Positions 1 through 64,000 of a stretch of DNA of 64,000 nt are shown piece by piece. The stretch is from Gammaproteobacteria bacterium (GTDB lineage: Bacteria; Pseudomonadota; Gammaproteobacteria; Steroidobacterales; Steroidobacteraceae): the NCBI GenBank assembly GCA_947455595.1, contig CANGOP010000008.1:1-64000 (forward strand), in the 5' to 3' direction. Within the stretch, counting starts at the first letter, position 1. Every line of letters starts with the position of its first letter. The notes beneath the pieces are model-generated. The model searched no databases. It had not been told where the DNA came from and was given only the letters and a program-made list of their open reading frames with translations. The position numbers were made by a program, and so were the translations under genes.

Positions 1-214
1 CGACGGATCGATGCTGCATTTTCCAAAAAACCGCGGCGTGGGCGACCCGTCGAACCCGATGGGTCAGTGCGTCGTGTAGAAGGTCAGAACTTGAAGCTTG
101 CGCGGATGGGGCGCGCTGATGCGGTGGCATTGATCAAAATCGAACGCGGTGCCGAGTCAGGTAGCCGGCTTCTATATGTTGGAGCATCTGATCCAGTTCG
201 GCCGTCGGAAAGTG

Positions 215-397
215 TTATTGAGCCGCCTGCTGAACGGCGCGGATTTTTTGATCAGTATCCCCGAGCGCTTGCCGATGATACTCGTCAACCAAAGCGCGCC
301 GTACCCATGCGGCCACGGTGAGTTGCTCCGCGTCCGCGGCCCGCTGGATTTCCCGATATTCGGCATCGTCGAGTCGGACGTGGAGTCGAGTGGTCAT
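215..397 (-). CDS. Ribbon-helix-helix antitoxin-like protein, C-terminus cut by a stop codon
   Basis: The 60-residue product begins MTTRLHVRLDDAEYREIQRA, which looks like the beta-strand plus helix of a ribbon-helix-helix DNA-binding antitoxin (VapB/CopG type). Such proteins neutralise a partner toxin and repress their own operon. The reading frame stays open past the TAA for 25 more codons (HFPTAELDQMLQHIEAGYL and on, down to about position 137). That stretch resembles the toxin-binding tail FPTADIDQML usual in this family, so one nonsense codon appears to have removed the tail. No intact PIN-type toxin gene follows in the 214 bases before the window edge. The gene is probably a decaying toxin-antitoxin remnant; a short functional RHH repressor is the alternative. 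Confidence 0.55.
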   Translation of the reverse strand: MTTRLHVRLDDAEYREIQRAADAEQLTVAAWVRRALVDEYHRQALGDTDQKIRAVQQAAQ

Positions 398-404
398 GAC
401 GAAG

Positions 405-433
405 GGTATGAATCACTCGTCAAGATGAGTCAA
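405..433 (-). promoter_or_regulatory. Possible promoter of the antitoxin-like gene
   Basis: Read on the minus strand there is TTGACT (428-433), a 17-base spacer, and CATACC (405-410), ending only 7 bases before the ATG. The -35 element is good and the -10 is weak (3 of 6). The transcript would have a very short leader. It overlaps an ACTC/GAGT inverted repeat near 414-430 that could serve autoregulation. Assignment rests on hexamers only. Confidence 0.25.
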
Positions 434-546
434 ATGAGCTCGGCTCGCACACTCGCTCCATGACCGCACGCGTTGCAGCGAAGGGATGTCGTCGGGTCCG
501 ACTGGCAGCCGAGGTTCCGTGCGAAATCGTCGGGCGCCGGCCCTGT

Positions 547-2997
547 TCAACGCGCGGACGGCACATCCACGATGGCACCGTGCTGAGGATCATCGCGCAG
601 GCGCAGGTACAGGTGGCCATCCTTGGGTCGGGGCACGAGAACCGAATCGCCCGGGAACCCTGCTTCCAAATGCACCGCGTCGCTGCCTTCCGGGTTTGCC
701 GACACGGATTCCAGCAGATACAGCTGACCGCCGGGCAGGGAACAGGGCAACTGGGCCGCTGCAGGGCACAGCGGCGGACGTAAGGTCGGTAAGCGGACGA
801 GGTGACCGAGCGTCTGCCAGTCGGACAGATCATCGCCACTACCGAGGCGGTAGCGCAACGCTCCGAAGGCGGACGGCCCAAAAGCCTTGGTCAAATCTAA
901 ATTCGCGACGACCGTCCGATTATCGATCAGCGTCAGCCCGCCACTCTTGAGATCCACGCGCACCTGCGCATCCACGTCAGGGGCTTCGGCCTCCAGTCGC
1001 ACGCTGGGCAGAAAACGTGCCGTGGCATCCGCCTGTAAGGAGAACGTGACGACGCTGCGGCTGGGGAGATCGGTCGGATCGCCGAGCCGGATCGGCAAGG
1101 CATCGGGATCAGCGTCGACGCGGGTGCTCATTGCCAGGCGACGAACCCGCGGGCGCGCACCGAGGATCGCCACGGTGATCGGCAGCGTGCGGCCATCGTG
1201 TAGGTGCGCGGTCGCCTTGAGGTTGGCACCCGGCGTCCACTGTGGCGGCACCTCGGCCGTGGTCAGCAGCGTGATCGGTTTGCCCTCGTCATCCGCCTCG
1301 GACTCGGGTGTGAAGCGGATAGACCCCACTTCAATGCTCGCCAGTTGCGCCAGTCCTGCGCCGGTGACGGTGAGGGACGGATCGCCGACGTGAAGATACG
1401 CGCGATCAATCCGGCTCGGTTCCTGAAACGCGGTCAGCGAGAGGGTCGGCGACACGACGCCCGCCTGATCCGTGAACGTCACGGTGACAGGCCCCGCCTG
1501 AATACCATCGAGCGGCAATGGCAGCTCCACTTCATGCGCACCGCGCGATGTGAAGGGAACATTGCGTTCATGCCCGGTTGCGTCGCTCAGGCTGACCGCT
1601 TGCAGACATGCGCCCTCACCGGTCACGCTGATCACGCTCTCGCGACCGGCCACCACATGGGTGCGGGCCGTCGCATCCATTTGCCATTCGCGAGCGCGCG
1701 GGCTCGCGAGCCAGAAGGTGGGACCCTCAAAGCGATCGAAGCCCCAACGGCCCACGAGCTGGGCCGGTTGCGATTCGTCGATCACGGTGTCGGCCTGCGC
1801 ATCGATCACAAAGCCACCCCGCGGCGCGTCGGCTCGCGCCGGCCAGCGGAAGTGCGCGCCATCCGCGCGCACGCCTTCCAGCGCCACGTCATGCGCATAG
1901 CGAGTCGAATAGACGAGGGCATCGCCCTCAACCGGGAGCACCAGCGGCGAGGGCTCGGTGCAATGCACAGTCGGACCGTCCGCCGTTCGTAAAACCGGCG
2001 GTGTTGTGTGCTCAACAGCAGGCAGCGCGGCAACGAGAACCGACATCGGGTTGTGAAAGGACGGCGGCGTGTTCAGCATCAGGGTGACCTGATCGTCGCG
2101 CACCGATGGCAGAGCGGGGATGTACTGGTACTGCGCCGTGTGCAGGGAGTCCATCAGGCGGCCGAAGTCGAGCAGCGAACCGATGACGCTACTGTAGTTG
2201 CCAGAGCCGAGGAGTGGCGTGCCGCCCGCATGAATCGCCAGGTCGCGTCCGACCCCCGTGGTGACCATCGAGACCAGTGATTCGCCGTGACCATCATTCA
2301 GGATCATGGCGTCCGAGCCTTGTGTGAGACAGGCGGCTTGTAAGGCCGGGATACGATCGAGGCACTTCTCGTCAAACTTGATAGCCAGACTGCGCGCCAT
2401 GAGTGGGGCGGCCGCCTTGACTTTGCCTGGGTCGGTCACGGCGAGGTCGTGGAGGAGTGCGAGATACCGGTCTAGACGCGCCCGATCGAGGCCCGCCTGC
2501 CGCAATTGCTGGGCTGCGCGCACAAAGGCGCCGGGCTTCCCGCGCACGGCATTCACGAGCGTGCGGTAATCACCGCCCGTCTGCGGTGCAAAGACCAGCA
2601 GCATCTGCTGCGCGCCCTCGGGCACCTCGACCTCCAGCCCCGACTGGCTGCACGGCGCTTTCCACGTGTCGCAGCGAAAGAACCAAGCCTCGGGCGGCGG
2701 ATCCGTCGGTCCGCGCAGGAAGGCGGCCACCATCAAGTAATGCGTCGTTTTAGCATCCGCCACCCGGGCGACGATCTTCAGTCGATCGCTGGGGGCCAGG
2801 ACCGGGACTTCAGCGATGGGCAGTGTGCTCGCGCCGCGCTTCACCTGAATACTGACCGTCGGACCCATCAGATCAAAGGGGGTCTGCTCCACGGCGGCCT
2901 GTGCGCTGTTGACGAGGCTAAGACCAACGAGTATGCCCCGTAACCCGGTGCGCCCGTGGTGGCCAACGTTCAGCAGGGATCGGATGATTGACGGCAA
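547..2997 (-). CDS. Exported protein of unknown function, 816 residues
   Basis: I do not recognise a family. The start is TTG (2997); no ATG or GTG precedes the hydrophobic stretch LRGILVGLSLV and the NSAQAA cleavage-like site at about residues 19-35, so TTG is the only start that keeps a signal peptide. The mature protein therefore probably lies in the periplasm or outside. Residues 40-150 look beta-rich with a Cys pair in FFRCDTWKAPCSQSG. The middle (about 150-330) is helical and carries DAMILNDGHGESLVSMV. The C-terminal half (about 400-780) alternates short strands and turns like stacked Ig-type domains (for example PVTVTFTDQAGVVSP). No catalytic triad or metal motif is evident. It is followed by the antitoxin-like gene and preceded by the M48-pilin gene on the same strand, with gaps that do not suggest an operon. 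Confidence 0.6.
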   Translation of the reverse strand: MPSIIRSLLNVGHHGRTGLRGILVGLSLVNSAQAAVEQTPFDLMGPTVSIQVKRGASTLPIAEVPVLAPSDRLKIVARVADAKTTHYLMVAAFLRGPTDPPPEAWFFRCDTWKAPCSQSGLEVEVPEGAQQMLLVFAPQTGGDYRTLVNAVRGKPGAFVRAAQQLRQAGLDRARLDRYLALLHDLAVTDPGKVKAAAPLMARSLAIKFDEKCLDRIPALQAACLTQGSDAMILNDGHGESLVSMVTTGVGRDLAIHAGGTPLLGSGNYSSVIGSLLDFGRLMDSLHTAQYQYIPALPSVRDDQVTLMLNTPPSFHNPMSVLVAALPAVEHTTPPVLRTADGPTVHCTEPSPLVLPVEGDALVYSTRYAHDVALEGVRADGAHFRWPARADAPRGGFVIDAQADTVIDESQPAQLVGRWGFDRFEGPTFWLASPRAREWQMDATARTHVVAGRESVISVTGEGACLQAVSLSDATGHERNVPFTSRGAHEVELPLPLDGIQAGPVTVTFTDQAGVVSPTLSLTAFQEPSRIDRAYLHVGDPSLTVTGAGLAQLASIEVGSIRFTPESEADDEGKPITLLTTAEVPPQWTPGANLKATAHLHDGRTLPITVAILGARPRVRRLAMSTRVDADPDALPIRLGDPTDLPSRSVVTFSLQADATARFLPSVRLEAEAPDVDAQVRVDLKSGGLTLIDNRTVVANLDLTKAFGPSAFGALRYRLGSGDDLSDWQTLGHLVRLPTLRPPLCPAAAQLPCSLPGGQLYLLESVSANPEGSDAVHLEAGFPGDSVLVPRPKDGHLYLRLRDDPQHGAIVDVPSAR

Positions 2998-3083
2998 GCG
3001 GATCTCGTCAAATTCAAAAGGGCACTGCGTCCTGCCGTGCGGGAGCTGCGGTGACGATTATGGCACCGCGCATGCGCGATAGG

Positions 3084-4349
3084 TCAGTGACCGCAGGTTG
3101 GCGGAAGCTGCTGTTGGGTCATGCCAGTGAAGCCTGCGCAGGTCCACGTGATCTGACCCTCTTCGGCTTGGGTTGGGACGTACACCAAGCCGATTTTGCC
3201 GCTTGGCCCGACGGCGACGGTGAGCGTCATGTTCTTCGGCTGGAGTCCGTACATCAGCGGCAGCGGCGCGCTTTCTTTGGGCATTGCGATTTCACGGCTG
3301 GCCGCGATGCCGGCCTCGGCGAGTGAGCTGGGTACACGGTGTGTGCGCAGGTAATAGTCGCTGAGCACCTGTTTCACTTGCGCCGCATCGGCATCGGCTT
3401 GGGTCAATTGCGCGCGAATCGTGAAGTTTCGATAGGCCGGCAGGGCAATGGCGGCGCCAATCCCAATGACGTAGACGTAAATCAGCAGACCCACGAAGGC
3501 GCTGACCTGACCGGCGTAAGGAATGAACACCGCGATGACATAGGCAAGCGGATGGCGAGCGGGTAGATCCGGCGTCTCATCGAGCACACGCACCGTCCGC
3601 TTGGCTGTCCACGGATATCCGGAGACGAGTTCGAGCAGCGACATCCAAAATCCGGTGCCGGCGAGCGCCTGTAGGCGCGCACCCTCCATCGACAGCGCCG
3701 CCCACTGTCGCTTGCCGGCGGCGAGTACCGCCACTGACCGTGCGGCGGACTCTCGATCCGGGCAGCAGGCAAGGCCATGGAAGTCGCAAGTCGTTTCGCG
3801 GGCACGGGCGTAGCTGGCGCCGAGCAGCGGTAAGCGCAGCGCCGGCCATCGTAAAAAGGCGATGAACGGATTGTCGTGCCGCACTACATGACCGAGTTCA
3901 TGGCCGATATAAAAGCGCACGCCGGCGGGGTTGCCGTCCGTCGCATCCACGATGTCGGAATTCAAGATGACGTAGCGACGACCCAGAAACCAAGTCGCAA
4001 ACGCGTTGAGGACGCCGTTGCCATTCAGAATGAACAGTCGCGGCACTTTCTCCACGTTGAGCGCTTCGCAGCATTGGACCAATTGCTGGTGCATGCCAGG
4101 CAACTGGACGGAGGTCACCTCAATGCCTTGGCCGCGCAGATGCGCCACAAAGGAGAGATGCGCAATCAGATAACTGATGAACAAGACGGCAATGATCAGT
4201 AGCGCAGCAGCGCTCAACCCGACCACGACCGGCAGACCGCCGAACCGAATCAGCGCGGCGAGGCCCGCCAACCAAACGAGGGTTCCGAGGATCAACGAGA
4301 CGGCGGAGAGTTGCCGATCGCGAGCGGACACCGGTGAATTCGATGACAT
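3084..4349 (-). CDS. Membrane M48 metalloprotease fused to a pilin-like C-terminal domain
   Basis: This 421-residue protein has two transmembrane helices near the N-terminus (about 18-36 and 38-63). An M48 zinc peptidase domain follows, with HELGH at 150-154 and a glutamate in ARETTCD (E185) as likely third ligand. After a hydrophobic segment (about 268-300) the sequence reads IALPAYRNFTIRAQL, very like the conserved N-terminal helix of type IV pilins. It then has a globular part ending in a Cys pair (TWTC...PPTCGH), as in PilA-type pilins. The protease domain would face the cytoplasm or periplasm depending on topology, with the pilin body periplasmic. The protease call is firm. The pilin resemblance is clear by eye, but its role (display, substrate capture, or assembly quality control) is inference. 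A Shine-Dalgarno AGGGG lies upstream of the ATG. Confidence 0.8.
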   Translation of the reverse strand: MSSNSPVSARDRQLSAVSLILGTLVWLAGLAALIRFGGLPVVVGLSAAALLIIAVLFISYLIAHLSFVAHLRGQGIEVTSVQLPGMHQQLVQCCEALNVEKVPRLFILNGNGVLNAFATWFLGRRYVILNSDIVDATDGNPAGVRFYIGHELGHVVRHDNPFIAFLRWPALRLPLLGASYARARETTCDFHGLACCPDRESAARSVAVLAAGKRQWAALSMEGARLQALAGTGFWMSLLELVSGYPWTAKRTVRVLDETPDLPARHPLAYVIAVFIPYAGQVSAFVGLLIYVYVIGIGAAIALPAYRNFTIRAQLTQADADAAQVKQVLSDYYLRTHRVPSSLAEAGIAASREIAMPKESAPLPLMYGLQPKNMTLTVAVGPSGKIGLVYVPTQAEEGQITWTCAGFTGMTQQQLPPTCGH

Positions 4350-4539
4350 GGAGTGATCCCCTGCGTGAAGGCAGACCTGCGTCCGCCTCAGACGCTCATA
4401 TTCGCATGCGGCAACGCGGACGGGAGGTCGACGTTGTCAACGCAGACGCCAAAGGCTGCATGAACGAACCGGTCAGAGAGATGGATGGGTGATGCGGGCC
4501 TCGAGGGCGCGCGGAAGGCGCTGTCGGGCCTTCTAAAAA

Positions 4540-4615
4540 TGGCTCCCCCGGTTGGACTCGAACCAACGACCCAGCGATTAACAGTCGCTTGCTCTACCGA
4601 CTGAGCTACAGGGGA
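4540..4615 (-). tRNA. tRNA-Asn (anticodon GTT)
   Basis: Read on the minus strand the sequence begins TCCCCTGTAGCTCAGTCGGT and folds as a 76-nt cloverleaf. The acceptor stem TCCCCTG pairs with CGGGGGA (one G-T pair). The anticodon loop is CTGTTAA with anticodon GTT, the T arm carries GGTTCGAGTCC, the discriminator base is G, and CCA is encoded in the DNA. A GAAGGC/GCCTTC hairpin lies just downstream (about 4513-4532) without a T-run. Confidence 0.97.
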
Positions 4616-4731
4616 ACGGTAACCTTCAAGCCCCCCTTGTGGAGGGCGGCGCATTCTCGCGAGACACCACGCCCAAGTCAAGGACGATGGCGAAAAATGG
4701 GGGCCGGCGCACACTTCGGCCCCCGATTGCC

Positions 4732-5913
<1,182 letters not shown>

Positions 5914-5989
5914 GTCATTTCCGTAGGGCGTTGAAAACGTCGGGATTTTCCCGCAAATAGCCCCTTCCCGCAATCAGGATCTTCTGCCC

Positions 5990-8014
5990 ATGGCCCGTCG
6001 TCGCCCCACCGATCCCCAGTTTGAAGCCCGTCGTTTTCGACTGGCAGCAGAATATGAGCCCGCCGGTGATCAGCCGGCAGCCATCGCAGCGCTGTGCGAG
6101 AACATCCAGTCGGGGCTGCGTTATCAAACCCTGCTCGGCGTCACCGGTTCGGGCAAGACCTTTACCGTCGCTAATGTGATTGATCGATTGCAGCGACCCA
6201 CGATTGTGCTCGCTCACAACAAGACCCTGGCGGCGCAGCTGTATGGCGAGTTCCGCGAATTTTTCCCGGACAACGCAGTGGAGTACTTCGTCTCGTATTA
6301 CGACTACTACCAGCCGGAAGCGTACGTCCCGTCCTCGGACACCTTCATCGAGAAAGATGCCTCGGTGAATGACCACATCGAGCAGATGCGACTGTCGGCG
6401 ACCAAGGCGTTGCTCGAGCGCCCGGACGTCATCATCGTCGCCACCGTGTCGTCGATCTACGGCTTGGGTGACCCGGAAGCGTATCTCTCGATGGTGTTGC
6501 ACCTCTCGCGTGGAGAGCGCATGGATCAGCGGAAGATCCTGCACCGATTGACGGAAATGCAGTACACGCGCAACGACATTGACCTGACGCAAGGTACCTA
6601 TCGGGTCCGCGGCGATGTGATCGATATCTTCCCGGCGGAATCTGAGAAAGAGGCGGTGCGTGTCCAGTTGTTCGATGACGAGATCGACTCTCTGGCTTGG
6701 TTCGACCCGCTCACGGGTGAGACGCTGCGAAAAGTACCACGCACGACGATTTACCCGTCTAGCCATTACGTGACGCCCAAAGAGCGGCTTACCGCTGTTC
6801 TGGATGACATCAAGGAAGAGTTGCGTGGTCGGCTCGTGGTCTTGCGTGAGCAATCGAAACTCCTCGAAGCGCAGCGACTCGAGCAGCGCACGCTGTATGA
6901 CCTTGAGATGATGAACGAGGTCGGCTATTGCTCGGGTATCGAGAATTACTCGCGCTATCTCTCCGGACGTGCGCCAGGCGAGCCACCGCCGTGTTTGTTT
7001 GACTACTTGCCGGACGATGCGCTGCTCGTTGTTGACGAGAGCCACGTGACGGTCTCGCAGCTCGGCGCCATGTACAAGGGCGACCGCTCGCGTAAGGAAA
7101 CACTGGTCGAATATGGTTTTCGTTTGCCGTCTGCACTCGACAACCGGCCGCTTAAATTTGAAGAGTGGGAGCGCTTGGCGCCGCAGATGATTTTCGTCTC
7201 GGCAACGCCCGCTAAATACGAGCTGGGACACTCCACGGATGCGATCGTCGAGCAAGTTGTCCGACCAACCGGGTTGATTGATCCGGAGGTCGAGGTGCGC
7301 CCGGTGCGCACCCAGGTCGACGATGTGTTGTCGGAGATCCGTCTCACGGTGGCTCAGCAGGAGCGTGTTCTGGTCACGACGCTGACCAAGCGTATGTCGG
7401 AAGACCTCACCGAATATCTGCAGGAGCATGGTGTGAAGGTGCGCTACCTGCACTCCGATATTGAGACGGTTGAGCGTATGGAAATCATCCGCGATTTGCG
7501 CTTGGGTAAATTCGATGTGCTGGTGGGCATTAACCTCCTGCGCGAGGGTCTCGATTTGCCGGAAGTGTCGCTGGTGGCGATTTTGGATGCGGACAAGGAG
7601 GGCTTTCTGCGTTCGGAAGGCTCGCTGATCCAGACCATTGGTCGTGCGGCGCGCAACGTCCACGGGCGGGCGATTCTCTATGCCGATTCCATCACCGGCT
7701 CGATGAAGCGAGCCATGGATGAAACCAGTCGGCGCCGCGACAAACAGATCGCCTACAACACCACTCACGGCATCACGCCGCGATCGATCAAAAAAGCGGT
7801 CCAAGATGTGATGGAGGGCGCCCGCTCCGCCGAAGAGCGGGGTGGCTTGGATCTGCCATTGGGTGCGATGAAGCCTGCCGAGATTCAGAAGAAGATCAAA
7901 AAGCTCGAGGCCGAGATGATGAAGTTGGCCCGCAATCTGGAATTCGAGCAAGCAGCGCGCGTGCGCGACGAGATTGGTCGTCTGCGCGAAGCGGAGTTGG
8001 CGCTGCGCGGATAA
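5990..8014 (+). CDS. uvrB: Excinuclease ABC subunit UvrB
   Basis: UvrB is the damage-verifying helicase-like subunit of nucleotide excision repair. It is loaded onto DNA by UvrA and then recruits UvrC for incision. The 674-residue length matches the family (about 670). Walker A GVTGSGKT is at 50-57, and the beta-hairpin that clamps the damaged strand is [12 protein letters not shown] near 102-113. The DESH Walker B box is near residue 346. The helicase motifs [27 protein letters not shown] and QTIGRAARN are intact. The C-terminal UVR coiled-coil that binds UvrC occupies about 630-665. The start is the ATG at 5990, and translation ends at a strong hairpin. Confidence 0.98.
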
Positions 8015-8019
8015 TCGGC

Positions 8020-8049
8020 GGGTTTGGACTGTTCCGTCAGTCCAAACCC
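8020..8049. terminator. Bidirectional hairpin terminator between uvrB and the collagen-like gene
   Basis: A perfect 12-bp stem, GGGTTTGGACTG / CAGTCCAAACCC, has a 6-base loop TTCCGT. It lies 5 bases after the uvrB stop and 16 bases beyond the end of the convergent collagen-like gene. A short T-run (CCTTTT) follows on the plus strand about 8 bases later. Confidence 0.7.
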
Positions 8050-8065
8050 ACGGGCCTTTTCGATC

Positions 8066-10369
8066 TTAGGGTCGACGCACCGCGTTCAGTGAGCCGGAGA
8101 AGTTGGGCGCGCCGTTCGCGCCGACCTTCAACAGATTCGTCACCACACCGATCATGACGTTGCGGGACGCATCCAGCGTGAAGTACATCGATCGAGGGCT
8201 ACCCGTCGTCGCGGCGGCGATCGACTCCATCTGCATGTACGTGAAATCGCAGGTGCCCGCTGAGACCGTCGCGGGGGGCGCATTGCCGCCGTGCTGATCG
8301 CGGTTAAACGACAAGTTGTTGCACAAGAAGTTGCTGACCGTGCCATCGGCGTTGAACGAGACCGTGCAGACGTCCGAGAGGAAGGTGGGTGAGGGCGCAA
8401 AGCCACCGAACGGCGCGTTGGCTTGCGCATTGATGTACATCGTCCAGGTTCCCTGCAAGTCGGAGACCGCACAGGGCCCGCTCGTCGTGACGGTACCGTT
8501 GGGTACAGGCGCAACCACGGGTGCCGCGTTGACGGGTGTCAACGACACGCCCAAGCGTCCGTTGGCGTCGACGTAAACCGGTGCCACATTGGACGCATTG
8601 GTCAGATCCGTGATCACGATCGACGGTAGGTAGGTCGCAACGTGTACGCCCGGTTCACCGATGCGGATGATGTTGGAGTCGCTGGCGGCAGCCTTGGCGC
8701 CGATGTCGATATTCCCGTTGCCCGTGGTGAGCGCTGAACCGGCCTGATAACCGATCGCAACGTTTTGCGAGCCGGTGGTCGTGGCGGCCAGAGCGCCGAC
8801 GCCCACACCGACGTTCTGCGTACCGGTGGCCGTCGTGGCCATGGTGCCTGAGCCCGCCATGAGGTTCGCGGTTCCGAACGCGGTGATGCCAGTGCCCGCA
8901 GAACCGGTCGCACCCGTCGCACCGGTTGCACCGGTCGCGCCCTTGGCGCCGGCGGTGCCTGCGAGACCCGCGGCGCCGGCCGAACCCGTCGCACCCGCCG
9001 CACCGGTGGTGCCAGCGGGGCCCTGTGCGCCCGTTGCCCCCGTCACGCCCTGAGCGCCGGTCGCACCAGCGATTCCCTGTGCGCCCGTGGCACCGGTCGC
9101 ACCGGCTGCGCCGGTAGCACCGAGAGATCCGGTCGCACCCGTGGCACCGGTCGCGCCCGCTGATCCGGTGGCGCCCGTTGCGCCTGTGGAGCCTTTCGCG
9201 CCGGCCGCTCCGGCGGCGCCGGCAGCGCCCGTCGCCCCGACGGCGCCGGCAGCGCCCGTCGCCCCGACGGCGCCGGCAACACCCTGTGCACCCGTCGCGC
9301 CGACAGCGCCCGCTAATCCTTGAGCGCCGGTCGCGCCAACCGCACCCGCCGCGCCGGTGGCACCGATGGCGCCAGCAGCACCGGTGGCACCAGCAGCGCC
9401 GGTTGCGCCCGTCGCGCCGTTAGAGCCTGTGGCCCCCGTGGCGCCGGCCGAACCGGTGGCGCCGGTGGCACCATTCGATCCTGTGGCGCCGGCTGAGCCT
9501 GTCGCGCCCGTGGCGCCGGTCGAACCCTTGGCACCGGCCGCACCCGCGGCGCCTGTTGCACCCACGGCGCCGGCAAGACCCTGTGCGCCCGTCGCGCCGA
9601 CAGCGCCCGCTAATCCTTGAGCGCCGGTCGCGCCCACCGCACCCGCCGCGCCGGTGGCACCGATGGCGCCAGCTGCGCCCGTGGCCCCGATAGCACCGGC
9701 AGCGCCGGTGGCCCCAGCAGCGCCGGTGGCGCCGGTCGCGCCGTTAGAGCCAGCGGCCCCCGTAGCGCCCGTGGTACCGGTGGCACCATTGGATCCCGTG
9801 GCACCGGCTGAGCCCGTTGCGCCGGTGGCGCCGGTTGAACCTTTGGCACCGGCGGCACCCGCAGCGCCTGTTGCGCCCGCGGCGCCCGCGGCGCCCGTGG
9901 CACCTGTAGCGCCCGCGGCACCGGTCACGCCGGCGCCCGTAGCGCCGGTGGCGCCGGTCGCGCCCTTCGCGCCGGCAGCGCCCGCCGTACCCGTCGCACC
10001 CGTCGCACCGGTGGCACCGGCAGCTACCTTCGCGCTGATCGGTAAGTCATACACGACCGTGCCGCCACCGCCGGTCAGGCTGAGCGTGTAGGTCCCATCC
10101 GAGAGAATCGGCAAATTCGTGGACACCACCGTGGCACTGGCCGAAGTGACGGTCAGCACGGTGCCGCCCAACGTCACCGACGGATTGCTGCAAGGCGCGG
10201 CGCAAAAGCCCGTGCCGTTGATATTAAGCCCATTCGGCGTGCCGGCGGCGGAGTAGGTGGTGTAGACCGACGTCACGGATGGTGCGGCAAACGCCCCACT
10301 GGCCGGTAAGACGATCCCGAGCGATAACGCAACGGCCTGTGCCAAGGTGCGGTTATGACGGTTCAACAT
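8066..10369 (-). CDS. Exported collagen-like repeat protein with IPT-like head and YadA-like tail
   Basis: The 767-residue product starts [20 protein letters not shown] with a signal peptide ending near AFA. The ATG at 10369 has GGGAGA upstream; the longer frame adds 35 unsupported residues. Residues 30-110 look like an IPT/TIG beta-sandwich ([18 protein letters not shown]). Residues 118-492 are an uninterrupted Gly-X-Y collagen-like tract dominated by GAT and GAA triplets. Next comes a stretch like YadA/phage-fibre head repeats ([27 protein letters not shown]). The C-terminal domain of about 170 residues is Cys-containing and unrecognised. The expected form is a trimeric rod at the cell surface for adhesion or matrix formation. 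No membrane anchor or C-terminal barrel is seen, so how it is displayed is unknown. Confidence 0.85.
8893..10018 (-). repeat. Collagen-like coding repeat with about 300-bp higher-order units
   Basis: About 125 consecutive 9-bp Gly-X-Y codon triplets. Above the triplet level there are three larger units, each marked by a [13 protein letters not shown] block (DNA near 9190, 9528 and 9839). One segment containing taatccttgagcgccggtcg occurs at about 9314 and again 297 bases later at 9611. The repeats create long artefactual frames on both strands, rich in Ala-Pro-Val or Arg-Pro. Confidence 0.9.
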
Positions 10370-10680
10370 CGCGCGATCTCCCAAGATCGAAAGTGGAGAC
10401 TCACGGCGAGGTCGCGACGGTAGCCCTATGGCGCTCGGCAAACACACCCTGAGCTGAGCTTGAATCGTCGCCAATGCCCATACAGCCTTGAATACGGTGA
10501 ATTTCTAATTTGTCGCTCTGCCGATGCGGGTTTTACCCACCGAAATCCACAAATGTGACGTTGTCTAGCGTTTCCGGATGATTCGTTTGTTAAGGATCAA
10601 TCGACGGCTTTGGCAGGGTGTTAAAGAGGCTGTCGCGGTATGCTTGCGCCTTCATTCGCGCACGCTGCCGGGAGGCTGAG
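10370..10680. other. Intergenic region between divergent genes
   Basis: These 311 bases separate the collagen-like gene from the phosphatase-superfamily gene. They contain the ribosome-binding sites of both (GGGAGA for the leftward gene, GGGAGG for the rightward gene) and an AT-richer centre around 10480-10600. I see no clear -35/-10 pair, repeat or small frame that I would defend. Confidence 0.5.
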
Positions 10681-11781
10681 ATGTTGCTTCGTCGCTTATT
10701 GTGGGTGGGACTGGTCCTTTGGATCGGGGTGGCAGCCGCCGAACCGCTGAAGACGCGAAACGTGGTGTTCGTCGTCAGTGACGGTCTGCGTTGGCAGGAA
10801 GTGTTCACGGGTGCTGACCCCATTTTGGTGGCCGATAAGGACGCCAATTGGGTGGATGCGCCCGAGATGAAAAGCCGGTTCTGGGACGAGGACGTTCAGA
10901 AGCGTCGCGCCAAGCTGATGCCGTTCCTGTGGGGGACCATGGCCAAAGACGGCCAGCTGTTCGGTAACCGGACCAAGGGTAGCCTCGCGAACGTCACCAA
11001 CGACCAATGGTTCTCATTCCCCGGCTACAACGAGATGTCCTCGGGAGTCGCGGATCCGAAGATTCGCTCGAACCACTTTGGCGTGAATCCCAACGTGACC
11101 GTCTACGAGTGGCTGAATACGCTGCCGGAACTGAAGGGTAAGGTGGAGATCTTTGGCACCTGGGACACCTTCCATGACATCTTCAATGAAGGCCGCAGCC
11201 ATCTGACGATTCGTGCAGGACGCAACCTGGTCGATGCAACGGATCAAAGCCCGCGGGGCCAGTTGTTGCGCGAACTCTACGAGGGTCAAGTGCCCTTGGA
11301 GGATCCCGATCCGACCGATGCGATGTTGCGGATCGTGTTGCGTGACCACCTCGCCAAAGTGCATCCACGGGTTTTATTCGTCGGTTACGGCGACACCGAT
11401 AACTTTGCGCACATGAAGCGCTATGACGGCTTCTTGACAGCCGCACAGCGCGCCGATTCTTTCGTCGCGGAACTGTGGAAGACGTTGCAGTCCATTCCCG
11501 ACTACAAGGGGACCACCACGCTCATCTTCACCGCCGATCATGGGCGTGGCCGCGGTCGGCATGATTGGATCGACCACAGCGTGAAGCAGCCAGGGTCCGA
11601 TGAGATCTGGGTCGGCGTCATGGGGCCGGATACGCCGGCCTTGGGTGAACGCGAAAACGTCGCGCCCATCACACAGTCTCAGTTGGCAGCCACGATCGCT
11701 GCATTCATGGGGCAGGATTTCCGCGCCTTCAAGCCGGAAGCCGCACCATCACTGTTTGAAGCGCTGAGCGTCCGTCACTAA
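10681..11781 (+). CDS. Exported alkaline-phosphatase-superfamily hydrolase
   Basis: The 366-residue protein has a signal peptide (MLLRRLLWVGLVLWIGVAAA), so it acts in the periplasm or outside. The ATG at 10681 follows GGGAGGCTGAG; the longer frame is not needed. Metal-site features of the alkaline phosphatase/sulfatase/phosphodiesterase superfamily are visible. They are VVSDGLRWQEVF near residues 31-42, GYGDTDNFAHMKRYDG near 238-253, and TADHGRGRGRHDWIDH near 283-298. The substrate (phosphate ester, phosphodiester or sulfate ester) cannot be decided. No sulfatase CxPxR motif is present, which argues against a classical formylglycine sulfatase. It is convergent with the cupin gene, with a 10-base gap. 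Confidence 0.75.
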   Translation: MLLRRLLWVGLVLWIGVAAAEPLKTRNVVFVVSDGLRWQEVFTGADPILVADKDANWVDAPEMKSRFWDEDVQKRRAKLMPFLWGTMAKDGQLFGNRTKGSLANVTNDQWFSFPGYNEMSSGVADPKIRSNHFGVNPNVTVYEWLNTLPELKGKVEIFGTWDTFHDIFNEGRSHLTIRAGRNLVDATDQSPRGQLLRELYEGQVPLEDPDPTDAMLRIVLRDHLAKVHPRVLFVGYGDTDNFAHMKRYDGFLTAAQRADSFVAELWKTLQSIPDYKGTTTLIFTADHGRGRGRHDWIDHSVKQPGSDEIWVGVMGPDTPALGERENVAPITQSQLAATIAAFMGQDFRAFKPEAAPSLFEALSVRH

Positions 11782-11791
11782 GAGATTGTGC

Positions 11792-12238
11792 TCATCCGCG
11801 CGCTGCCGGGTCGAAATCCGGCGGCGCGAGGATGAAGCCTGAGAATTCAAAACCCGGCGTCACCGTGCAACTGACGAGTGCATAGTCGCCGCAAGCCCGT
11901 GCCGATTGCCATGCCTGTTCGGGCACGATGCCTTGCACGCAGTCGCCATTGGCGAGATCCGGCCCGAGACGTAACAAGCGTACGCCGTCGTGGTCAGCAA
12001 TCCGCAATTCAAGCGGAGCGCCGGCATGCCAAAACCAGATTTCAGTCGCATCCACCCGATGCCAATGGGAGACCTCGTCGGCCTTGAGCAGAAAAAGAAT
12101 GGCGGTCCCGATGGACCGTCCATCGGGACCCAAGAGACCGCGCCAGGTTTCACGATAGTGACCGCCTTCGGGATGTGGACTCAATTGCAGTCGCTTAATT
12201 AAATCATCGGCATTCAGATCACAGCGTGTCATGGGCAT
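11792..12238 (-). CDS. DUF985 / cupin_5 family protein
   Basis: The 148-residue protein starts MPMTRCDLNADDLIKRLQLS, followed by PHPEGGHYRETWRG, the signature opening of the DUF985 (cupin-5) family. It continues with WHRVDATEIWFWHAGAPLEL, the cupin barrel strand. Members are small single-domain beta-barrels, and some are annotated as sugar epimerase-like; their role is unsettled. The ATG at 12238 was chosen because GGAGAG lies about 7 bases upstream; upstream in-frame starts lack a Shine-Dalgarno site. No signal peptide, so cytoplasmic. Confidence 0.8.
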   Translation of the reverse strand: MPMTRCDLNADDLIKRLQLSPHPEGGHYRETWRGLLGPDGRSIGTAILFLLKADEVSHWHRVDATEIWFWHAGAPLELRIADHDGVRLLRLGPDLANGDCVQGIVPEQAWQSARACGDYALVSCTVTPGFEFSGFILAPPDFDPAARG

Positions 12239-12351
12239 GGGTCGGCTCTCCGTCTTCATGAACACATCGTAATATTTCGCGATGTGCCGCGAGGTCGCCT
12301 CGTGGATTGAACGTAATGTGCCTTAAATTTGTGATCAACGTCGCAGGTTCG

Positions 12352-12474
12352 ATGGGCCATCAAACGCGCCATGCCAAACGTGAACTGCGTCGCGTCGCCA
12401 ACGCCCGACAGATCGCAATCTTGATCCCGACGACACGGATGGCACGCTGTGCGCCGTCCACGATGCAGGGTTGA
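12352..12474 (+). CDS. Possible 40-residue basic peptide upstream of a hypothetical gene
   Basis: An open frame from ATG 12352 encodes MGHQTRHAKRELRRVANARQ and 20 more residues, strongly basic. Its TGA is followed directly by the GAGGTG ribosome-binding site and ATG (12483) of the next gene. This is the spacing seen in translationally coupled leader peptides. An AGG lies near the start. Coding status is unproven; it may be chance in a high-GC gap. Confidence 0.25.
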   Translation: MGHQTRHAKRELRRVANARQIAILIPTTRMARCAPSTMQG

Positions 12475-12482
12475 GGTGATTT

Positions 12483-13139
12483 ATGGGCGTACTCAGTTTC
12501 TTGGCCGCAGCCCGTCGCAAGACGGATCCCGTCGCGACGCCGGCTGATGTCGGTTATACCCCGAAGCCCACCGTTGATACCGCGCTTGAGAAGATTGAGG
12601 CACGCTTTGGCGCTGCCGCTCGACCGGCCGCTGCCAGGATCCGCGAAGCTTTCATGTGGCATCGCACCGGTCGTAAAGCCGATGCCTTTGCCGCTTTCCA
12701 TGCCATGTTGGCGGACCCAAGCTTGGTGGATGATCCGAAAGCCCGTATCGCCATCGAGGGCGAGATCCTAGGAAGGCTGCGTGTCTGCTACGAACGCGAG
12801 GGTTGCTTCAGCCCCGCTCTGGTGGAGGCGGCGCTGGCTTATGCGCTGCATGCCAAGGCATTCGCGGTGGACGGACGTGAAGAGGCGCTGCAGAAGATGC
12901 GCGACCCCGAATTCTTCGATCGGTATTTTAAGCCCCTGCTGGAGCGCGCGCGCTTGCTGCACGCGAGTGTGAAGTTTCGGGCCATCGTCGATGCGCAGTT
13001 GAAGACTTTGCCGTTGGTTGACACCGCAGCCATGCGCGAGGCGCTCGATCAGTTTCAACGCAATCCGCCACCGTTGCCGAAGCGGGTGGTTGAGCGGGTT
13101 GCCGGGCGTCTGCACATCACAGAACTGCACGGCGCGTAA
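12483..13139 (+). CDS. Hypothetical cytoplasmic protein, 218 residues
   Basis: I do not recognise the family. The protein has no signal peptide beyond a short hydrophobic MGVLSFLAAA. It is predicted to be mostly helical, rich in Ala, Arg, Lys and Glu, with segments such as KIEARFGAAARPAAARIREA and REALDQFQRNPPPLPKRVVE. Start ATG 12483 has GAGGTG upstream. It stands alone, with a candidate short leader frame before it and a hairpin after it. Confidence 0.65.
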   Translation: MGVLSFLAAARRKTDPVATPADVGYTPKPTVDTALEKIEARFGAAARPAAARIREAFMWHRTGRKADAFAAFHAMLADPSLVDDPKARIAIEGEILGRLRVCYEREGCFSPALVEAALAYALHAKAFAVDGREEALQKMRDPEFFDRYFKPLLERARLLHASVKFRAIVDAQLKTLPLVDTAAMREALDQFQRNPPPLPKRVVERVAGRLHITELHGA

Positions 13140-13155
13140 ACGTCCCCCTCGGCTT

Positions 13156-13199
13156 GGGCCGCACGGACGGATCCGGCGGCCCGGCCATCTTCCTTTTTC
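13156..13199 (+). terminator. Probable terminator after the hypothetical gene
   Basis: GGGCCGC (13156-13162) pairs with GCGGCCC (13176-13182). A C/T-rich tract with five consecutive T follows (CTTCCTTTTTCCC, about 13188-13200). It lies between convergent genes. Confidence 0.45.
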
Positions 13200-13200
13200 C

Positions 13201-14445
13201 CTAGCGCGCGTTGCCTTGGCGCAGTTTCTCGAGGTAGCGGTCGCGCAGCGCGGTTTGACGCGTCTGCAGCGTTCGAGGTTCACCGTTCAGCCACTGCGCT
13301 TCGACCATGGAGGTGACCTCCAGCGGGTCACCGCTCCACACAACCAGTTGGGCCTTCTCTCCCACGGTCAACGTACCCGTGCTGGGTGCGGCCGCAAAGA
13401 CGCTCGCGGGTACTTGGGTGACTGCCGCAAAAGCCTTGTTCCAACTCATGCCATGCGCCACCGCATTGCCGGCAGCCTGACGCAGCTTGCGCGCTTCATG
13501 GGGCGAGCTGCTACGCAGACTAAACGCCACAGTGACGCCGGCGTGCTCGAGTCGCGCAGCGTTTTCAAGCGTGGTGGCCAGGCGATCGAAGTCCGCCGGC
13601 AGCGCCTCCAAAGGATCGATGACGACCGGCACCTGCGCTGCCGCCAGATCCTTGGCGACGCGCCATGCTTCGGCGCCGCCGCCAATGATCACGTGGATTT
13701 TTTGCTTGGCACTGAACTGCAGGATCGCGCGAATGTCAGCAGCCCGGTCCGCCTTGAACAGGACAGGTAAACGTCCTGACAAGACTTGTTGCAGCGTCGC
13801 GCGGCCCGCCTCTGTCAGACGTCGCGGCTCACCCGCGCGCGGCGGGTGACGGGCTTCCTCAAAGGCGTCTGCGAGCAGTAAAAAGGCGGCTGCGCGGTTA
13901 TCGCCGGCGAGCTCAGCACCGTCATGCCCCATCTCGACCACGAGCGCGCTGGGTGCCCGTGGTGCTTGCCCGTCCAGCGTGACGATATCGGCGAGGCCGT
14001 CAATGACGTTGCCACCTTGGGTGTGCTTGCCCGGCTCGGGCGCCAGCAGAGCGAAGCCCACGCCCTCGACACGGGCGATTTCAACCGGCTCGGAATCCGG
14101 GTTGAACGCGAGCGCCGGATCGAACTCGGGCCGCACATCGCCCAGATTGAGGCTGCCGTCATTGGTGCTGTGCTCAGCGCTGATTTCGACGACACCCATC
14201 GAGCCGATGCCACCGAACAGCGTCGGGGTGATCCAGTGGCCCTTCACGTCTACAACCGTCGCACCGGGTGGTGCCGTCACCTGCGGGCCGATCGCGCGGA
14301 TCCGTCCGTCGACAATCAGGACGGCACCATCCTCGAGGATGGGGCCGGTGCCGGTGACGACGCGAGCATGCTGATACAGCGTAGTGCCGGCGGAGGCGAC
14401 AGCGCTGAGCAGTACAGCGGCACTGAAGAGAATGGGATGCTTCAT
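13201..14445 (-). CDS. Exported amidohydrolase-fold protein lacking the HxH metal motif
   Basis: The 414-residue protein has a signal peptide (cleavage near AVASAG). It shows the N-terminal beta-sandwich and barrel layout of metal-dependent amidohydrolases (VVTGTGPILEDGAVLIVDGR, VDVKGHWITPTLFGG). Where active members read GLIDxHxH, this one reads TPTLFGGIGSMG (about 73-84), so both first metal ligands are missing. It overlaps the upstream amidohydrolase by 4 bases (ATGA), implying coupled translation and probably a complex. It is best read as a non-catalytic or altered partner of the intact enzyme. Confidence 0.75.
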   Translation of the reverse strand: MKHPILFSAAVLLSAVASAGTTLYQHARVVTGTGPILEDGAVLIVDGRIRAIGPQVTAPPGATVVDVKGHWITPTLFGGIGSMGVVEISAEHSTNDGSLNLGDVRPEFDPALAFNPDSEPVEIARVEGVGFALLAPEPGKHTQGGNVIDGLADIVTLDGQAPRAPSALVVEMGHDGAELAGDNRAAAFLLLADAFEEARHPPRAGEPRRLTEAGRATLQQVLSGRLPVLFKADRAADIRAILQFSAKQKIHVIIGGGAEAWRVAKDLAAAQVPVVIDPLEALPADFDRLATTLENAARLEHAGVTVAFSLRSSSPHEARKLRQAAGNAVAHGMSWNKAFAAVTQVPASVFAAAPSTGTLTVGEKAQLVVWSGDPLEVTSMVEAQWLNGEPRTLQTRQTALRDRYLEKLRQGNAR

Positions 14446-15845
14446 GGGGCTTCTCCACGGGTCGCCGGTTGTCCCAGCAGAAAATCGGAGCGGGGGGTCG
14501 CGGCGGGGTGTGCGCGATCAAACTGCAGCACACCATCGATGTACACCTGCTCGGCCAGCGCGTACGAGCTGAACGGTTCACGGTTCCAGATCACGACGTC
14601 AGCCATCTTGCCGACCTCGAGAGAGCCGGTGCGATCCCCGATGCCGAGCGCACGGGCGGGGTTGAGGGTGATCCAGCGCACGGCGCGCTCGGGCGGGATC
14701 TCAAGCCCCATGGCGCGACCGCGTGCGAGTGCTTTGCCCGCTTCCTGATTGAGGCGCTGAATGCCCTCTTCAGAGTCCGAGTGCACGATGGCGCAGCCGT
14801 TGGGGGCGGCATCAACCAAGGAGATGTTTTCCTGGATGCCGTCAAAGGATTCCATCTTGAAGCCCCACCAGTCCGCCCACATCGCGGCGCAGATGCCGTT
14901 CTCGGCGAGCCGATTGGCGATTTTGTAGGCCTCTGTGGCGTGATGGAATGTCGCGATTCGAAAGCCGAACTCTTTCGACATATCGATCATGGTCGCCATC
15001 TCATCGGCGCGGTAGCAGTGCATCTGCACGGCGATATCGCCTTTGAGTGCGCCCGCTAAGGTGTCGAGGCGCAGATCGCGCTTCGGTGGCTTGGCCGTTT
15101 CCGCGTCCTTACCGCCGGCGCGGATCTTGGCGTCGTAGTCGTTCCAATCGCGCAGATAGTCTTTCGCTTCGATCCACTGCGCACGGTAGCCCGCTACGTT
15201 ACCCATCCGGGTGGAGGGCGCCTGATTGTGGCCCCCATAGACGCGCTTTGGGTTTTCACCGCAGGCCATCTTGAGCCCGTGCGGCGCGCCGGGGAACTTC
15301 ATCGCCTGGTAGGTGATCGCCGCGACGTTCTTCAGTACGACACCGCGACCACCAATCAGGTTGGCTGAGCCAGGCAGGATCTCCAGCGACGTTACACCGC
15401 CTTCCAGTGCTTTCTGAAAGCCGGGATCATTGGGCCAGATCGAATGTTCAGCCCAGACGTTGGCGGTCACGGGCGCCGTGGCCTCATTACCGTCCTGCAT
15501 CGAGGAGATCGCAGGGCTTGGGTACACCCCGAGGTGTGAGTGAATATCGATGATGCCGGGGGTGACCGTACGGCCACGAGCATCGACGATCACGGCGCCG
15601 TCCGGCGCCGCGAGATGCGCGCCGATGGCGGCGATCACACCGTCCTTGAGCAGGATGTCGGTATTGTCGAGTCGCTCACCGGTGCCGGTGAGCACCGTCG
15701 CGCCCTGAATGAGGACGGGCGCGGCTGGCGCGACGGTATAGGTTGACGGGTAGGGGTCGGACGGCGCCGCTTGTGCGACGAGAGACACGAACAGGGTAGC
15801 GATGAGTAGGCTTAATCGACCTACCGGGACACGATTCGCGGGCAT
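14442..15845 (-). CDS. Exported metal-dependent amidohydrolase
   Basis: The 467-residue protein has a signal peptide (LLIATLFVSLVAQAA). VTPGIIDIHSHLG at about 95-106 supplies the two metal-binding histidines (H102, H104). A barrel with HATEAYK and a late HSDSEEGIQ motif (Asp) is consistent with the superfamily. Relatives include imidazolonepropionase-like and Xaa-Pro/Xaa-Arg dipeptidase-type enzymes, so a cyclic amide or dipeptide substrate is plausible but unproven. ATG 15845 is preferred over GTG 15854 because GGAGG sits about 10 bases upstream of the ATG. It is the first gene of a two-gene operon with the degenerate amidohydrolase. Confidence 0.82.
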   Translation of the reverse strand: MPANRVPVGRLSLLIATLFVSLVAQAAPSDPYPSTYTVAPAAPVLIQGATVLTGTGERLDNTDILLKDGVIAAIGAHLAAPDGAVIVDARGRTVTPGIIDIHSHLGVYPSPAISSMQDGNEATAPVTANVWAEHSIWPNDPGFQKALEGGVTSLEILPGSANLIGGRGVVLKNVAAITYQAMKFPGAPHGLKMACGENPKRVYGGHNQAPSTRMGNVAGYRAQWIEAKDYLRDWNDYDAKIRAGGKDAETAKPPKRDLRLDTLAGALKGDIAVQMHCYRADEMATMIDMSKEFGFRIATFHHATEAYKIANRLAENGICAAMWADWWGFKMESFDGIQENISLVDAAPNGCAIVHSDSEEGIQRLNQEAGKALARGRAMGLEIPPERAVRWITLNPARALGIGDRTGSLEVGKMADVVIWNREPFSSYALAEQVYIDGVLQFDRAHPAATPRSDFLLGQPATRGEAP

Positions 15846-15887
15846 GCACTCCACCTCCGGGGCGACGGCCCCGAGACTGCGCAGTGT

Positions 15888-15907
15888 AGCGCCGCCAAGG
15901 CGGCGCT
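15888..15907. terminator. GC-rich hairpin downstream of the GH81 gene
   Basis: AGCGCCGCC (15888-15896) and GGCGGCGCT (15899-15907) form a 9-bp perfect inverted repeat with a minimal loop. It lies just after the GH81 stop and before the amidohydrolase start. No T-run follows, so it may stabilise the mRNA end or weakly terminate. Confidence 0.4.
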
Positions 15908-15919
15908 GCCGATTCCCGA

Positions 15920-18238
15920 TTAAGGGCTGCGCGCGAGTGCGTGGGCCGGCACGTCGAGCGTGGTGCCATCGCTGAAATGGACGGTGCGGACGGTATCGCC
16001 GGCGTTGTACGCCAGATGCGTGCGACGTCCGTCTTTACTGAAAACCCCGTAGAGGGCGGTATCGGCCGTGACCGCGAAGTCGGGCAGACCCATCTCAGCA
16101 AGGCTCTGAATCCAGTGCAGCGTGTGGGTGCGCGTTTCACCCACCTCGACCGACGAGTGGCGATCCCACGCCTTCATGGCAGCCGCCGGGTCGGCTAACG
16201 CCAGGTACTCAGCCAAAACGTCCTGCCAGATCTCGGGTGGCGTGCCGTCGGTGATGCCGCGCGTCTGGTACGCCTTCACTTCCAGCGGCAGCGCCGCGAA
16301 GCCCCGTTGGATCGCCGACGGATCTCGACTGAGGTAGGTGGATGCCGTGGTGATGGGCAATAGATTGATGCCCATGATCTGGCGCGGCTCCTCGGTCCAC
16401 CAGGTGTTGTAGCCGTACATGCCACCAAAGACCATGCTGGCGAACGAACTGCCGAGTTCCGGTGCCAGCACGTTGCGTGGCAAGTCGAACCAGTACTGCT
16501 GTACGGACGCGACCTCGGCGGTATAGAGATAGACGCCAAGGTCACGCAGTGCGCGATCGTGCATCACTTCACCGAGCAGAATCACACCCGCCCAGGCATT
16601 GACCGCTTCGGAGGAGCTCTCTTGGTTGTTGCCGAACTCAAACGGCTGGATGCCCGAGGCCCACGAGTGGCCTTCATAGGGATCGAAGTTGCGCAGGAAC
16701 GGATAGTCGGTGCGCCCGCGTTCGGTAGTGACGATGTCCTTGAGCAACTCGCGGACCATACCACCCCACCGGTCATCGTTCAGCCAAGAGGAATCGCGCA
16801 GGCCGATCGCTGCGGCGGCCTGTAGCCAGTACCCGTAGTGGAAGTGGTGATCGTTGATTTGGGTGACGCTGCCGTATTCCTGCGGGAACCCAAACAGGGT
16901 GCCGAGCGTTGCGTCGTAGGTGAAATGCTGCGCATGGCGGCCATCGAACCACAGCTCGAGGCGGCTTTTCAGGTTGTTCAGGAGTTCGTCACGCTGTGCG
17001 AGTCGACCATGCGCTTCGGCAACGCCCGCCAACTGGCTGACGCCACCGAGACCCTTGCCGATCCAGTAGGTACCGTGTCCTTGCTTCATAAACAGTTGGT
17101 CGGCCTTGGCCACGTCGCCGCTGAGCAAAGCCTCGACTTGTGATCTCGCGGCGGGATCGGTCACGGCGCCCCATCGGGGGAGTAGACCGTTGAAGGTTCG
17201 CGTCAGGGTGAATTCGTTGGCCGCGATGAGCCGGATCTGACCGCGGACGCTCTCGTACGTGGGGCTGGATGCCGGTGCGGCTGACGTCGCGCTCCACTGG
17301 TGCGGGAACAAACCCATGAGCGTGGTCGTCTGCTCGCCCTGCAACGATCGCGTGCGGATCCGGAAGGTGTTCGTGACTTGCGAGGTCGCTTCATCGTAGT
17401 GCCAATCCACACGCGTCTCGGTGGGGCGCGCATAGGCGTGCTGGGCAAAGAGCGCCAAGGTCTCAGGCTTGTCGTCCGGCAGTCCGGCTACGACCGCATA
17501 GCGGGCCCCGTCAGTCAGGTGCAGCACCACGTCGGTGGTGGAGAGACGCTCGAATTGGCTGTGTTCGGGGGCGTAAATCGCGTACGGGCGTCCGTCGATA
17601 CGCAGGACGAGCGAGTGGTCAGCCGTCGCCACGGTCTCAGCTGCGGTGCGGAAATGAAAGCGCAGATCGCCGCTCGGGACGTCGTAATAGCTGTAGGGGC
17701 TCCCATGCAGCACAGTCGCCTCGAGACCTTGTCCAGCCTCGTCGGCGAGGCGCACGGTGACCATCCAGTCGTCATGCTGCGCCAGCGCACTGTGGGTAGG
17801 CTGATAAGCCGTCGCCGAGACACTCAGAGCACCCACGTGTGGATAGCGGATAAATCGCTTGCGCCCGTCATCTTCGATGGCGACAACTTTGCTCGGCAAA
17901 CCGACTTCAAAGCCGGCTTCTGTCGGGCGATAGGTGAGGGGTTGCGCGTAGAGCGGATAGGCCCAGCGATGAAACATCACCGTGGAGTACCATTGATTCG
18001 TCGGCGCGGCCTGGCGTGCGGCATCGCCCACCCGGAACTGCGGTGCCGGTGGTGGCGCTTCAAACCCGAGTTCGCTGGCAATCGGCCGTAAGACGACGGC
18101 GCCCGCGCCGTGCTTGTCGAAACTGTCGGCCGCGCGGGCGGATAGCCCCATGCACAGCAGCAGCGCCGCAATACCGGCGGCGGCCGAAGCCCCCGCCGAA
18201 CGAGATGAGCGGTTCGAGGGGCGGGGTGTGTGCATCAT
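15920..18238 (-). CDS. Secreted endo-beta-1,3-glucanase, GH81
   Basis: The enzyme hydrolyses internal beta-1,3 bonds of laminarin or curdlan-type glucans, inverting the anomeric centre. The 772-residue product starts MMHTPRPSNRSSRS at ATG 18238 and has a signal peptide ending near ARAAD. GH81 features are present in order. TNQWYSTVMFHRWAYPLYAQ near the N-terminus is followed by the catalytic-region motifs NDHHFHYGYWL, EGHSWASGI and NNQESSSEAVNAWAG. Length is typical. It is the third gene of a leftward operon (GH17, outer-membrane barrel, GH81). Its ribosome-binding site TGAGG overlaps the stop codon of the barrel gene, so translation is likely coupled. Control is presumably from the LacI-operated promoter at 21419-21448. 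Confidence 0.93.
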   Translation of the reverse strand: MMHTPRPSNRSSRSAGASAAAGIAALLLCMGLSARAADSFDKHGAGAVVLRPIASELGFEAPPPAPQFRVGDAARQAAPTNQWYSTVMFHRWAYPLYAQPLTYRPTEAGFEVGLPSKVVAIEDDGRKRFIRYPHVGALSVSATAYQPTHSALAQHDDWMVTVRLADEAGQGLEATVLHGSPYSYYDVPSGDLRFHFRTAAETVATADHSLVLRIDGRPYAIYAPEHSQFERLSTTDVVLHLTDGARYAVVAGLPDDKPETLALFAQHAYARPTETRVDWHYDEATSQVTNTFRIRTRSLQGEQTTTLMGLFPHQWSATSAAPASSPTYESVRGQIRLIAANEFTLTRTFNGLLPRWGAVTDPAARSQVEALLSGDVAKADQLFMKQGHGTYWIGKGLGGVSQLAGVAEAHGRLAQRDELLNNLKSRLELWFDGRHAQHFTYDATLGTLFGFPQEYGSVTQINDHHFHYGYWLQAAAAIGLRDSSWLNDDRWGGMVRELLKDIVTTERGRTDYPFLRNFDPYEGHSWASGIQPFEFGNNQESSSEAVNAWAGVILLGEVMHDRALRDLGVYLYTAEVASVQQYWFDLPRNVLAPELGSSFASMVFGGMYGYNTWWTEEPRQIMGINLLPITTASTYLSRDPSAIQRGFAALPLEVKAYQTRGITDGTPPEIWQDVLAEYLALADPAAAMKAWDRHSSVEVGETRTHTLHWIQSLAEMGLPDFAVTADTALYGVFSKDGRRTHLAYNAGDTVRTVHFSDGTTLDVPAHALARSP

Positions 18239-18242
18239 GACC

Positions 18243-19586
18243 TCAGAAGATGAAGTTCGCGCCGACGGTAATCGAATTCGCGGAACGGCTTTCACGCGGA
18301 TCGACGTTGAAGAACGCCGTATTGTTCGGGAATGACAAGGGTGCCGGCAGCTGCTTGTCGAAAGTGACGCGACCGACGCCACCGTACATTTCCATGTGCT
18401 TGGAAATTTCCGGCATCTTGCGATAGAGGCCAACATTCACAAACGTGGCGCTATTGGACTGGCCCCATTCCGTCGGCGTGCGCACATAGGCCTTGTTATA
18501 GCGCACCCCGCCGACTGTAAAGGTCCACAGACGATAGGTGTAGCCGATACCCATCATGGCATCCCACTCAATCGCGTGGTGACGCTGGAAGTCCGAGGCG
18601 TAATTGAAGCCCGGTTGATCCCAGAAGCAGTTGCTCGCGGTCGGGCTCGTGGGGCCGTAGTCGCATTGCTGCTGCTGGCCAGACCACTCATTGCGCTTCA
18701 CGCCGTAGCTCATCTTCCAGGTCGGGTTGAACCAATGCGTGCCTTCGATAATCAGGACATTTTCGGTGGGCGCTTTGTAGTCCGGGGAAGTCGCCGGTCC
18801 ATTGGTGTCGCCTTGGGCGCCATAGAAGGCCCCCTTGGAGAAGGAGCTTTGGCGACCGCCGCTCGAGTCCTGAAAAATCACCTCAACCAGATTCTTGGCA
18901 TTCGACCACTGAATGAACGCTTCGAAGAGTTTGGGTTTCTCCGCCTCAATCACGGCCGAGGATGGGTTGAGTGGTGCCCGTTTCGTGGCCGTGGCACCGG
19001 TGATCTCAAAGCGGATTTTGCCGGTGCCGATTTCGTACTCACGCGTGGCATAGCGCACAGCCTCCGGGAACACACCATAGCCGGCGCCCGATTCTGCCCA
19101 TGAACTCGACAGTCCCATTGGATAGGCGAAGGCGTCTGAGCGCGTCCATGCCCGCGAGGTCATCTTGCCCACATCCAGACTGCCGTACTTTGGGTAGGCA
19201 ATCCCGGCATACAGATCGATCAAATAATTACCGAAAATGTCGGGTCCGTTGTTGCGCACGCGCGAGGTCGCGCGTCCACCAATGGACCACGCACTATCAA
19301 ACTCGTGATTGGCGCCGACCGTGAGCATGGCGAGACCTAAGTTGGCGGTGGTCTGCCCCGAGTTGCCCGGCTGATTCAGCATCGGCGTCGGTGGATTCAG
19401 GACGCCACGCGGATCATAGGAGGAGGGGTTCGATAACCCGAGCGAGCAGTTATCGCACATCGAGAATTCGTCTTTGGCGAATCCATTGATCGTGATGTCG
19501 CCGAATTTGACGGCGTGCGCAGAGCCCGTTGCCAAGACGGCAGTGAGGGTAATCGCCAGAGGGCGGCGAACGTTCAGTGTCTTCAT
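18243..19586 (-). CDS. Outer-membrane beta-barrel protein of the glucan locus (porin-like)
   Basis: The 447-residue protein starts MKTLNVRRPLAITLTAVLAT at ATG 19586 with GGGAGA upstream and has a signal peptide ending SAHA. The mature part alternates amphipathic strands and turns (LAMLTVGANHEF, IGYTYRLWTFTVGGVRYNKA). It ends NSITVGANFIF, with a terminal phenylalanine as in proteins inserted by the Bam machinery. An N-terminal Cys pair (CDNC) is present. There is no TonB box or plug, so passive diffusion rather than energised import is expected. Its position between GH17 and GH81 suggests a channel for beta-glucan oligosaccharides. The family name is not recognised with certainty (porin/DUF1302-like barrels are alternatives). 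Confidence 0.75.
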   Translation of the reverse strand: MKTLNVRRPLAITLTAVLATGSAHAVKFGDITINGFAKDEFSMCDNCSLGLSNPSSYDPRGVLNPPTPMLNQPGNSGQTTANLGLAMLTVGANHEFDSAWSIGGRATSRVRNNGPDIFGNYLIDLYAGIAYPKYGSLDVGKMTSRAWTRSDAFAYPMGLSSSWAESGAGYGVFPEAVRYATREYEIGTGKIRFEITGATATKRAPLNPSSAVIEAEKPKLFEAFIQWSNAKNLVEVIFQDSSGGRQSSFSKGAFYGAQGDTNGPATSPDYKAPTENVLIIEGTHWFNPTWKMSYGVKRNEWSGQQQQCDYGPTSPTASNCFWDQPGFNYASDFQRHHAIEWDAMMGIGYTYRLWTFTVGGVRYNKAYVRTPTEWGQSNSATFVNVGLYRKMPEISKHMEMYGGVGRVTFDKQLPAPLSFPNNTAFFNVDPRESRSANSITVGANFIF

Positions 19587-19621
19587 AGGTGTCTCCCGGT
19601 TTGCGCGGCGCTCTATGGTCA

Positions 19622-21247
19622 TCACGGGTAGTACCCAGCCCCGTCGTAGACGGGCGTATTGCAGGCGCTACCGACGGCCGTACCACACAAGGCATAGCGG
19701 GCCGTGCGCGCGGCATCCCAAAGGCCCCAGCCGTCGTCGAGACCTTTCCATGCTTCGTCGAAGCCTTCGAAGTAGAAGATCGAGACCGGTCCCGAGCCAC
19801 CCGCCTGCCAGCCATTCAACAAGTCGAAGTACCACTTCTGGTTGATGGGGTTGGCGGTGTACAGCTCGATCAGTGAGTTGCCGTTCGTCTGGGTCGCCTT
19901 CCAGCCGGTTTCGCCGACCACGATGGGCATGGCCGAGGCAATCGTCACGGTGCTGCCCGAGTTATCGCGGAACAGGTAGTTGGCTACGGCGTTGTAGGAG
20001 TCCACGGCGTTCTGCAAGGAAGCGGCCATCATCGCAGCGGCGCGATCCGGGCCTGTCGCAACGCTCAGCTGGTGCCAGTCCCAGCGGCCGGAGTTGCTCA
20101 GCGGGTACATATGGATAGATGCGAAGTCGAGGAGCGGCAGCACGAGATTCGGCTTCTCACCGGATGAGGTCAGGCCTGCGTAGAAGGTGTAGTCATCATC
20201 CGCGGTGATCGGCTGAGCGACCTGCGCGCGCACGTACTGCAGATAGCTGGCAAGACACGTGTCCGGCAGGTTCGCCGCGAAGGACGTCTCGTTGCCAACA
20301 CTCACCGTGATCACGTTGCTGTAGGCGTTTGCCAATTCAATAGCTTTGTCCATCTGCGATTGATTCACCGAGTCCACGCAGGATGCCGATGCGCCACGCA
20401 GGTAAATGCCCAGCTGGAAGCGCATCTCCGGATAGTTCGCCTGTGCAAGCGAAATGATCTTTTGCGCGACGGCGTCGGAGCCAAACAAGCGCAGGAGGTT
20501 GAAGCCGGCGCTGTGCAGCAGCCCTAAGTCCTGCAAGACCGCGCTATCGGCCGGCATCTCACCGACGCCGGGGCCACCCGAGCGGTAGGCGCTGTACGCG
20601 ATGGCCTTGCCGGTCCGGTAGATGTCGGGCAATAGGCGGCGCACGAACGGTGAACACAGAACGCGCACGCTCGTGACGTTGCCGGAGGCGGAGCCAGAGG
20701 CGTTGGTGACCGCGCACAGTTCGCCATTCGGGGGTGTCTTGACGGTCACCGAGTACGCGCCGCCTTCATGAATCTTCTGTGCAAACGTGAAGGTGCCATC
20801 GCTGCCGACGGCGAGATCGTCTGCCTTGTTGTTCTGCAAGACGACTACGCCGCCATTGAGGCCCGAGACGGTGCCGCCAACCGTGACGTCGGGCAAGCAC
20901 GTGACCTGCACGGTCGTGACATTGGTCGCCGCTTTGCCCGTGCCACCCGCGGTGACTGAACAGATCGCGCCGTCGGGCTGTGTCTGAACGGCCACGGTGT
21001 AGGCGCTATACGGCGCGACCTTTAAGGCGAACGTGAACGCACCGCTCGCGGTGACGGTGAGTGGGTCGCTACCGTTGTTGGTAAGAACCAATTTGCCGCC
21101 CGTCAGGCCGGAGACCGTGCCGCCGATGGTGACGTAGGCGGCATCCTGTGACCAATTCTGCGAACTGCCGCAGCCGGCTAGCGTGAGCGATAGCCCGGCC
21201 AGCATAAGCCAGCGGTGAGAGCCGATGAGGGAGAGAAACTGTTTCAT
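19622..21247 (-). CDS. Lipoprotein GH17-type beta-1,3-glucan hydrolase or transglycosylase
   Basis: The 541-residue lipoprotein has lipobox LAGC with Cys26. Two tandem beta modules of about 80 residues follow, both beginning GGTVSGL (about 42-118 and 124-199). The GH17 (beta/alpha)8 domain starts around 205. Putative catalytic residues are E320 in VSVGNETSF (acid/base) and E446 in PIVVGETGW (nucleophile), both typical of clan GH-A family 17. The protein is anchored in a membrane and would trim beta-1,3-gluco-oligosaccharides. It is the first gene of the leftward operon. ATG 21247 is chosen because it gives an ideal lipoprotein signal. Promoter and operator lie 160-200 bases upstream. Confidence 0.88.
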   Translation of the reverse strand: MKQFLSLIGSHRWLMLAGLSLTLAGCGSSQNWSQDAAYVTIGGTVSGLTGGKLVLTNNGSDPLTVTASGAFTFALKVAPYSAYTVAVQTQPDGAICSVTAGGTGKAATNVTTVQVTCLPDVTVGGTVSGLNGGVVVLQNNKADDLAVGSDGTFTFAQKIHEGGAYSVTVKTPPNGELCAVTNASGSASGNVTSVRVLCSPFVRRLLPDIYRTGKAIAYSAYRSGGPGVGEMPADSAVLQDLGLLHSAGFNLLRLFGSDAVAQKIISLAQANYPEMRFQLGIYLRGASASCVDSVNQSQMDKAIELANAYSNVITVSVGNETSFAANLPDTCLASYLQYVRAQVAQPITADDDYTFYAGLTSSGEKPNLVLPLLDFASIHMYPLSNSGRWDWHQLSVATGPDRAAAMMAASLQNAVDSYNAVANYLFRDNSGSTVTIASAMPIVVGETGWKATQTNGNSLIELYTANPINQKWYFDLLNGWQAGGSGPVSIFYFEGFDEAWKGLDDGWGLWDAARTARYALCGTAVGSACNTPVYDGAGYYP

Positions 21248-21405
21248 GGATGTCACCGTCGTTACCTGCAACTGGGGCTCAACAGAACCGCATGCGCTTG
21301 GCAGGGCGCACACGTGACTCGACGTGTGCGCTGACCCCCAAGGCTCTCTCAGGCCACCGCTCGCCGCTGAGGCGTTGGTACGTCAGCAGACTGGCGGCAA
21401 CCTTG

Positions 21406-21417
21406 GAAAGCGCTTTC
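21406..21417. promoter_or_regulatory. LacI-family operator O1, GAAAGCGCTTTC
   Basis: A perfect 12-bp palindrome with CG at its centre, as in LacI/GalR-family operators, extended by partly matching flanks (TTG...CAA). It lies directly downstream of the -10 element of the GH17 operon promoter and 107 bases before the LacI-family gene, so it can serve both. The same 12-mer recurs at 23502-23513. Confidence 0.85.
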
Positions 21418-21418
21418 A

Positions 21419-21448
21419 AAAGTAGCGAAACGGTCTGGACTTTGTCAA
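21419..21448 (-). promoter_or_regulatory. Promoter of the GH17 / barrel / GH81 operon
   Basis: On the minus strand a consensus TTGACA (21443-21448) is followed by an 18-base spacer and TACTTT (21419-21424). The operator starts one base after the -10, covering the expected start of transcription. A bound repressor would block initiation. The 5' untranslated leader would be about 165 bases. Confidence 0.7.
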
Positions 21449-21523
21449 ATGGCCGTGACCGGTCTGTGCGCGGTAAGATGACTTTCGCGAGCCAAGGCCG
21501 ATACGGCCAAGCAGGGAGACGAC

Positions 21524-22579
21524 ATGGCAACAGGACGCAAATCGACGGGATCCAAGGCGGCCGCGCCCGTGGCGCCGGCCGGCGTTGTAACCCTGGAGAT
21601 GGTTGCCGAAGAGGCGGGCGTCTCGCCCAGTACGGTTTCCCGGATCCTCAACGGCACCGCGAAGGTGCGCGAGTCCAAGGTTCGTGCCGTCCGGGCAGCG
21701 ATTTCCAAACTGCAGTTTCAGCCCAACCCCGTCGCGCGATCCCTTGCACGGGGGCGCTCGATGAGCGTCGGCGTCATTATCCAGACCATCGACTCTCCTT
21801 TTTATGGAGAGGCGCTCGCGGCGATAGAGAAAGGCCTCTTCCGCGCCGGGTATTCGGTGCTGTTCCTCTCCGGTCACTGGCGTGAAGATGACGAGCGCCG
21901 CTGTGTCGAGCATCTGCTCGCGCGCCGGGTCGAGGGGATCATTCTGGTGACGAGCTGTTTGCCGGATGCGGAACTGGTGCGGCTGACCCGGACCGTTCCG
22001 ATCGTGCTCACGGGCCGTTCGATCGAAGCCGAACGTTCGTATTCGATGGATGCGGACTCGACGCCCGGTGCGCGCTTGGCGACCGAGTATCTGATCGGTC
22101 AAGGCCATCGAAAAATCGCCTTCATCGCAGGTCCGGCCAATCATCCAGACTCGCAGCAGCGCTTAAACGGCTACAAGGCGGCACTGGCGAACGCGAAGAT
22201 TCCGTTCGCCGCGAAGTTGGTCGTGCCGGGTGATTATTCGGATGCTGGCGGACATTTAGCGATGAACCGCTTGCTCGATGCCAAGGCGGAATTCACAGCG
22301 GTCTTCGCTGCCAACGATCAGACCGCGTACGGCGCGATGTTGGCGTTGCATCGGCGGGGGCTGCGCGTCCCTCAGGATGTCTCGATCGTTGGCTTTGACG
22401 ACCTGCCGACCTCGTCTTACATCATTCCGCCTTTGACGACGGTTCACCGCTCAATTCATGAAGTGGGTGAGGCCGCAGCGGAGGCCATGATCGACCTGTT
22501 GGATGGTCGGGTGCCGGTCTCGAAACTGTCGACAGCGACGTTGGCGATTCGTGAATCGACGCGTTCCGTCCGTTACTGA
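21524..22579 (+). CDS. LacI-family transcriptional regulator of the glucan locus
   Basis: The 351-residue protein has an N-terminal Ala/Lys-rich extension. The helix-turn-helix (VTLEMVAEEAGVSPSTVSRI, 22-41) and hinge helix (NPVARSLARGR) follow. After that comes a periplasmic-binding-protein-like sugar domain (SVGVIIQTIDSPFYGEALAA, VVPGDYSDAGG, FDDLPTSSYIIPPLTTV). Members bind palindromic operators with central CG and release DNA on binding a sugar. Two identical palindromes flank this gene in the right positions, so it very likely represses both glucan gene sets and possibly itself. The inducer is inferred to be a beta-glucan oligosaccharide. The ATG has GGGAG upstream. The gene ends one base before the convergent hydrolase gene. 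Confidence 0.93.
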   Translation: MATGRKSTGSKAAAPVAPAGVVTLEMVAEEAGVSPSTVSRILNGTAKVRESKVRAVRAAISKLQFQPNPVARSLARGRSMSVGVIIQTIDSPFYGEALAAIEKGLFRAGYSVLFLSGHWREDDERRCVEHLLARRVEGIILVTSCLPDAELVRLTRTVPIVLTGRSIEAERSYSMDADSTPGARLATEYLIGQGHRKIAFIAGPANHPDSQQRLNGYKAALANAKIPFAAKLVVPGDYSDAGGHLAMNRLLDAKAEFTAVFAANDQTAYGAMLALHRRGLRVPQDVSIVGFDDLPTSSYIIPPLTTVHRSIHEVGEAAAEAMIDLLDGRVPVSKLSTATLAIRESTRSVRY

Positions 22580-22580
22580 G

Positions 22581-23444
22581 TTACGGCAAGCCGTGCGCAC
22601 GTAGAAAGCGGGATGCGGGCACCTGCCACGCGGGGCCGTTGCGGTTAAAAATGAAATGGCCGTTGTTCTTATCGGCGGGGAGCCAGACGAATTCGCCGTC
22701 GCCACCGGCGTGCTGCCACGCATCAAACCAGCGGACTGGCCAATCCGGCCCCCAGAAGCGGTCATTGCGGCTGTAGAGGAAGAGGGCGGGAACCTTGGCT
22801 GTTCGCCCGAGCGTCGTCAGCGTCGCCGCCAGTGCTGCGGGGTCGCACGGCACGTCGACGTGACGCAGGGAGTCACCGCCGTCGCCGCCAGACACGTTTA
22901 TCACGGCTTTCAGACCCCTGGGCGGATGCGTTGCAAGGTCGAGGGCAATGAGTCCGCCAAAGGAATCGCCGATCACGATCACGCGTCCGCTATCCGACCA
23001 TGGGTAGACGCGTGCCGCATTCATGACAGAGGCGACCTCGCGGGCCGCCGTCTCCAGAGCGCTATCGGCTGACTTGTGCTGACACGGCCCGGTGAACTCA
23101 ATGTCCGGACCGCCGGTAATGCCGTATCCGATCCGGGTCGGGATGAGGACGGCGTAGCCTCGCCCGACCAGGTAACGCGCGTTCGCTGGAAAGTCCGCAC
23201 GGCCCACCCGGCGGTTCTCATCCGCATCCACGCCCCGACCGTGCAAGAGAATGGCAAGCGGATGGCGTTGGTCGTCATCGGGTCGCACGACGAGCACGGA
23301 GACTGCAGGGAGCGGGGCTGAGCGTGCCGCCTGTGCAACGCGGGGAGCCTTGGCTTGGAAGGACTCTTCCAGCACGCCGGCCTCACTGATCCCACCGATG
23401 AGGGTGGTCAGTGCAAGCAGGAGCATGGGGCGCCAACGGTTCAT
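22581..23444 (-). CDS. Exported alpha/beta-hydrolase (dienelactone-hydrolase-like)
   Basis: The 287-residue protein has a signal peptide (MLLLALTTLIGGISEA). It carries an alpha/beta-hydrolase core with oxyanion segment ILLHGRGVD (66-73), nucleophile elbow GDSFGG (S161), a likely acid D228 in YSRNDRF, and His263 in NNGHFIF. The substrate is unknown; ester removal from a polysaccharide or an unrelated esterase role are both possible. The much longer upstream extension of the frame crosses the neighbouring promoter and is rejected. The start at 23444 lies 58 bases from operator O2, so divergent control by the LacI-type regulator is possible. Confidence 0.78.
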   Translation of the reverse strand: MNRWRPMLLLALTTLIGGISEAGVLEESFQAKAPRVAQAARSAPLPAVSVLVVRPDDDQRHPLAILLHGRGVDADENRRVGRADFPANARYLVGRGYAVLIPTRIGYGITGGPDIEFTGPCQHKSADSALETAAREVASVMNAARVYPWSDSGRVIVIGDSFGGLIALDLATHPPRGLKAVINVSGGDGGDSLRHVDVPCDPAALAATLTTLGRTAKVPALFLYSRNDRFWGPDWPVRWFDAWQHAGGDGEFVWLPADKNNGHFIFNRNGPAWQVPASRFLRAHGLP

Positions 23445-23466
23445 GAGATGGATGCTAGCGCAGGCG

Positions 23467-23497
23467 TTGACATACCCGTCTGCCTTTGTGGTACTTT
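23467..23497 (+). promoter_or_regulatory. Promoter of the lipoprotein / GH1 / GH16 gene set
   Basis: Consensus TTGACA (23467-23472), a 19-base spacer, and TACTTT (23492-23497), the same -10 hexamer as in the leftward promoter. The operator palindrome begins 5 bases later. The predicted leader is about 70 bases to the ATG at 23574. Confidence 0.65.
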
Positions 23498-23501
23498 CTA
23501 T

Positions 23502-23513
23502 GAAAGCGCTTTC
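23502..23513. promoter_or_regulatory. LacI-family operator O2, GAAAGCGCTTTC
   Basis: Identical to O1 in all 12 positions and placed at the same location relative to a TACTTT -10 element. This ties the rightward glucan gene set to the regulator encoded at 21524-22579. Confidence 0.85.
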
Positions 23514-23573
23514 TAAATGGCGCACCAACGCTATCGTTTTATTTGCGCGCTGTGCCGCGAGGGGTCGACATCC

Positions 23574-24446
23574 ATGAGCACCATCGTTCTGAAGTCCTCG
23601 AGCCGAATCGCCGCTCTGTTGGCCGTTGTGGCGGTCTTTCTTGCCGCATGCGGTGGCGGTGGCGTGACGCCGACGCCTTCCAGTGGCGGGGGTGGTTCGG
23701 GTGGCGGCGGCTCGGGTGGTGGCGGTAGCGGTGGCGGCGGTGGCACCACTGCGAGTGCGACGCCCTACATTCTGTTTGCCTCCAACTACGTCGCGTACAA
23801 CGCGCAGACCAATGGTGCGTATTTGCACTCGATCCAGCTGGGCGACCTGTACGCGGGCTTCGGCGGTAATTATGGCTATGGATGCTATTCCGCATCGCAG
23901 CCAGATATGGATCGCACGCAGCTCTATATCGTGCAGGCACAGGCGAACGGCGACGGCAATTGCAACCAGACGTCATCGACGCCACCGACGGCCGCAGGTG
24001 ATTACGTCTACGTGGCGATCAAGGCACCGGCGAGTAACGGCTCGAACGTGACCTCAATCCCGCCCATCGACATCAGCCAGTCGGCGACGTTGTTGGTCCA
24101 GATGGGTAACACGGTTGCGGCAGATGCCACCCATGGCCATGCCAACGTCTTTACGGTGGTCTTGACCAACGATCCGCAAGGCAATGGCTCTGCGGCTACC
24201 GCGACGGCGACCTGCAGCTACGACCAGACGCTGGTGACGGTCGGTGCGAGCGGACCGTCTGCGCTGGGGGTCAACAACTATGCTATTCCGCTGTCGGCCT
24301 TTACCTGTTCGCCAGGCTCAATGAGCGCGCTGCAGACGTCTGGCGTGACAGCGGTGGCGGTCAAATTCACGGGTGATAAGAACCCGAGTGTTGTGGCGGG
24401 TGAGTACAACACGATCGCGGTGGGCTATATCGGCTTTAGTAAGTAA
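23574..24446 (+). CDS. Surface lipoprotein with Gly4-Ser linker, probable glycan-binding protein
   Basis: The 290-residue protein starts MSTIVLKSSSRIAALLAVVA with lipobox LAAC (Cys26). Residues of about 37-56 form a natural linker of repeated four-glycine-one-serine units. A single domain of about 230 residues follows, with several Cys and strand patterns (DISQSATLLVQMGN, ANVFTVVLTND, VTAVAVKFTG, NTIAVGYIGF) typical of jelly-roll carbohydrate-binding modules. No catalytic motif is seen. As the first gene after the glucan promoter it is best explained as a glycan-capture protein tethered to the outer membrane. The family is not recognised. The ATG at 23574 has an AGGGG Shine-Dalgarno site about 12 bases upstream. 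Confidence 0.7.
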   Translation: MSTIVLKSSSRIAALLAVVAVFLAACGGGGVTPTPSSGGGGSGGGGSGGGGSGGGGGTTASATPYILFASNYVAYNAQTNGAYLHSIQLGDLYAGFGGNYGYGCYSASQPDMDRTQLYIVQAQANGDGNCNQTSSTPPTAAGDYVYVAIKAPASNGSNVTSIPPIDISQSATLLVQMGNTVAADATHGHANVFTVVLTNDPQGNGSAATATATCSYDQTLVTVGASGPSALGVNNYAIPLSAFTCSPGSMSALQTSGVTAVAVKFTGDKNPSVVAGEYNTIAVGYIGFSK

Positions 24447-24519
24447 TCGGGGTCGCGCGAGACCTCGGCGACTGCACCGGCCGCTCCATGACAATCACGA
24501 GACGGAAGAAAGCGCAGAT

Positions 24520-25932
24520 ATGAGCGCCACGCCGAGCGAGTACTTGGTTCGAGAAGCGGTAGACCCAGAACGGGTCGCCAAACGCTTCCCGTCGGATTTT
24601 GTCTGGGGGGTCGCCACCAGTGCTTTTCAAATCGAAGGGACGACCGCCGGCGATGGCCGAGGGCCATCGATTTGGGATGAGTTCTGCGAGCAGCCAGGGG
24701 TCATTCTGGACGGCAGTAATGGGCGCGATGCCTGTCAGCATGTCCAGCGCTGGGAGTCGGATCTGGACCTGATCGCCTCCCTGGGGATTAACCATTATCG
24801 GTTTTCGATCAGTTGGCCGCGTGTGCAACCGGAGGGTCAGGGCGCTTGGAATGAAGCCGGGCTGGCCTTTTATGACCGACTGGTCGATGGAATGTTGGCG
24901 CGGGGTATCCAACCACATGTGACCTTGTATCACTGGGACTTGCCCAGTGGGTTGCAGGCGCAGGGTGGCTGGCAATCGCGTGAGACGGTGGCTCACTTCG
25001 TTGATTATGCGCGCAAGATCGGGGCACTCCTCGGCGACCGCTCCGCCAGCATCGCGACTCACAACGAACCGTGGGTCGTGGCGACCCTCGGTCACCAGCA
25101 CGGGATTTTCGCGCCGGGATTGCGGGATCGGCGTGCGGCGACCCAAGTGTCGCATCACTTACTCGTCTCCCACGGTGATGCGCTGACCGCGTTACGGGCT
25201 GATGGTGTGCGTTGCCCGCTCGGCATCGTGCTGAATCAAGCGCCGGTGCATGCCGCGACCGCGTTGGTGGAAGATCGACTGCGAGCGCAACTCGAAGATG
25301 GCGAGCTGGTGCGTTGGTACATGGACCCGCTCATGAAGGGAGCGTATCCCGCAGACGTCCTGGCGCATCTCGGCACCGATGCGCCGAAAATCCTGTCAGG
25401 CGACTTTGCGCGAATTGGTGTCCCGCTCGATTTTCTCGGGATCAACTACTACACCCGCAACATCGCGATCGCGAGCGGCCGCTACGACCCGACGTCGAGC
25501 GGGTTGGAACTGACGGACATGGGTTGGGAAGTCTTCCCGGCGGGGCTTACCGAATTGCTGACGCGCCTGCATCGCGATTATCAGCTGCCACCGATCTACA
25601 TCACGGAGAACGGTGCCGCCTACCCGGACGAATGCGTGGCTGGCGTGGTGGATGACGCCGCGCGCGTTCGATATTTGGATGCGCATATTCAGGCCGTCGC
25701 GACGGCTCGTGACGCGGGCGTCGATGTGCGCGGTTATTTTGCTTGGAGTCTGCTCGACAATTTCGAGTGGGCGCACGGTTACACCAAACGCTTTGGCATC
25801 GTGCATGTGGACTACGCGACACAGCAGCGCACGCCCAAAGCGAGCGCTCTGTGGTACCGGGATCTGCAGCGCACCTTTCGGGATCGCAAGGGTGGCGTTG
25901 TCCGGCGAGTTCATGACCGTGAGCCGTCCTAA
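24520..25932 (+). CDS. Beta-glucosidase, GH1
   Basis: The cytoplasmic 470-residue enzyme (no signal peptide) releases glucose from beta-gluco-oligosaccharides with retention. GH1 hallmarks are FVWGVATSAFQIEG (27-40), NHYRFSISWPR, and THNEPW with acid/base E183. YITENGAAY supplies nucleophile E363, and WSLLDNFEWAHGY comes late. The ATG at 24520 gives the usual family N-terminus; the longer frame overlaps the lipoprotein gene and is not needed. It lies 73 bases after the lipoprotein gene and 9 bases before GH16. It probably completes laminari-oligosaccharide breakdown after uptake by the symporter. Confidence 0.94.
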   Translation: MSATPSEYLVREAVDPERVAKRFPSDFVWGVATSAFQIEGTTAGDGRGPSIWDEFCEQPGVILDGSNGRDACQHVQRWESDLDLIASLGINHYRFSISWPRVQPEGQGAWNEAGLAFYDRLVDGMLARGIQPHVTLYHWDLPSGLQAQGGWQSRETVAHFVDYARKIGALLGDRSASIATHNEPWVVATLGHQHGIFAPGLRDRRAATQVSHHLLVSHGDALTALRADGVRCPLGIVLNQAPVHAATALVEDRLRAQLEDGELVRWYMDPLMKGAYPADVLAHLGTDAPKILSGDFARIGVPLDFLGINYYTRNIAIASGRYDPTSSGLELTDMGWEVFPAGLTELLTRLHRDYQLPPIYITENGAAYPDECVAGVVDDAARVRYLDAHIQAVATARDAGVDVRGYFAWSLLDNFEWAHGYTKRFGIVHVDYATQQRTPKASALWYRDLQRTFRDRKGGVVRRVHDREPS

Positions 25933-25941
25933 AGTCATCCC

Positions 25942-26874
25942 GTGAGTGCTCTCACAACCATGCAGGATCCGTCGATCCCGGGTTGGACGTTGGTCTGGTC
26001 TGACGAGTTTGAGGGCGACACGTTGGATCGAAGCCGTTGGGAGCCTCAGTTGGGCAACGGCTTCCACGACCACCGTTCGGGTCAGTGGGTGCCCGGATGG
26101 GGCAACAATGAACTGCAGTCCTATACCGACAAACCCAGCAATCTGTTTCTCGAAGACAGTTGTCTTGTGATCCGGGCGTGTCGTGAGACGGCGGCGGATG
26201 GCTGTGCTTACACCTCCGCACGCATTCGTACACGATCATCGGATGGGGAGTCGCTGTTCTCGCAAGCGTATGGCCGCTTTGAATGCCGTGCACGCGTGAC
26301 CGCCGGGCAGGGTATTTGGCCGGCCTTCTGGTTGTTGCCGACGGAAGAGAAGTACGGTGGCTGGGCTGCTTCCGGTGAGATTGATGTGATGGAAGTGGTC
26401 GGTGCGCGACCACACGAAGTGCTCGGCAGCATCCATTTCGGATCAGGTTGGCCACATCGCGATCACCACACGGTCGTTCATCCGTTGGGTCATGGTGGCT
26501 CCGCTGAATCGTTTCACGTCTATGCGGTGGAATGGGATCCGGGCGTCATCCGTTGGCTCGTCGATGGCGAGGTCTACGCTGAGCAGCGCTTCTGGTGGAG
26601 TTGCAGTGACCGTGATCATTCCGGTGGTCAACTGCCGCAGACCGCGGCGCACCTTAATCCATGGCCTGCGCCCTTTGATCGACCGTTTCATCTGCTGCTG
26701 AACTTGGCGATCGGTGGTGGGCTGCCCGGTGCGCCCGATGCCTCTACGCCGTTTCCGGCAGAGTTCGTGATTGATTACGTCCGTGTCTACCAGCGTACTG
26801 CCGGCGTGCTGCCCTTGGCGGCGCGAGGCGAGGGCGTGGTCCCGTTTGCTCCGCCCAACAATCTCGCGACGTAG
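25942..26874 (+). CDS. GH16 laminarinase-type beta-glucanase without signal peptide
   Basis: The 310-residue protein is a GH16 beta-jelly roll. It has LVWSDEFEGDTLDRSRWE near the start, WGNNELQSYT, the catalytic strand GEIDVMEVVG (E146, D148, E151), and IRWLVDGEVY. This is the bulged ExDxxE arrangement seen in bacterial laminarinases (endo-beta-1,3-glucanases). The start is GTG 25942 (ATG 25960 also possible). Neither start gives a signal peptide, which is odd for an endo-acting polysaccharide hydrolase. It may act on imported oligosaccharides, or the true export signal is lost. It is only 9 bases downstream of GH1, so the two are co-transcribed. Confidence 0.9.
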   Translation: MSALTTMQDPSIPGWTLVWSDEFEGDTLDRSRWEPQLGNGFHDHRSGQWVPGWGNNELQSYTDKPSNLFLEDSCLVIRACRETAADGCAYTSARIRTRSSDGESLFSQAYGRFECRARVTAGQGIWPAFWLLPTEEKYGGWAASGEIDVMEVVGARPHEVLGSIHFGSGWPHRDHHTVVHPLGHGGSAESFHVYAVEWDPGVIRWLVDGEVYAEQRFWWSCSDRDHSGGQLPQTAAHLNPWPAPFDRPFHLLLNLAIGGGLPGAPDASTPFPAEFVIDYVRVYQRTAGVLPLAARGEGVVPFAPPNNLAT

Positions 26875-26968
26875 CGGGTGGGTGGGCAGTGGGTTTGATG
26901 AGTGGTGTTGATGGGATGGCGCGTCCATGGGCGTGTGAGTGCAGGCCCAACTTTCTGGGGGTATTGTC

Positions 26969-29221
26969 ATGCGGTTGAATCGTTCTTTGCTTCGTATCCT
27001 GGCGGTGCTCGCCATCACGACGGGCCTCGCCGCCTGTCAGCCCGGTACTGCCACGGCGCCGAAGCAGCCCTCCGTCATCGCCATCGCAGCGCTGCCCGCC
27101 AGTTTCACGCTGCCGGTGGGACATACCCAGGCGCTCACGGTGCACGGGGAACTGTCCGACTCGACCAAGGCGCCGATCGATGTGACGGCCGGTTCGTCGT
27201 TCTCGACCCAAGACGCGCGGGTCGCAACGGTGGATTCGCGCGGCATCGTGACCGCGATGCACAGTGGCTCCACGCAGATTCATATCCTGCACTCCCAATC
27301 GGGTCAGCAGACGACGGCAACGGTGACGGTTGCGGCGGGAGCGTTAGCGGGCATCGTGTTATCCCCCTCGCAAGTGGCCGTGGCGCCGGGTGGGACTGCG
27401 GCGTTGAGTGTCACAGCCATCTATGCCGACGCTTCGCAGTCGACGTTACTGTCGGGTGTCACCTTTGTGTCAGCGGATCCGACCATCGCGACGGTGGACA
27501 CCGCCGGTCTGATGACCGGGGTGCACGCGGGTACGACGAGCATCACCGCCACCGATACGGCTTCGGGCCGGACCGCTGTGGCGGGCGTGTCGGTGGGCGC
27601 AAGCTATGCGGTGCTCTCGTTCAATGATCCCTCTCAGGCGTATACCCTCACCCCGTTTGGTGGCGAGATAGCGAGTCTGGTGACGTCGGGTATTCCACCC
27701 GGCGGCCCAACGGGCACGGTCGTCATGATCACAAAGCCCGCCGGCGCGCCGTGCTGGGCCGGTACGACGCTGTCGGTCGGCGGGCAACAGTCGGTCGGTA
27801 CTCTGCCGTTCTCCGCTTCGGCCAGCGTGATGACCATACAGATCTATGCGCCCGCGGCGGGCATGACCGTCAAGTTGAAGGCTGAAAACGCGAGCAACGC
27901 GGGTGTGAGCGTCGAGACGGATGTCGTGACGACTACCGCCGGTTGGCAGGTTCTAACCTTTGACTTTGCGCATCCGTCACCGGGAACGGCCGCGCTGGAT
28001 CCTTCGCAAACCTACAACAAGATTTCGATCTTCAGTGATTTCACGTGCTCGAGTGGTGGCGCCTCTCCAGGCGCGGATGAGATTTTCTATGTCGGCCCGA
28101 TCACGTTTGTCGGCGCTGCAGCGGCGAGCGCGCCGCCGTTGCCCGTGCCGCTGCCCACCTATGCGGTGCTGGATTTCAATGCGGCAGGCGTTACCGTCAC
28201 GGCGAGTACCTTTGGGGGTGCCGGCACGGCATTGACGTCGTCGGGCGTACCGGCCGGTGGTCCCGGTGGAACCGTTCTGTTGTACGCCAAGGGCGCCGGC
28301 GCTCAATGCTGGGCAGGTGCCACGCTCTCCGTCGGCTACAACCTCTCGATCGGCGCGCTGCCGTTTGCGAATGGCGCGACGCGTATCACCGTGCCGGTCT
28401 ACGTTCCCACCGCGGGTGTGGATGTGAAGCTGAAGGTGGAGGACGCTAACAATGCGGCGGTCTCCGTGGAAACGGATGTCATCGCTGCGTCGGCCGGTTG
28501 GCAGACACTGACCTTTGATTTTGCCAATCAGGCTCCGGGTACGGCGGCGCTGGATTTCTCAAAGACCTATAACAAGCTCACCATCTTCGGGGACTTTACT
28601 TGCGCCAGTGGTGCACCGGCGCCCGCGGCCGACGAGATCTTCTACCTTGGTTCCTTCACCTTCGTGGGTGCCGCGGCCGCGGCGGCACCACCGTTATCAC
28701 CGCCGGTGATCACGAGTACCTATCAAACGTTGACCTTTGACGACGCCGCGAAGACCTATCCGACGTCTGATTTTTCCGGGGACGTGAGTTCGGTGGTGGC
28801 TGGACCGACGGGGAGCAATGGCAACGTCTTGAAGATCGTGAAGAGCGCCAACGCGGCGCTCTATGCCGGTACGCTCGTGGGTGATGCGGGTATTCCGTCG
28901 GCGCCGACCATCGGTGCGATTCCATTCACCAACACGCGCACAACGTTCACGGTGCGGGTATGGGCGGCGCAGGCGGGTCTCGATGTGAAGCTGAAGTTCC
29001 AGGATGCTTCGGCGACCCACTCCGTTGAAACCGATACGCCGACCACGGTGGCCGGTGGGTGGAGTACCTTGACGTTCAATTTGGCGAATCCAGCCACGGG
29101 TACGCCCGCACTGGATCCCACCCAGACGTACACCACGATGGTGGTCTTTCCCAATTTTGGCAGTACGCCCACGGCAGACGAGCCGGCCATGTATTTCGAC
29201 GATTTCACTTTCCTGCCGTGA
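26969..29221 (+). CDS. Large lipoprotein with two Big2-like domains and three tandem candidate glycan-binding modules
   Basis: The 750-residue protein starts MRLNRSLLRILAVLAITTGL with lipobox LAAC. Two bacterial Ig-like (Big2) domains follow (about 30-115 and 118-205, with DARVATVDSRGIVTAMHSGS and DPTIATVDTAGLMTGVHAGT). Then come three related modules (about 208-380, 386-560, 568-750). Each has an opening xFDD/FN strand, VKLK-ASN-VETD in the middle, GWQxLTFDFA-PGTAALD-TY, and a terminal DEIFYVGxxTF strand. No enzyme motif is present. The modules look like beta-sandwich carbohydrate-binding modules of a family I cannot name. The architecture (anchor, Ig spacer, binders) is that of a surface glycan-binding protein. 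ATG 26969 is set by the lipoprotein signal. Confidence 0.8.
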   Translation: MRLNRSLLRILAVLAITTGLAACQPGTATAPKQPSVIAIAALPASFTLPVGHTQALTVHGELSDSTKAPIDVTAGSSFSTQDARVATVDSRGIVTAMHSGSTQIHILHSQSGQQTTATVTVAAGALAGIVLSPSQVAVAPGGTAALSVTAIYADASQSTLLSGVTFVSADPTIATVDTAGLMTGVHAGTTSITATDTASGRTAVAGVSVGASYAVLSFNDPSQAYTLTPFGGEIASLVTSGIPPGGPTGTVVMITKPAGAPCWAGTTLSVGGQQSVGTLPFSASASVMTIQIYAPAAGMTVKLKAENASNAGVSVETDVVTTTAGWQVLTFDFAHPSPGTAALDPSQTYNKISIFSDFTCSSGGASPGADEIFYVGPITFVGAAAASAPPLPVPLPTYAVLDFNAAGVTVTASTFGGAGTALTSSGVPAGGPGGTVLLYAKGAGAQCWAGATLSVGYNLSIGALPFANGATRITVPVYVPTAGVDVKLKVEDANNAAVSVETDVIAASAGWQTLTFDFANQAPGTAALDFSKTYNKLTIFGDFTCASGAPAPAADEIFYLGSFTFVGAAAAAAPPLSPPVITSTYQTLTFDDAAKTYPTSDFSGDVSSVVAGPTGSNGNVLKIVKSANAALYAGTLVGDAGIPSAPTIGAIPFTNTRTTFTVRVWAAQAGLDVKLKFQDASATHSVETDTPTTVAGGWSTLTFNLANPATGTPALDPTQTYTTMVVFPNFGSTPTADEPAMYFDDFTFLP

Positions 29222-29229
29222 TCGCCGCG

Positions 29230-29257
29230 CCACGCCGATTTGCAAAGATCGGCGTGG
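29230..29257 (+). terminator. Hairpin between the large lipoprotein and symporter genes
   Basis: CCACGCCGAT (29230-29239) and ATCGGCGTGG (29248-29257) form a perfect 10-bp stem with an 8-base loop, 9 bases after the stop. No T-run follows. It may attenuate transcription into the symporter gene or protect the upstream mRNA. Confidence 0.5.
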
Positions 29258-29350
29258 TGATTGCAGGATCGGGATGTCTCGCACAATCACACGGTCATCT
29301 GTTCGGGTGAGGGGTTTCCCGACAGATGGCTCTTAAGGTGGACCGCAATC

Positions 29351-30721
29351 ATGACAACAGCGAACGGACGGCTTTCGTTCTTCGACAAAATCGGCTACGG
29401 CTTTGGTGATTTTGCGTCGAACTTCTTCTGGCAGATGTTCGCGATTTACATCGCGAAGTATTACACCGATGTGTTCCTGCTCAGCGCCGCGGCCATGGGT
29501 ACCATGATGCTGGTGACCCGCTCCGCCGATGCCATCATTGATCCGCTGATCGGAATTCTTGCGGACCGTACGCGCACGCGCTTTGGACGTTTCCGGCCCT
29601 ATCTGTTGTGGATGAGCGTGCCTTTGGCGCTATCCGCCGTGGCGACCTTCACCGTGCCGGCCTTGGCGGGCGGTGCGAAGATGACCTATGCCTATGTGAC
29701 CCTAACGCTGCTGATGTTCTTCTATTCAGCCATCAATATCCCGTATTCCGCCCTGTTCGGTGTGCTGACCTCCGACTCTGCTGAGCGCAGTACGGTCTCG
29801 GCGTATCGCTTCGTCTTTGGTTTTTTGCCGATCTTTATCCTCGTGAACGCCACCGATCCGATGGTTCGCTATTTCGGCGGTTCGAGCATTGCGCCGCGCG
29901 GCTGGCAGGCTGCCATGGTTGTCTACTCGATCGTGGCCGTGGTCTTTTTCGTGCTGACCTTCCTGTTGACTAAGGAGCGTGTCAAACCGGTGGCTGATCA
30001 TCGCCAGAATCTGCGCGAAGACCTGCGCGACCTGCGCCGCAACCGGCCTTGGATGATCCTGAGTTTGGTGGGTGTGGCTGCGCTGACTTGCGGCAATATG
30101 CGCAGCGCCGTGATGCTGTACTACTTCGACTATGTGGTGCCGAATGGTCACGGCGCTTTTGGCACGGCCATGACGATCGGCGCGTTGGCCTTCCTGATCG
30201 GCGTGGCGGTCTCGGCACCCTTGGTGCATCGTTTTGGTAAGAAGCGCTTCTATCTGTGGTCGACAATGACCACGGCCGTGCTGACGGCCGGATTCTATTT
30301 CGTGCCGGTCGATAACTTGCCTGCGATCTGGACGATGCATGGCTTGATCAGTCTCTCGATCGCGCCGACCGCGCCGATCATCTGGTCCATGTATGCCGAC
30401 ACCGCCGACTACTCCGAGTGGAAGAGTGAGCGGCGTGCCACCGGCCTTGTGTTTTCCGCGGCCTCCTTCTCGCAGAAGGTGGGTTGGGCGCTCGGCGGAG
30501 CAGGGACCGGATGGTTACTCGCCTACTTCGGTTATCAGCCGAATGTGGCTCAGTCGGCGTCGACCTTGCAGGGCATTGTGCTGATGATGAGCTTGATTCC
30601 AGGTGCTATTGCGCTGCTGGCCGCCTTTGCGCTGCGTTACTACCCCTTGGATGAGGCGGCTGTGCAGGAGATGGCAACGGAGTTGGCGCCGCGTCGGGCG
30701 GCCGCAGCGCAGGCTCAGTGA
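29351..30721 (+). CDS. GPH-family (glycoside-pentoside-hexuronide) cation symporter
   Basis: The 456-residue inner-membrane protein has about 12 helices. It shows the GPH/MelB-type signatures GYGFGDFASNFFWQ near the N-terminus, DAIIDPLIGILADRTRTRFGRFRP in the 2-3 loop, and YADTADYSEWKSERRATGLVFSA in the second half. Family members import glycosides with Na+ or H+. Position at the end of the glucan gene set points to laminari-oligosaccharides or another beta-glucoside. ATG 29351 gives the normal family start; the longer frame adds 30 unsupported residues. Its last 7 bases overlap the convergent anti-sigma-type gene. Confidence 0.9.
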   Translation: MTTANGRLSFFDKIGYGFGDFASNFFWQMFAIYIAKYYTDVFLLSAAAMGTMMLVTRSADAIIDPLIGILADRTRTRFGRFRPYLLWMSVPLALSAVATFTVPALAGGAKMTYAYVTLTLLMFFYSAINIPYSALFGVLTSDSAERSTVSAYRFVFGFLPIFILVNATDPMVRYFGGSSIAPRGWQAAMVVYSIVAVVFFVLTFLLTKERVKPVADHRQNLREDLRDLRRNRPWMILSLVGVAALTCGNMRSAVMLYYFDYVVPNGHGAFGTAMTIGALAFLIGVAVSAPLVHRFGKKRFYLWSTMTTAVLTAGFYFVPVDNLPAIWTMHGLISLSIAPTAPIIWSMYADTADYSEWKSERRATGLVFSAASFSQKVGWALGGAGTGWLLAYFGYQPNVAQSASTLQGIVLMMSLIPGAIALLAAFALRYYPLDEAAVQEMATELAPRRAAAAQAQ

Positions 30722-31143
30722 GCAGGCGTCTCGTCGAGGTGCTTGCGTAACGTGAGCACGTTGCAGCCATCCACGGACCGATAGGTCACCTCATCCATCA
30801 GCGTGCGGATCAGGTGAATGCCAAGGCCGCCCACCGGGCGGTCCTCCATGGCGGCGTCCAGATCGGGCGGGGGCGCCGCCAGAGGATCAAACGGATTGCC
30901 ATTGTCACGCAGAACCATTTCAGCGTGGTGGTGCTCATAGCGTAGGGTCACGTCCGCCCAGACGTCGTCGCGGCCATGACTGCCGTGCATGACGACGTTG
31001 ATGAAGATTTCTTCTAAGGCGAGCTCAAACGGGAACCGAGCGGAGTCGGGAAGATGCTCCACCGTCCAGAAGTCCGACAGAAACGACTGTAAGAGCGGAA
31101 GCGCTGCCGCGTCCGCTTTTACCGTCGTCTGCGCAACGCTCAC
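30715..31143 (-). CDS. RsbW-like HATPase anti-sigma regulatory factor
   Basis: The 142-residue cytoplasmic protein has the GHKL ATPase features of serine-kinase anti-sigma factors: ALEEIFINVVMHG (N box), VLRDNGNPFDP (G1), and GGLGIHLIRTLMDEVTY (G2). Such proteins bind a sigma factor or phosphorylate a STAS-domain antagonist. It starts inside the last codons of the STAS gene (ATGA-type 4-base overlap), so the two are coupled. No PP2C phosphatase or sigma factor gene adjoins, so the output is unknown. Confidence 0.88.
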   Translation of the reverse strand: MSVAQTTVKADAAALPLLQSFLSDFWTVEHLPDSARFPFELALEEIFINVVMHGSHGRDDVWADVTLRYEHHHAEMVLRDNGNPFDPLAAPPPDLDAAMEDRPVGGLGIHLIRTLMDEVTYRSVDGCNVLTLRKHLDETPAH

Positions 31144-31493
31144 GCGCTGCGTCCGACCTTTTCGAGTGCACCGGCACGGTCGGCTAAGACGTCGATGATT
31201 CGACCGAAGCCGCTCACATCGAAGACTTCCTTGACCGCCGCCGTCAGCGAGTAGACGGCAAAGGGAACACTCGAGGCCTTCGCGGCGCGTGCGCCAACCA
31301 GGAAAACGCGCAGACCCGCGCTCGAGACGTAATCGAGTGCGGCGCAGTCGAGGACGAGTGCATGGCCGCCGGCGGCGGCATCCGCGACCGCCTGCTCAAG
31401 ATCTTTCTGGAACGCGCCGGCAGCTTCGAAATCCAATCGGCCGGCGGCGTGGATGGTGGTGGTGCGGTTGTTGGTGTCGTGGGTGACGTTCAC
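31140..31493 (-). CDS. STAS-domain anti-sigma factor antagonist
   Basis: The 117-residue protein starts at GTG 31493 with GAGG 8 bases upstream and begins with sequence NVTHDTNNRTTTIHAAGRLD. The STAS core includes ALVLDCAALDYVSSAGLRVF, where the serine pair after DYV is the usual phosphorylation site. It is the expected substrate of the HATPase downstream. The upstream extension of the frame runs through the neighbouring gene and is rejected. Confidence 0.88.
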   Translation of the reverse strand: MNVTHDTNNRTTTIHAAGRLDFEAAGAFQKDLEQAVADAAAGGHALVLDCAALDYVSSAGLRVFLVGARAAKASSVPFAVYSLTAAVKEVFDVSGFGRIIDVLADRAGALEKVGRSA

Positions 31494-31515
31494 AGCGTAG
31501 CCTCGGGGCGTGTTC

Positions 31516-32169
31516 TTAGTGGATGGAAAGCATAATGGCATGGGCGCGGACTTCGGCATCGGCGCGAATGGCCGCCTCGACGCCGCGCACCACAAGGTCA
31601 AGTCCGCCGATTTCGGCAATGCGCTCGGCCAGACGGGCAATTTCAGACTTCGACAAGAAGGCCTCTAATAACCCGCCGGCAACGGCCAGACCGATCAGCA
31701 TGGAGTCATCGGGAGTCGGCAGTCCGTCCGACAGCAACGCCGCCAGGATGCGCAACTTGGCCTCCTTCTGCTCCTTGCCGCCGTCGTCAATCGGGTAGCG
31801 GCGGGCGCGCAGTGCCCAGAGGAAGCGCTTCTCGGCTTGATGCAGGATGCCGCGCTTTTGTAATTGAGCAAGCGTCATGCGTACGAGGTCTGGCGAGTCG
31901 CCCTGCAACTCCAGCACCCAACGCTCGGTGGTTTGCACAGGACCCGCAGCGATGACTTCCAGAACGCGATCTTGAGCCGGCAGGCCGATCGGCTCGTGGC
32001 TCAGCACGTTCAGGCCGTTCAAGTCGGCATCGACCCGACCGGCCTTGTTCAGATCGACGATGCAAGCACCCACCAACGCCATCGCGAAGTTGGGGGAACC
32101 GGCCGTATAGGCAATCCGCCCGTCGTCTTCGACCGCGAGCAGCGTGAGTTCCTCAGTTAGGCTGATCAA
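31516..32169 (-). CDS. GOLPH3/VPS74 (GPP34) domain protein
   Basis: The 217-residue protein starts at TTG 32169, giving a product that begins ISLTEELTLLAVEDDGRIAY. GGGAGA lies 9 bases upstream; the ATG at that spot is out of frame. SLTEELTLLAV followed by FAMALVGACIVDLNKAGRV and later KRFLWALRARRYP is the pattern of the GOLPH3 family. In eukaryotes these proteins bind phosphatidylinositol-4-phosphate on Golgi membranes; bacterial members are poorly understood. The gene ends 22 bases before the STAS gene, so all three form one operon. A membrane-sensing input to the STAS/HATPase switch is an inference. Confidence 0.8.
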   Translation of the reverse strand: MISLTEELTLLAVEDDGRIAYTAGSPNFAMALVGACIVDLNKAGRVDADLNGLNVLSHEPIGLPAQDRVLEVIAAGPVQTTERWVLELQGDSPDLVRMTLAQLQKRGILHQAEKRFLWALRARRYPIDDGGKEQKEAKLRILAALLSDGLPTPDDSMLIGLAVAGGLLEAFLSKSEIARLAERIAEIGGLDLVVRGVEAAIRADAEVRAHAIMLSIH

Positions 32170-32255
32170 GGCAGTTCTCCCATGGATCGGCGGATTATAG
32201 GCCCGATTGCTCCGCAGCGCCGAATCAAAACAACGCCCGGGGCGTTGGGGATGGC

Positions 32256-32750
32256 TCAGTTGGTGAGGGGTTGCCATGTGGCAAAGGTGGCGGCCTGGCC
32301 GATCCGACGGCCATCGCTGCCCAATACGTTCCAGACCGTGGCCCCGGAAATCCGAAACCGCCGCCCGGAAGACGCGATCCGAACCCCAGCGTAGTCGTCG
32401 CAGTAGCCCACGCGCAGCACGCGCGCCAGGAGGGCGTCGCGGGCGGCCTGCTCGTCCGGTTCGGCGGAGTGGCGGGACGGCATCCCGACGAGGTTGGACC
32501 AGGGCATCTCGAACAGTTGCTGTGCTGCGCGGTTGGCGTACGTGAAGCGGGGGTCCTCACCACCGTCATGCGCGAGTAGCACGAAGGGCGCGGTGTACGC
32601 TCGCAGTGCCCACTCGGTCACGGACTCGCCGCGTGCCCGGAGGAGGAGGGGACGGTCCACCAACGTTTCGTAACTGCGCAGGATCGGCAGCACCTGATCG
32701 GCACGGTAGTGATTGATGGCGCTCGGTTCGGCCGCGGCGGGGATGCTCAT
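32256..32750 (-). CDS. MEKHLA-domain (PAS-like) protein
   Basis: The 164-residue cytoplasmic protein has an N-terminal helical part. A PAS-related MEKHLA domain follows, with APFVLLAHDGGEDPRFTYAN and AAQQLFEMPWSNLVGMPSRH leading to the strand FRISGATVWNVLGSDGRRIG. The domain is also found at the end of plant HD-ZIP III factors and as stand-alone bacterial proteins with presumed small-molecule sensing. No output domain is fused. It lies 86 bases upstream of the GOLPH3 gene on the same strand. Confidence 0.8.
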   Translation of the reverse strand: MSIPAAAEPSAINHYRADQVLPILRSYETLVDRPLLLRARGESVTEWALRAYTAPFVLLAHDGGEDPRFTYANRAAQQLFEMPWSNLVGMPSRHSAEPDEQAARDALLARVLRVGYCDDYAGVRIASSGRRFRISGATVWNVLGSDGRRIGQAATFATWQPLTN

Positions 32751-32799
32751 GTCGGCGTCTGAGCGTGGCTGGCGGTCGTGGGTGAACTGACGAGATGTT

Positions 32800-32905
32800 G
32801 TCTGATAATAAAGGACATGAATATAGAATAAGTATATGAAAAAATGAATTAAAAATAGAATTTACGTGTTATCAAAATCAGCTAAGAAGATCCGTTAATC
32901 GTTTT
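32800..32905. other. AT-rich noncoding patch
   Basis: About 105 bases of strongly AT-rich sequence (for example ataagtatatgaaaaaatga) in otherwise GC-rich DNA. It lies between the MEKHLA gene and the stop codon of the methyltransferase gene. It contains several TATA-like stretches that could serve as promoter or UP-element for the MEKHLA gene, but no gene. It could also mark an old insertion boundary. Confidence 0.6.
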
Positions 32906-33530
32906 AATAGTTTTTGATGTACACGTATAAACGGTTTCGAACATGCGGCTCAGCGCGCGGGAGTGACTGAAAGGGTGCGCCCGCTTTGAGCATCTGCAGT
33001 CGCCCGGCGGCGACGTGGTCGGCGAGGGTTGCGTGGAAGTCGGGCTGATCCACATCGTCGCGGAGGGAGAACACGCCGTAGCCGCCCGGTCGGGTGATCC
33101 GCACCAGTTCATCCAAGGAGTGGGCGGGTGCGTGGCCCGGCGTGAAGGCGCCGGCCACCGTAAAGGCGTCGAAGCTGGCATCGGGATAGGGCAGATGCTC
33201 ACCCAGCGGGGCGCACAACAGCGAACGGTAAGCGTCCTTGCGGCGGGCCACCTCGAGCATGCCCGCCGAGATGTCGAGGCCCTCGAGGTGTGTGAATCCG
33301 TACTGCTTGAGGTGGACACCGATCAAGCCGGTACCGCAGGCAGCATCGAGGATGCGGGCCTCACGCGGCAGCAGCCACGCCACAATGCCTGCCATGATCT
33401 CGGGCATGCGCCAGTCATGCTGCGTCACCAACACGGCATCGTAACTTTCGGCCACACGGTCGTATTCGGCCGCCAGTTCGGCCGGGGACTGTGCGGCGTA
33501 GACCCGTTCAGCATCAAATAGATCGGACAT
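32904..33530 (-). CDS. SAM-dependent class I methyltransferase
   Basis: The 208-residue protein starts MSDLFDAERVYAAQSPAELA. The SAM-binding motif I is ILDAACGTGLIGVHL, followed by GLDISAGMLEVA (motif II region) and ITRPGGYGVFSLR (post-motif). The pattern fits UbiE/Menin-type small-molecule methyltransferases; the substrate is unknown. The ATG at 33530 gives a compact Rossmann domain; the longer frame adds about 109 residues without support. The last codons (YVYIKNY) already fall in an AT-rich stretch. Confidence 0.82.
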   Translation of the reverse strand: MSDLFDAERVYAAQSPAELAAEYDRVAESYDAVLVTQHDWRMPEIMAGIVAWLLPREARILDAACGTGLIGVHLKQYGFTHLEGLDISAGMLEVARRKDAYRSLLCAPLGEHLPYPDASFDAFTVAGAFTPGHAPAHSLDELVRITRPGGYGVFSLRDDVDQPDFHATLADHVAAGRLQMLKAGAPFQSLPRAEPHVRNRLYVYIKNY

Positions 33531-33627
33531 GATCTTCACCTCGTGATTCACCGAGAGTGTCGCCTGCCGGACGGCGTCGCTCAAGCGGCGCGCCGCGATG
33601 GGCGGCCGATGGCAGAATGTCGACCCT

Positions 33628-34332
33628 ATGACGACTTTCGCCCACCGACCCCTCGCTGCCGTCCTCTTCGATCTAGACGGAACGTTACTCGACACGCTGC
33701 CGGATATCGCCCGGGCGCTGAACCGTGCCTTGATCGAGGAAGGCTTCGCGGCGCTTCCGATCGAGGACGTGCTCATCGGGGTCGGTCGCGGCGCTGCCGT
33801 ACTCGTTGAGCGCATGACCGCCGGCCGCTCCGTGGATGCGGTCACCCAGTCGCGCATCTTGGATGGGTTTTTTCGTCACTACGAGGCGCTGCACCACAGC
33901 GCGGATGCCGCCGTGCGACCGTTTGAGGGCGTGCGCGAGTGTCTCGATCAGTTACGCGCACGCGGTTATCGGCTAGCGGTGGTTACCAATAAGCGGCGTG
34001 ATCTGGCGTTGCGCTCATTGGAAGACGGCGGCGTGTTGGATGCCTTCGAGTTGGTGGTGGGGGGCGACACCTGTCGTGAGCGCAAGCCCCATCCGGAACC
34101 CCTCTTGCACGCCTTGCGGACGCTCGGCGTACCCACCGAGGCGGCGCTCATGGTCGGCGACTCGTCCAACGATGTCGACGCGGCGCGTGCGGCCGGCGTG
34201 CCGGTCGTGGTCGTCCCGTATGGTTATAACGGCGGCGAGGATCCACGCCTGCTCAACGCCGATGCGCACGTGTCAGGACTTGCCGAATTACCGGCCCTGC
34301 TGGCCGCCACGGCGGCGCGAGATTCGGCATAA
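33628..34332 (+). CDS. gph: HAD-superfamily phosphoglycolate phosphatase-like hydrolase
   Basis: The 234-residue cytoplasmic protein starts MTTFAHRPLAAVLFDLDGTL. HAD motif I is FDLDGTLLDT (D15, D17), motif II VVTNKR, motif III lysine in RERKPHPEPL, and motif IV VGDSSNDVDAARAAG. These match Gph/PgmB-type phosphatases with a helical cap, which dephosphorylate 2-phosphoglycolate from DNA repair. It lies 42 bases upstream of the aldolase gene and may be co-transcribed. Substrate assignment within this large family is tentative. Confidence 0.8.
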   Translation: MTTFAHRPLAAVLFDLDGTLLDTLPDIARALNRALIEEGFAALPIEDVLIGVGRGAAVLVERMTAGRSVDAVTQSRILDGFFRHYEALHHSADAAVRPFEGVRECLDQLRARGYRLAVVTNKRRDLALRSLEDGGVLDAFELVVGGDTCRERKPHPEPLLHALRTLGVPTEAALMVGDSSNDVDAARAAGVPVVVVPYGYNGGEDPRLLNADAHVSGLAELPALLAATAARDSA

Positions 34333-34374
34333 TCTCCCCATCTGTTTCGCAATCTCAGTCAGAGGACTTACCGC

Positions 34375-35412
34375 ATGGCTTTCATCTCGCTCCGACAGCT
34401 CCTAGACCACGCCGCCGAACACGACTACGGCGTTCCGGCCTTCAACGTGAACAACCTAGAGCAGGTCGTCGCGATCATGAGCGCGGCACAGGAAACCCGC
34501 AGCCCGGTCATCCTGCAGGCCTCGGCCGGTGCGCGTAAGTACGCCGGTGAGCCGTTCCTGCGTCACCTGATGCTGGCGGCCGTGGAGTCCTATCCGGACA
34601 TCCCGGTGTGCGTCCATCAGGATCACGGCACCTCGCCTGCCGTCTGCCAAGCCTCGATCCGTTCGGGTTTCTCGAGCGTGATGATGGACGGCTCGCTGAT
34701 GACCGACGGAAAGACGCCGTCGAGCTACGACTACAACGTCGGGGTCACCAAGCTCGTGGTTGAGATGGCCCATCCGGTCGGTGTCTCGGTCGAAGGTGAA
34801 CTTGGCTGCTTGGGCTCGCTGGAGTCGGGTGAGGCCGGTGAGGAAGATGGCGTCGGCGCCGTCGGCAAACTCACGCACGACATGCTGCTCACGGATCCTG
34901 AACAGGCCCGGGACTTCGTTGCCAAGACGGGAGTGGATGCGTTGGCAATTGCCATCGGCACGAGCCACGGTGCCTACAAGTTCTCGCGTAAGCCGACCGG
35001 CGATATTCTCGCGATCGACCGCATCGCCGCAATCCACGCGGCCTGTCCGAACACGCATCTGGTGATGCACGGCTCGTCGAGCGTGCCGCAGGAGTGGTTG
35101 GCGGTGATTCGTGAGTTCGGTGGCGTTCTCAAGGAGACCTACGGCGTGCCGGTCGAGGAAATCCAGCGCGGCATCAAAAGTGGTGTGCGCAAGATCAATA
35201 TCGACACCGACATTCGCCTCGCGATGACCGGTGCGATCCGCCGCCACTTTGCGCAGGATCCGGCTGAATTCGATCCGCGTAAGTACTTGGCGCCGGCTCA
35301 GAAGGCGGCGCAGTCGATCTGCAAACTGCGTTTTGAAGCCTTTGGCACGGCAGGTCATGCGGATCGCATCAAGCCACTCTCGTTCGACGCCATGGCGAAA
35401 AAGTACGCCTGA
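34375..35412 (+). CDS. fba: Fructose-bisphosphate aldolase, class II
   Basis: The 345-residue zinc enzyme cleaves fructose-1,6-bisphosphate to dihydroxyacetone phosphate and glyceraldehyde-3-phosphate in glycolysis and gluconeogenesis. Visible are VHQDHGTSP with catalytic D83 and zinc ligand H84, [19 protein letters not shown], and the phosphate-binding [15 protein letters not shown]. The insertion pattern is that of the Calvin-type (class IIB-like) group. The start follows a GAGGA ribosome-binding site, and a strong terminator follows the gene. Confidence 0.96.
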
Positions 35413-35475
35413 GCTCAGACCGACGGGAGGGTATGCCGATCACCGGCCTATCCTCCCGGTTCATAGCGCGCACTG

Positions 35476-35500
35476 AACGGGGCCTTAACGGCCCCGTTTT
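35476..35500 (+). terminator. Intrinsic terminator of fba
   Basis: AACGGGGCC (35476-35484), loop TTAAC, GGCCCCGTT (35490-35498), followed by TTC. The classical GC stem with a T-run lies 64 bases after the fba stop. A weaker CGGGAGG/CCTCCCG inverted repeat lies between them (about 35424-35457). Confidence 0.85.
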
Positions 35501-35812
35501 CATTGGATGTCTCCGGATGGTGGCCGCGATGCTGCGGACGATGGCCGAGCGTCCGAGCGTCCGAGCGACGGCACGATCCGACTGGCCCGCGCCTCCACAA
35601 GCGCTCGCTGACGCGCTCGCCTTTCTCAAACGGCTGCAGGACCACGGCCAAGTCGCCCTTGCCGCCCGCAACCGACCTCGACCCCGTCGAGAACGTCTGC
35701 TCCGCCATGGCTTCATCTGACCGGGCGCGAGTCGAATGCCCGGCTTCTGCTACCTGCCACAGTCACGTCAGCGTCCTGCCTGCGCGGCACGCTGCCTCGC
35801 AGACGCTTCTTC
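35501..35812. other. Noncoding interval between fba and the oligopeptidase gene
   Basis: This 312-base stretch between convergent genes contains only unconvincing frames (arginine- and serine-rich, no ribosome-binding sites). I see a GTCCGAGCGTCCGAGCG direct repeat near 35551-35570 and nothing else structured. Confidence 0.5.
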
Positions 35813-37969
35813 TTACTTCGCCGATGTCACAGACGGTTTCGTCGTGAGTCCCGTGTAGTAGCCGAAGAAGGCGAACAAATCCGTGTACTCAGCGATCTGC
35901 TTGTCGGTCGGCTTACCCGATCCATGTCCGGCGCGAGTCTCGATGCGAATGATGCGCGGCTTCGGCCCCAAGTCCATGGACTGCAGTTGGGCTGCGTATT
36001 TGAAGCTGTGGCCAGGGACTACGCGGTCATCCGTGTCGGCGGTCATGACAAGCAGTGCCGGGTAATCGTGACCAATGCGAATGTTGTGGTAGGGGGAGTA
36101 CGACAAGAGATTGCGGAAGTGCACCTCTTCCTCGGGGCTTCCGTAATCATCGACCCAATAGCGTCCGGCGGTGAACTCGGGGTAGCGCAACATATCCATG
36201 ACGCCCACTTCTGGTGCTGCCGCGGCAAAGAGGTCGGGACGTTGATTGACCACCGCACCGACCAAGAGGCCGCCGTTGGAAGCGCCGAGCAGGGTGAGCT
36301 GCTGGGGTGAGCTGATCCCCGTCTTGACGAGATGCTCGGCGGCTGCGATGCAATCGTTGAAGACGTTTTGCTTGTTGAGCAAACGCCCACCGTCGTGCCA
36401 CGCCTTGCCGTATTCACCGCCGCCGCGCAGATTGGCCTCTACCCACACACCACCCATATCGAGCCACGCGAGACGAACCGCCGAGTAGTTCGGTGTCAGC
36501 GACACATTAAAGCCACCGTAGCCATACAGAACGGTAGGGTGCGTGCCTTGGGGTAGATCACGCCGCGCGATGATGAACATCGGCACGCGTGTCCCATCCT
36601 TGGAGGTAACGAACTCCTGACGAACCGTGTAGGCCTTCGAGTCGAAGGACATCGGAGGGGCGTGGAAGACCGACGTGGCACCGGATGCCAGATCGACGTG
36701 ATAAATCGTCTGCGGTGTCGTGTAGCTCGTGTACCCGTAATAGGTGTCCGTATGATCAGGGTCGGTTTCAAAGCCATTGGCACTGCCAATGCCAGGTAAC
36801 TCGATCACACGGGCATCGCCGCCTTGCAGGTTGAAACTGCGTACCACGCTGTGCGCATCTTCCAGAGCGTTCACAATGAGGCGAGCGCCGATCATGGCGG
36901 CATCTTCCACGGTTCCTGCGCCTTCCGGAATGACGGATTCGAGAGCCGGGTTTTGAGCCGACGCGTCGACCGCGACAATCCGATACCGCGGTGCATCTCG
37001 GTTCGTGCGCAAGAACAGGCGATTACCCTTTGATCCGATCAAAGACCAGCTGTAGTCAAGACCCGCGAACAGCAGCCGCACCGGGCCACCATTTTTCAGA
37101 TCCTGCACGTGAATCTCATAACGGTCATCGGTGCCTTCTGACGTCGAGATGAACAGCCAACGTCCATCGTGAGTGATCTCAACGTGGTGGGAGTGGCTGG
37201 GCTGATCGGGAGTTGCATAGATCAACCGGTCAGCCGATTGCGGATCACCGATCCGGTGGAAATAGACTGCGTGATTGAGATTCCGGCTCTGAAATTCAGC
37301 GCCGGCGGCAGGAGCCGGAAAACGTGAGTAGTAAAGGCCCGAACCATCTGGCGCCCAGACAAGGCCTGAGAACTTCACCCATTTCAGTTCATCGCTCAGG
37401 GTGTGGCCTGAGTCCACATCCAAGACATGCACCGTGCGCCAATCGGTGCCGCCATCCTGAACGGTGTAGACCACTCGGTGACCATCGTGCGAGGGCATCC
37501 ACTCGGCGAGCGCCGTAGCGCCATCTTTTGCCCAGGGATTCGGGTCAATCAGAACGCGCGGGTGTGCACTCGCACCGTCTTGCACGTACAGAACGGATTG
37601 GTTCTGCAGACCCGAATTGCGCCGAAAGAAGAGACGCTCGCCGCGTCGCAGCGGCACGGTTTGGCGCTCCTGATTCCAGATGGCGGTCAACGATGCCTGG
37701 ATGGCGGCGCGTCCAGGCAGCGCATCGAGGACTTGGCGGGTCACCACATTCTGGGCATCCACCCAGGCTCGCACTTGGGCATCGACGCGGACGTCATTTT
37801 CCAGCCATCGGTACGGATCGGCGACGTGCGTGCCGAAGCGATCGAGATGTTCATCGACCGTCCGAGTCGCGGGGTAATGTAGAGGATCGGTCACGGACGC
37901 GTCGGTCTTGGCGAAGGACGCAGACGGCACACAGGCGAGCGCCAGTGCGAGCAAAAATCCAGTGCGCAT
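35813..37969 (-). CDS. Exported prolyl oligopeptidase, S9A
   Basis: The 718-residue serine peptidase cleaves after proline in short peptides. A signal peptide (MRTGFLLALALACVPSASFA) sends it to the periplasm. An N-terminal segment DPYRWLEND opens the family, followed by the seven-bladed propeller that limits substrate size. The alpha/beta-hydrolase domain follows, with nucleophile GASNGG (S564), aspartate in TADTDDRV (about 651) and histidine in RAGHGSGKP (about 688). Length is normal. The gene stands alone and converges on fba. Confidence 0.94.
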   Translation of the reverse strand: MRTGFLLALALACVPSASFAKTDASVTDPLHYPATRTVDEHLDRFGTHVADPYRWLENDVRVDAQVRAWVDAQNVVTRQVLDALPGRAAIQASLTAIWNQERQTVPLRRGERLFFRRNSGLQNQSVLYVQDGASAHPRVLIDPNPWAKDGATALAEWMPSHDGHRVVYTVQDGGTDWRTVHVLDVDSGHTLSDELKWVKFSGLVWAPDGSGLYYSRFPAPAAGAEFQSRNLNHAVYFHRIGDPQSADRLIYATPDQPSHSHHVEITHDGRWLFISTSEGTDDRYEIHVQDLKNGGPVRLLFAGLDYSWSLIGSKGNRLFLRTNRDAPRYRIVAVDASAQNPALESVIPEGAGTVEDAAMIGARLIVNALEDAHSVVRSFNLQGGDARVIELPGIGSANGFETDPDHTDTYYGYTSYTTPQTIYHVDLASGATSVFHAPPMSFDSKAYTVRQEFVTSKDGTRVPMFIIARRDLPQGTHPTVLYGYGGFNVSLTPNYSAVRLAWLDMGGVWVEANLRGGGEYGKAWHDGGRLLNKQNVFNDCIAAAEHLVKTGISSPQQLTLLGASNGGLLVGAVVNQRPDLFAAAAPEVGVMDMLRYPEFTAGRYWVDDYGSPEEEVHFRNLLSYSPYHNIRIGHDYPALLVMTADTDDRVVPGHSFKYAAQLQSMDLGPKPRIIRIETRAGHGSGKPTDKQIAEYTDLFAFFGYYTGLTTKPSVTSAK

Positions 37970-38021
37970 GAGGGCTCCGATGGTCGAAACATGACAGAGT
38001 GGATCATAGGGTCACAAGCAT

Positions 38022-39512
38022 TCAGGGGACAGGCCGAGTCGTGATGGCTTCGGCCTCGATTTCAACACGATAGTCGCCGATGAGGCGGCTTACCTCGATC
38101 AACACATTGGCCGGGCGAATATCCCCAAAGTACTGCCCGTGCACCCGAGACACGGCCTCGCAATCGGCCGCATCCGCCAAATAAATGCGCGTCATGACCA
38201 CATCCTCGAGGCGAGCGCCTAAGGCCGCGAGGCTGGCGGCGATTTTGTCGAGAATATAGGTGGCTTGCGCCGCTGCGTGACCCGGTGCCACCACCGTATC
38301 CTCGCGATGGGTTGCGGTGGTGCCGCTCACAAACACGCGATCACCGTGGCGCACCGCACGACTGTAGCCGCAGATGGGTTCCCAGCGACTGCCGCTGCTC
38401 ACCCGCAGTCGTTGGGCATCGCCTGGAACGGGTTCTGCGGTATAGACACGCGGCAACGTCGATAAATGATGACTGAGATCGCCGGAGGCCGTCAGGAACG
38501 GTGGCCGTCGGTATTCGTCGCCACAATCCCCCGGCACGGGTCGCGTCGTGGCCAATGCCGCGTCCAAGCCATCTCGGTCTTGCGCTGACAAGGTCCAGCC
38601 GAAGGCGCGTGCGTTGTCGGCGCGGTGATCGCGCTCGCCCGGGCGCACGCCGATGATCGCGCATCCGACGGCGGGTTGATCCAGTACCCACCGATTGGCG
38701 ACGTTAGAAATGGAGACGCCGTGACGACGTGCGATCGCGGCTAACGCGGCGAGCACGCCTTGGAAAACCGACCATCCGCCGATGCTGTCGATGAAGCGCC
38801 GATACTTCATCTTGCTCCAGTCGGTGATGTCCTCAGGCGCCGGCTCAGCGGCCCCGAGCCATCGCTCCGACAGAAGACCTCCGGCGAGGGTGCCGTAGGC
38901 CAGTAAGTGAATGCCATGGCGCGTGCAGACCTGACTCAGTTCGCCGGCGGCGCGACGGTCCAGAACAGAAAAGGACACCTGATTGGTCAGAATCGGAATG
39001 CCGTGTGCCGCCACCAAGTCCAGATGCAGCGCGTTGAAGTTGGTCACGCCTAAGTGACGGATCAGACCTTCTTCCCGCAGCAGATTGAGTTCGATCAGGG
39101 CATCGAGGTACCCGGGGTGTTCAAAGCTCCACCAATGCAACTGCAGAAGGTCGATGCACTCGACCCCGAGGCGCTGCTGTCGCTCTTGCACCCCGGCACG
39201 GACGACCTCAGGCGTCATGGGGCCCGGCGTCGGACACCATTTGGTGAAGGCAACGGGTCGATGCTCCCCCAGTTCGCCGGCGCGCGCGCGGGCCAATAAC
39301 TGCCCCGTAATCAGTTCGGCGCTGCCGTAGTGGTCGGCCATATCGAACGTATCAAATCCGGCCCGCGCATAGTCTGCGAGCACGGCGGAGGTGCTGACCG
39401 GATCAAGCGGGGCACGGTCGCGCTCCATATCGGCGACCTGCCAGAGCCCTGTCACGATGCGGCTAACCTCAAAATCGGCGGCTAACCGTTGCCGGGGTAG
39501 TGGGATGTTCAT
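38022..39512 (-). CDS. Aldo/keto reductase fused to a RidA/YjgF-type domain
   Basis: The 496-residue protein joins two domains. Residues 1-340 form an aldo/keto reductase barrel with DMADHYGSAE (catalytic Asp/Tyr region), LLQLHWWSF, GVTNFNALHL and a C-terminal cofactor segment IIGVRPGERDHRADN. Residues of about 370-496 are Rid-like, with GYSRAVRHGDRVFVSGTTAT and the conserved end RPANVLIEVSRL. Rid proteins hydrolyse reactive imines, enamines or related electrophiles; here the domain could process the product or substrate of the reductase. The gene overlaps the ABC solute-binding-protein gene by 4 bases, so it is tied to that transporter. No signal peptide. Confidence 0.85.
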   Translation of the reverse strand: MNIPLPRQRLAADFEVSRIVTGLWQVADMERDRAPLDPVSTSAVLADYARAGFDTFDMADHYGSAELITGQLLARARAGELGEHRPVAFTKWCPTPGPMTPEVVRAGVQERQQRLGVECIDLLQLHWWSFEHPGYLDALIELNLLREEGLIRHLGVTNFNALHLDLVAAHGIPILTNQVSFSVLDRRAAGELSQVCTRHGIHLLAYGTLAGGLLSERWLGAAEPAPEDITDWSKMKYRRFIDSIGGWSVFQGVLAALAAIARRHGVSISNVANRWVLDQPAVGCAIIGVRPGERDHRADNARAFGWTLSAQDRDGLDAALATTRPVPGDCGDEYRRPPFLTASGDLSHHLSTLPRVYTAEPVPGDAQRLRVSSGSRWEPICGYSRAVRHGDRVFVSGTTATHREDTVVAPGHAAAQATYILDKIAASLAALGARLEDVVMTRIYLADAADCEAVSRVHGQYFGDIRPANVLIEVSRLIGDYRVEIEAEAITTRPVP

Positions 39513-40774
39513 CGGTGACCTGCCCGCGCCCGTAAGGCGGCCACGTCGTCAGCACTCAGTTCACCCATGGTACGAACCACACCGTGTTCAATACGCCATA
39601 GCCGGAAAGGTCCCGAGATGTCACCGGCAGCGTCGAAACTCACCGCACCAATCACGCCCTCGTAACGAATGGGTTGACCGGCCTTGAGGAGTCGGCGTGC
39701 TTTGCGCAACTCATCAGGGCCCGCGTGGATAACCTCACCCTTGGGGTCGGTGACGCGATTGAGGCCTGTGCGAATCCCGGCGCCGTCGCGTGTGCGAGCC
39801 GCCAGTACGGCAAGGCCTGCGAGCGCCGCGGCGTCGTAACTGCGATCCGCGGCAGGGCTCTCCGGGTCGTCGTGCGAACGGGTCCGAAAGGCGTGGGCAA
39901 AATACTGACTGGACGCACTGGGGAGCGTGCCGGAGGACGTGCCAAAAGCTTGCTCGAGGTATTTGGCGCCGACAGCGTGGATGAAATCCTGACTGTTCAT
40001 GCCGTCATTCAGCAACAGCCGTCGTGAGCCACCGGCCGCGATCCAAGCGCGGGCAATCGTGGCGCCATCGACCGGTGTGGCCACGAGGTACAGGCTATCC
40101 GGATGCGTCGCCAGTGTGCGGGTCACTTCCGCCTGATAGCTGCCCTGATGTTCGTTATACGGTGTGAGGGTCAAGACCTGACCGCCCAAGGCCTCATAGG
40201 CGCGCACGAACTCCTGTGCGAGTCCGCCGCCGAAATCATTATTTGCGTAGATGACCGCGACTTTGCCCAGGTGCTGGTCCATCGCGTGACGGGCCGCTGC
40301 CGTCCCCTGCAGGGCATCGGAGGTGATGGTGCGCACGAACAGTCCGCCGGTCTTGGCAGCACGACCCAGTTCGGTGAGGCGAGGCGAGGAAGCCGCGGGC
40401 GAAATCTGCACCACGCGACTCGGTGCCGTGACGGCGGTCAGGATGGGCAGGGTGGTGGCTGAGATGATGCCGCCGATCAGCACAGGAACATGGTGCAGGG
40501 TGACCAGTTGATTGGCGGCGTCGACGGCGACCGTTGGGGAACTCTGCGTATCTCGCACCTGGGTTGCGAAGGTGCACTCACCGGCACCGGCTGCAGCGTT
40601 CAGGTCCTCAACCGCCAGATCAGCGGCCTTGGCCGCGGCTTGTCCGTAGGATCCGGCCGCGCCGGTCAACTCCATTACGACCCCCAGCGTGATCACGCAG
40701 GGCGGCGGTGCCGCTTGTCCATTCAACGATCCAAATAGCGTCACAAGGGCGAGCGCCGTGGCAGCAATACGCAT
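39509..40774 (-). CDS. ABC transporter periplasmic solute-binding protein, LivK type
   Basis: The 421-residue protein has a signal peptide (MRIAATALALVTLFGSLNGQAA). A type I binding fold of the branched-chain-amino-acid/amide/urea class follows, with ITLGVVMELTGAAGSYGQAA, VPVLIGGIISATTLPI and VAVIYANNDFGGGLAQEF. It captures the ligand for the transporter encoded divergently (40883-44272). The true ligand is unknown; the coupled reductase-Rid gene suggests a compound needing carbonyl reduction or imine removal. The start at 40774 is chosen for its signal peptide; 155 upstream codons of the frame are unsupported. Confidence 0.9.
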   Translation of the reverse strand: MRIAATALALVTLFGSLNGQAAPPPCVITLGVVMELTGAAGSYGQAAAKAADLAVEDLNAAAGAGECTFATQVRDTQSSPTVAVDAANQLVTLHHVPVLIGGIISATTLPILTAVTAPSRVVQISPAASSPRLTELGRAAKTGGLFVRTITSDALQGTAAARHAMDQHLGKVAVIYANNDFGGGLAQEFVRAYEALGGQVLTLTPYNEHQGSYQAEVTRTLATHPDSLYLVATPVDGATIARAWIAAGGSRRLLLNDGMNSQDFIHAVGAKYLEQAFGTSSGTLPSASSQYFAHAFRTRSHDDPESPAADRSYDAAALAGLAVLAARTRDGAGIRTGLNRVTDPKGEVIHAGPDELRKARRLLKAGQPIRYEGVIGAVSFDAAGDISGPFRLWRIEHGVVRTMGELSADDVAALRARAGHR

Positions 40775-40882
40775 CGGGGTCAGACCTCGGCGGGGAGTGT
40801 GAGGGAGCGGGTCATTGCGGCGGCGCTTGTGGGAACCGATCCGGGCCGCTACCGTTGAAAGTTTACGAAGGATTGAACACGG

Positions 40883-41686
40883 ATGAAAGGCGAGACGCGG
40901 CAACCCCCAGCTGCCCCCGACCGCCCAGTGCTGTCGGCCCGTGGGCTGGTCACGGCCTTCAGCGGTCTGCGAGCTGTCGATGACGTAAGTCTGAGTGTGC
41001 CGCGCGGTGAGGTCTTGGGCGTCATCGGCCCCAACGGCGCTGGCAAATCGACGCTGTTTAACCTGTTGGCAGGCGAACGCGTGCCCTCGCGCGGCAGCAT
41101 CGAATTGTGTGGCCATCGGGTCGAAAGGGAGCCTGCTGCGCAACGACTGGCGCGAGGCTTGGGTCGAACCTTTCAGATTCCGCGCCCGTTTCTGGCCTTG
41201 TCTGTGCTTGAGAACGTCATGCTCGGCGCTCAGCACCATCCGGGTGAGCGTGTCTGGGCGAACTTATTCGCTGCAGGCTCGGTGCAGGCGCGAGAGCGCG
41301 AATGCCGGGATCAGGCGATGGGTTGGCTGGATTTCATGACGCTGACGCCCCTGGCCCGGCAGCCGGCGCAGGTGCTGTCGATCGGGCAACGCAAGCTGCT
41401 GGAGTTGGCGCGGGTGCTCATCGCAAAGCCGCAGGTGGTTTTGCTCGATGAACCCATGGCGGGTGTGCATCCGGCGCTGGTCGAGACCTTGGGCGAGCGT
41501 ATCGCCACGTTGGCTAAACAGGGCACGACCTTTCTGCTCGTCGAACACCAACTGTCGTTGATCGCCGCCTTGTGTGACCGCGTCATGGTCATGGCCAATG
41601 GACGCGTCCTGCTTGAGGGCACACCCGACGCGGTCTTGGCCGATCCGGCGGTGGCTGACGCCTACCTCGGTGGAGGAGTGCCATGA
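40883..41686 (+). CDS. ABC transporter ATP-binding protein, LivG type
   Basis: The 267-residue cytoplasmic ATPase has Walker A GPNGAGKS, Q-loop region TFQIPRPFLALSVLENV, a signature-like LSIGQRKLLELARVL (LSxGQ), Walker B VVLLDEPMAGVHP and H-loop LVEHQ. The longer insert between Q-loop and signature is typical of LivG. First of four tightly overlapping genes (4-base ATGA overlaps). The ribosome-binding site GAAGGAT precedes ATG 40883. Confidence 0.93.
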   Translation: MKGETRQPPAAPDRPVLSARGLVTAFSGLRAVDDVSLSVPRGEVLGVIGPNGAGKSTLFNLLAGERVPSRGSIELCGHRVEREPAAQRLARGLGRTFQIPRPFLALSVLENVMLGAQHHPGERVWANLFAAGSVQARERECRDQAMGWLDFMTLTPLARQPAQVLSIGQRKLLELARVLIAKPQVVLLDEPMAGVHPALVETLGERIATLAKQGTTFLLVEHQLSLIAALCDRVMVMANGRVLLEGTPDAVLADPAVADAYLGGGVP

Positions 41687-42408
41687 GCCCGTGTCTAGCG
41701 GTGTCCGGCCTGGTCGCCGGCTATGAGCGCGGCAATCCGATTGTGCGCGGCGCGAGCGTTACCGTTGAACCCGGACAGATCGTCACGCTGATCGGTCCGA
41801 ATGGCGCGGGCAAGTCCACCTGCGTACGCACGATTGCAGGGCTCGTCCCCATTGAGGCCGGTCGTATCGAACTGGAAGGTCAGGACATCACGGCAGTCCC
41901 GGCGCACGGGCGGGTGGCGACGGGGCTGGGCTTCGTGCCGCAGAGCGACAATATTTTCGCGGATCTCAGCATTGAGGAAAATCTGCAGCTCGGCGTCCCA
42001 CGTGGCGCGACGCGCGATGGACGCGCACGGGCTGAGGCTTTGCTTGCATCGCTGCCGGAGTTTCGCGACGGCCGGGCGCGTCGGGCCGGCGGCTTGTCCG
42101 GTGGCCAACGCCAGGTGTTGGCCGTGGCACGCGCGCTCATGGCGGCACCGACGGTGCTCTTGCTCGATGAACCAACGGCGGGCCTGTCGCCGCGAGCCGT
42201 GACCGAACTGTTGAGACAATGTCGACAACTGGCTGACGAAGGCCTCGGCATCTTGATGGTCGAGCAGAACGTGCGGTCGGCTTTTACGGTCTCCGACCAG
42301 GTGGTGATGCTGGTTCAAGGTGCGGTGGCGATGGCCGGTACGCCGGCGCAATTGATCGCGGATCCGCGACTCGCCGCGTATTTCCTCGGCGCTCGGAGTC
42401 CCGCATGA
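41683..42408 (+). CDS. ABC transporter ATP-binding protein, LivF type
   Basis: The 241-residue ATPase pairs with the LivG-type subunit. Walker A is GPNGAGKSTCVRTIAG, the Q-loop region reads LGFVPQSDNIFADLSIEENL, the signature is LSGGQRQVLAVARALM, and Walker B LLLDEPTAGLSP. The H position reads MVEQN, with Gln in place of His as is usual in LivF. It overlaps both neighbours by 4 bases. Confidence 0.93.
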   Translation: MSPCLAVSGLVAGYERGNPIVRGASVTVEPGQIVTLIGPNGAGKSTCVRTIAGLVPIEAGRIELEGQDITAVPAHGRVATGLGFVPQSDNIFADLSIEENLQLGVPRGATRDGRARAEALLASLPEFRDGRARRAGGLSGGQRQVLAVARALMAAPTVLLLDEPTAGLSPRAVTELLRQCRQLADEGLGILMVEQNVRSAFTVSDQVVMLVQGAVAMAGTPAQLIADPRLAAYFLGARSPA

Positions 42409-43310
42409 ATCTGCAGGTGCTCCTTGATGGCCTCGTCGAAGGCTCGCTCCTGGCGCTCGGGGCGGCGGGCGTCACGCTGACCTACGGCACGCTACGCTTT
42501 GGCAACTTTGCCCACGGTGAACTCGTCTCGGTCGGCGCCTATCTAGCGCTCCTCGTGGCCTGTGCGATCGGGGCCTTGCTGCCTGACTCGCTCATGGCAG
42601 CCGATGGCTTCACGGCAACCCCGGCGCTTCTGGTCGGCTTTTTGTCGGGTGCCGCGTTGACCGGCCTCGTCGCCGTCGCCATCGACCGACTGGTCTATCG
42701 ACCGTTGCGCGACCGCGGTGCGGCGATGGCTGTCTCCATGGCGAGCTTCGGCGTCTCCATGGCGCTGCGGGCGGCACTGGAGGTGGGCTTCAGCGCCCGT
42801 CCACGTTATTACAGCGACGAGTTGTCGATCGCTTGGGATCTGGGCTTTGCGCGTATCGCGCCGGATCGGGTCTTGGTCGGGGCATGGTCGGTGCTGATCT
42901 TTGCAGCCTTGGGGTTGTTTCTGACGCGCTCGCGTACCGGACGAGAAATGCGCGCGGTGGGCGAAAATCGCCAGCTCGCCGAAGTGGTGGGCATCGACGT
43001 GCGGCGTGTGCTGCGGATGACCTGGCTGATCGGCGGCGGACTGGCCGGTGCCGCAGGCGTCGGCATCGGCCTGTTGGTGCAGATCCGACCCTCCATGGGT
43101 GCCGAGGTGTTGCTGCCCTTGTTTGCGGCTGCGATCGTCGGTGGCTTGGGTAGTTTGCGGGGTGCACTCGCCGGTGGCTTGTTGATTGGGTGGGGTGAAG
43201 CGGTGGCGGTCGCGTATGTTGGCGCTGAGTGGCGTGCCGCGGTGTCGTTCACGCTGTTGGTTCTCGTGCTCCTGTTGCGGCCAACGGGACTCTTTGGGAG
43301 ACGCGAATGA
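42405..43310 (+). CDS. ABC transporter permease, LivH type
   Basis: The 301-residue inner-membrane protein has about 8 hydrophobic helices. It shows LivH features: LLDGLVEGSLLALGAAGVTL at the start, YGTLRFGNFAHGELVSVGAY, and the cytoplasmic coupling segment RTGREMRAVGENRQLAEVVGI. It ends LLLRPTGLFGRRE. It forms the channel with the LivM-type subunit. Confidence 0.92.
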   Translation: MNLQVLLDGLVEGSLLALGAAGVTLTYGTLRFGNFAHGELVSVGAYLALLVACAIGALLPDSLMAADGFTATPALLVGFLSGAALTGLVAVAIDRLVYRPLRDRGAAMAVSMASFGVSMALRAALEVGFSARPRYYSDELSIAWDLGFARIAPDRVLVGAWSVLIFAALGLFLTRSRTGREMRAVGENRQLAEVVGIDVRRVLRMTWLIGGGLAGAAGVGIGLLVQIRPSMGAEVLLPLFAAAIVGGLGSLRGALAGGLLIGWGEAVAVAYVGAEWRAAVSFTLLVLVLLLRPTGLFGRRE

Positions 43311-44272
43311 CCGCGCTCGGTCTGTCGGGATGGATCAGTTATGCCGCGTCATTTGGCACGCTTGTGCTCGTGCAGTCGCTGGCTTGTCTCGGACTGAACC
43401 TACAGTGGGGGCAGACGGGCTTATTCAATGTCGGCGTCGCGGGTATCGTGGCGATCGGGGCCTATGTGTCGGCGATTCTGACCACGGCCGCTGTGGCGGG
43501 CCATATCGGTGGCTGTGGTTGGCCGGTGTTCATCGGGGCGGTGGCCGCGATGAGCCTGGCGGCGGCGGTGTCTGCACTGATTGGGATCTTGACCTTGCGG
43601 TTGCGCACCGACTATCTGGCTATCACGACGTTTGGTGTGGCGGTAGTCGTTGATCTGATCGTGCGTAACGTCGAATCACTGACGGGCGGCGCGCTCGGGA
43701 TCGGCTTCATCCCACGGCCGTTCGAATCCTGGGGACTTACCCCCGATGGCTTTATTCGCCTCACCTTCGTCTGGATGGCGGTCGTGGTCTACCTGGTTTA
43801 TCGCGTCCTGCAGCGATTGACCGCGAGCCCTTGGGGGCGCGTGTTGCGCGCCTTGCGGGAGGATGAAAAGGCCGTTGCTGCGTTGGGTAAGTCGCCAGCG
43901 CGATATCGGTTACAGGCGTTCGCGTTGGGCGGTGCCCTGATGGGCCTGGCCGGTGCGCTGCAGGCGCATACCTTGGGCTTTATTGCGCCAGAAAACTTCA
44001 CGTCGGCACTGACGTTTCAGATCTGGGCCATGCTGATTATCGGTGGGTCCGGCAACCATCGCGGCGCACTGCTGGGGAGCCTCTTGGTGTCCTTCCTGTG
44101 GAGCGCCACCGGACTTCTGGCGGCGACCGTGCTACCCGCGGATTGGCAGGCACGGGGCGCGGCTTTGCGGATCGTGATGATCGGCGTCCTGCTCGCGGCC
44201 GCCATCCTCTGGCGGCCGCGAGGCTTACTCGGCGAAGAGGTGACGGTGTCCTCTCATTTGGACGAGCGTTGA
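43307..44272 (+). CDS. ABC transporter permease, LivM type
   Basis: The 321-residue permease starts MTALGLSGWISYAASFGTLV at ATG 43307 (4-base overlap with livH). It has the LivM helices LNLQWGQTGLFNVGVAGIVA, TDYLAITTFGVAVVVDLIVR and the coupling loop SPWGRVLRALREDEKAVAALGK. The last 19 bases overlap the 3' end of the convergent S9 peptidase gene, an unusually tight arrangement with no room for a terminator. Confidence 0.92.
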   Translation: MTALGLSGWISYAASFGTLVLVQSLACLGLNLQWGQTGLFNVGVAGIVAIGAYVSAILTTAAVAGHIGGCGWPVFIGAVAAMSLAAAVSALIGILTLRLRTDYLAITTFGVAVVVDLIVRNVESLTGGALGIGFIPRPFESWGLTPDGFIRLTFVWMAVVVYLVYRVLQRLTASPWGRVLRALREDEKAVAALGKSPARYRLQAFALGGALMGLAGALQAHTLGFIAPENFTSALTFQIWAMLIIGGSGNHRGALLGSLLVSFLWSATGLLAATVLPADWQARGAALRIVMIGVLLAAAILWRPRGLLGEEVTVSSHLDER

Positions 44273-46470
44273 TCGGTGCCAGCGGCCTCCGGTTTGAGGT
44301 GGCGGTCAAAAAAATCGACGAGACGGCGAAACGCATAGCGCGTTTGCGCCAAGCCCTGCGTATCCCAACCATGGGGCGCATTGGGCAGGACAGCGATCTC
44401 GAAGTCCTTGTCGTCGAGAATGAGTCGTTGCGCGAGGCTGAGCGTGTCTTTGAAGAGCACCGTATCGTCGCGCATGCCGTGGATGAAGAGCAGGGGATCC
44501 TGCAACTGGCCGGAGTACAGGTAGGGCGAGGCCGCGCGGTAGCGTTCGGCACGGCTCACCGGATCCATCATCGTGCGCATCTCGCCGGTCTCGGCATGAA
44601 AGACGTTGGTGGCGGGTGCGCCGGCCACACCGGCCGCGTAGGTCCCGGGGTGTTTCATCAGTGACAGGGTGGTCAGAAGTCCGCCGTACGAACTGCCCCA
44701 GATGCCGATCCGATGTTCGTCGACGAAGCCGGTGCTGACGAGATAGCGTGTCGCACTGTAGAGATCGTCGACGTCGACGCCGCCGTAATCCTCGCGGATG
44801 CGTTGCCGGAACGCTTTGCCGTGCCCGGAACTGCCGCTGATATCGACGTTGAGAATGATGTAACCGCGGTGCGCCAAGTACTGATCAAGCGCCCACGTCG
44901 GATGATAGATGCGACCACCGAAGCGGTTGTGCGCCGTATTGCTGTACACCGACCCCAGAATCACCGGATAACGCTGATGCGGATCAAAGGTCGGCGGCAA
45001 CGTCATGCGTGCATGGACCCAGGTGCCGTCGTGGACGTTGGGAAAGTCCACATAGCGTGCGACGGACCACGGGAATTGCTCAAAACCCGGTTGGGGAGAA
45101 TAGGTCACGCGACGAGCCGCGGGTGCGGCACCGCTCGGGTCCAGAGCGCGTAGATACAGTTCCGGCGGGGTGCCGTCGTCGGAATCAACCTCGGCCAGCC
45201 AGCGACCATCCGGTGAGGCGATCGGTTCGTGATAGCCGTGTGCACGCGACAAGGGCACTGTCTTTCCCGTGAAGCTGCGGAAATAGGGCGTCCGGTCCTC
45301 GCTGCGACCGGTATTGGCGATGAACACAATGCCCCGCGCCTTGGGCACAACCGCCGCTGCGAAAACCGCTGAATGCGCATCGCTCAACGCCTCGGGTGGG
45401 CGACCATCCAAAGGCACCTGCCAGAGCTGATAGTCATCGCCGCGATCGGACGTGATGAACAGGCGCTGGCCATCCGGCGCGAAGTCTGCCCACCATTCTG
45501 CCGTCACATTGTCCGGATCCTTCTCTTCATACACCGTCGCCCCGGCGCCGGTGCGCGGATCCAGCAGCCGGATCCAGCGATGCTTGATGTACAGATCGCC
45601 GCGATCAATCAGCAGCGTTTGGCTGTCCGGTGCGAAGGTCATGCCAAAGACGAGGTCTTCGGGATGGCCGTCCATTTGCATCCAGATCGGCTCGCCACCG
45701 CTCACGCTCACCACGCCGACGCGATAGTGTTCAGATGGTTCCCCGGGAAACGCGCGTCGAATGGACGGCGCCTGCGTCTCCTCCGCCAAGTAGTCGGGGA
45801 TGAGTCGTTCACGGATCGGTCGAGAATCCGTCTCCAGAAAGGCGACCCACTGTCCGTCCGGGGAAACGCGGAGGGATTCGATCGCGACCTCTGCCGCAAC
45901 GGTCACCAAGACGTGCGTGTGTGGTTCAGTTGTGCTCAGGTCGAGAAGATGAAGGCCCTGCGCATCGGCATAAGCGACTTGCGCTGTGCCGGGAACCGGC
46001 AGGAGATCGTGCGCCCCCGGCGCCTGTTCAACCACGCGTTGCGTGTCTGCAGACCCGGACGTGGGGACCCGATACAGTGCGGATTCGCGACTGAAGACCA
46101 GTGCGCGTCCATCGCCGGTGAAGGCGAAGGCCGTCACGCCCGGATCTCGCTCCCGTGTCTCCACGTCCTTCAACGTCACTTGTGGATCGGCATTCGGTGG
46201 CGCCGGCAGATGCGCGACGTGTGTGAGCCGCGTCGGGCTGGCGTGATCGATATCGGTCCACCACAGGTCTCGCGTATTGCTGCCTTGGTCACTCCAGAGA
46301 AAGGCCACCCGACGACTATCCGGTGACCAAGCGGGTTTTTCAGGGGTCGTGCCAATCACCCACGGCAGACTGTAGAGCCGAGCCAGCGAGGGGAATTCGG
46401 CGGTCGGGCGAGCGTCTGCGGTTGCGGTTATCACGGCCAACACGCCGATTAAGGCCAGTCGAAGGTTCAT
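44254..46470 (-). CDS. Exported dipeptidyl-peptidase-type S9 serine peptidase
   Basis: The 738-residue protein has a signal peptide (LRLALIGVLAVITATADA). WD/propeller-like repeats follow (AWSPDSRRVAFLWSD, VSPDGQWVAFLETD, FAPDGQRLFITSDRGDD). A C-terminal alpha/beta-hydrolase domain has nucleophile GSSYGG (S594), acid near D669 in HGMRDDTV and His700 in NAPHGWD. This fits DPP-IV/acylaminoacyl-peptidase relatives that remove dipeptides from peptide N-termini. It overlaps the start of its upstream neighbour's 3' end by 4 bases, so it is cotranscribed with the DUF885 gene. Confidence 0.9.
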   Translation of the reverse strand: MNLRLALIGVLAVITATADARPTAEFPSLARLYSLPWVIGTTPEKPAWSPDSRRVAFLWSDQGSNTRDLWWTDIDHASPTRLTHVAHLPAPPNADPQVTLKDVETRERDPGVTAFAFTGDGRALVFSRESALYRVPTSGSADTQRVVEQAPGAHDLLPVPGTAQVAYADAQGLHLLDLSTTEPHTHVLVTVAAEVAIESLRVSPDGQWVAFLETDSRPIRERLIPDYLAEETQAPSIRRAFPGEPSEHYRVGVVSVSGGEPIWMQMDGHPEDLVFGMTFAPDSQTLLIDRGDLYIKHRWIRLLDPRTGAGATVYEEKDPDNVTAEWWADFAPDGQRLFITSDRGDDYQLWQVPLDGRPPEALSDAHSAVFAAAVVPKARGIVFIANTGRSEDRTPYFRSFTGKTVPLSRAHGYHEPIASPDGRWLAEVDSDDGTPPELYLRALDPSGAAPAARRVTYSPQPGFEQFPWSVARYVDFPNVHDGTWVHARMTLPPTFDPHQRYPVILGSVYSNTAHNRFGGRIYHPTWALDQYLAHRGYIILNVDISGSSGHGKAFRQRIREDYGGVDVDDLYSATRYLVSTGFVDEHRIGIWGSSYGGLLTTLSLMKHPGTYAAGVAGAPATNVFHAETGEMRTMMDPVSRAERYRAASPYLYSGQLQDPLLFIHGMRDDTVLFKDTLSLAQRLILDDKDFEIAVLPNAPHGWDTQGLAQTRYAFRRLVDFFDRHLKPEAAGTDQRSSK

Positions 46471-48167
46471 GGGGTCACCGTGGGCATGGGCAATGGGGTG
46501 GGAATTTCACTGGCATCGCCCAGCCACTCGTAACGGGTGAGAGCAAAGGGAACATTGCCCTCACGCCAGAGGCGGTCATGGAAATTTTGTAATGAGAAGC
46601 GCGTGCCGTCGCGTCGGCGTACGTCGGCGAGGAGATTCAAGATCTGGCTTTTGCCGATCTGATAGGAGATTGCCTGCCCAGGTGTCGCAGCGAAGCTCGC
46701 TGCCTCTTCAAGAGCGGTGGCGTGATCCATCGGCACGGTGTGCTCGAGATAATCCGCCGCCTGCTCCAGCGTGAACTGTCCCAAGGCAAGTTTCACATCG
46801 ACCTCGACGCGCAGTGCCCGTAGGCGCATGAAACTCGCGATGATGGAGCGAGTCCGCGGATGGTCATCGAAGAGGCCCGCTTGGAGCATCATCTCTTCGG
46901 CATAAAACCCGATACCCTCATTGGCCGCCGAGTCGTAGTAATGCTGTCGAATAGGATCCGGATGTCGCCAACCGAGCGCAAGCTGGAAGTAATGTCCCGG
47001 GACACCTTCATGCACGATGATCGGGCGTGGGTCTTGGGCGGTTGATCGATAGAAATACGGCAGGTCCGGACGAGGCTCGCGTATGTAGCTCGTCGCGTTC
47101 TCGCGCAGCCGAGAAGGCCCGGTCAGATCGTCACTGACGCCCAGAAAGGCCAAGGGCTCGAGATAATCTGGGAGTAATTGATTGCGGTAGTGAGCGACAT
47201 CGTCCGGCACCGACAAAATATGTTGCTCCACCAAGAATCGACGAACGGCTGCTTCCTGTTCGCGCTCGGCGACCACTTGCGCGTCGCTGGAAGCAAACAG
47301 GGTTGCCTGCGGTGTGCCGTTCACCCGGTTTTCTTCGATGCTTTCAAAGGCAACGGCCCGTGACCATTCCGCGCGGGCCAATTCGAGCATGGCGCTCGGC
47401 TCGAAGGAGAGCATCGCGACGTTATGCAAAAAAAACCCGTACGCCTGCGCACCTATGGCCGTGTCCGGGCGAGCCTGTGGTCGTTGCGCGTCTAGCCAGT
47501 TGCGATAGTCGACCAACGCCCCCGCAGCCGCACCGATCGCGGCTTGCAGCCGCGTCTGTCGATCCGCATGAAACTGCGGCGTCAGGGTGCGGTTCAGTCG
47601 CTCGAGACGTGCTTCAATATCGTGCAGTGCATCCAGCGTGAGCGCCAGAAAAGGCGCGCGCACGTCCGTTAAGTTGTCTCGGGCGGCCATCAGCGTTGTT
47701 GGAATGCGCTCCAGGCGATCCAGTACAACCGCTTGTCGAGACGCATCGATTGGCGCCGGCGGCAACAGCACCTCGTAGACGCTGCCCAGCGTCTGATCCA
47801 CATAAAAGCCAGGATGCCGCTGCCAACTCCGGCGCAGATCCAGTTCAAATCGAGCGCGGGCGATCGCGGAGCCCACCAGGCGATAGTCGACCTGCTGCGC
47901 GCGCGCGGCGGATGGCGCCGGCTGCAGGGATAGCCAACGCTGTTCGAACGCTCGGATGGCCTGACGGTAGCCTGTGATGGCGGCAGGCGACCAGTCGACC
48001 TGAAAGTGGGGTGAGCGCTCAATGCGCGGAATGTCATCTTCCGAGAACGGCTGCTCGCTCGCCCGCCAGGCCCAGTAGTCCGCGTCCAGTTGCTGCAGAT
48101 CATCGGCCCGTGCAGTGGCCGTCATTCCTATCCAACACAGCAGCATCAGGCGCAGCATCTGGCTCAT
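46467..48167 (-). CDS. Exported DUF885-family metallopeptidase-like protein
   Basis: The 566-residue protein has a signal peptide (LRLMLLCWIGMTATARA). The DUF885 hallmark HEGVPGHYFQLALG near residue 390 resembles a zinc-binding HExxxGH motif. NEGIGFYAEEMM follows as a likely third-ligand segment, then TPGQAISYQIGKSQI. Family members are presumed helical metallopeptidases related in fold to M2/M3/M32. It is the first gene of a two-gene unit with the S9 peptidase, suggesting joint use in peptide breakdown. Confidence 0.87.
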   Translation of the reverse strand: MSQMLRLMLLCWIGMTATARADDLQQLDADYWAWRASEQPFSEDDIPRIERSPHFQVDWSPAAITGYRQAIRAFEQRWLSLQPAPSAARAQQVDYRLVGSAIARARFELDLRRSWQRHPGFYVDQTLGSVYEVLLPPAPIDASRQAVVLDRLERIPTTLMAARDNLTDVRAPFLALTLDALHDIEARLERLNRTLTPQFHADRQTRLQAAIGAAAGALVDYRNWLDAQRPQARPDTAIGAQAYGFFLHNVAMLSFEPSAMLELARAEWSRAVAFESIEENRVNGTPQATLFASSDAQVVAEREQEAAVRRFLVEQHILSVPDDVAHYRNQLLPDYLEPLAFLGVSDDLTGPSRLRENATSYIREPRPDLPYFYRSTAQDPRPIIVHEGVPGHYFQLALGWRHPDPIRQHYYDSAANEGIGFYAEEMMLQAGLFDDHPRTRSIIASFMRLRALRVEVDVKLALGQFTLEQAADYLEHTVPMDHATALEEAASFAATPGQAISYQIGKSQILNLLADVRRRDGTRFSLQNFHDRLWREGNVPFALTRYEWLGDASEIPTPLPMPTVTP

Positions 48168-48296
48168 CGGTCGCTCCCAATAGACGAGTCCGAGTATATC
48201 GACGGGTTGTTGGTTACGGGCAACGTCGTGAGAGGACGGCGCGGTGGTATTGGGCTATTCTCGACCATCAATCTTAGGTGCCGAGGGGAGTTCGAG

Positions 48297-49601
48297 ATGG
48301 TTGTGACCATGAGTTTGAGGATGCGTCTGTTGGCAGCGCTGGCGACTGTCGGATGCTTCGGGGGAGCTGTTGCGGCAGCGGCGCCGGCACACTTTCTACA
48401 CTGCGGCGCCGTCTGGGATGGGGTAACTCAAGGGTTGCGACCCGCCAGCTACATCGAGATCCGCGATGACCGAATCGTGTCCGTCCGACCGGTGTCGGCT
48501 GGCCGACCGGAGGGCGAGATCACGGATTTGTCAGCGCTGACCTGTCTGCCGGGCCTGATCGATACGCATACCCACGTGCTCCTGCAAGGGGATATCACCG
48601 CGGCCGACTACGACGAGCAATTGCTCAAACAGTCTCCTGAACTTCGGACCATCTACGCGACGGTTAATGCCGCTCGCATGGTGCAATGGGGGTTCACGTC
48701 CATTCGCGATATCGAAACCGAAGGTGCTGGGTACGCGGATGTCGATGTGAAAACCGCTATTGAACACGGCATCATCCCCGGGCCTCGTATGCAGGTGGCC
48801 GGGCGCGCAATGGACGTGACCGGTGCCTATCCGTTGCTCGGTTATGCGCCGGCGCTTCAGATGCCCAAGGGTGTACAGGAAGTCGACGGCGCCGATGGTG
48901 GCCGACGCGCGGTGCGAGAGCAGTTGTCCCACGGGGTGGACTGGATCAAGGTTTACTCCGACCGTTCGTACCGGGTGGAAGACGGCATCCTCAACGACAT
49001 CCCGACCTTCACGCTGGAGGAGCTCAAGGCGATCGTGGATGAGACCCATCGGCAGCGCCATTACATCGCCTCGCATGCGATGGCGTTGCAAGGCGTGCAC
49101 AACTCGGTAGAAGCGGGTGTGGATAGCATCGAACACGGTGACTACATCGCCGATGCGGATCTGAAGACGATGGTGGCCAAGGGGATCTACTACGTGCCGA
49201 CTATCTACGTGGGCGAGTATGTGGCCGAAGGTCGTGCAGCCGCCGGTGCGCCGGTTTGGCTGCAAATGACCCGCATCCATGAAGACACCTTCCGGCGCGC
49301 GCTCAAGGCAGGCGTCAAGATCGCCTTCGGCACCGACATCGGCGGGTTCGATTGGCACACGAATCCGGCGATCGAGTTTGGGCTGATGGTTCGTTACGGG
49401 ATGACGCCAGAGCAGGCTCTTCGTGCGGCGACCGTCACCGCGAGCCAATTGCTGCACGTGGCGGATCATCTGGGCACGCTCGAGACGGGCAAGTGGGCCG
49501 ATATCGTGGCCGTGCCAGGCGACCCTCTGTCCGACGTGACTCGACTCGAACACGTGGCCTATGTCATGAAGGGTGGGGTGACCCTCCGCTCGGCGCACTG
49601 A
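48297..49601 (+). CDS. Exported amidohydrolase (imidazolonepropionase/Xaa-Pro dipeptidase-like)
   Basis: The 434-residue protein starts MVVTMSLRMRLLAALATVGC at ATG 48297 with GGGGAG upstream and has a signal peptide. Metal-dependent amidohydrolase motifs are intact: GLIDTHTHVLLQ (H91, H93), lysine in GVDWIKVYSDRS (likely carboxylated bridge), ASHAMAL and EHGDYI (His ligands), and FGTDIGGFDWH (catalytic Asp). Relatives hydrolyse dipeptides such as Xaa-Arg or Xaa-Pro, or cyclic amides. The setting among peptidases favours a dipeptidase role. Confidence 0.88.
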   Translation: MVVTMSLRMRLLAALATVGCFGGAVAAAAPAHFLHCGAVWDGVTQGLRPASYIEIRDDRIVSVRPVSAGRPEGEITDLSALTCLPGLIDTHTHVLLQGDITAADYDEQLLKQSPELRTIYATVNAARMVQWGFTSIRDIETEGAGYADVDVKTAIEHGIIPGPRMQVAGRAMDVTGAYPLLGYAPALQMPKGVQEVDGADGGRRAVREQLSHGVDWIKVYSDRSYRVEDGILNDIPTFTLEELKAIVDETHRQRHYIASHAMALQGVHNSVEAGVDSIEHGDYIADADLKTMVAKGIYYVPTIYVGEYVAEGRAAAGAPVWLQMTRIHEDTFRRALKAGVKIAFGTDIGGFDWHTNPAIEFGLMVRYGMTPEQALRAATVTASQLLHVADHLGTLETGKWADIVAVPGDPLSDVTRLEHVAYVMKGGVTLRSAH

Positions 49602-49610
49602 GCGGCTGAC

Positions 49611-49637
49611 GTGACCCGCCTAGGGTGGGCGGGTCAC
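49611..49637. terminator. Bidirectional hairpin between convergent genes
   Basis: GTGACCCGCC (49611-49620), loop TAGGGTG, GGCGGGTCAC (49628-49637): a perfect 10-bp stem that includes the stop codon of the leftward gene. No long T-run on either side. Confidence 0.55.
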
Positions 49638-50810
49638 GAGCTCGAGGAGTCCGACCTCACAAAAGCGGGTTGCGAGCGATAGGCGCACCGCATCATCAAT
49701 GTCGCCGGGTATGTCTCGCACCCGCAGTTGTGCATTGTTCACGAGATAGAGAACGGCGGCTTCCGCGCCGCGGTGGATGTACAGATGGCCGCCCGGGTAG
49801 GCCACGTCGATCTTTTCCGGGTTGGCGGAGAGATGGCAGAACGCATCGGGGCGTTGGCGTAATTCGCTGTCCAGCGTCAGGCTGATTGAGCGTACGTCTT
49901 TGCTGCGCGCCAGCAGACCCACCGCGCGCGCCGAGCGACGCTGCAGTGCCGCCGCCGTGAAACCGGGCGCTCGCAGGGCTTCGGTCAGGGACTGTGTGGC
50001 TCGGCTCAGTAGGTCCGGCAGCGGTTCAAGGCGCCCGGTCAGGAGCTGTTGCGCAAGAAACGGCGTTGCCGTGTCGCGCCAACCGCGATCGAGATCGGAG
50101 AGATGGTCTATCGCCGCAATCAGGGCTTCGCGCACCGTGATCGGTGTGAATCCAATGGAAACATGGATGGACTCCTCATCTCCTTCGACGGCATGGACGG
50201 TGCCGCGCGGCAGATACACCGCGTCACCCGGTGCCACCGCAAAAGTGGCCGGCGTGCCCAGGGAAGGCGGGAGGCCGGGAATACGTTCCCAGGTGTTCTC
50301 CAAACTCGCGGGGCCCTCGGCGATGAACCAGCGCTTTCGACCGATGATCTGAATGACCAGCAGGTCGTGATCGTCACTGTGTACGGGGGCCTGCATGCCG
50401 CCCTGGCTCCAAAACGCGGAGGCTGTGACCGGCTTGTGCAGCAGGCACTCCAGCGCTCGGCACACGTGGTCCAAGGGCGCCGAGTAGGGGCGCAGTCCGG
50501 GGAAGCGGACCGAGTAATGTCGGTCATGGAAGTCCGCGATCTGCGCGCGGAACTCGGCTGCGTCTGTAAAGGGGCGGAGGGTGGGCGCGGGCATCTCGGC
50601 ATTGGCCGAGTGATAGGTCAGTTCAGTGGCGATCCCGAATGCGCCGGTGAGTGTTTCACGGGCATCCGCTCCGAGCAGGTTGAGCCGTTCCCGGGTCGCG
50701 GCAGCCGGCAAACGCCGCCATGCGCCGGCCGCGAGGCCATTGAGAAAGCCATCGCTCGTGTCGGGTGCGAGGACGGCGTCAAGAGCAGCGAGGGCGTCAG
50801 GCAGGCGCAT
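49620..50810 (-). CDS. JmjC/cupin-4 Fe(II)/2-oxoglutarate oxygenase-like protein
   Basis: The 396-residue cytoplasmic protein starts MRLPDALAALDAVLAPDTSD. It carries a double-stranded beta-helix with HSDDHD (H144, D146) and GTVHAVEG (H206), the iron-binding HxD...H triad of JmjC-type hydroxylases. QIIGRKRWFIAE is a typical strand between them. The nearest described bacterial relatives are ribosomal oxygenases of the RoxA/YcfD type, but the target here is unknown. The C-terminal part (about 240-396) has a winged-helix-like composition. ATG 50810 is chosen for homology of length. Confidence 0.8.
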   Translation of the reverse strand: MRLPDALAALDAVLAPDTSDGFLNGLAAGAWRRLPAAATRERLNLLGADARETLTGAFGIATELTYHSANAEMPAPTLRPFTDAAEFRAQIADFHDRHYSVRFPGLRPYSAPLDHVCRALECLLHKPVTASAFWSQGGMQAPVHSDDHDLLVIQIIGRKRWFIAEGPASLENTWERIPGLPPSLGTPATFAVAPGDAVYLPRGTVHAVEGDEESIHVSIGFTPITVREALIAAIDHLSDLDRGWRDTATPFLAQQLLTGRLEPLPDLLSRATQSLTEALRAPGFTAAALQRRSARAVGLLARSKDVRSISLTLDSELRQRPDAFCHLSANPEKIDVAYPGGHLYIHRGAEAAVLYLVNNAQLRVRDIPGDIDDAVRLSLATRFCEVGLLELVTRPP

Positions 50811-50937
50811 GGATCCACCGGGTGAACGGGATGGGTCATTATGCCGCATGCTGGTGCGAGCAAGGCTTGCCCAACACCCGCTCGCTCGTCCATTCTCCGA
50901 CTCTCTATCGACCCTAGGGTCATTGTTAGGACACGTC

Positions 50938-52554
50938 ATGCGTACCGGTCTTGCTTGTTTGCTCGCGTTGAACCTGTCGGTGGCCCTTGCGGCTCCCCCC
51001 GCTGCTGATCCTGCGCCCGCCGCAGAGGTGAAGACGGATACCAGCAAGACGGATGGCAACCGCTTCAGTCCGTTCAAAGTGGAATCCAAGACTGGATCGG
51101 GCAGTGTTGTCGTGAATGGGCAGACGATTGCCTATCAGTCGGTAGCCGGTACGCTGATCGTGCATCCCAAGGGCTGGGACGACGTCCCCAAAGATCCCAA
51201 GGCGGAAAAGGATGCGACGGATGCGGAGGCGTCCATGTTCTACGCCGCGTACTTCAAGCAGGGTGGGGGCAATCGACCGGTGACATTCCTGTTCAACGGC
51301 GGCCCGGGTTCGTCGACGTTCTGGCTGCACATGGGCGCCTTCGGCCCTAAGCGTATCGTGGCGGCATCCGACCGGCACCTACCCGCGGCGCCCTACGAGA
51401 TCATCAATAACGTGGGCAGCTTGCTGGATGTGAGCGACCTTGTGTTCATCGATGCGCCGGGAACCGGTTTTAGTCGGATAGCGGGCAAAGATGCGGAGAA
51501 GAGCTTTTACGGTATTGATGGCGATGCGCACGCCTTCGCTGAATTCATCACGCAGTTTCTGACCAAGTACGGCCGTTGGAATTCGCCCAAGTACATCTTC
51601 GGCGAGTCCTACGGCACGCCGCGCGCCGCGGTGCTGGTCAACCTGCTGGAGAACGATCGCTCGGTCGATGTGAACGGCGTCATCATGCTGTCGCAGATCC
51701 TAAACTTCGATTTGTCACCGGATGGTCCGACGGGCAACCCGGGCATTGATCAGCCGTATCAAACGGCTTTGCCGACCTACGCGGCAACGGCGTGGTACCA
51801 CCAGAAGGTCCCCGGTCATCCGCCGTCGCTGGAGGCCTTCCTAGCCGAGGTGGAGCACTTTGCGCTCGGTGAGTACGCCACCGCCTTAGCGCAGGGGGTT
51901 GATCTGCCCGTCGCGCAGCGCAATGCCGTCGCGCAGAAGCTCCACGATTACACGGGGCTGCCAGTCGACTACATTTTGCGCGCTGACCTGCGGATCGACG
52001 GCGGCGAGTTCCGTCAGCAGTTGAAGCTGGAGGATGGTGAGTCGACCGGGCGCCTCGATACGCGCTTTGCCGGTCCCACGCTCGATCCTCTGGCGCAGCG
52101 GGCCGGATATGACCCGCAGTCGGCGTCCATCTCCAGCGCCTACGTGTCCGGTTACAACGACTATGCGCGTCGGGAATTGCACTGGGGTGACGAGAAGATC
52201 TTCAAGCCGAGCATCGGCACGTATCGGACGTGGAACTGGCAGCATCAGCAGCCGAATGCCAGCAGCGCGAATTCACGCCAAGGCGCCAACACGATGCCTG
52301 ACTTGGCGAACGCCATGAAGGTCAATCCGAATCTCAAGGTGCAGTTGCACGCCGGTTACTACGACTTGGCTACACCGTATTTTCAAGGCGTCTACGAGAT
52401 GAAGCATTTGCCGATGCCGAGCACCCTGCAGTCAAATATTGAGTATCGCTTCTACGACTCAGGGCACATGGTCTATGCGAAGGAATCGTCTCTGAAGGCG
52501 TTGCACGATTCCGTCGCAGACTTTATTCGTCGCACCGCGGGAGCACAGCGATGA
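50938..52554 (+). CDS. Exported S10 serine carboxypeptidase-like peptidase
   Basis: The 538-residue protein has a signal peptide (MRTGLACLLALNLSVALAA). S10 features are FLFNGGPGSSTFWLHMGAFGP (oxyanion hole region, 117-137), GESYGTPRA (nucleophile S224), an aspartate in AGYYDLATPYFQ and histidine in YDSGHMVY. S10 enzymes remove C-terminal residues at acidic pH. ATG 50938 has AGGA upstream. It overlaps the M61 gene by 4 bases, forming a two-gene peptidase operon. The 104 upstream codons of the frame lie across the divergent gene and are rejected. Confidence 0.93.
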   Translation: MRTGLACLLALNLSVALAAPPAADPAPAAEVKTDTSKTDGNRFSPFKVESKTGSGSVVVNGQTIAYQSVAGTLIVHPKGWDDVPKDPKAEKDATDAEASMFYAAYFKQGGGNRPVTFLFNGGPGSSTFWLHMGAFGPKRIVAASDRHLPAAPYEIINNVGSLLDVSDLVFIDAPGTGFSRIAGKDAEKSFYGIDGDAHAFAEFITQFLTKYGRWNSPKYIFGESYGTPRAAVLVNLLENDRSVDVNGVIMLSQILNFDLSPDGPTGNPGIDQPYQTALPTYAATAWYHQKVPGHPPSLEAFLAEVEHFALGEYATALAQGVDLPVAQRNAVAQKLHDYTGLPVDYILRADLRIDGGEFRQQLKLEDGESTGRLDTRFAGPTLDPLAQRAGYDPQSASISSAYVSGYNDYARRELHWGDEKIFKPSIGTYRTWNWQHQQPNASSANSRQGANTMPDLANAMKVNPNLKVQLHAGYYDLATPYFQGVYEMKHLPMPSTLQSNIEYRFYDSGHMVYAKESSLKALHDSVADFIRRTAGAQR

Positions 52555-54464
52555 CGGCTGCCTCACGGTCGATGAGGCTGGCCGGACTTACCCTGGTCAT
52601 CTGGGGCGTCGGCGCGACGCTTTCAGCGCTTGCCGCCGTTCCCGCTCCGGTGGATCGCGAGTACCCGGGTTTGCTGCACGTCTCGGTGGATGCCAGTGAC
52701 GTTGAGCGGCGCCTGGTCCATGTCAACGAGACACTCACGTCACCGCCTGAAGATCTGGTCCTCTATTACCCGAAATGGATTCCTGGCCAGCATGCCCCGG
52801 GAGGGCCCATCGATCGCTTGGCAGGGCTCGTGATTCGTGCAGGCGAGCGGGTATTGCCTTGGAAGCGCGATCCGTTGGACACCCACGCTTTCCACGTCGC
52901 GGTTCCGGCCGGCACTGCGACTTTGGATATCCGCTTCGATTATCTGTCGCCCACGAGTCACAAAGTGGCGTCCCCGGAGATGAGTCGGGACGTGATGTTC
53001 CTGGAGTGGATTCAAATGAGCCTGTATCCGGCCGGCTATTACGCCCGACGGATACCGGTTGAGGCCGCACTGACCTTGCCGACGGGCTTTGATTTTGGGT
53101 CGGCGCTACAGACGGCACACCGAGACGGCGCGCACGTCCAGTTCGCCCAGACGGATCTGGAAACCTTCTTTGATAGCCCGGTGTATGCCGGTCGGTATGC
53201 TCAACACATCGACCTGGACCCGGGTTCTGCGGTGCCCGTGCGCTTGAACGTCTTCGCTGACCGCCCTTCGGTGCTCGAGATACCGGCGTCGGAGCTGCGG
53301 ATCCATCGCGCGTTGGTTCAGCAGGCCGACCGGTTGTTCGGTTCGCGACATTACGGTCATTATGACTTTTTGCTCTCACTGTCCGATCAGATTCAGCAGA
53401 TCGGTACCGAACATCATCAGTCCAGTGAAAACGGTCAGGACCCGGAGTATTTCACTGATCGTGAAGCCACGATCGAAGGTCGCGACCTGTTGGCTCACGA
53501 ATACACCCATTCTTGGAATGGCAAGTTTCGCCGTCCCGCTGATTTGTGGACGCCAAGTTATGACGTGCCCATGCAGAACAGTCTGTTGTGGGTCTATGAA
53601 GGCCAGACCCAATACTGGGGTCAGGTGCTGGCCACGCGGTCAGGTCTGTGGTCGCACGATGAGATGCTGGACGAGTTGGCCACGGTCGCCGCCTTTTACG
53701 ATGAGCAGGCGGGTCGTCGTTGGCGGCCGCTCGTGGATACAACCCAGGACGAAGTGATGAATGGGCGGCGCCCCCAATCGTGGCCGAGTTGGCAGCGATT
53801 CGAGGAGTACTACTCCGAAGGGCAGCTGATCTGGTTGGACGCTGACACCCTTATCCGGGAGCGTTCTGGCGGTCGTCGATCGTTGGACGATTTTGCGCGC
53901 GGCTTCTTTGGTATCCAGAACGGACAAGTCACACCGGTCACGTATACCTTCGAGGACGTGGTGCACGCGCTGAACGACGTGCTCCCCTACGACTGGGCGA
54001 CCTTCCTACACGAGCGCGTGTCGGCGGTCGCGCCGAAGGCGCCACTGGATGGGCTACTGCGCGGCGGCTACCGGCTCGTGTACGACGAGAAGGAAAATCC
54101 GTTTCTCAAGGCTGCGGACAAGCACAGGCATCGCCTGACACTGTCGTCATCCGTGGGGCTCGTCATCGACGCGGAGGACGGCACCCTGTCAGAGGTGAGC
54201 TGGGACAGCCCGGCGTTTCAGGCCGGGTTGTCCGAGGGCATGCAGATTGTGGCGTGTGATGGCCTGGCGTTTAACGAAGACCGATTTCTCGAAGCCTTGC
54301 GCGGCGCTAAGAACACCACGCAGCCGATGCAATGGATTGTCCGTCAGGGAGATCATTATCAGGTCGTGGCGATTGACTATCACGGCGGTGTCCGGTATCC
54401 GCATTTGCAGCGGCAGCCCCAAACGGCTGCCCGTTTGGATGACATCCTAAAGCCCCGATCGTAA
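52551..54464 (+). CDS. M61 glycyl-aminopeptidase-type metallopeptidase with PDZ domain
   Basis: The 637-residue protein has a signal peptide (VIWGVGATLSALAA). An M61 N-terminal beta domain follows, then the zinc site HEYTHSWNGKFRRP (HEYTH 316-320) with the downstream glutamate in LLWVYEGQTQYWG. A C-terminal PDZ domain (about 545-620) includes the GLSEGMQIVACDGL loop. M61 enzymes release N-terminal Gly or Ala. Translation is coupled to the S10 gene by an ATGA overlap. Confidence 0.93.
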   Translation: MTAASRSMRLAGLTLVIWGVGATLSALAAVPAPVDREYPGLLHVSVDASDVERRLVHVNETLTSPPEDLVLYYPKWIPGQHAPGGPIDRLAGLVIRAGERVLPWKRDPLDTHAFHVAVPAGTATLDIRFDYLSPTSHKVASPEMSRDVMFLEWIQMSLYPAGYYARRIPVEAALTLPTGFDFGSALQTAHRDGAHVQFAQTDLETFFDSPVYAGRYAQHIDLDPGSAVPVRLNVFADRPSVLEIPASELRIHRALVQQADRLFGSRHYGHYDFLLSLSDQIQQIGTEHHQSSENGQDPEYFTDREATIEGRDLLAHEYTHSWNGKFRRPADLWTPSYDVPMQNSLLWVYEGQTQYWGQVLATRSGLWSHDEMLDELATVAAFYDEQAGRRWRPLVDTTQDEVMNGRRPQSWPSWQRFEEYYSEGQLIWLDADTLIRERSGGRRSLDDFARGFFGIQNGQVTPVTYTFEDVVHALNDVLPYDWATFLHERVSAVAPKAPLDGLLRGGYRLVYDEKENPFLKAADKHRHRLTLSSSVGLVIDAEDGTLSEVSWDSPAFQAGLSEGMQIVACDGLAFNEDRFLEALRGAKNTTQPMQWIVRQGDHYQVVAIDYHGGVRYPHLQRQPQTAARLDDILKPRS

Positions 54465-54472
54465 TCGGGGCT
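54451..54472 (+). terminator. Hairpin overlapping the M61 stop codon
   Basis: AGCCCCGAT (54451-54459), loop CGTA, ATCGGGGCT (54464-54472). The TAA stop (54462-54464) lies in the loop and first stem base. No T-run follows, so termination may be Rho-assisted or the hairpin may act as an mRNA end protector. Confidence 0.5.
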
Positions 54473-54559
54473 GCTAACACGCACTGGCCGGTCGCTGTCA
54501 CGCGTGGGTGTCGATGGGGGCCGTTGGGGCGGCTTTGCGTGAACTGAGGGGGAGTGGCG

Positions 54560-56104
54560 ATGATGAAGTTAGGCAGAGGGGCTAGCGTTGGAGCGGCCCT
54601 CGGGGTCCTTTTGGCACTTGTGTCGTTCGGAGCCGTACGGGCAGACGACCTTGTGATCCGCGCAGATGCGCGTTCGACACCGTTGCCACATTTCTGGGAA
54701 CGCATGTTTGGCTCGGGTCGTGCTGTCTTGGCGCTGCGCGACGACTATCGGCAGGACTTGCGCGCGACCCGTGCCGCCACGGGTGTGCAGTATGTTCGCT
54801 TCCATCACATCTTCTCGGATGAGGTGGGGATCTACTCCAAGGATAAGCAGGGTCGCGATGTTTGGAATTTTTCCTACGTCGATCAGATCTATGACGGGCT
54901 ACTCGATATCGGCGTGCGTCCATTCGTTGAGTTGTCGTTCATGCCCTTCAAAATGTCGTCCGATCCGAATATGAAGTTTGGATTTTGGTACGCGCCCAAC
55001 TTCGCGCCGCCGGCCTCCTATGCCAAATGGGATGAGATGATGCGGCGCTTTGCTGAGCACTTGATTGAGCGCTATGGCATTGATGAGGTCGCGACGTGGT
55101 ACTTCGAAGTTTGGAACGAGCCTAACATTGGCTTCTGGGGCGGCATGCCGCACAAGCCGACGTATTACGAACTCTATGAGCACACGGCTAAGGCTTTGAA
55201 GGCCGTCAATACGCGGCTACGCGTCGGTGGGCCGTCGACCGCGCAGGCGGCGTGGGTCGGCGCATTCCTGTCGGATATGTCCAAGAAGGGCGTGCCCGTA
55301 GATTTCGCCTCGACGCACGTCTACGCGAACGATAAGGCGGAAGATGTGTTCGGAACGCATGAGTCCGTGCCTCGCGATGACATGGTGTGTCGGGCGACCA
55401 AAAAAGTGCACGATGAGATCGCGGCCTCGGCGCTGCCAAAGACGCCGTTCGTGATGAGCGAGTTCAATGCCAGCTATTCTAATGAGCCGGATGTCACCGA
55501 CTCCGTGTACATGGGTCCATGGATCGCGAATATGATTCGTGAGTGTGATGGCTATGTCGATGACATGAGCTATTGGACTTTCTCCGATGTCTTCGAGGAA
55601 CAAGGGATCGTCAAGACGCCGTTCTATGGCGGTTTCGGTCTTATCGCCGAACGCAGTATCCCAAAGCCCGCCTTCAACGCCTTTACGCTCCTACACCGCT
55701 TGGGCAATGAGCGGCTGGCTATCGACAGTGATTCGGCCTTGGCGACGCGTACTGCGGATGGCCACCTGGTGCTCGCGTTATGGAACTATGCGCCCCCCGA
55801 TGGCGTGGGGCCGGTCTACCACGGGCCGGCCGTGGGTGATCGTCCGTTGAAACACTTTTCGCTGCAGATCGAGGGAGTACCTGCGAATGCCGCGGTCAGC
55901 CTGTCCCGCGTCGACGCCGAGCATGGCAACGTCGTGAAGACTTTCGATCACATGGGGCGCCCACCGTTCCCGTCGCGCGCCCAGATCGCCGAATTACGCG
56001 CGGCCGCCCAGATGCCGGCGCCAGAAGCGCGACATCTGGAGAGCGGGAGGCTCGAGATTGACGTGCCGACCCATGGCCTCGTGCTCGTCGAGGTGTTGCG
56101 CTAA
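54560..56104 (+). CDS. Exported GH39 family glycosidase (beta-xylosidase-like)
   Basis: The 514-residue protein starts MMKLGRGASVGAALGVLLAL with AGGGGGAG just upstream and has a signal peptide ending near VRADD. The clan GH-A barrel shows GH39 features: FWERMFGSGRAVLALRDDYR and RFHHIFSDEVGIY near the start, then acid/base E187 in FEVWNEPNIGFWGG. VMSEFNASY supplies nucleophile E301. A C-terminal beta-sandwich follows (about 400-514). GH39 includes beta-xylosidases and alpha-iduronidases; the substrate is uncertain. It is periplasmic or secreted, and not obviously part of the glucan locus 25 kb away. Confidence 0.9.
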   Translation: MMKLGRGASVGAALGVLLALVSFGAVRADDLVIRADARSTPLPHFWERMFGSGRAVLALRDDYRQDLRATRAATGVQYVRFHHIFSDEVGIYSKDKQGRDVWNFSYVDQIYDGLLDIGVRPFVELSFMPFKMSSDPNMKFGFWYAPNFAPPASYAKWDEMMRRFAEHLIERYGIDEVATWYFEVWNEPNIGFWGGMPHKPTYYELYEHTAKALKAVNTRLRVGGPSTAQAAWVGAFLSDMSKKGVPVDFASTHVYANDKAEDVFGTHESVPRDDMVCRATKKVHDEIAASALPKTPFVMSEFNASYSNEPDVTDSVYMGPWIANMIRECDGYVDDMSYWTFSDVFEEQGIVKTPFYGGFGLIAERSIPKPAFNAFTLLHRLGNERLAIDSDSALATRTADGHLVLALWNYAPPDGVGPVYHGPAVGDRPLKHFSLQIEGVPANAAVSLSRVDAEHGNVVKTFDHMGRPPFPSRAQIAELRAAAQMPAPEARHLESGRLEIDVPTHGLVLVEVLR

Positions 56105-56130
56105 GCGTCCATTCGGTATCGAAACGCCCT

Positions 56131-56160
56131 GGGCCTCGCGCGGATTCGCCCGAGGCCCTT
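56131..56160 (+). terminator. Hairpin after the GH39 gene
   Basis: GGGCCTCG (56131-56138) pairs with CGAGGCCC (56151-56158) across a 12-base loop and is followed by TT only. Confidence 0.5.
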
Positions 56161-56281
56161 GACGCCCTAATTGTTACCGTCGTGTCACTTCCAGTTCACG
56201 GTCGCGTCACCTCCGCACCCCACAGTGAAAGTGCTCACCGGCACGGGCCGGTGCGCCATTCCAATTCCATAAGGGGAAGTC

Positions 56282-57445
56282 ATGCGTCCGATCTCAACGA
56301 TTCTCGCGGCGACCATCGCTGCGCTGGCGGCCGGCTGTGCCGTTGCCAAGCCTGTCACGCTCGCCGTTTACGGCGATGCGCCATACGGCACAAGCCCATC
56401 CGATACCGCCCAGGTTCTCGCCACCCCGGCCTTCGTGCAGGCTGTGAATGCTGATGCCGCCGTGTCGTTGGTGGTCCATGTCGGTGATATTCACTCGGGT
56501 AAGTCCTACTGCACGACGAGCTACGATACGACGGTTTACAATCTTTGGACCGCGTACACCAAGCCACTCGTCTACACGCCCGGCGACAATGAATGGGCGG
56601 ACTGCCACAAGAAGAAAGAGGGCGGTGGCACCTACAATGCCGTGACGAGCCAGATTGATTATGTTCTGGACGCTCTCAACAATCCGGTGGACTACGCCTA
56701 CGGTAATCCTGTCGCGAACTTGGATCTCGTGCGGTCGATTTTCTTCTCAAACCCGGGCCACACCCTCGGCGCCGATAAGAAGGTCGTTTCCCAGCGCCTC
56801 GCCCACGATCGCAGCCATCCAGAAGACGCCGCTTTCGTTGAAAACGTCTACTTCATGCAGGGCGATGTGTTGGTCGTCACGCTGAACGTGCCGGGTGGCT
56901 CGAACAACGATCAGGATGTTTGGTACGGCGCTCCGGTGATGTCGGCCGAGCAGTCGGCTGAGGCGCCGGCGCGCACGGCCGCCACGGTCCGTTGGTTGGA
57001 TCGGGCTTTCAAGGCGGCCAAGTCGGAGGGCGCCAAGGCCGTCGTGATCGCAGCGCAAGCGGACATGTGGGACCTCGACGGTAACACCGCCGCCCACCTG
57101 ACCGGCTACGAGCCGATCATTGCCGCGATCGCCAGCAACACGACGGCGTTCAACAAGCCGGTGTTGATGTTCAATGGCGACTCTCACGTCTACCGTTCGG
57201 ACAACCCCTTGGTGGCCGGCGCTGCGTGTGTGACCGAAGGCGCCACCGCCGGTACGACCGCCGCGTGCGCATCGGATGACTGGGCGAATCATCCGTCATA
57301 CAACGTGCCGAACTTCCATCGCGTGGTGGTGCATGGCAGCACGACGCCGCTGGAGTACCTGCGTCTGACGATCAATACGGAGAAGAAGGTTGCCGCGAGC
57401 GACACCTCTTTTGGTCCGTTCTCGTGGACACGCGTGAACCCGTAA
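56282..57445 (+). CDS. Exported calcineurin-like metallophosphoesterase
   Basis: The 387-residue protein has a signal peptide or lipoprotein-like start (LAAGCAVAKP, Cys about 19, so possibly a lipoprotein). Metal-binding motifs of the metallophosphoesterase fold are AVYGDAPYGT, VVHVGDIHSGK, YTPGDNEWADC and FNGDSHVYRS. It would hydrolyse phosphate mono- or diesters outside the cytoplasm. The ribosome-binding site AAGGGGAAG precedes the ATG. A strong terminator follows, so it is monocistronic. Confidence 0.82.
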   Translation: MRPISTILAATIAALAAGCAVAKPVTLAVYGDAPYGTSPSDTAQVLATPAFVQAVNADAAVSLVVHVGDIHSGKSYCTTSYDTTVYNLWTAYTKPLVYTPGDNEWADCHKKKEGGGTYNAVTSQIDYVLDALNNPVDYAYGNPVANLDLVRSIFFSNPGHTLGADKKVVSQRLAHDRSHPEDAAFVENVYFMQGDVLVVTLNVPGGSNNDQDVWYGAPVMSAEQSAEAPARTAATVRWLDRAFKAAKSEGAKAVVIAAQADMWDLDGNTAAHLTGYEPIIAAIASNTTAFNKPVLMFNGDSHVYRSDNPLVAGAACVTEGATAGTTAACASDDWANHPSYNVPNFHRVVVHGSTTPLEYLRLTINTEKKVAASDTSFGPFSWTRVNP

Positions 57446-57486
57446 TGTCCGGAACCGCCGGATCCATTGGATCGCGACGGTAAGAG

Positions 57487-57518
57487 AACGCCGCAGACCA
57501 ACTGGTCTGCGGCGTTTT
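57487..57518 (+). terminator. Intrinsic terminator after the metallophosphoesterase gene
   Basis: AACGCCGCAGACC (57487-57499), loop AACT, GGTCTGCGGCGTT (57504-57516), followed by TT: a perfect 13-bp stem between convergent genes. It can act in both directions. Confidence 0.85.
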
Positions 57519-57579
57519 CGCGTGTGTGATGAGGGCTGAGGGCGGCCTCGGCCTGGTTGGTAATGGCGGCGGGCGATGC

Positions 57580-58875
57580 TCAGGTGCGTTGTGTGCCTGG
57601 CAATTCGAGCCCATGACCGTTCGGGCCGCTCTCGCGCCGCCACAACAGGAAGACGGATGTCAGCGCCAGCAGGCTCACGGCACCGAAGAAGACCAACATC
57701 ACTGAGTAGCCAGCCGGATTGTCCGCGCCCGCCTGTGCGGCATCCGCGAGTGCGCCCGCAGCGAGGTTCGACCCCAGAATGCCCAGCGCCTGAATGACGG
57801 TGATGACGCCGAGGGCTGTGCCCAGACGCGCAGGTTCCACGATCAGTGTCGTCGAGGGCCAGATAATGGCCGGCACAAGTGCCCAGCTGATGCCCATCAG
57901 AACCGTCGAGATCCACGGGTTCCAATCCGTGAGTCCGAGGACGAGGAGCGTGACCGGCAGCAAGACAGTGCCAAAGCACAGAAACAGCGCCCGACGCCCG
58001 AACCGGTCTGCCAGAAACCCAAAGAGCGGTGTCGCGAAGATCGCTGCGAAGAAGACGCCCGAGTTCACCGAGGCGGCTTCCTGCAAGCTCAGGTGTTTGG
58101 CGTGTTGTAGATACTCAACGGCATAGGTCTGTCGGAAGGGGAAAAAAACCGACGCGTAGAGTACGTGTAGACCAAGGATGTACCAGAACGACGCGTCGAA
58201 CTGCAGCAACTCTCGCCACTGGGGCAATTGGTGGCCCCGCTCCGCGGCCGTAACGCTGGTGCGTCGACGGTCGATGGTAAACAGCAGCAGTGCCGCGATG
58301 AAGCCCAGTGCCGTGATGGCAGCGCCTAACCACAGCGGGGGCTGCCAACCGGCGTCATACAAGGGCTTGGCCCAGATCGTGGAGCGGTTACACATGAACG
58401 AACCGACACGGGCCAACGATAGAAAGAGCGATGTCGCCAGCGCAATACCGGAACGGGGAAACCACAGGGCCAGACCCGTGATGAGGGCCATGAAGATCGC
58501 GCCCTCACAGATCCCAAATAAGAAACGGCCGGTCCACATGACCGCGTACGGCTCGCCCACTGCCGTCAGGACAGCACCGGCAACGCCCACCGCGGCCGTC
58601 CAGCACGCCATGCGGGCCGCGCCAAAGCGGTCGATCAAAAGACCGCCAAAGAGCGCCAGACCCACGCTCGGCCAGTACATGGCGGCGTTTAAGTTGCCGA
58701 TCTGCGCCTGCGTGAAGCCCCGTTGGCGACCCAAGAGGTCTGCCAATTCCCCGATCACGTCGGATTCGTAATACGTCGAAAAAATGGCCAGTGCGGCCAG
58801 TCCCAACGCCAACCAGCGCAATGGGGTGACAGGAAAATCGTGCTGATCGCCGGTCGGACTGGCAGCTTGGGTCAT
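57580..58875 (-). CDS. Major facilitator superfamily transporter
   Basis: The 431-residue inner-membrane protein has about 12 helices. It shows the MFS loop motifs GGLLIDRFGAARMACW (2-3 loop) and GFLADRFGRRALFL (8-9 loop), and an early STYYESDVIGELAD segment. The substrate is unknown; similar proteins carry organic acids or sugars. Its start overlaps the FAD oxidoreductase stop by 4 bases, so the two are co-translated, which suggests that the transporter moves that enzyme's substrate or product. Confidence 0.85.
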   Translation of the reverse strand: MTQAASPTGDQHDFPVTPLRWLALGLAALAIFSTYYESDVIGELADLLGRQRGFTQAQIGNLNAAMYWPSVGLALFGGLLIDRFGAARMACWTAAVGVAGAVLTAVGEPYAVMWTGRFLFGICEGAIFMALITGLALWFPRSGIALATSLFLSLARVGSFMCNRSTIWAKPLYDAGWQPPLWLGAAITALGFIAALLLFTIDRRRTSVTAAERGHQLPQWRELLQFDASFWYILGLHVLYASVFFPFRQTYAVEYLQHAKHLSLQEAASVNSGVFFAAIFATPLFGFLADRFGRRALFLCFGTVLLPVTLLVLGLTDWNPWISTVLMGISWALVPAIIWPSTTLIVEPARLGTALGVITVIQALGILGSNLAAGALADAAQAGADNPAGYSVMLVFFGAVSLLALTSVFLLWRRESGPNGHGLELPGTQRT

Positions 58876-60236
58876 CGGATTCGGGCCCCCTGTCGGACGA
58901 GTTCGTCCTGAATGGCCTTGATGTTAACCTGATCCAGTGATTCACCGCGCCGGATAGAAATGGCCGCGGCTGCGCCGGCGCCCTGGCCGCCGACGGCGCA
59001 ACACATCATGTTGCGCGCCGAGGCGTGCGAGAGGAGATCGCCACCGATGGCACGACCGGCCACGAGCAGGTTGCCGACGCCTCGCGGGAGGAGTGCTCGA
59101 TAGGGTAGGTGCCAGTAGCGACCCGTCGTGGGCAGGATGAGAACACCGTAGCCATCGATGAATTCGGGAAAGATCCCAATGGCATCGTCGAAACGACCTT
59201 CGTGGCGCACATCCGACTCGGTCAGGTTGTAGACCGCGTCGATCTTGCGGGTGTCCCGGATGCCGAGCGTCATGCCGAAATTACGTAACTTGGCTGAGGC
59301 GCAGCCACCCATGTATTGGCGCAGGGCATTCATCGCGTGAATAGCCTGCGCGCGACCCTCGATCTCCCCGCGGGTCAGGTCATCCGGATTCGTGCCGTCC
59401 AGACCCTGAATGTGAACAAGATTGAGATACGTTAATTCACCGGTGTCCGACATCGTGCCCCAGGTCCCGGCAATGGTCTTGAGTTCCGGCGGGATCAGTC
59501 CGGCCTCGACGGCCTTTTCAAAGGGCTTGCGTAGGAACGGGGAGAACAAGTGGTCTTCCTTGCCGGAAGTTTCGTAATCCCACTCGTGATTGCCCGACCA
59601 ATCACCGTACGTCTGCGGATCGGCGTGTACCGCCTCGATGAAGCCGCGCTTGTCGACCCCCGACATGGAGAACATCACCGAGACGGACATCATCCGTTCC
59701 AGCGGCGTCTTGACCGTTGGCGCCCCGGCTCGATAGGCGAGATCCGCATCACCGGTCGCGTCGATGACGCGCTTTGCGAGGATCGCCTCACGACCGGCTT
59801 TGCTTTCCGTTACGACGCCCTGCATCACGCCGTCAACGACGAAGGGCGATACCGCGGTCCGGTGCAGCATTGGATGAATGCCGGCCTCGGCGACCAACTG
59901 ATCGGCTACGTACTTGAACATTTCGGCATCGAGCGCCGAGCTGTTTGACTGCGGTTCGGGCGAGGTGGCGCCCATGCTGTGCGCGCGTCGCTCAAGCTCC
60001 GGACCGATGCCTTCACAGTCAACCGTACCTTCGCGGCGATACCAGGCAAAGCCCTCGACGCCAACTTGCGTGATGTTGCCGCCGAAGCAGCCATAGCGCT
60101 CGAGCAATGTGGTCCGTGCTCCGGCGCGGGCGGCCGCCAGTGCGGCTGAGAGACCGCCAGGACCGCTGCCCACGACAAGTACGTCGGTTTCGTGGACCAC
60201 ATCAACCAATCGCGCAGGCTCTGGAATCTGTCGCAT
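58872..60236 (-). CDS. FAD-dependent oxidoreductase (FAD_oxidored family)
   Basis: The 454-residue protein has an N-terminal FAD-binding Rossmann motif, VLVVGSGPGGLSAALAAARA with GARTTLLER. It then has the family segment CFGGNITQVGVEGFAWYRRE, VIDATGDADLAYRAGAP, and the C-terminal GRAIGGDLLSHASARNMMCC. These are typical of the FAD_oxidored group found with carbohydrate or aromatic breakdown genes. ATG 60236 is preferred (GGTGA upstream); GTG 60245 is the alternative. Cytoplasmic. The exact reaction cannot be read. Confidence 0.87.
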   Translation of the reverse strand: MRQIPEPARLVDVVHETDVLVVGSGPGGLSAALAAARAGARTTLLERYGCFGGNITQVGVEGFAWYRREGTVDCEGIGPELERRAHSMGATSPEPQSNSSALDAEMFKYVADQLVAEAGIHPMLHRTAVSPFVVDGVMQGVVTESKAGREAILAKRVIDATGDADLAYRAGAPTVKTPLERMMSVSVMFSMSGVDKRGFIEAVHADPQTYGDWSGNHEWDYETSGKEDHLFSPFLRKPFEKAVEAGLIPPELKTIAGTWGTMSDTGELTYLNLVHIQGLDGTNPDDLTRGEIEGRAQAIHAMNALRQYMGGCASAKLRNFGMTLGIRDTRKIDAVYNLTESDVRHEGRFDDAIGIFPEFIDGYGVLILPTTGRYWHLPYRALLPRGVGNLLVAGRAIGGDLLSHASARNMMCCAVGGQGAGAAAAISIRRGESLDQVNIKAIQDELVRQGARIR

Positions 60237-60326
60237 CGTTTTCACCGTTTAAACCGAAAACCCGATTTTGCTAGATCCACGTGACGGCGCTGAGTCAGCC
60301 GCGATGACGTCATGGAACTCGACAGG

Positions 60327-62345
60327 CTACTCTCGATAGCGCGTGAGTGCATCGCCAAGCTTATCTTTCAGTTCACCGAGCCACGGCTCGTAGTGACGCC
60401 ATTGATCCAATCCTTCCCGATAGATCGGTTGACGGACCTGTTCGGAGCTCGCCGTTTTAACGCTCCGGACGTTCTTGTGAAACTCAAGGCACGCGTCCTC
60501 AAACGGCAATCCGAGGAAATCCAGGATACGTCGCACACTGCCCTCAAGATCATCGACGACGTCCTCGTGGTGGACGCGCAGTACTTGGCCCGGCAGGGCG
60601 TCGTTCCAATGTTTCATGAGGTCGAGATAGGTTCGGTAATAGCGTGCGATGTCATCGATGCTGTAGCAGAACTCCTGCCCGCGCGCGAATAACTGCTTGA
60701 GGTTGCCAAAACAGCAGGCCATCGGTTCACGCCGCGCATCAATGATCTTGGCATTCGGTAGGATCAGTTTGATGAGTCCCACGTGCCGGAAGTTATTCGG
60801 CATCTTGTCGATGAAGTATGGCGGTGTTGTGCGGTAGATGCGGGTATCGTCGATGAACTTCTGCCCGAAGGTGTGCACGTCCTCCGGCGTCAGTTCCGTG
60901 AGACTCTGCGGATAACGTGGGTTATCGAGGTCCGGATTCAATCCCTGCAGTTGCAAGGCATAGCGCGGGATGTTCGCGAGTTCTTGTGTGCCTTCAACGA
61001 GTGAATGCGAAGCAAGAATTTGCTCAAGCAGCGTCGAGCCTGCGCGCGGTAGGCCGAGGATGAAGATGGGATCCGGCGCCGGGCAGCCCCAGTCGCGACG
61101 CGATTCAAAAAACTCACGCGTGCAGACTTGTGTTTGATTGCGCGTATTCTGTTCGAGAATGTCCGCTCGGTACTTGCTCTCGGCGCGCTTCATGGCATTG
61201 CCGCGGGCGTAGTAGTGCCAGGAGAGTTCATACGCCTTGCGATCTTCGAATGCTTTACCGAGTGCGAAGCAGATGTGGTATCGGTCCATACTGTCCAGCG
61301 ACTCGTCTTGCTCTGCAGCACGCAGATGGGCGATGTCCTCGTCGCTGAAACGATAGGTCTTCAGGTTCGCCAGACTCCAATAGGCGTCGCCAAAGTGTGG
61401 GCGAATGGCGATGGCGCGATGGTAGGCGTCGATGGCCTCCGGGCGGCGACCGACGGTCTTGTGCGAGTGCCCGATGGACAACAGCAGATCGGCTGCGCCT
61501 CTGGAGGTTGGATCGGTATCGGCCAGCACCTGAGTAAACCGACGGACACCGTCGTCGTGATCACCAAGGCCTACGGTCGCGGTGGCGCGCAGGGTGCGGT
61601 AGTCCTTGTTCATCGGATCGATGGCGAGCAGTCGGTCGAGCTCCGTCATGGCCTCGACATACTTGTGACGATCGAGCAGCACACACGCGTAATCGCGGCG
61701 CAACTCGATATAGTCAGGCGCCATCTCGAGTGCTGCAGCGAGCAGCACTTCCGCCTCATCCAGAATCTCGCGCGACACCGCAATGCGGGCCAAGAGTCGC
61801 ATGGCTTCCGGGTGATCGCCGTGGGCGATGAGATAGGCGCGTACAAGGTTCTCAGCAGCGACTAAATCGCCTTCGCAGAAGAGGCCGGTTGCTTTGATGA
61901 CGTCCGGATGCATCCTCTTGAGGCGCTGCACATGCTCGGCGGCCATGTCTCGCAGTGCATCCTGACGAACCATTTTGTAGAGGCCCTCGAGCATGCTCCA
62001 GGTTGCCGGCAGGGCGGGGTTGATGCGAACGGCGTGTTCGTATGCCTCGATCGCCCGCGCCGCATCTTTGCGCGCCACATAGCAGTGGCCTCGTTCCTGA
62101 TACAGGAGGCTGGACTGCGGATGATGCAGTTCCATGACCGACAGGGTGGCGAGCGCGTCATCAATCAGGCGACTGTGCCGCTCCGCCAAGGCCTTCAAGT
62201 ACAGCACATCGCGGTTTTCCGGGACCTGTTGGATCAGCGACTGCGCGGTGCTCAGAGCGTCGGCAATTTGGTTGTCCCGCAGCAAGGCGCGGATGCGCTC
62301 CACTTCGAACTCGACTGGAGAGAGCGGGCGGGCGTTCGCGGACAT
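60327..62345 (-). CDS. TPR protein with C-terminal sulfotransferase domain
   Basis: The 672-residue protein has about eight tetratricopeptide repeats in residues 10-370 (for example ARKDAARAIEAYEHAVRINP and GRRPEAIDAYHRAIAIRP). A sulfotransferase domain follows with the PAPS 5'-phosphate loop FILGLPRAGSTLLEQIL near 428-444, and IDARREPMACCFGNLKQLF as 3'-phosphate region. Such TPR-sulfotransferases often sit beside TonB-dependent receptor genes in proteobacteria. The acceptor is unknown (peptide tyrosine or a glycan). It lies directly downstream of the receptor gene, separated by a terminator. No signal peptide. Confidence 0.9.
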   Translation of the reverse strand: MSANARPLSPVEFEVERIRALLRDNQIADALSTAQSLIQQVPENRDVLYLKALAERHSRLIDDALATLSVMELHHPQSSLLYQERGHCYVARKDAARAIEAYEHAVRINPALPATWSMLEGLYKMVRQDALRDMAAEHVQRLKRMHPDVIKATGLFCEGDLVAAENLVRAYLIAHGDHPEAMRLLARIAVSREILDEAEVLLAAALEMAPDYIELRRDYACVLLDRHKYVEAMTELDRLLAIDPMNKDYRTLRATATVGLGDHDDGVRRFTQVLADTDPTSRGAADLLLSIGHSHKTVGRRPEAIDAYHRAIAIRPHFGDAYWSLANLKTYRFSDEDIAHLRAAEQDESLDSMDRYHICFALGKAFEDRKAYELSWHYYARGNAMKRAESKYRADILEQNTRNQTQVCTREFFESRRDWGCPAPDPIFILGLPRAGSTLLEQILASHSLVEGTQELANIPRYALQLQGLNPDLDNPRYPQSLTELTPEDVHTFGQKFIDDTRIYRTTPPYFIDKMPNNFRHVGLIKLILPNAKIIDARREPMACCFGNLKQLFARGQEFCYSIDDIARYYRTYLDLMKHWNDALPGQVLRVHHEDVVDDLEGSVRRILDFLGLPFEDACLEFHKNVRSVKTASSEQVRQPIYREGLDQWRHYEPWLGELKDKLGDALTRYRE

Positions 62346-62357
62346 AGGCCATCCAAC

Positions 62358-62391
62358 AAAAAAAGAGGGCGGACATCGCTGCCCGCCCTCT
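62358..62391 (-). terminator. Intrinsic terminator of the TonB-dependent receptor gene
   Basis: On the minus strand AGAGGGCGG, a 10-base loop and CCGCCCTCT are followed by a run of seven T. It is the strongest intrinsic terminator in the window. It separates the receptor gene from the sulfotransferase gene, whose ATG (62345) lies 13 bases beyond. Confidence 0.92.
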
Positions 62392-62438
62392 AGTTTACCG
62401 CAACCGGATTACCCGGCTGTGGCGCATCAACACGTCAA

Positions 62439-64000
62439 TTAGAACTTGTAGCCCACCTTGACGCCAATCACGCGCGGACGCAGGGGCACTTCAGCCTTGA
62501 TGAACTGGCCCGAGGTCGTGAACGTGCTCGCGTTCGAGTTCGACAGATTGCTGCCGTACAGGGTAGCGGTCCACGAATCCTTCGAGGTGCCGATCGAGGC
62601 ATCGAAGGTGTTGTAGGCCGGCATCTTGTAGCGGAGCCACGTCGTCGTCGGGATCAGGACACCTTCGCCCGAGGGGAAGCTCGACGGGGTGTTGTTCTGA
62701 TCGTCCATGTGGTTCATGCCCACGAGGACGAACGACTTGTAGTCGCCCGAGGTCCAGTCGTAACGCGCGTGCAGGTTGTACTGCAACTTCGGCGAGAACG
62801 CCGGCGTTGCACCCACCGAGCCCAGCGGATCTGGGATGTCGATGTTCTGGCCGCCCACGCGGACCTGCGAGATGCAGGCGCCCGCAGGGGTCGGGTTACC
62901 CGGCGTGTAGATGGTCACACCAGCCGAGCGGATGCACGGCGAGTTGGTCTGCTTGGCATCGTTGTTGGACAACGAGCCCATCAGGGTGAGTCCATCGGTC
63001 ACCTTGGCAGTGACCTGCAACTCGACGCCCTTGACGCGGTACGTTGCGCCGTTCACACCGAACGTCGTGTTGCCATAGACCGGCGGGTTGTAGATCAGCG
63101 TCTGGACGTCCTTCCAGTCCATCTGATAGATCGACCCGTTGATTTGCAAGCGACGGTTCAGGAAGTCGGTCTTGAAGCCGATTTCCATGTTGTTCAGCGT
63201 GTCCGGCTTGTACGACAACGGCTTGACGTACTGCTTGACCTGGTGCGCGCCGTCAACCGTGCTGGCGAGCACGCCCGAGGGCAGTGCGACGTCATTGCCG
63301 TCGACCCACAACTTGGTCACACCCTTCGTGGTGCGGTTGAACGCGCCCGGACGGTAGCCCTGCGAATAGGTCGCGTAGACCATCGCGTCGGACGTCACGT
63401 GCCAGGTCAGGTTCGCGCGGCCCTTGAAGCCCGTGAACGTGGCGGTGTGCAACTCCGCGTTGCGAACGCCGGTGACCGGATCCGGATCCAAGCCGCCGCC
63501 GATCGGCGTTGCGAGGCAGTCGCCATTCGGAACGTTGACGCAACCGCCGCCCGTGCCGTACTGCGAGCCGACCTCGTTTTCCTCGTACTTGTAGTAACGG
63601 CCGCCGATCGTGGCGGTGAGGGTCTTCGGGATCAGATCGTAGTCAACCGACGCGAAGAACGCCGTCTGCTTGTAACCGCGAGCGAGATCTTCGCCGAAGT
63701 TCACGCCCGCATCACGGACGTTCGGGTTGATTGCCGCATTGACCGGCTTCACGTTACCCAAGCAGATCGGGCCGCCAGCGAGCGCGGCTGCCAGGTTGTC
63801 CGGGCTGCAGTCTGGAATCGACTTCTGGTAGAAGTCCATCGAGTCGCGAACCTGGAAGTCTTCCCAGAAGGCGCCGATGAGTCCGCGAACGCGCAGGTCG
63901 TCTGGCGTCGAGAGACGGAACTCGTGGCTCTGGTGGGTGTTTTCGATCTTGTCCTTCCAACCCATGACCGGCGAGTAGCAAATGGCCGGGCCACTGCCGC
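62439..64000 (-). CDS. TonB-dependent outer-membrane receptor, C-terminal part
   Basis: The frame is open to the window edge (the codons above 63965 read on as GSGPAICYSPVM), so the start lies outside; about 520 residues are visible. Strands of the 22-stranded barrel alternate with long Cys-containing loops. Visible segments include AFFASVDYDLIPKTLTATIG, DAMVYATYSQGYRPGAFNR, LNNMEIGFKTDFLNRRLQ and the C-terminal GVKVGYKF with terminal Phe. The plug and TonB box are beyond the window. The pattern is that of the large proteobacterial receptor group that includes FyuA/IroN-like and carbohydrate-related receptors. The ligand is unknown. Confidence 0.93.
   Translation of the reverse strand, partial: GSGPAICYSPVMGWKDKIENTHQSHEFRLSTPDDLRVRGLIGAFWEDFQVRDSMDFYQKSIPDCSPDNLAAALAGGPICLGNVKPVNAAINPNVRDAGVNFGEDLARGYKQTAFFASVDYDLIPKTLTATIGGRYYKYEENEVGSQYGTGGGCVNVPNGDCLATPIGGGLDPDPVTGVRNAELHTATFTGFKGRANLTWHVTSDAMVYATYSQGYRPGAFNRTTKGVTKLWVDGNDVALPSGVLASTVDGAHQVKQYVKPLSYKPDTLNNMEIGFKTDFLNRRLQINGSIYQMDWKDVQTLIYNPPVYGNTTFGVNGATYRVKGVELQVTAKVTDGLTLMGSLSNNDAKQTNSPCIRSAGVTIYTPGNPTPAGACISQVRVGGQNIDIPDPLGSVGATPAFSPKLQYNLHARYDWTSGDYKSFVLVGMNHMDDQNNTPSSFPSGEGVLIPTTTWLRYKMPAYNTFDASIGTSKDSWTATLYGSNLSNSNASTFTTSGQFIKAEVPLRPRVIGVKVGYKF

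Follow-up and report, generated by a model that had tools for sequence, protein, structure and literature searches.

A candidate LacI-controlled beta-1,3-glucan locus with a porin-like outer-membrane barrel in an uncultured proteobacterium

Laminarin, whose uptake is modelled mainly around TonB and Sus receptors, is one of the major carbon stores of algae. According to the accessible part of a survey of gammaproteobacterial PUL-like clusters, SusCD is absent from them and other TonB transporters are present instead; their laminarin clusters carry combinations of GH3, GH16, GH17, GH30 and occasionally GH81, and CAZyme clusters without a TonB-dependent transporter were also counted (PMC8371827). 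For the Woeseiaceae, the accessible text reports a SusC gene in the laminarin PULs of just 7 of 11 MAGs (PMC12175321), which means that clusters without a receptor have been described before. Uptake by a porin plus a symporter is known for other sugars: in the available portion of PMC12125979, Vibrio alginate uptake is assigned to the KdgMN porin and the ToaABC symporter. Among the titles and abstract openings listed by our searches of open PMC papers we found no porin-based beta-1,3-glucan locus, which is weak evidence of absence.

The locus described here belongs to an uncultured proteobacterium and is known from its genome assembly. All coordinates refer to the window, the whole stretch of 64,000 nucleotides that was analysed. 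The members of the gene set listed in the initial annotation all lie between positions 15920 and 30721. The first, on the minus strand, encodes a GH81 endo-beta-1,3-glucanase (15920–18238) with two Pfam domains (172.6 and 35.5 bits, both above the cut-off of 25.6) and a near full-length match to PDB entry 6fop (E = 2.4e-158); its start and apparent signal peptide were judged by eye. It is followed on the same strand by the outer-membrane barrel (18243–19586), which has an apparent signal peptide and a C-terminal Phe, and by a GH17-type lipoprotein with two similar N-terminal stretches (19622–21247). The GH17 assignment fell short of the Pfam cut-off (24.6 against 28.2 bits) and stands on a match to the solved GH17 structure 6fcg (E = 8.5e-9); the catalytic residues are presumably present. 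A LacI-family regulator (21524–22579, plus strand; Pfam above cut-off) is transcribed divergently from the GH17 gene. A profile scan of the ORFs added an alpha/beta hydrolase with an apparent signal peptide (22581–23444, minus strand), absent from the initial list. A hydrolase in the equivalent position was Pfam-confirmed in the three related loci scanned (L090, L116 and L092).

The remaining genes are all on the plus strand: lipoprotein 1 (LIPO1, 23574–24446), a GH1 beta-glucosidase (24520–25932; TIGR03356, 590.9 bits, cut-off 478.5), a laminarinase-like GH16 enzyme (25942–26874; Pfam, 70.9 bits, cut-off 22), lipoprotein 2 (LIPO2, 26969–29221) and a GPH-family cation symporter (29351–30721; TIGR00792, 394.1 bits, cut-off 231.35). 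Profiles thus bear out the proposed families of GH81, GH16, GH1, symporter and regulator, and the PF10287 profile gave zero matches anywhere, controls included. The GH16 gene is the sole Pfam GH16 match in the whole assembly, and its best solved matches are laminarinases and endo-1,3-glucanases (E ~1e-50). No signal peptide was seen in the GH1 sequence. For GH16, visual inspection of 9 loci showed no signal peptide in any of them (GH16 and GH17 rows below 45% identity, among them the GH16-like genes of L117 and L119, were excluded from this reading), and for this reason endo-cleavage probably finishes in the cytoplasm.

Both lipoproteins have features in line with the glycan binding first suggested for them. 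LIPO1 has a Gly-rich linker and, in the predicted model, a CBM-like β-sandwich; the structure closest to it in fold is a CBM11 that was solved together with mixed-linkage glucan. LIPO2, which is inconstant across the relatives' loci, contains Big_2 domains together with three repeats akin to 8qx6, a 'PKD domain-containing protein' (profile E = 6.7e-11, 99 of 163 positions).

The enzyme set as a whole fits beta-1,3-glucan, as had been proposed, for GH81, GH16 and GH1 by profile and for GH17 by its solved relative. The GH81, GH17, GH16 and GH1 families act on several beta-glucans. The natural substrate could accordingly be callose, fungal wall glucan, curdlan or mixed-linkage glucan and not algal laminarin, a reading to which we give roughly one chance in three and which is compatible with a porin route. 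The CBM11 match of LIPO1 points in this direction, as does the GH30 gene that is added in two distant loci (L117 and L119). The proximity of GH16 to solved laminarinases and endo-1,3-glucanases argues for a beta-1,3-glucan such as laminarin, as does GH81, a beta-1,3-glucanase family.

The window copy of the barrel matched none of the Pfam models even at E = 1, and its sequence gave no match to PDB sequences or plasmid records; Porin_4 was found in 2 of 15 members of the barrel family (best 1.3e-8), the window copy not among them. Its predicted structure contains 16 strands of at least 9 residues plus 3 short ones. The quality of this model is moderate (best pLDDT 63.8, pTM 0.67; five models ranging from 63.8 to 32.4). 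The top Foldseek match is the chitoporin 5mdq (E = 3.5e-13, TM 0.53/0.66), and nearly all of the 50 matches listed are porins, with an identity to solved porins of ~11% in the structural alignment. At moderate model confidence, the protein is predicted to be a Gram-negative porin of 16 strands and neither SusC nor a TonB receptor, in agreement with its first description as an outer-membrane barrel.

A search of 196 genomes detected the barrel in 16 (source genome included) and GH81 in 31, among them all 16 barrel genomes (hypergeometric P = 2.5e-15, uncorrected for kinship). In 21 of 22 genomes GH81 and the barrel are immediate neighbours, and the exception (G062) is cut off at a contig edge. 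A synteny search, which the initial annotation had suggested, recovered the order GH17-barrel-GH81 in all 16 loci that could be read in the 19 closer genomes. Three distant loci retain barrel, GH81, GH1, LacI and operator, and their importer genes are of the ABC type. In G067, where the contig ends inside LacI, we observed LacI, LIPO1, GH1 and GH16; barrel and GH81 were not found.

Both control regions of the locus contain the palindrome GAAAGCGCTTTC, the proposed operator: one copy lies in the gap from which GH17 and LacI diverge (21406–21417) and the other ~60 bases upstream of the LIPO1 start (23502–23513). The palindrome recurs in 13 of 13 LacI-GH17 gaps of relatives (exactly in 4, with a single mismatch in 9) and, in exact form, in 11 of 11 stretches before LIPO1. 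A site accompanies 10 of 10 strong LIPO1 matches versus 0 of 15 weak-match loci. Over 22 loci (344,401 bases), which are kin so that the counts are not independent, the operator matched exactly 22 times and with one mismatch 14 times; none of six palindromic control patterns matched exactly, and each had at most 1 one-mismatch site. A seventh, non-palindromic control (0 exact, 13 one-mismatch) was discarded because it resembles the flank of the true sites. As read by eye from the coordinates, 34 of the 36 operator sites precede a pathway gene; the other two are in G048. With two mismatches permitted the signal drops to chance level (3 sites in the window, 2.69 expected). A scan for sigma-70-like promoters found none, and terminator-like sites occurred at chance (13 versus 12.0). 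The regulator gene of the initial annotation is joined by proposed operators conserved at target promoters, and the LacI protein of the locus is predicted to bind the GAAAGCGCTTTC palindrome.

In the assembly, GAAASCGSTTTC occurs at zero mismatch in five places: two at the locus, two at an unlinked cluster on contig C19 and one (C6:91028) inside an unrelated ORF, monooxygenase-like as named by eye, which we judged to be a chance occurrence. The C19 cluster contains a second GH17 (61% identity to the locus GH17 over 340 residues) and two LIPO1 paralogues (36% over 237 and 35% over 143 residues). Since it carries an operator of the same kind, the description of the locus as self-contained was wrong, and one LacI switch seems to extend to another gene cluster in the genome. 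The satellite sites read GAAAGCGGTTTC, so a different LacI could bind them. A relative (G014) has a similar arrangement with two such sites; at one of its LIPO1 paralogues (L176, at a contig edge) the site was not seen. The palindrome, which led to the C19 cluster of locus-gene relatives, is a handle for finding more regulon members.

Profiles of the SusC, SusD and TonB families matched none of the ten locus ORFs scanned. The nearest TonB-receptor match on the contig is at 62544–63689, the leftward view ending at window base 1, where the contig begins. The locus accordingly lacks such receptors, as first noted. An unlinked TonB receptor might nevertheless import the glucan, with the barrel passing small products alone and not being decisive. 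Across the assembly the TonB-receptor barrel family gave 33 matches, and one barrel locus (L109) has a receptor ~3 kb from GH81. A receptor also lies beside or near GH81 in at least 5 of 15 GH81-positive genomes without the barrel (G001, G010, G084, G013 and G004), a lower bound, as the stretches were of unequal length and the profile missed two of the five. We do not claim from this that barrel and receptor replace each other in barrel-less genomes. Two observations stand against the unlinked receptor: the near-invariable adjacency of barrel and GH81, and the failure to find a zero-mismatch operator in the sequence before any of the 33 receptor matches, for 4 of which a contig end truncated that sequence. 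Sites with a single mismatch occur at two positions, ~1.5 and 1.9 kb away from estimated gene starts. We regard this explanation as unlikely. Less likely still is an ordinary diffusion porin that shares the operon and has no special role, for although the general porin fold and the low identity to solved porins would suit it, GH81 accompanies the barrel in every one of its 16 genomes and the barrel stays in place while the inner-membrane importer varies.

Based on gene content, gene order, the modelled fold class of the barrel, and on how the palindrome is conserved and where it lies in the assembly, we propose the following pathway. One point against it is that polymeric laminarin should not fit through a 16-stranded porin, so some enzyme must act outside. 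Exported GH81 and the GH17 lipoprotein would cleave the glucan extracellularly or on the cell surface, assisted by the putative glycan-binding lipoproteins. The dedicated porin would then let the oligosaccharides across the outer membrane, and the GPH symporter would carry them across the inner one. Once in the cytoplasm they would be shortened by GH16, with GH1 freeing glucose. An oligosaccharide or laminaribiose may release LacI from the GAAAGCGCTTTC operators of both operons and from the sister sites at the satellite cluster. The parts we infer are the substrate, where the proteins reside in the cell (signals judged by eye), the selectivity of the pore, LacI-palindrome binding and the direction of regulation. 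For the barrel-plus-symporter uptake envisaged initially, the genes are in place and the locus has no TonB receptor; transport itself is a prediction.

Taken together, a LacI-controlled beta-1,3-glucan regulon with TonB-independent oligosaccharide uptake is the likely reading. With somewhat less assurance, but on balance, we favour the broader view that the barrel founds a porin family for beta-1,3-gluco-oligosaccharides, serving a TonB-free pathway with cytoplasmic final endo-cleavage, exchangeable GPH or ABC importers and one conserved LacI operator in distantly related proteobacteria. If the porin route is conserved, receptor-based screens for glucan users would overlook these bacteria.

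The locus shares enzyme families and putative glycan-binding lipoproteins with the Bacteroidota laminarin PUL, whereas SusC/SusD were not found here; the usual regulators of Bacteroidota laminarin PULs also differ from LacI. The oligosaccharide-specific Vibrio chitoporin ChiP (PDB-entry 5mdq) is the top fold match of the barrel, yet the two share 11% identity in the structural alignment, and the PDB search gave no sequence-level match. With the Vibrio alginate system, as far as its available description extends, the locus has a porin and an inner-membrane symporter in common, whereas substrate and regulators differ (PMC12125979). The Woeseiaceae PULs are likewise gammaproteobacterial beta-glucan clusters, for which the accessible text mentions neither GH81 nor a porin (PMC12175321). 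The initial contrast with Bacteroidetes holds for SusC/SusD, but the more telling one is with the gammaproteobacterial laminarin clusters, where, in the accessible part of the survey, GH families overlap with ours and SusCD is equally absent but TonB-dependent transporters are present (PMC8371827). The unusual point of the present locus is the predicted 16-stranded porin in place of a TonB transporter.

We checked each open reading frame of the proposed β-1,3-glucan utilization locus (15920-30721) singly for gene and family, and the genes claimed in the initial annotation were borne out, GH17 less firmly than the other enzyme families. The assembly comprises 3.04 Mb in 60 contigs and is 87.73% complete; the window is the beginning of contig C8. 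GH81 (15920-18238), the outer-membrane barrel (18243-19586) and GH17 (19622-21247) form a compact run, all on the minus strand, from which the LacI gene (21524-22579) diverges. The plus strand carries, in this order, lipoprotein 1 (LIPO1), GH1, GH16, lipoprotein 2 (LIPO2) and the GPH symporter. Between LacI and LIPO1 lies a minus-strand α/β hydrolase gene (22581-23444), which the initial annotation had omitted; a counterpart occupies the same position in all three relatives whose gene was scanned. Gene starts were assigned by visual inspection, as were signal peptides and lipoboxes, with no predictor. The presumed catalytic motifs appear intact; the family matches were computed.

The barrel is present in 16 of 196 genomes (our own included), all of which fall within the 31 that contain GH81. 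A scan of named genomes yielded 21 barrel loci, 15 of them on the same contigs, giving 22 distinct genomes overall. The barrel adjoins GH81 in 21 of these 22, and the remaining one stops at the contig edge. GH17 immediately precedes the barrel in 16 of 16 readable loci of the 19 closer genomes; the contigs of G064, G078 and G111 end before GH17 and hence lie outside this count. An AlphaFold2 model of the barrel (15 sequences) reached a best pLDDT of 63.8 with a pTM of 0.67, the pLDDT of the five models ranging down to 32.4. The predicted fold matches 16-stranded porins, with the chitoporin 5mdq as first match.

The inner-membrane importer differs among the loci, with a GPH gene in some and ABC-importer genes in others. 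Among the stretches examined, 12 of the 22 genomes showed a GPH gene, and several of the remaining stretches are cut short. Three distant loci (L116, L117 and L119), whose barrel is 39-42% identical and whose gene order differs from that of the closer genomes, contain ABC-importer genes: a solute-binding protein with two permeases in L116, and with one permease among the ORFs scanned in L119. The ABC part seen in L117 is the solute-binding protein only, next to an ORF without family, and GPH is also present. GH81, GH1 and LacI are kept in all three, as is the exact palindrome in one copy or more; L117 and L119 additionally contain GH30. Their labels read Oxalobacteraceae, Thiomonas and unplaced proteobacterium G2_65, and labels in this genome set are unreliable. 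Those of G048 (Planktophila) and G078 (Janthinobacterium) clash with a close match to other relatives, and these are likely mislabelled bins; the label Lysobacterales of G111 is likewise at odds with the others of the set.

The palindrome GAAAGCGCTTTC, proposed as the LacI binding site, is found once in each control region, at 21406 and at 23502. Among relatives it is found with at most one mismatch in the LacI-GH17 gap of all 13 genomes in which both genes flank the gap, and without mismatch ahead of LIPO1 in 11 of 11. With the LIPO1 profile, all ten strong matches (E below 1e-100) have the exact site, and none of the 15 loci with weak matches (L161-L174, L178) does. Allowing two mismatches, the frequency of the palindrome in the window is not above chance. 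At zero mismatch, GAAASCGSTTTC occurs at five places in the assembly: two in the locus, two on contig C19 and one within an unrelated ORF. The C19 sites precede two exported LIPO1 paralogues (36% identical over 237 residues and 35% over 143), the first of which diverges from another GH17 gene (61% identity across 340 residues). In this unlinked satellite cluster (L147:6258-11259) the GH17 has ASH/Ig-like domains, and both LIPO1 paralogues carry GAAAGCGGTTTC sites. Two of the three sites outside the locus falling within one 5 kb stretch has P ~8e-6 under a uniform model, for a stretch picked post hoc. Two such sites also go with an additional GH17 (48%) and LIPO1 paralogue (37%) in the relative G014; at L176 of the same genome, a LIPO1 paralogue fragment at a contig edge, no site was found.

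TonB-receptor matches are plentiful in the assembly (33), which weighs against the proposed TonB-independent uptake. No zero-mismatch site was found in the stretches examined upstream of them, 4 of the 33 stretches ending at contig ends; two one-mismatch sites lie at a distance from such matches. A further point against the proposed reading is the relative G067, in which a search found neither barrel nor GH81. Its short contig (L182) carries part of LacI, in which it ends, LIPO1, GH1, part of GH16 and the exact site, and the missing genes likely reflect an assembly gap.

Judged by eye, GH81 has an apparent export signal in most loci printed, with a lipobox in G027. A lipobox-like cysteine is visible in 13 of 17 GH17 rows, the rest being printed without the N-terminus, and LIPO1 has a lipobox. 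For GH16 none of the nine rows printed has a signal peptide, nor was one seen for GH1, and the locus GH16 is the sole GH16 match in the assembly; these features point to imported oligosaccharides that would be finished in the cytoplasm. The G009 row has a hydrophobic stretch ahead of GH16, but it overlaps the end of GH1. Two GH3 matches are located elsewhere in the assembly.

Both lipoproteins are likely to be glucan-binding. LIPO1 was modeled as a β-sandwich (pLDDT 68.7), with CBM11 as the best solved match (E 4.9e-5; query TM 0.39, target TM 0.62). Its ten matches at E 0.001 or less include SGBP-B of a xyloglucan locus as well as proteins without any sugar link. Strong LIPO1 matches occur in 10 of 196 genomes, nine with the barrel plus G067. 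The LIPO2 repeats match 8qx6 by profile. LIPO2 is accessory, since 26 of 196 genomes have its repeats, although many of these lack the barrel, and only some relatives have it within the locus. In G048 (L105:5248-8052) a LIPO2-type stretch and GH17 share one open frame, hinting that the repeats bind the GH17 substrate.

Elsewhere in the window, a minus-strand ORF of 802 residues (8066-10474) contains a long, collagen-like Gly-Ala-Thr triplet stretch, which accounts for high-GC tandem repeats. A GH39 glycoside hydrolase lies outside the locus on the plus strand (54554-56104). Strong AT skew (-0.313) at 42001-44000 spans two permease genes of the branched-chain amino acid type and is probably ordinary for membrane-protein genes.

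A search of open PMC papers, mostly by title and start of the abstract, found no report of a dedicated porin for β-1,3-glucan. Uptake by porin and symporter is already known and receptor-less glucan clusters are already on record, as three papers describe. SusCD is absent from gammaproteobacterial PUL-like clusters, which have TonB transporters of another kind instead, and clusters without a co-located TonB transporter were also counted (PMC8371827). Among Woeseiaceae laminarin PULs, 7 of 11 have a SusC gene (PMC12175321). Vibrio takes up chitin via a chitoporin and alginate via a porin and a symporter (PMC12125979), the latter pair being the uptake mode proposed for our locus.
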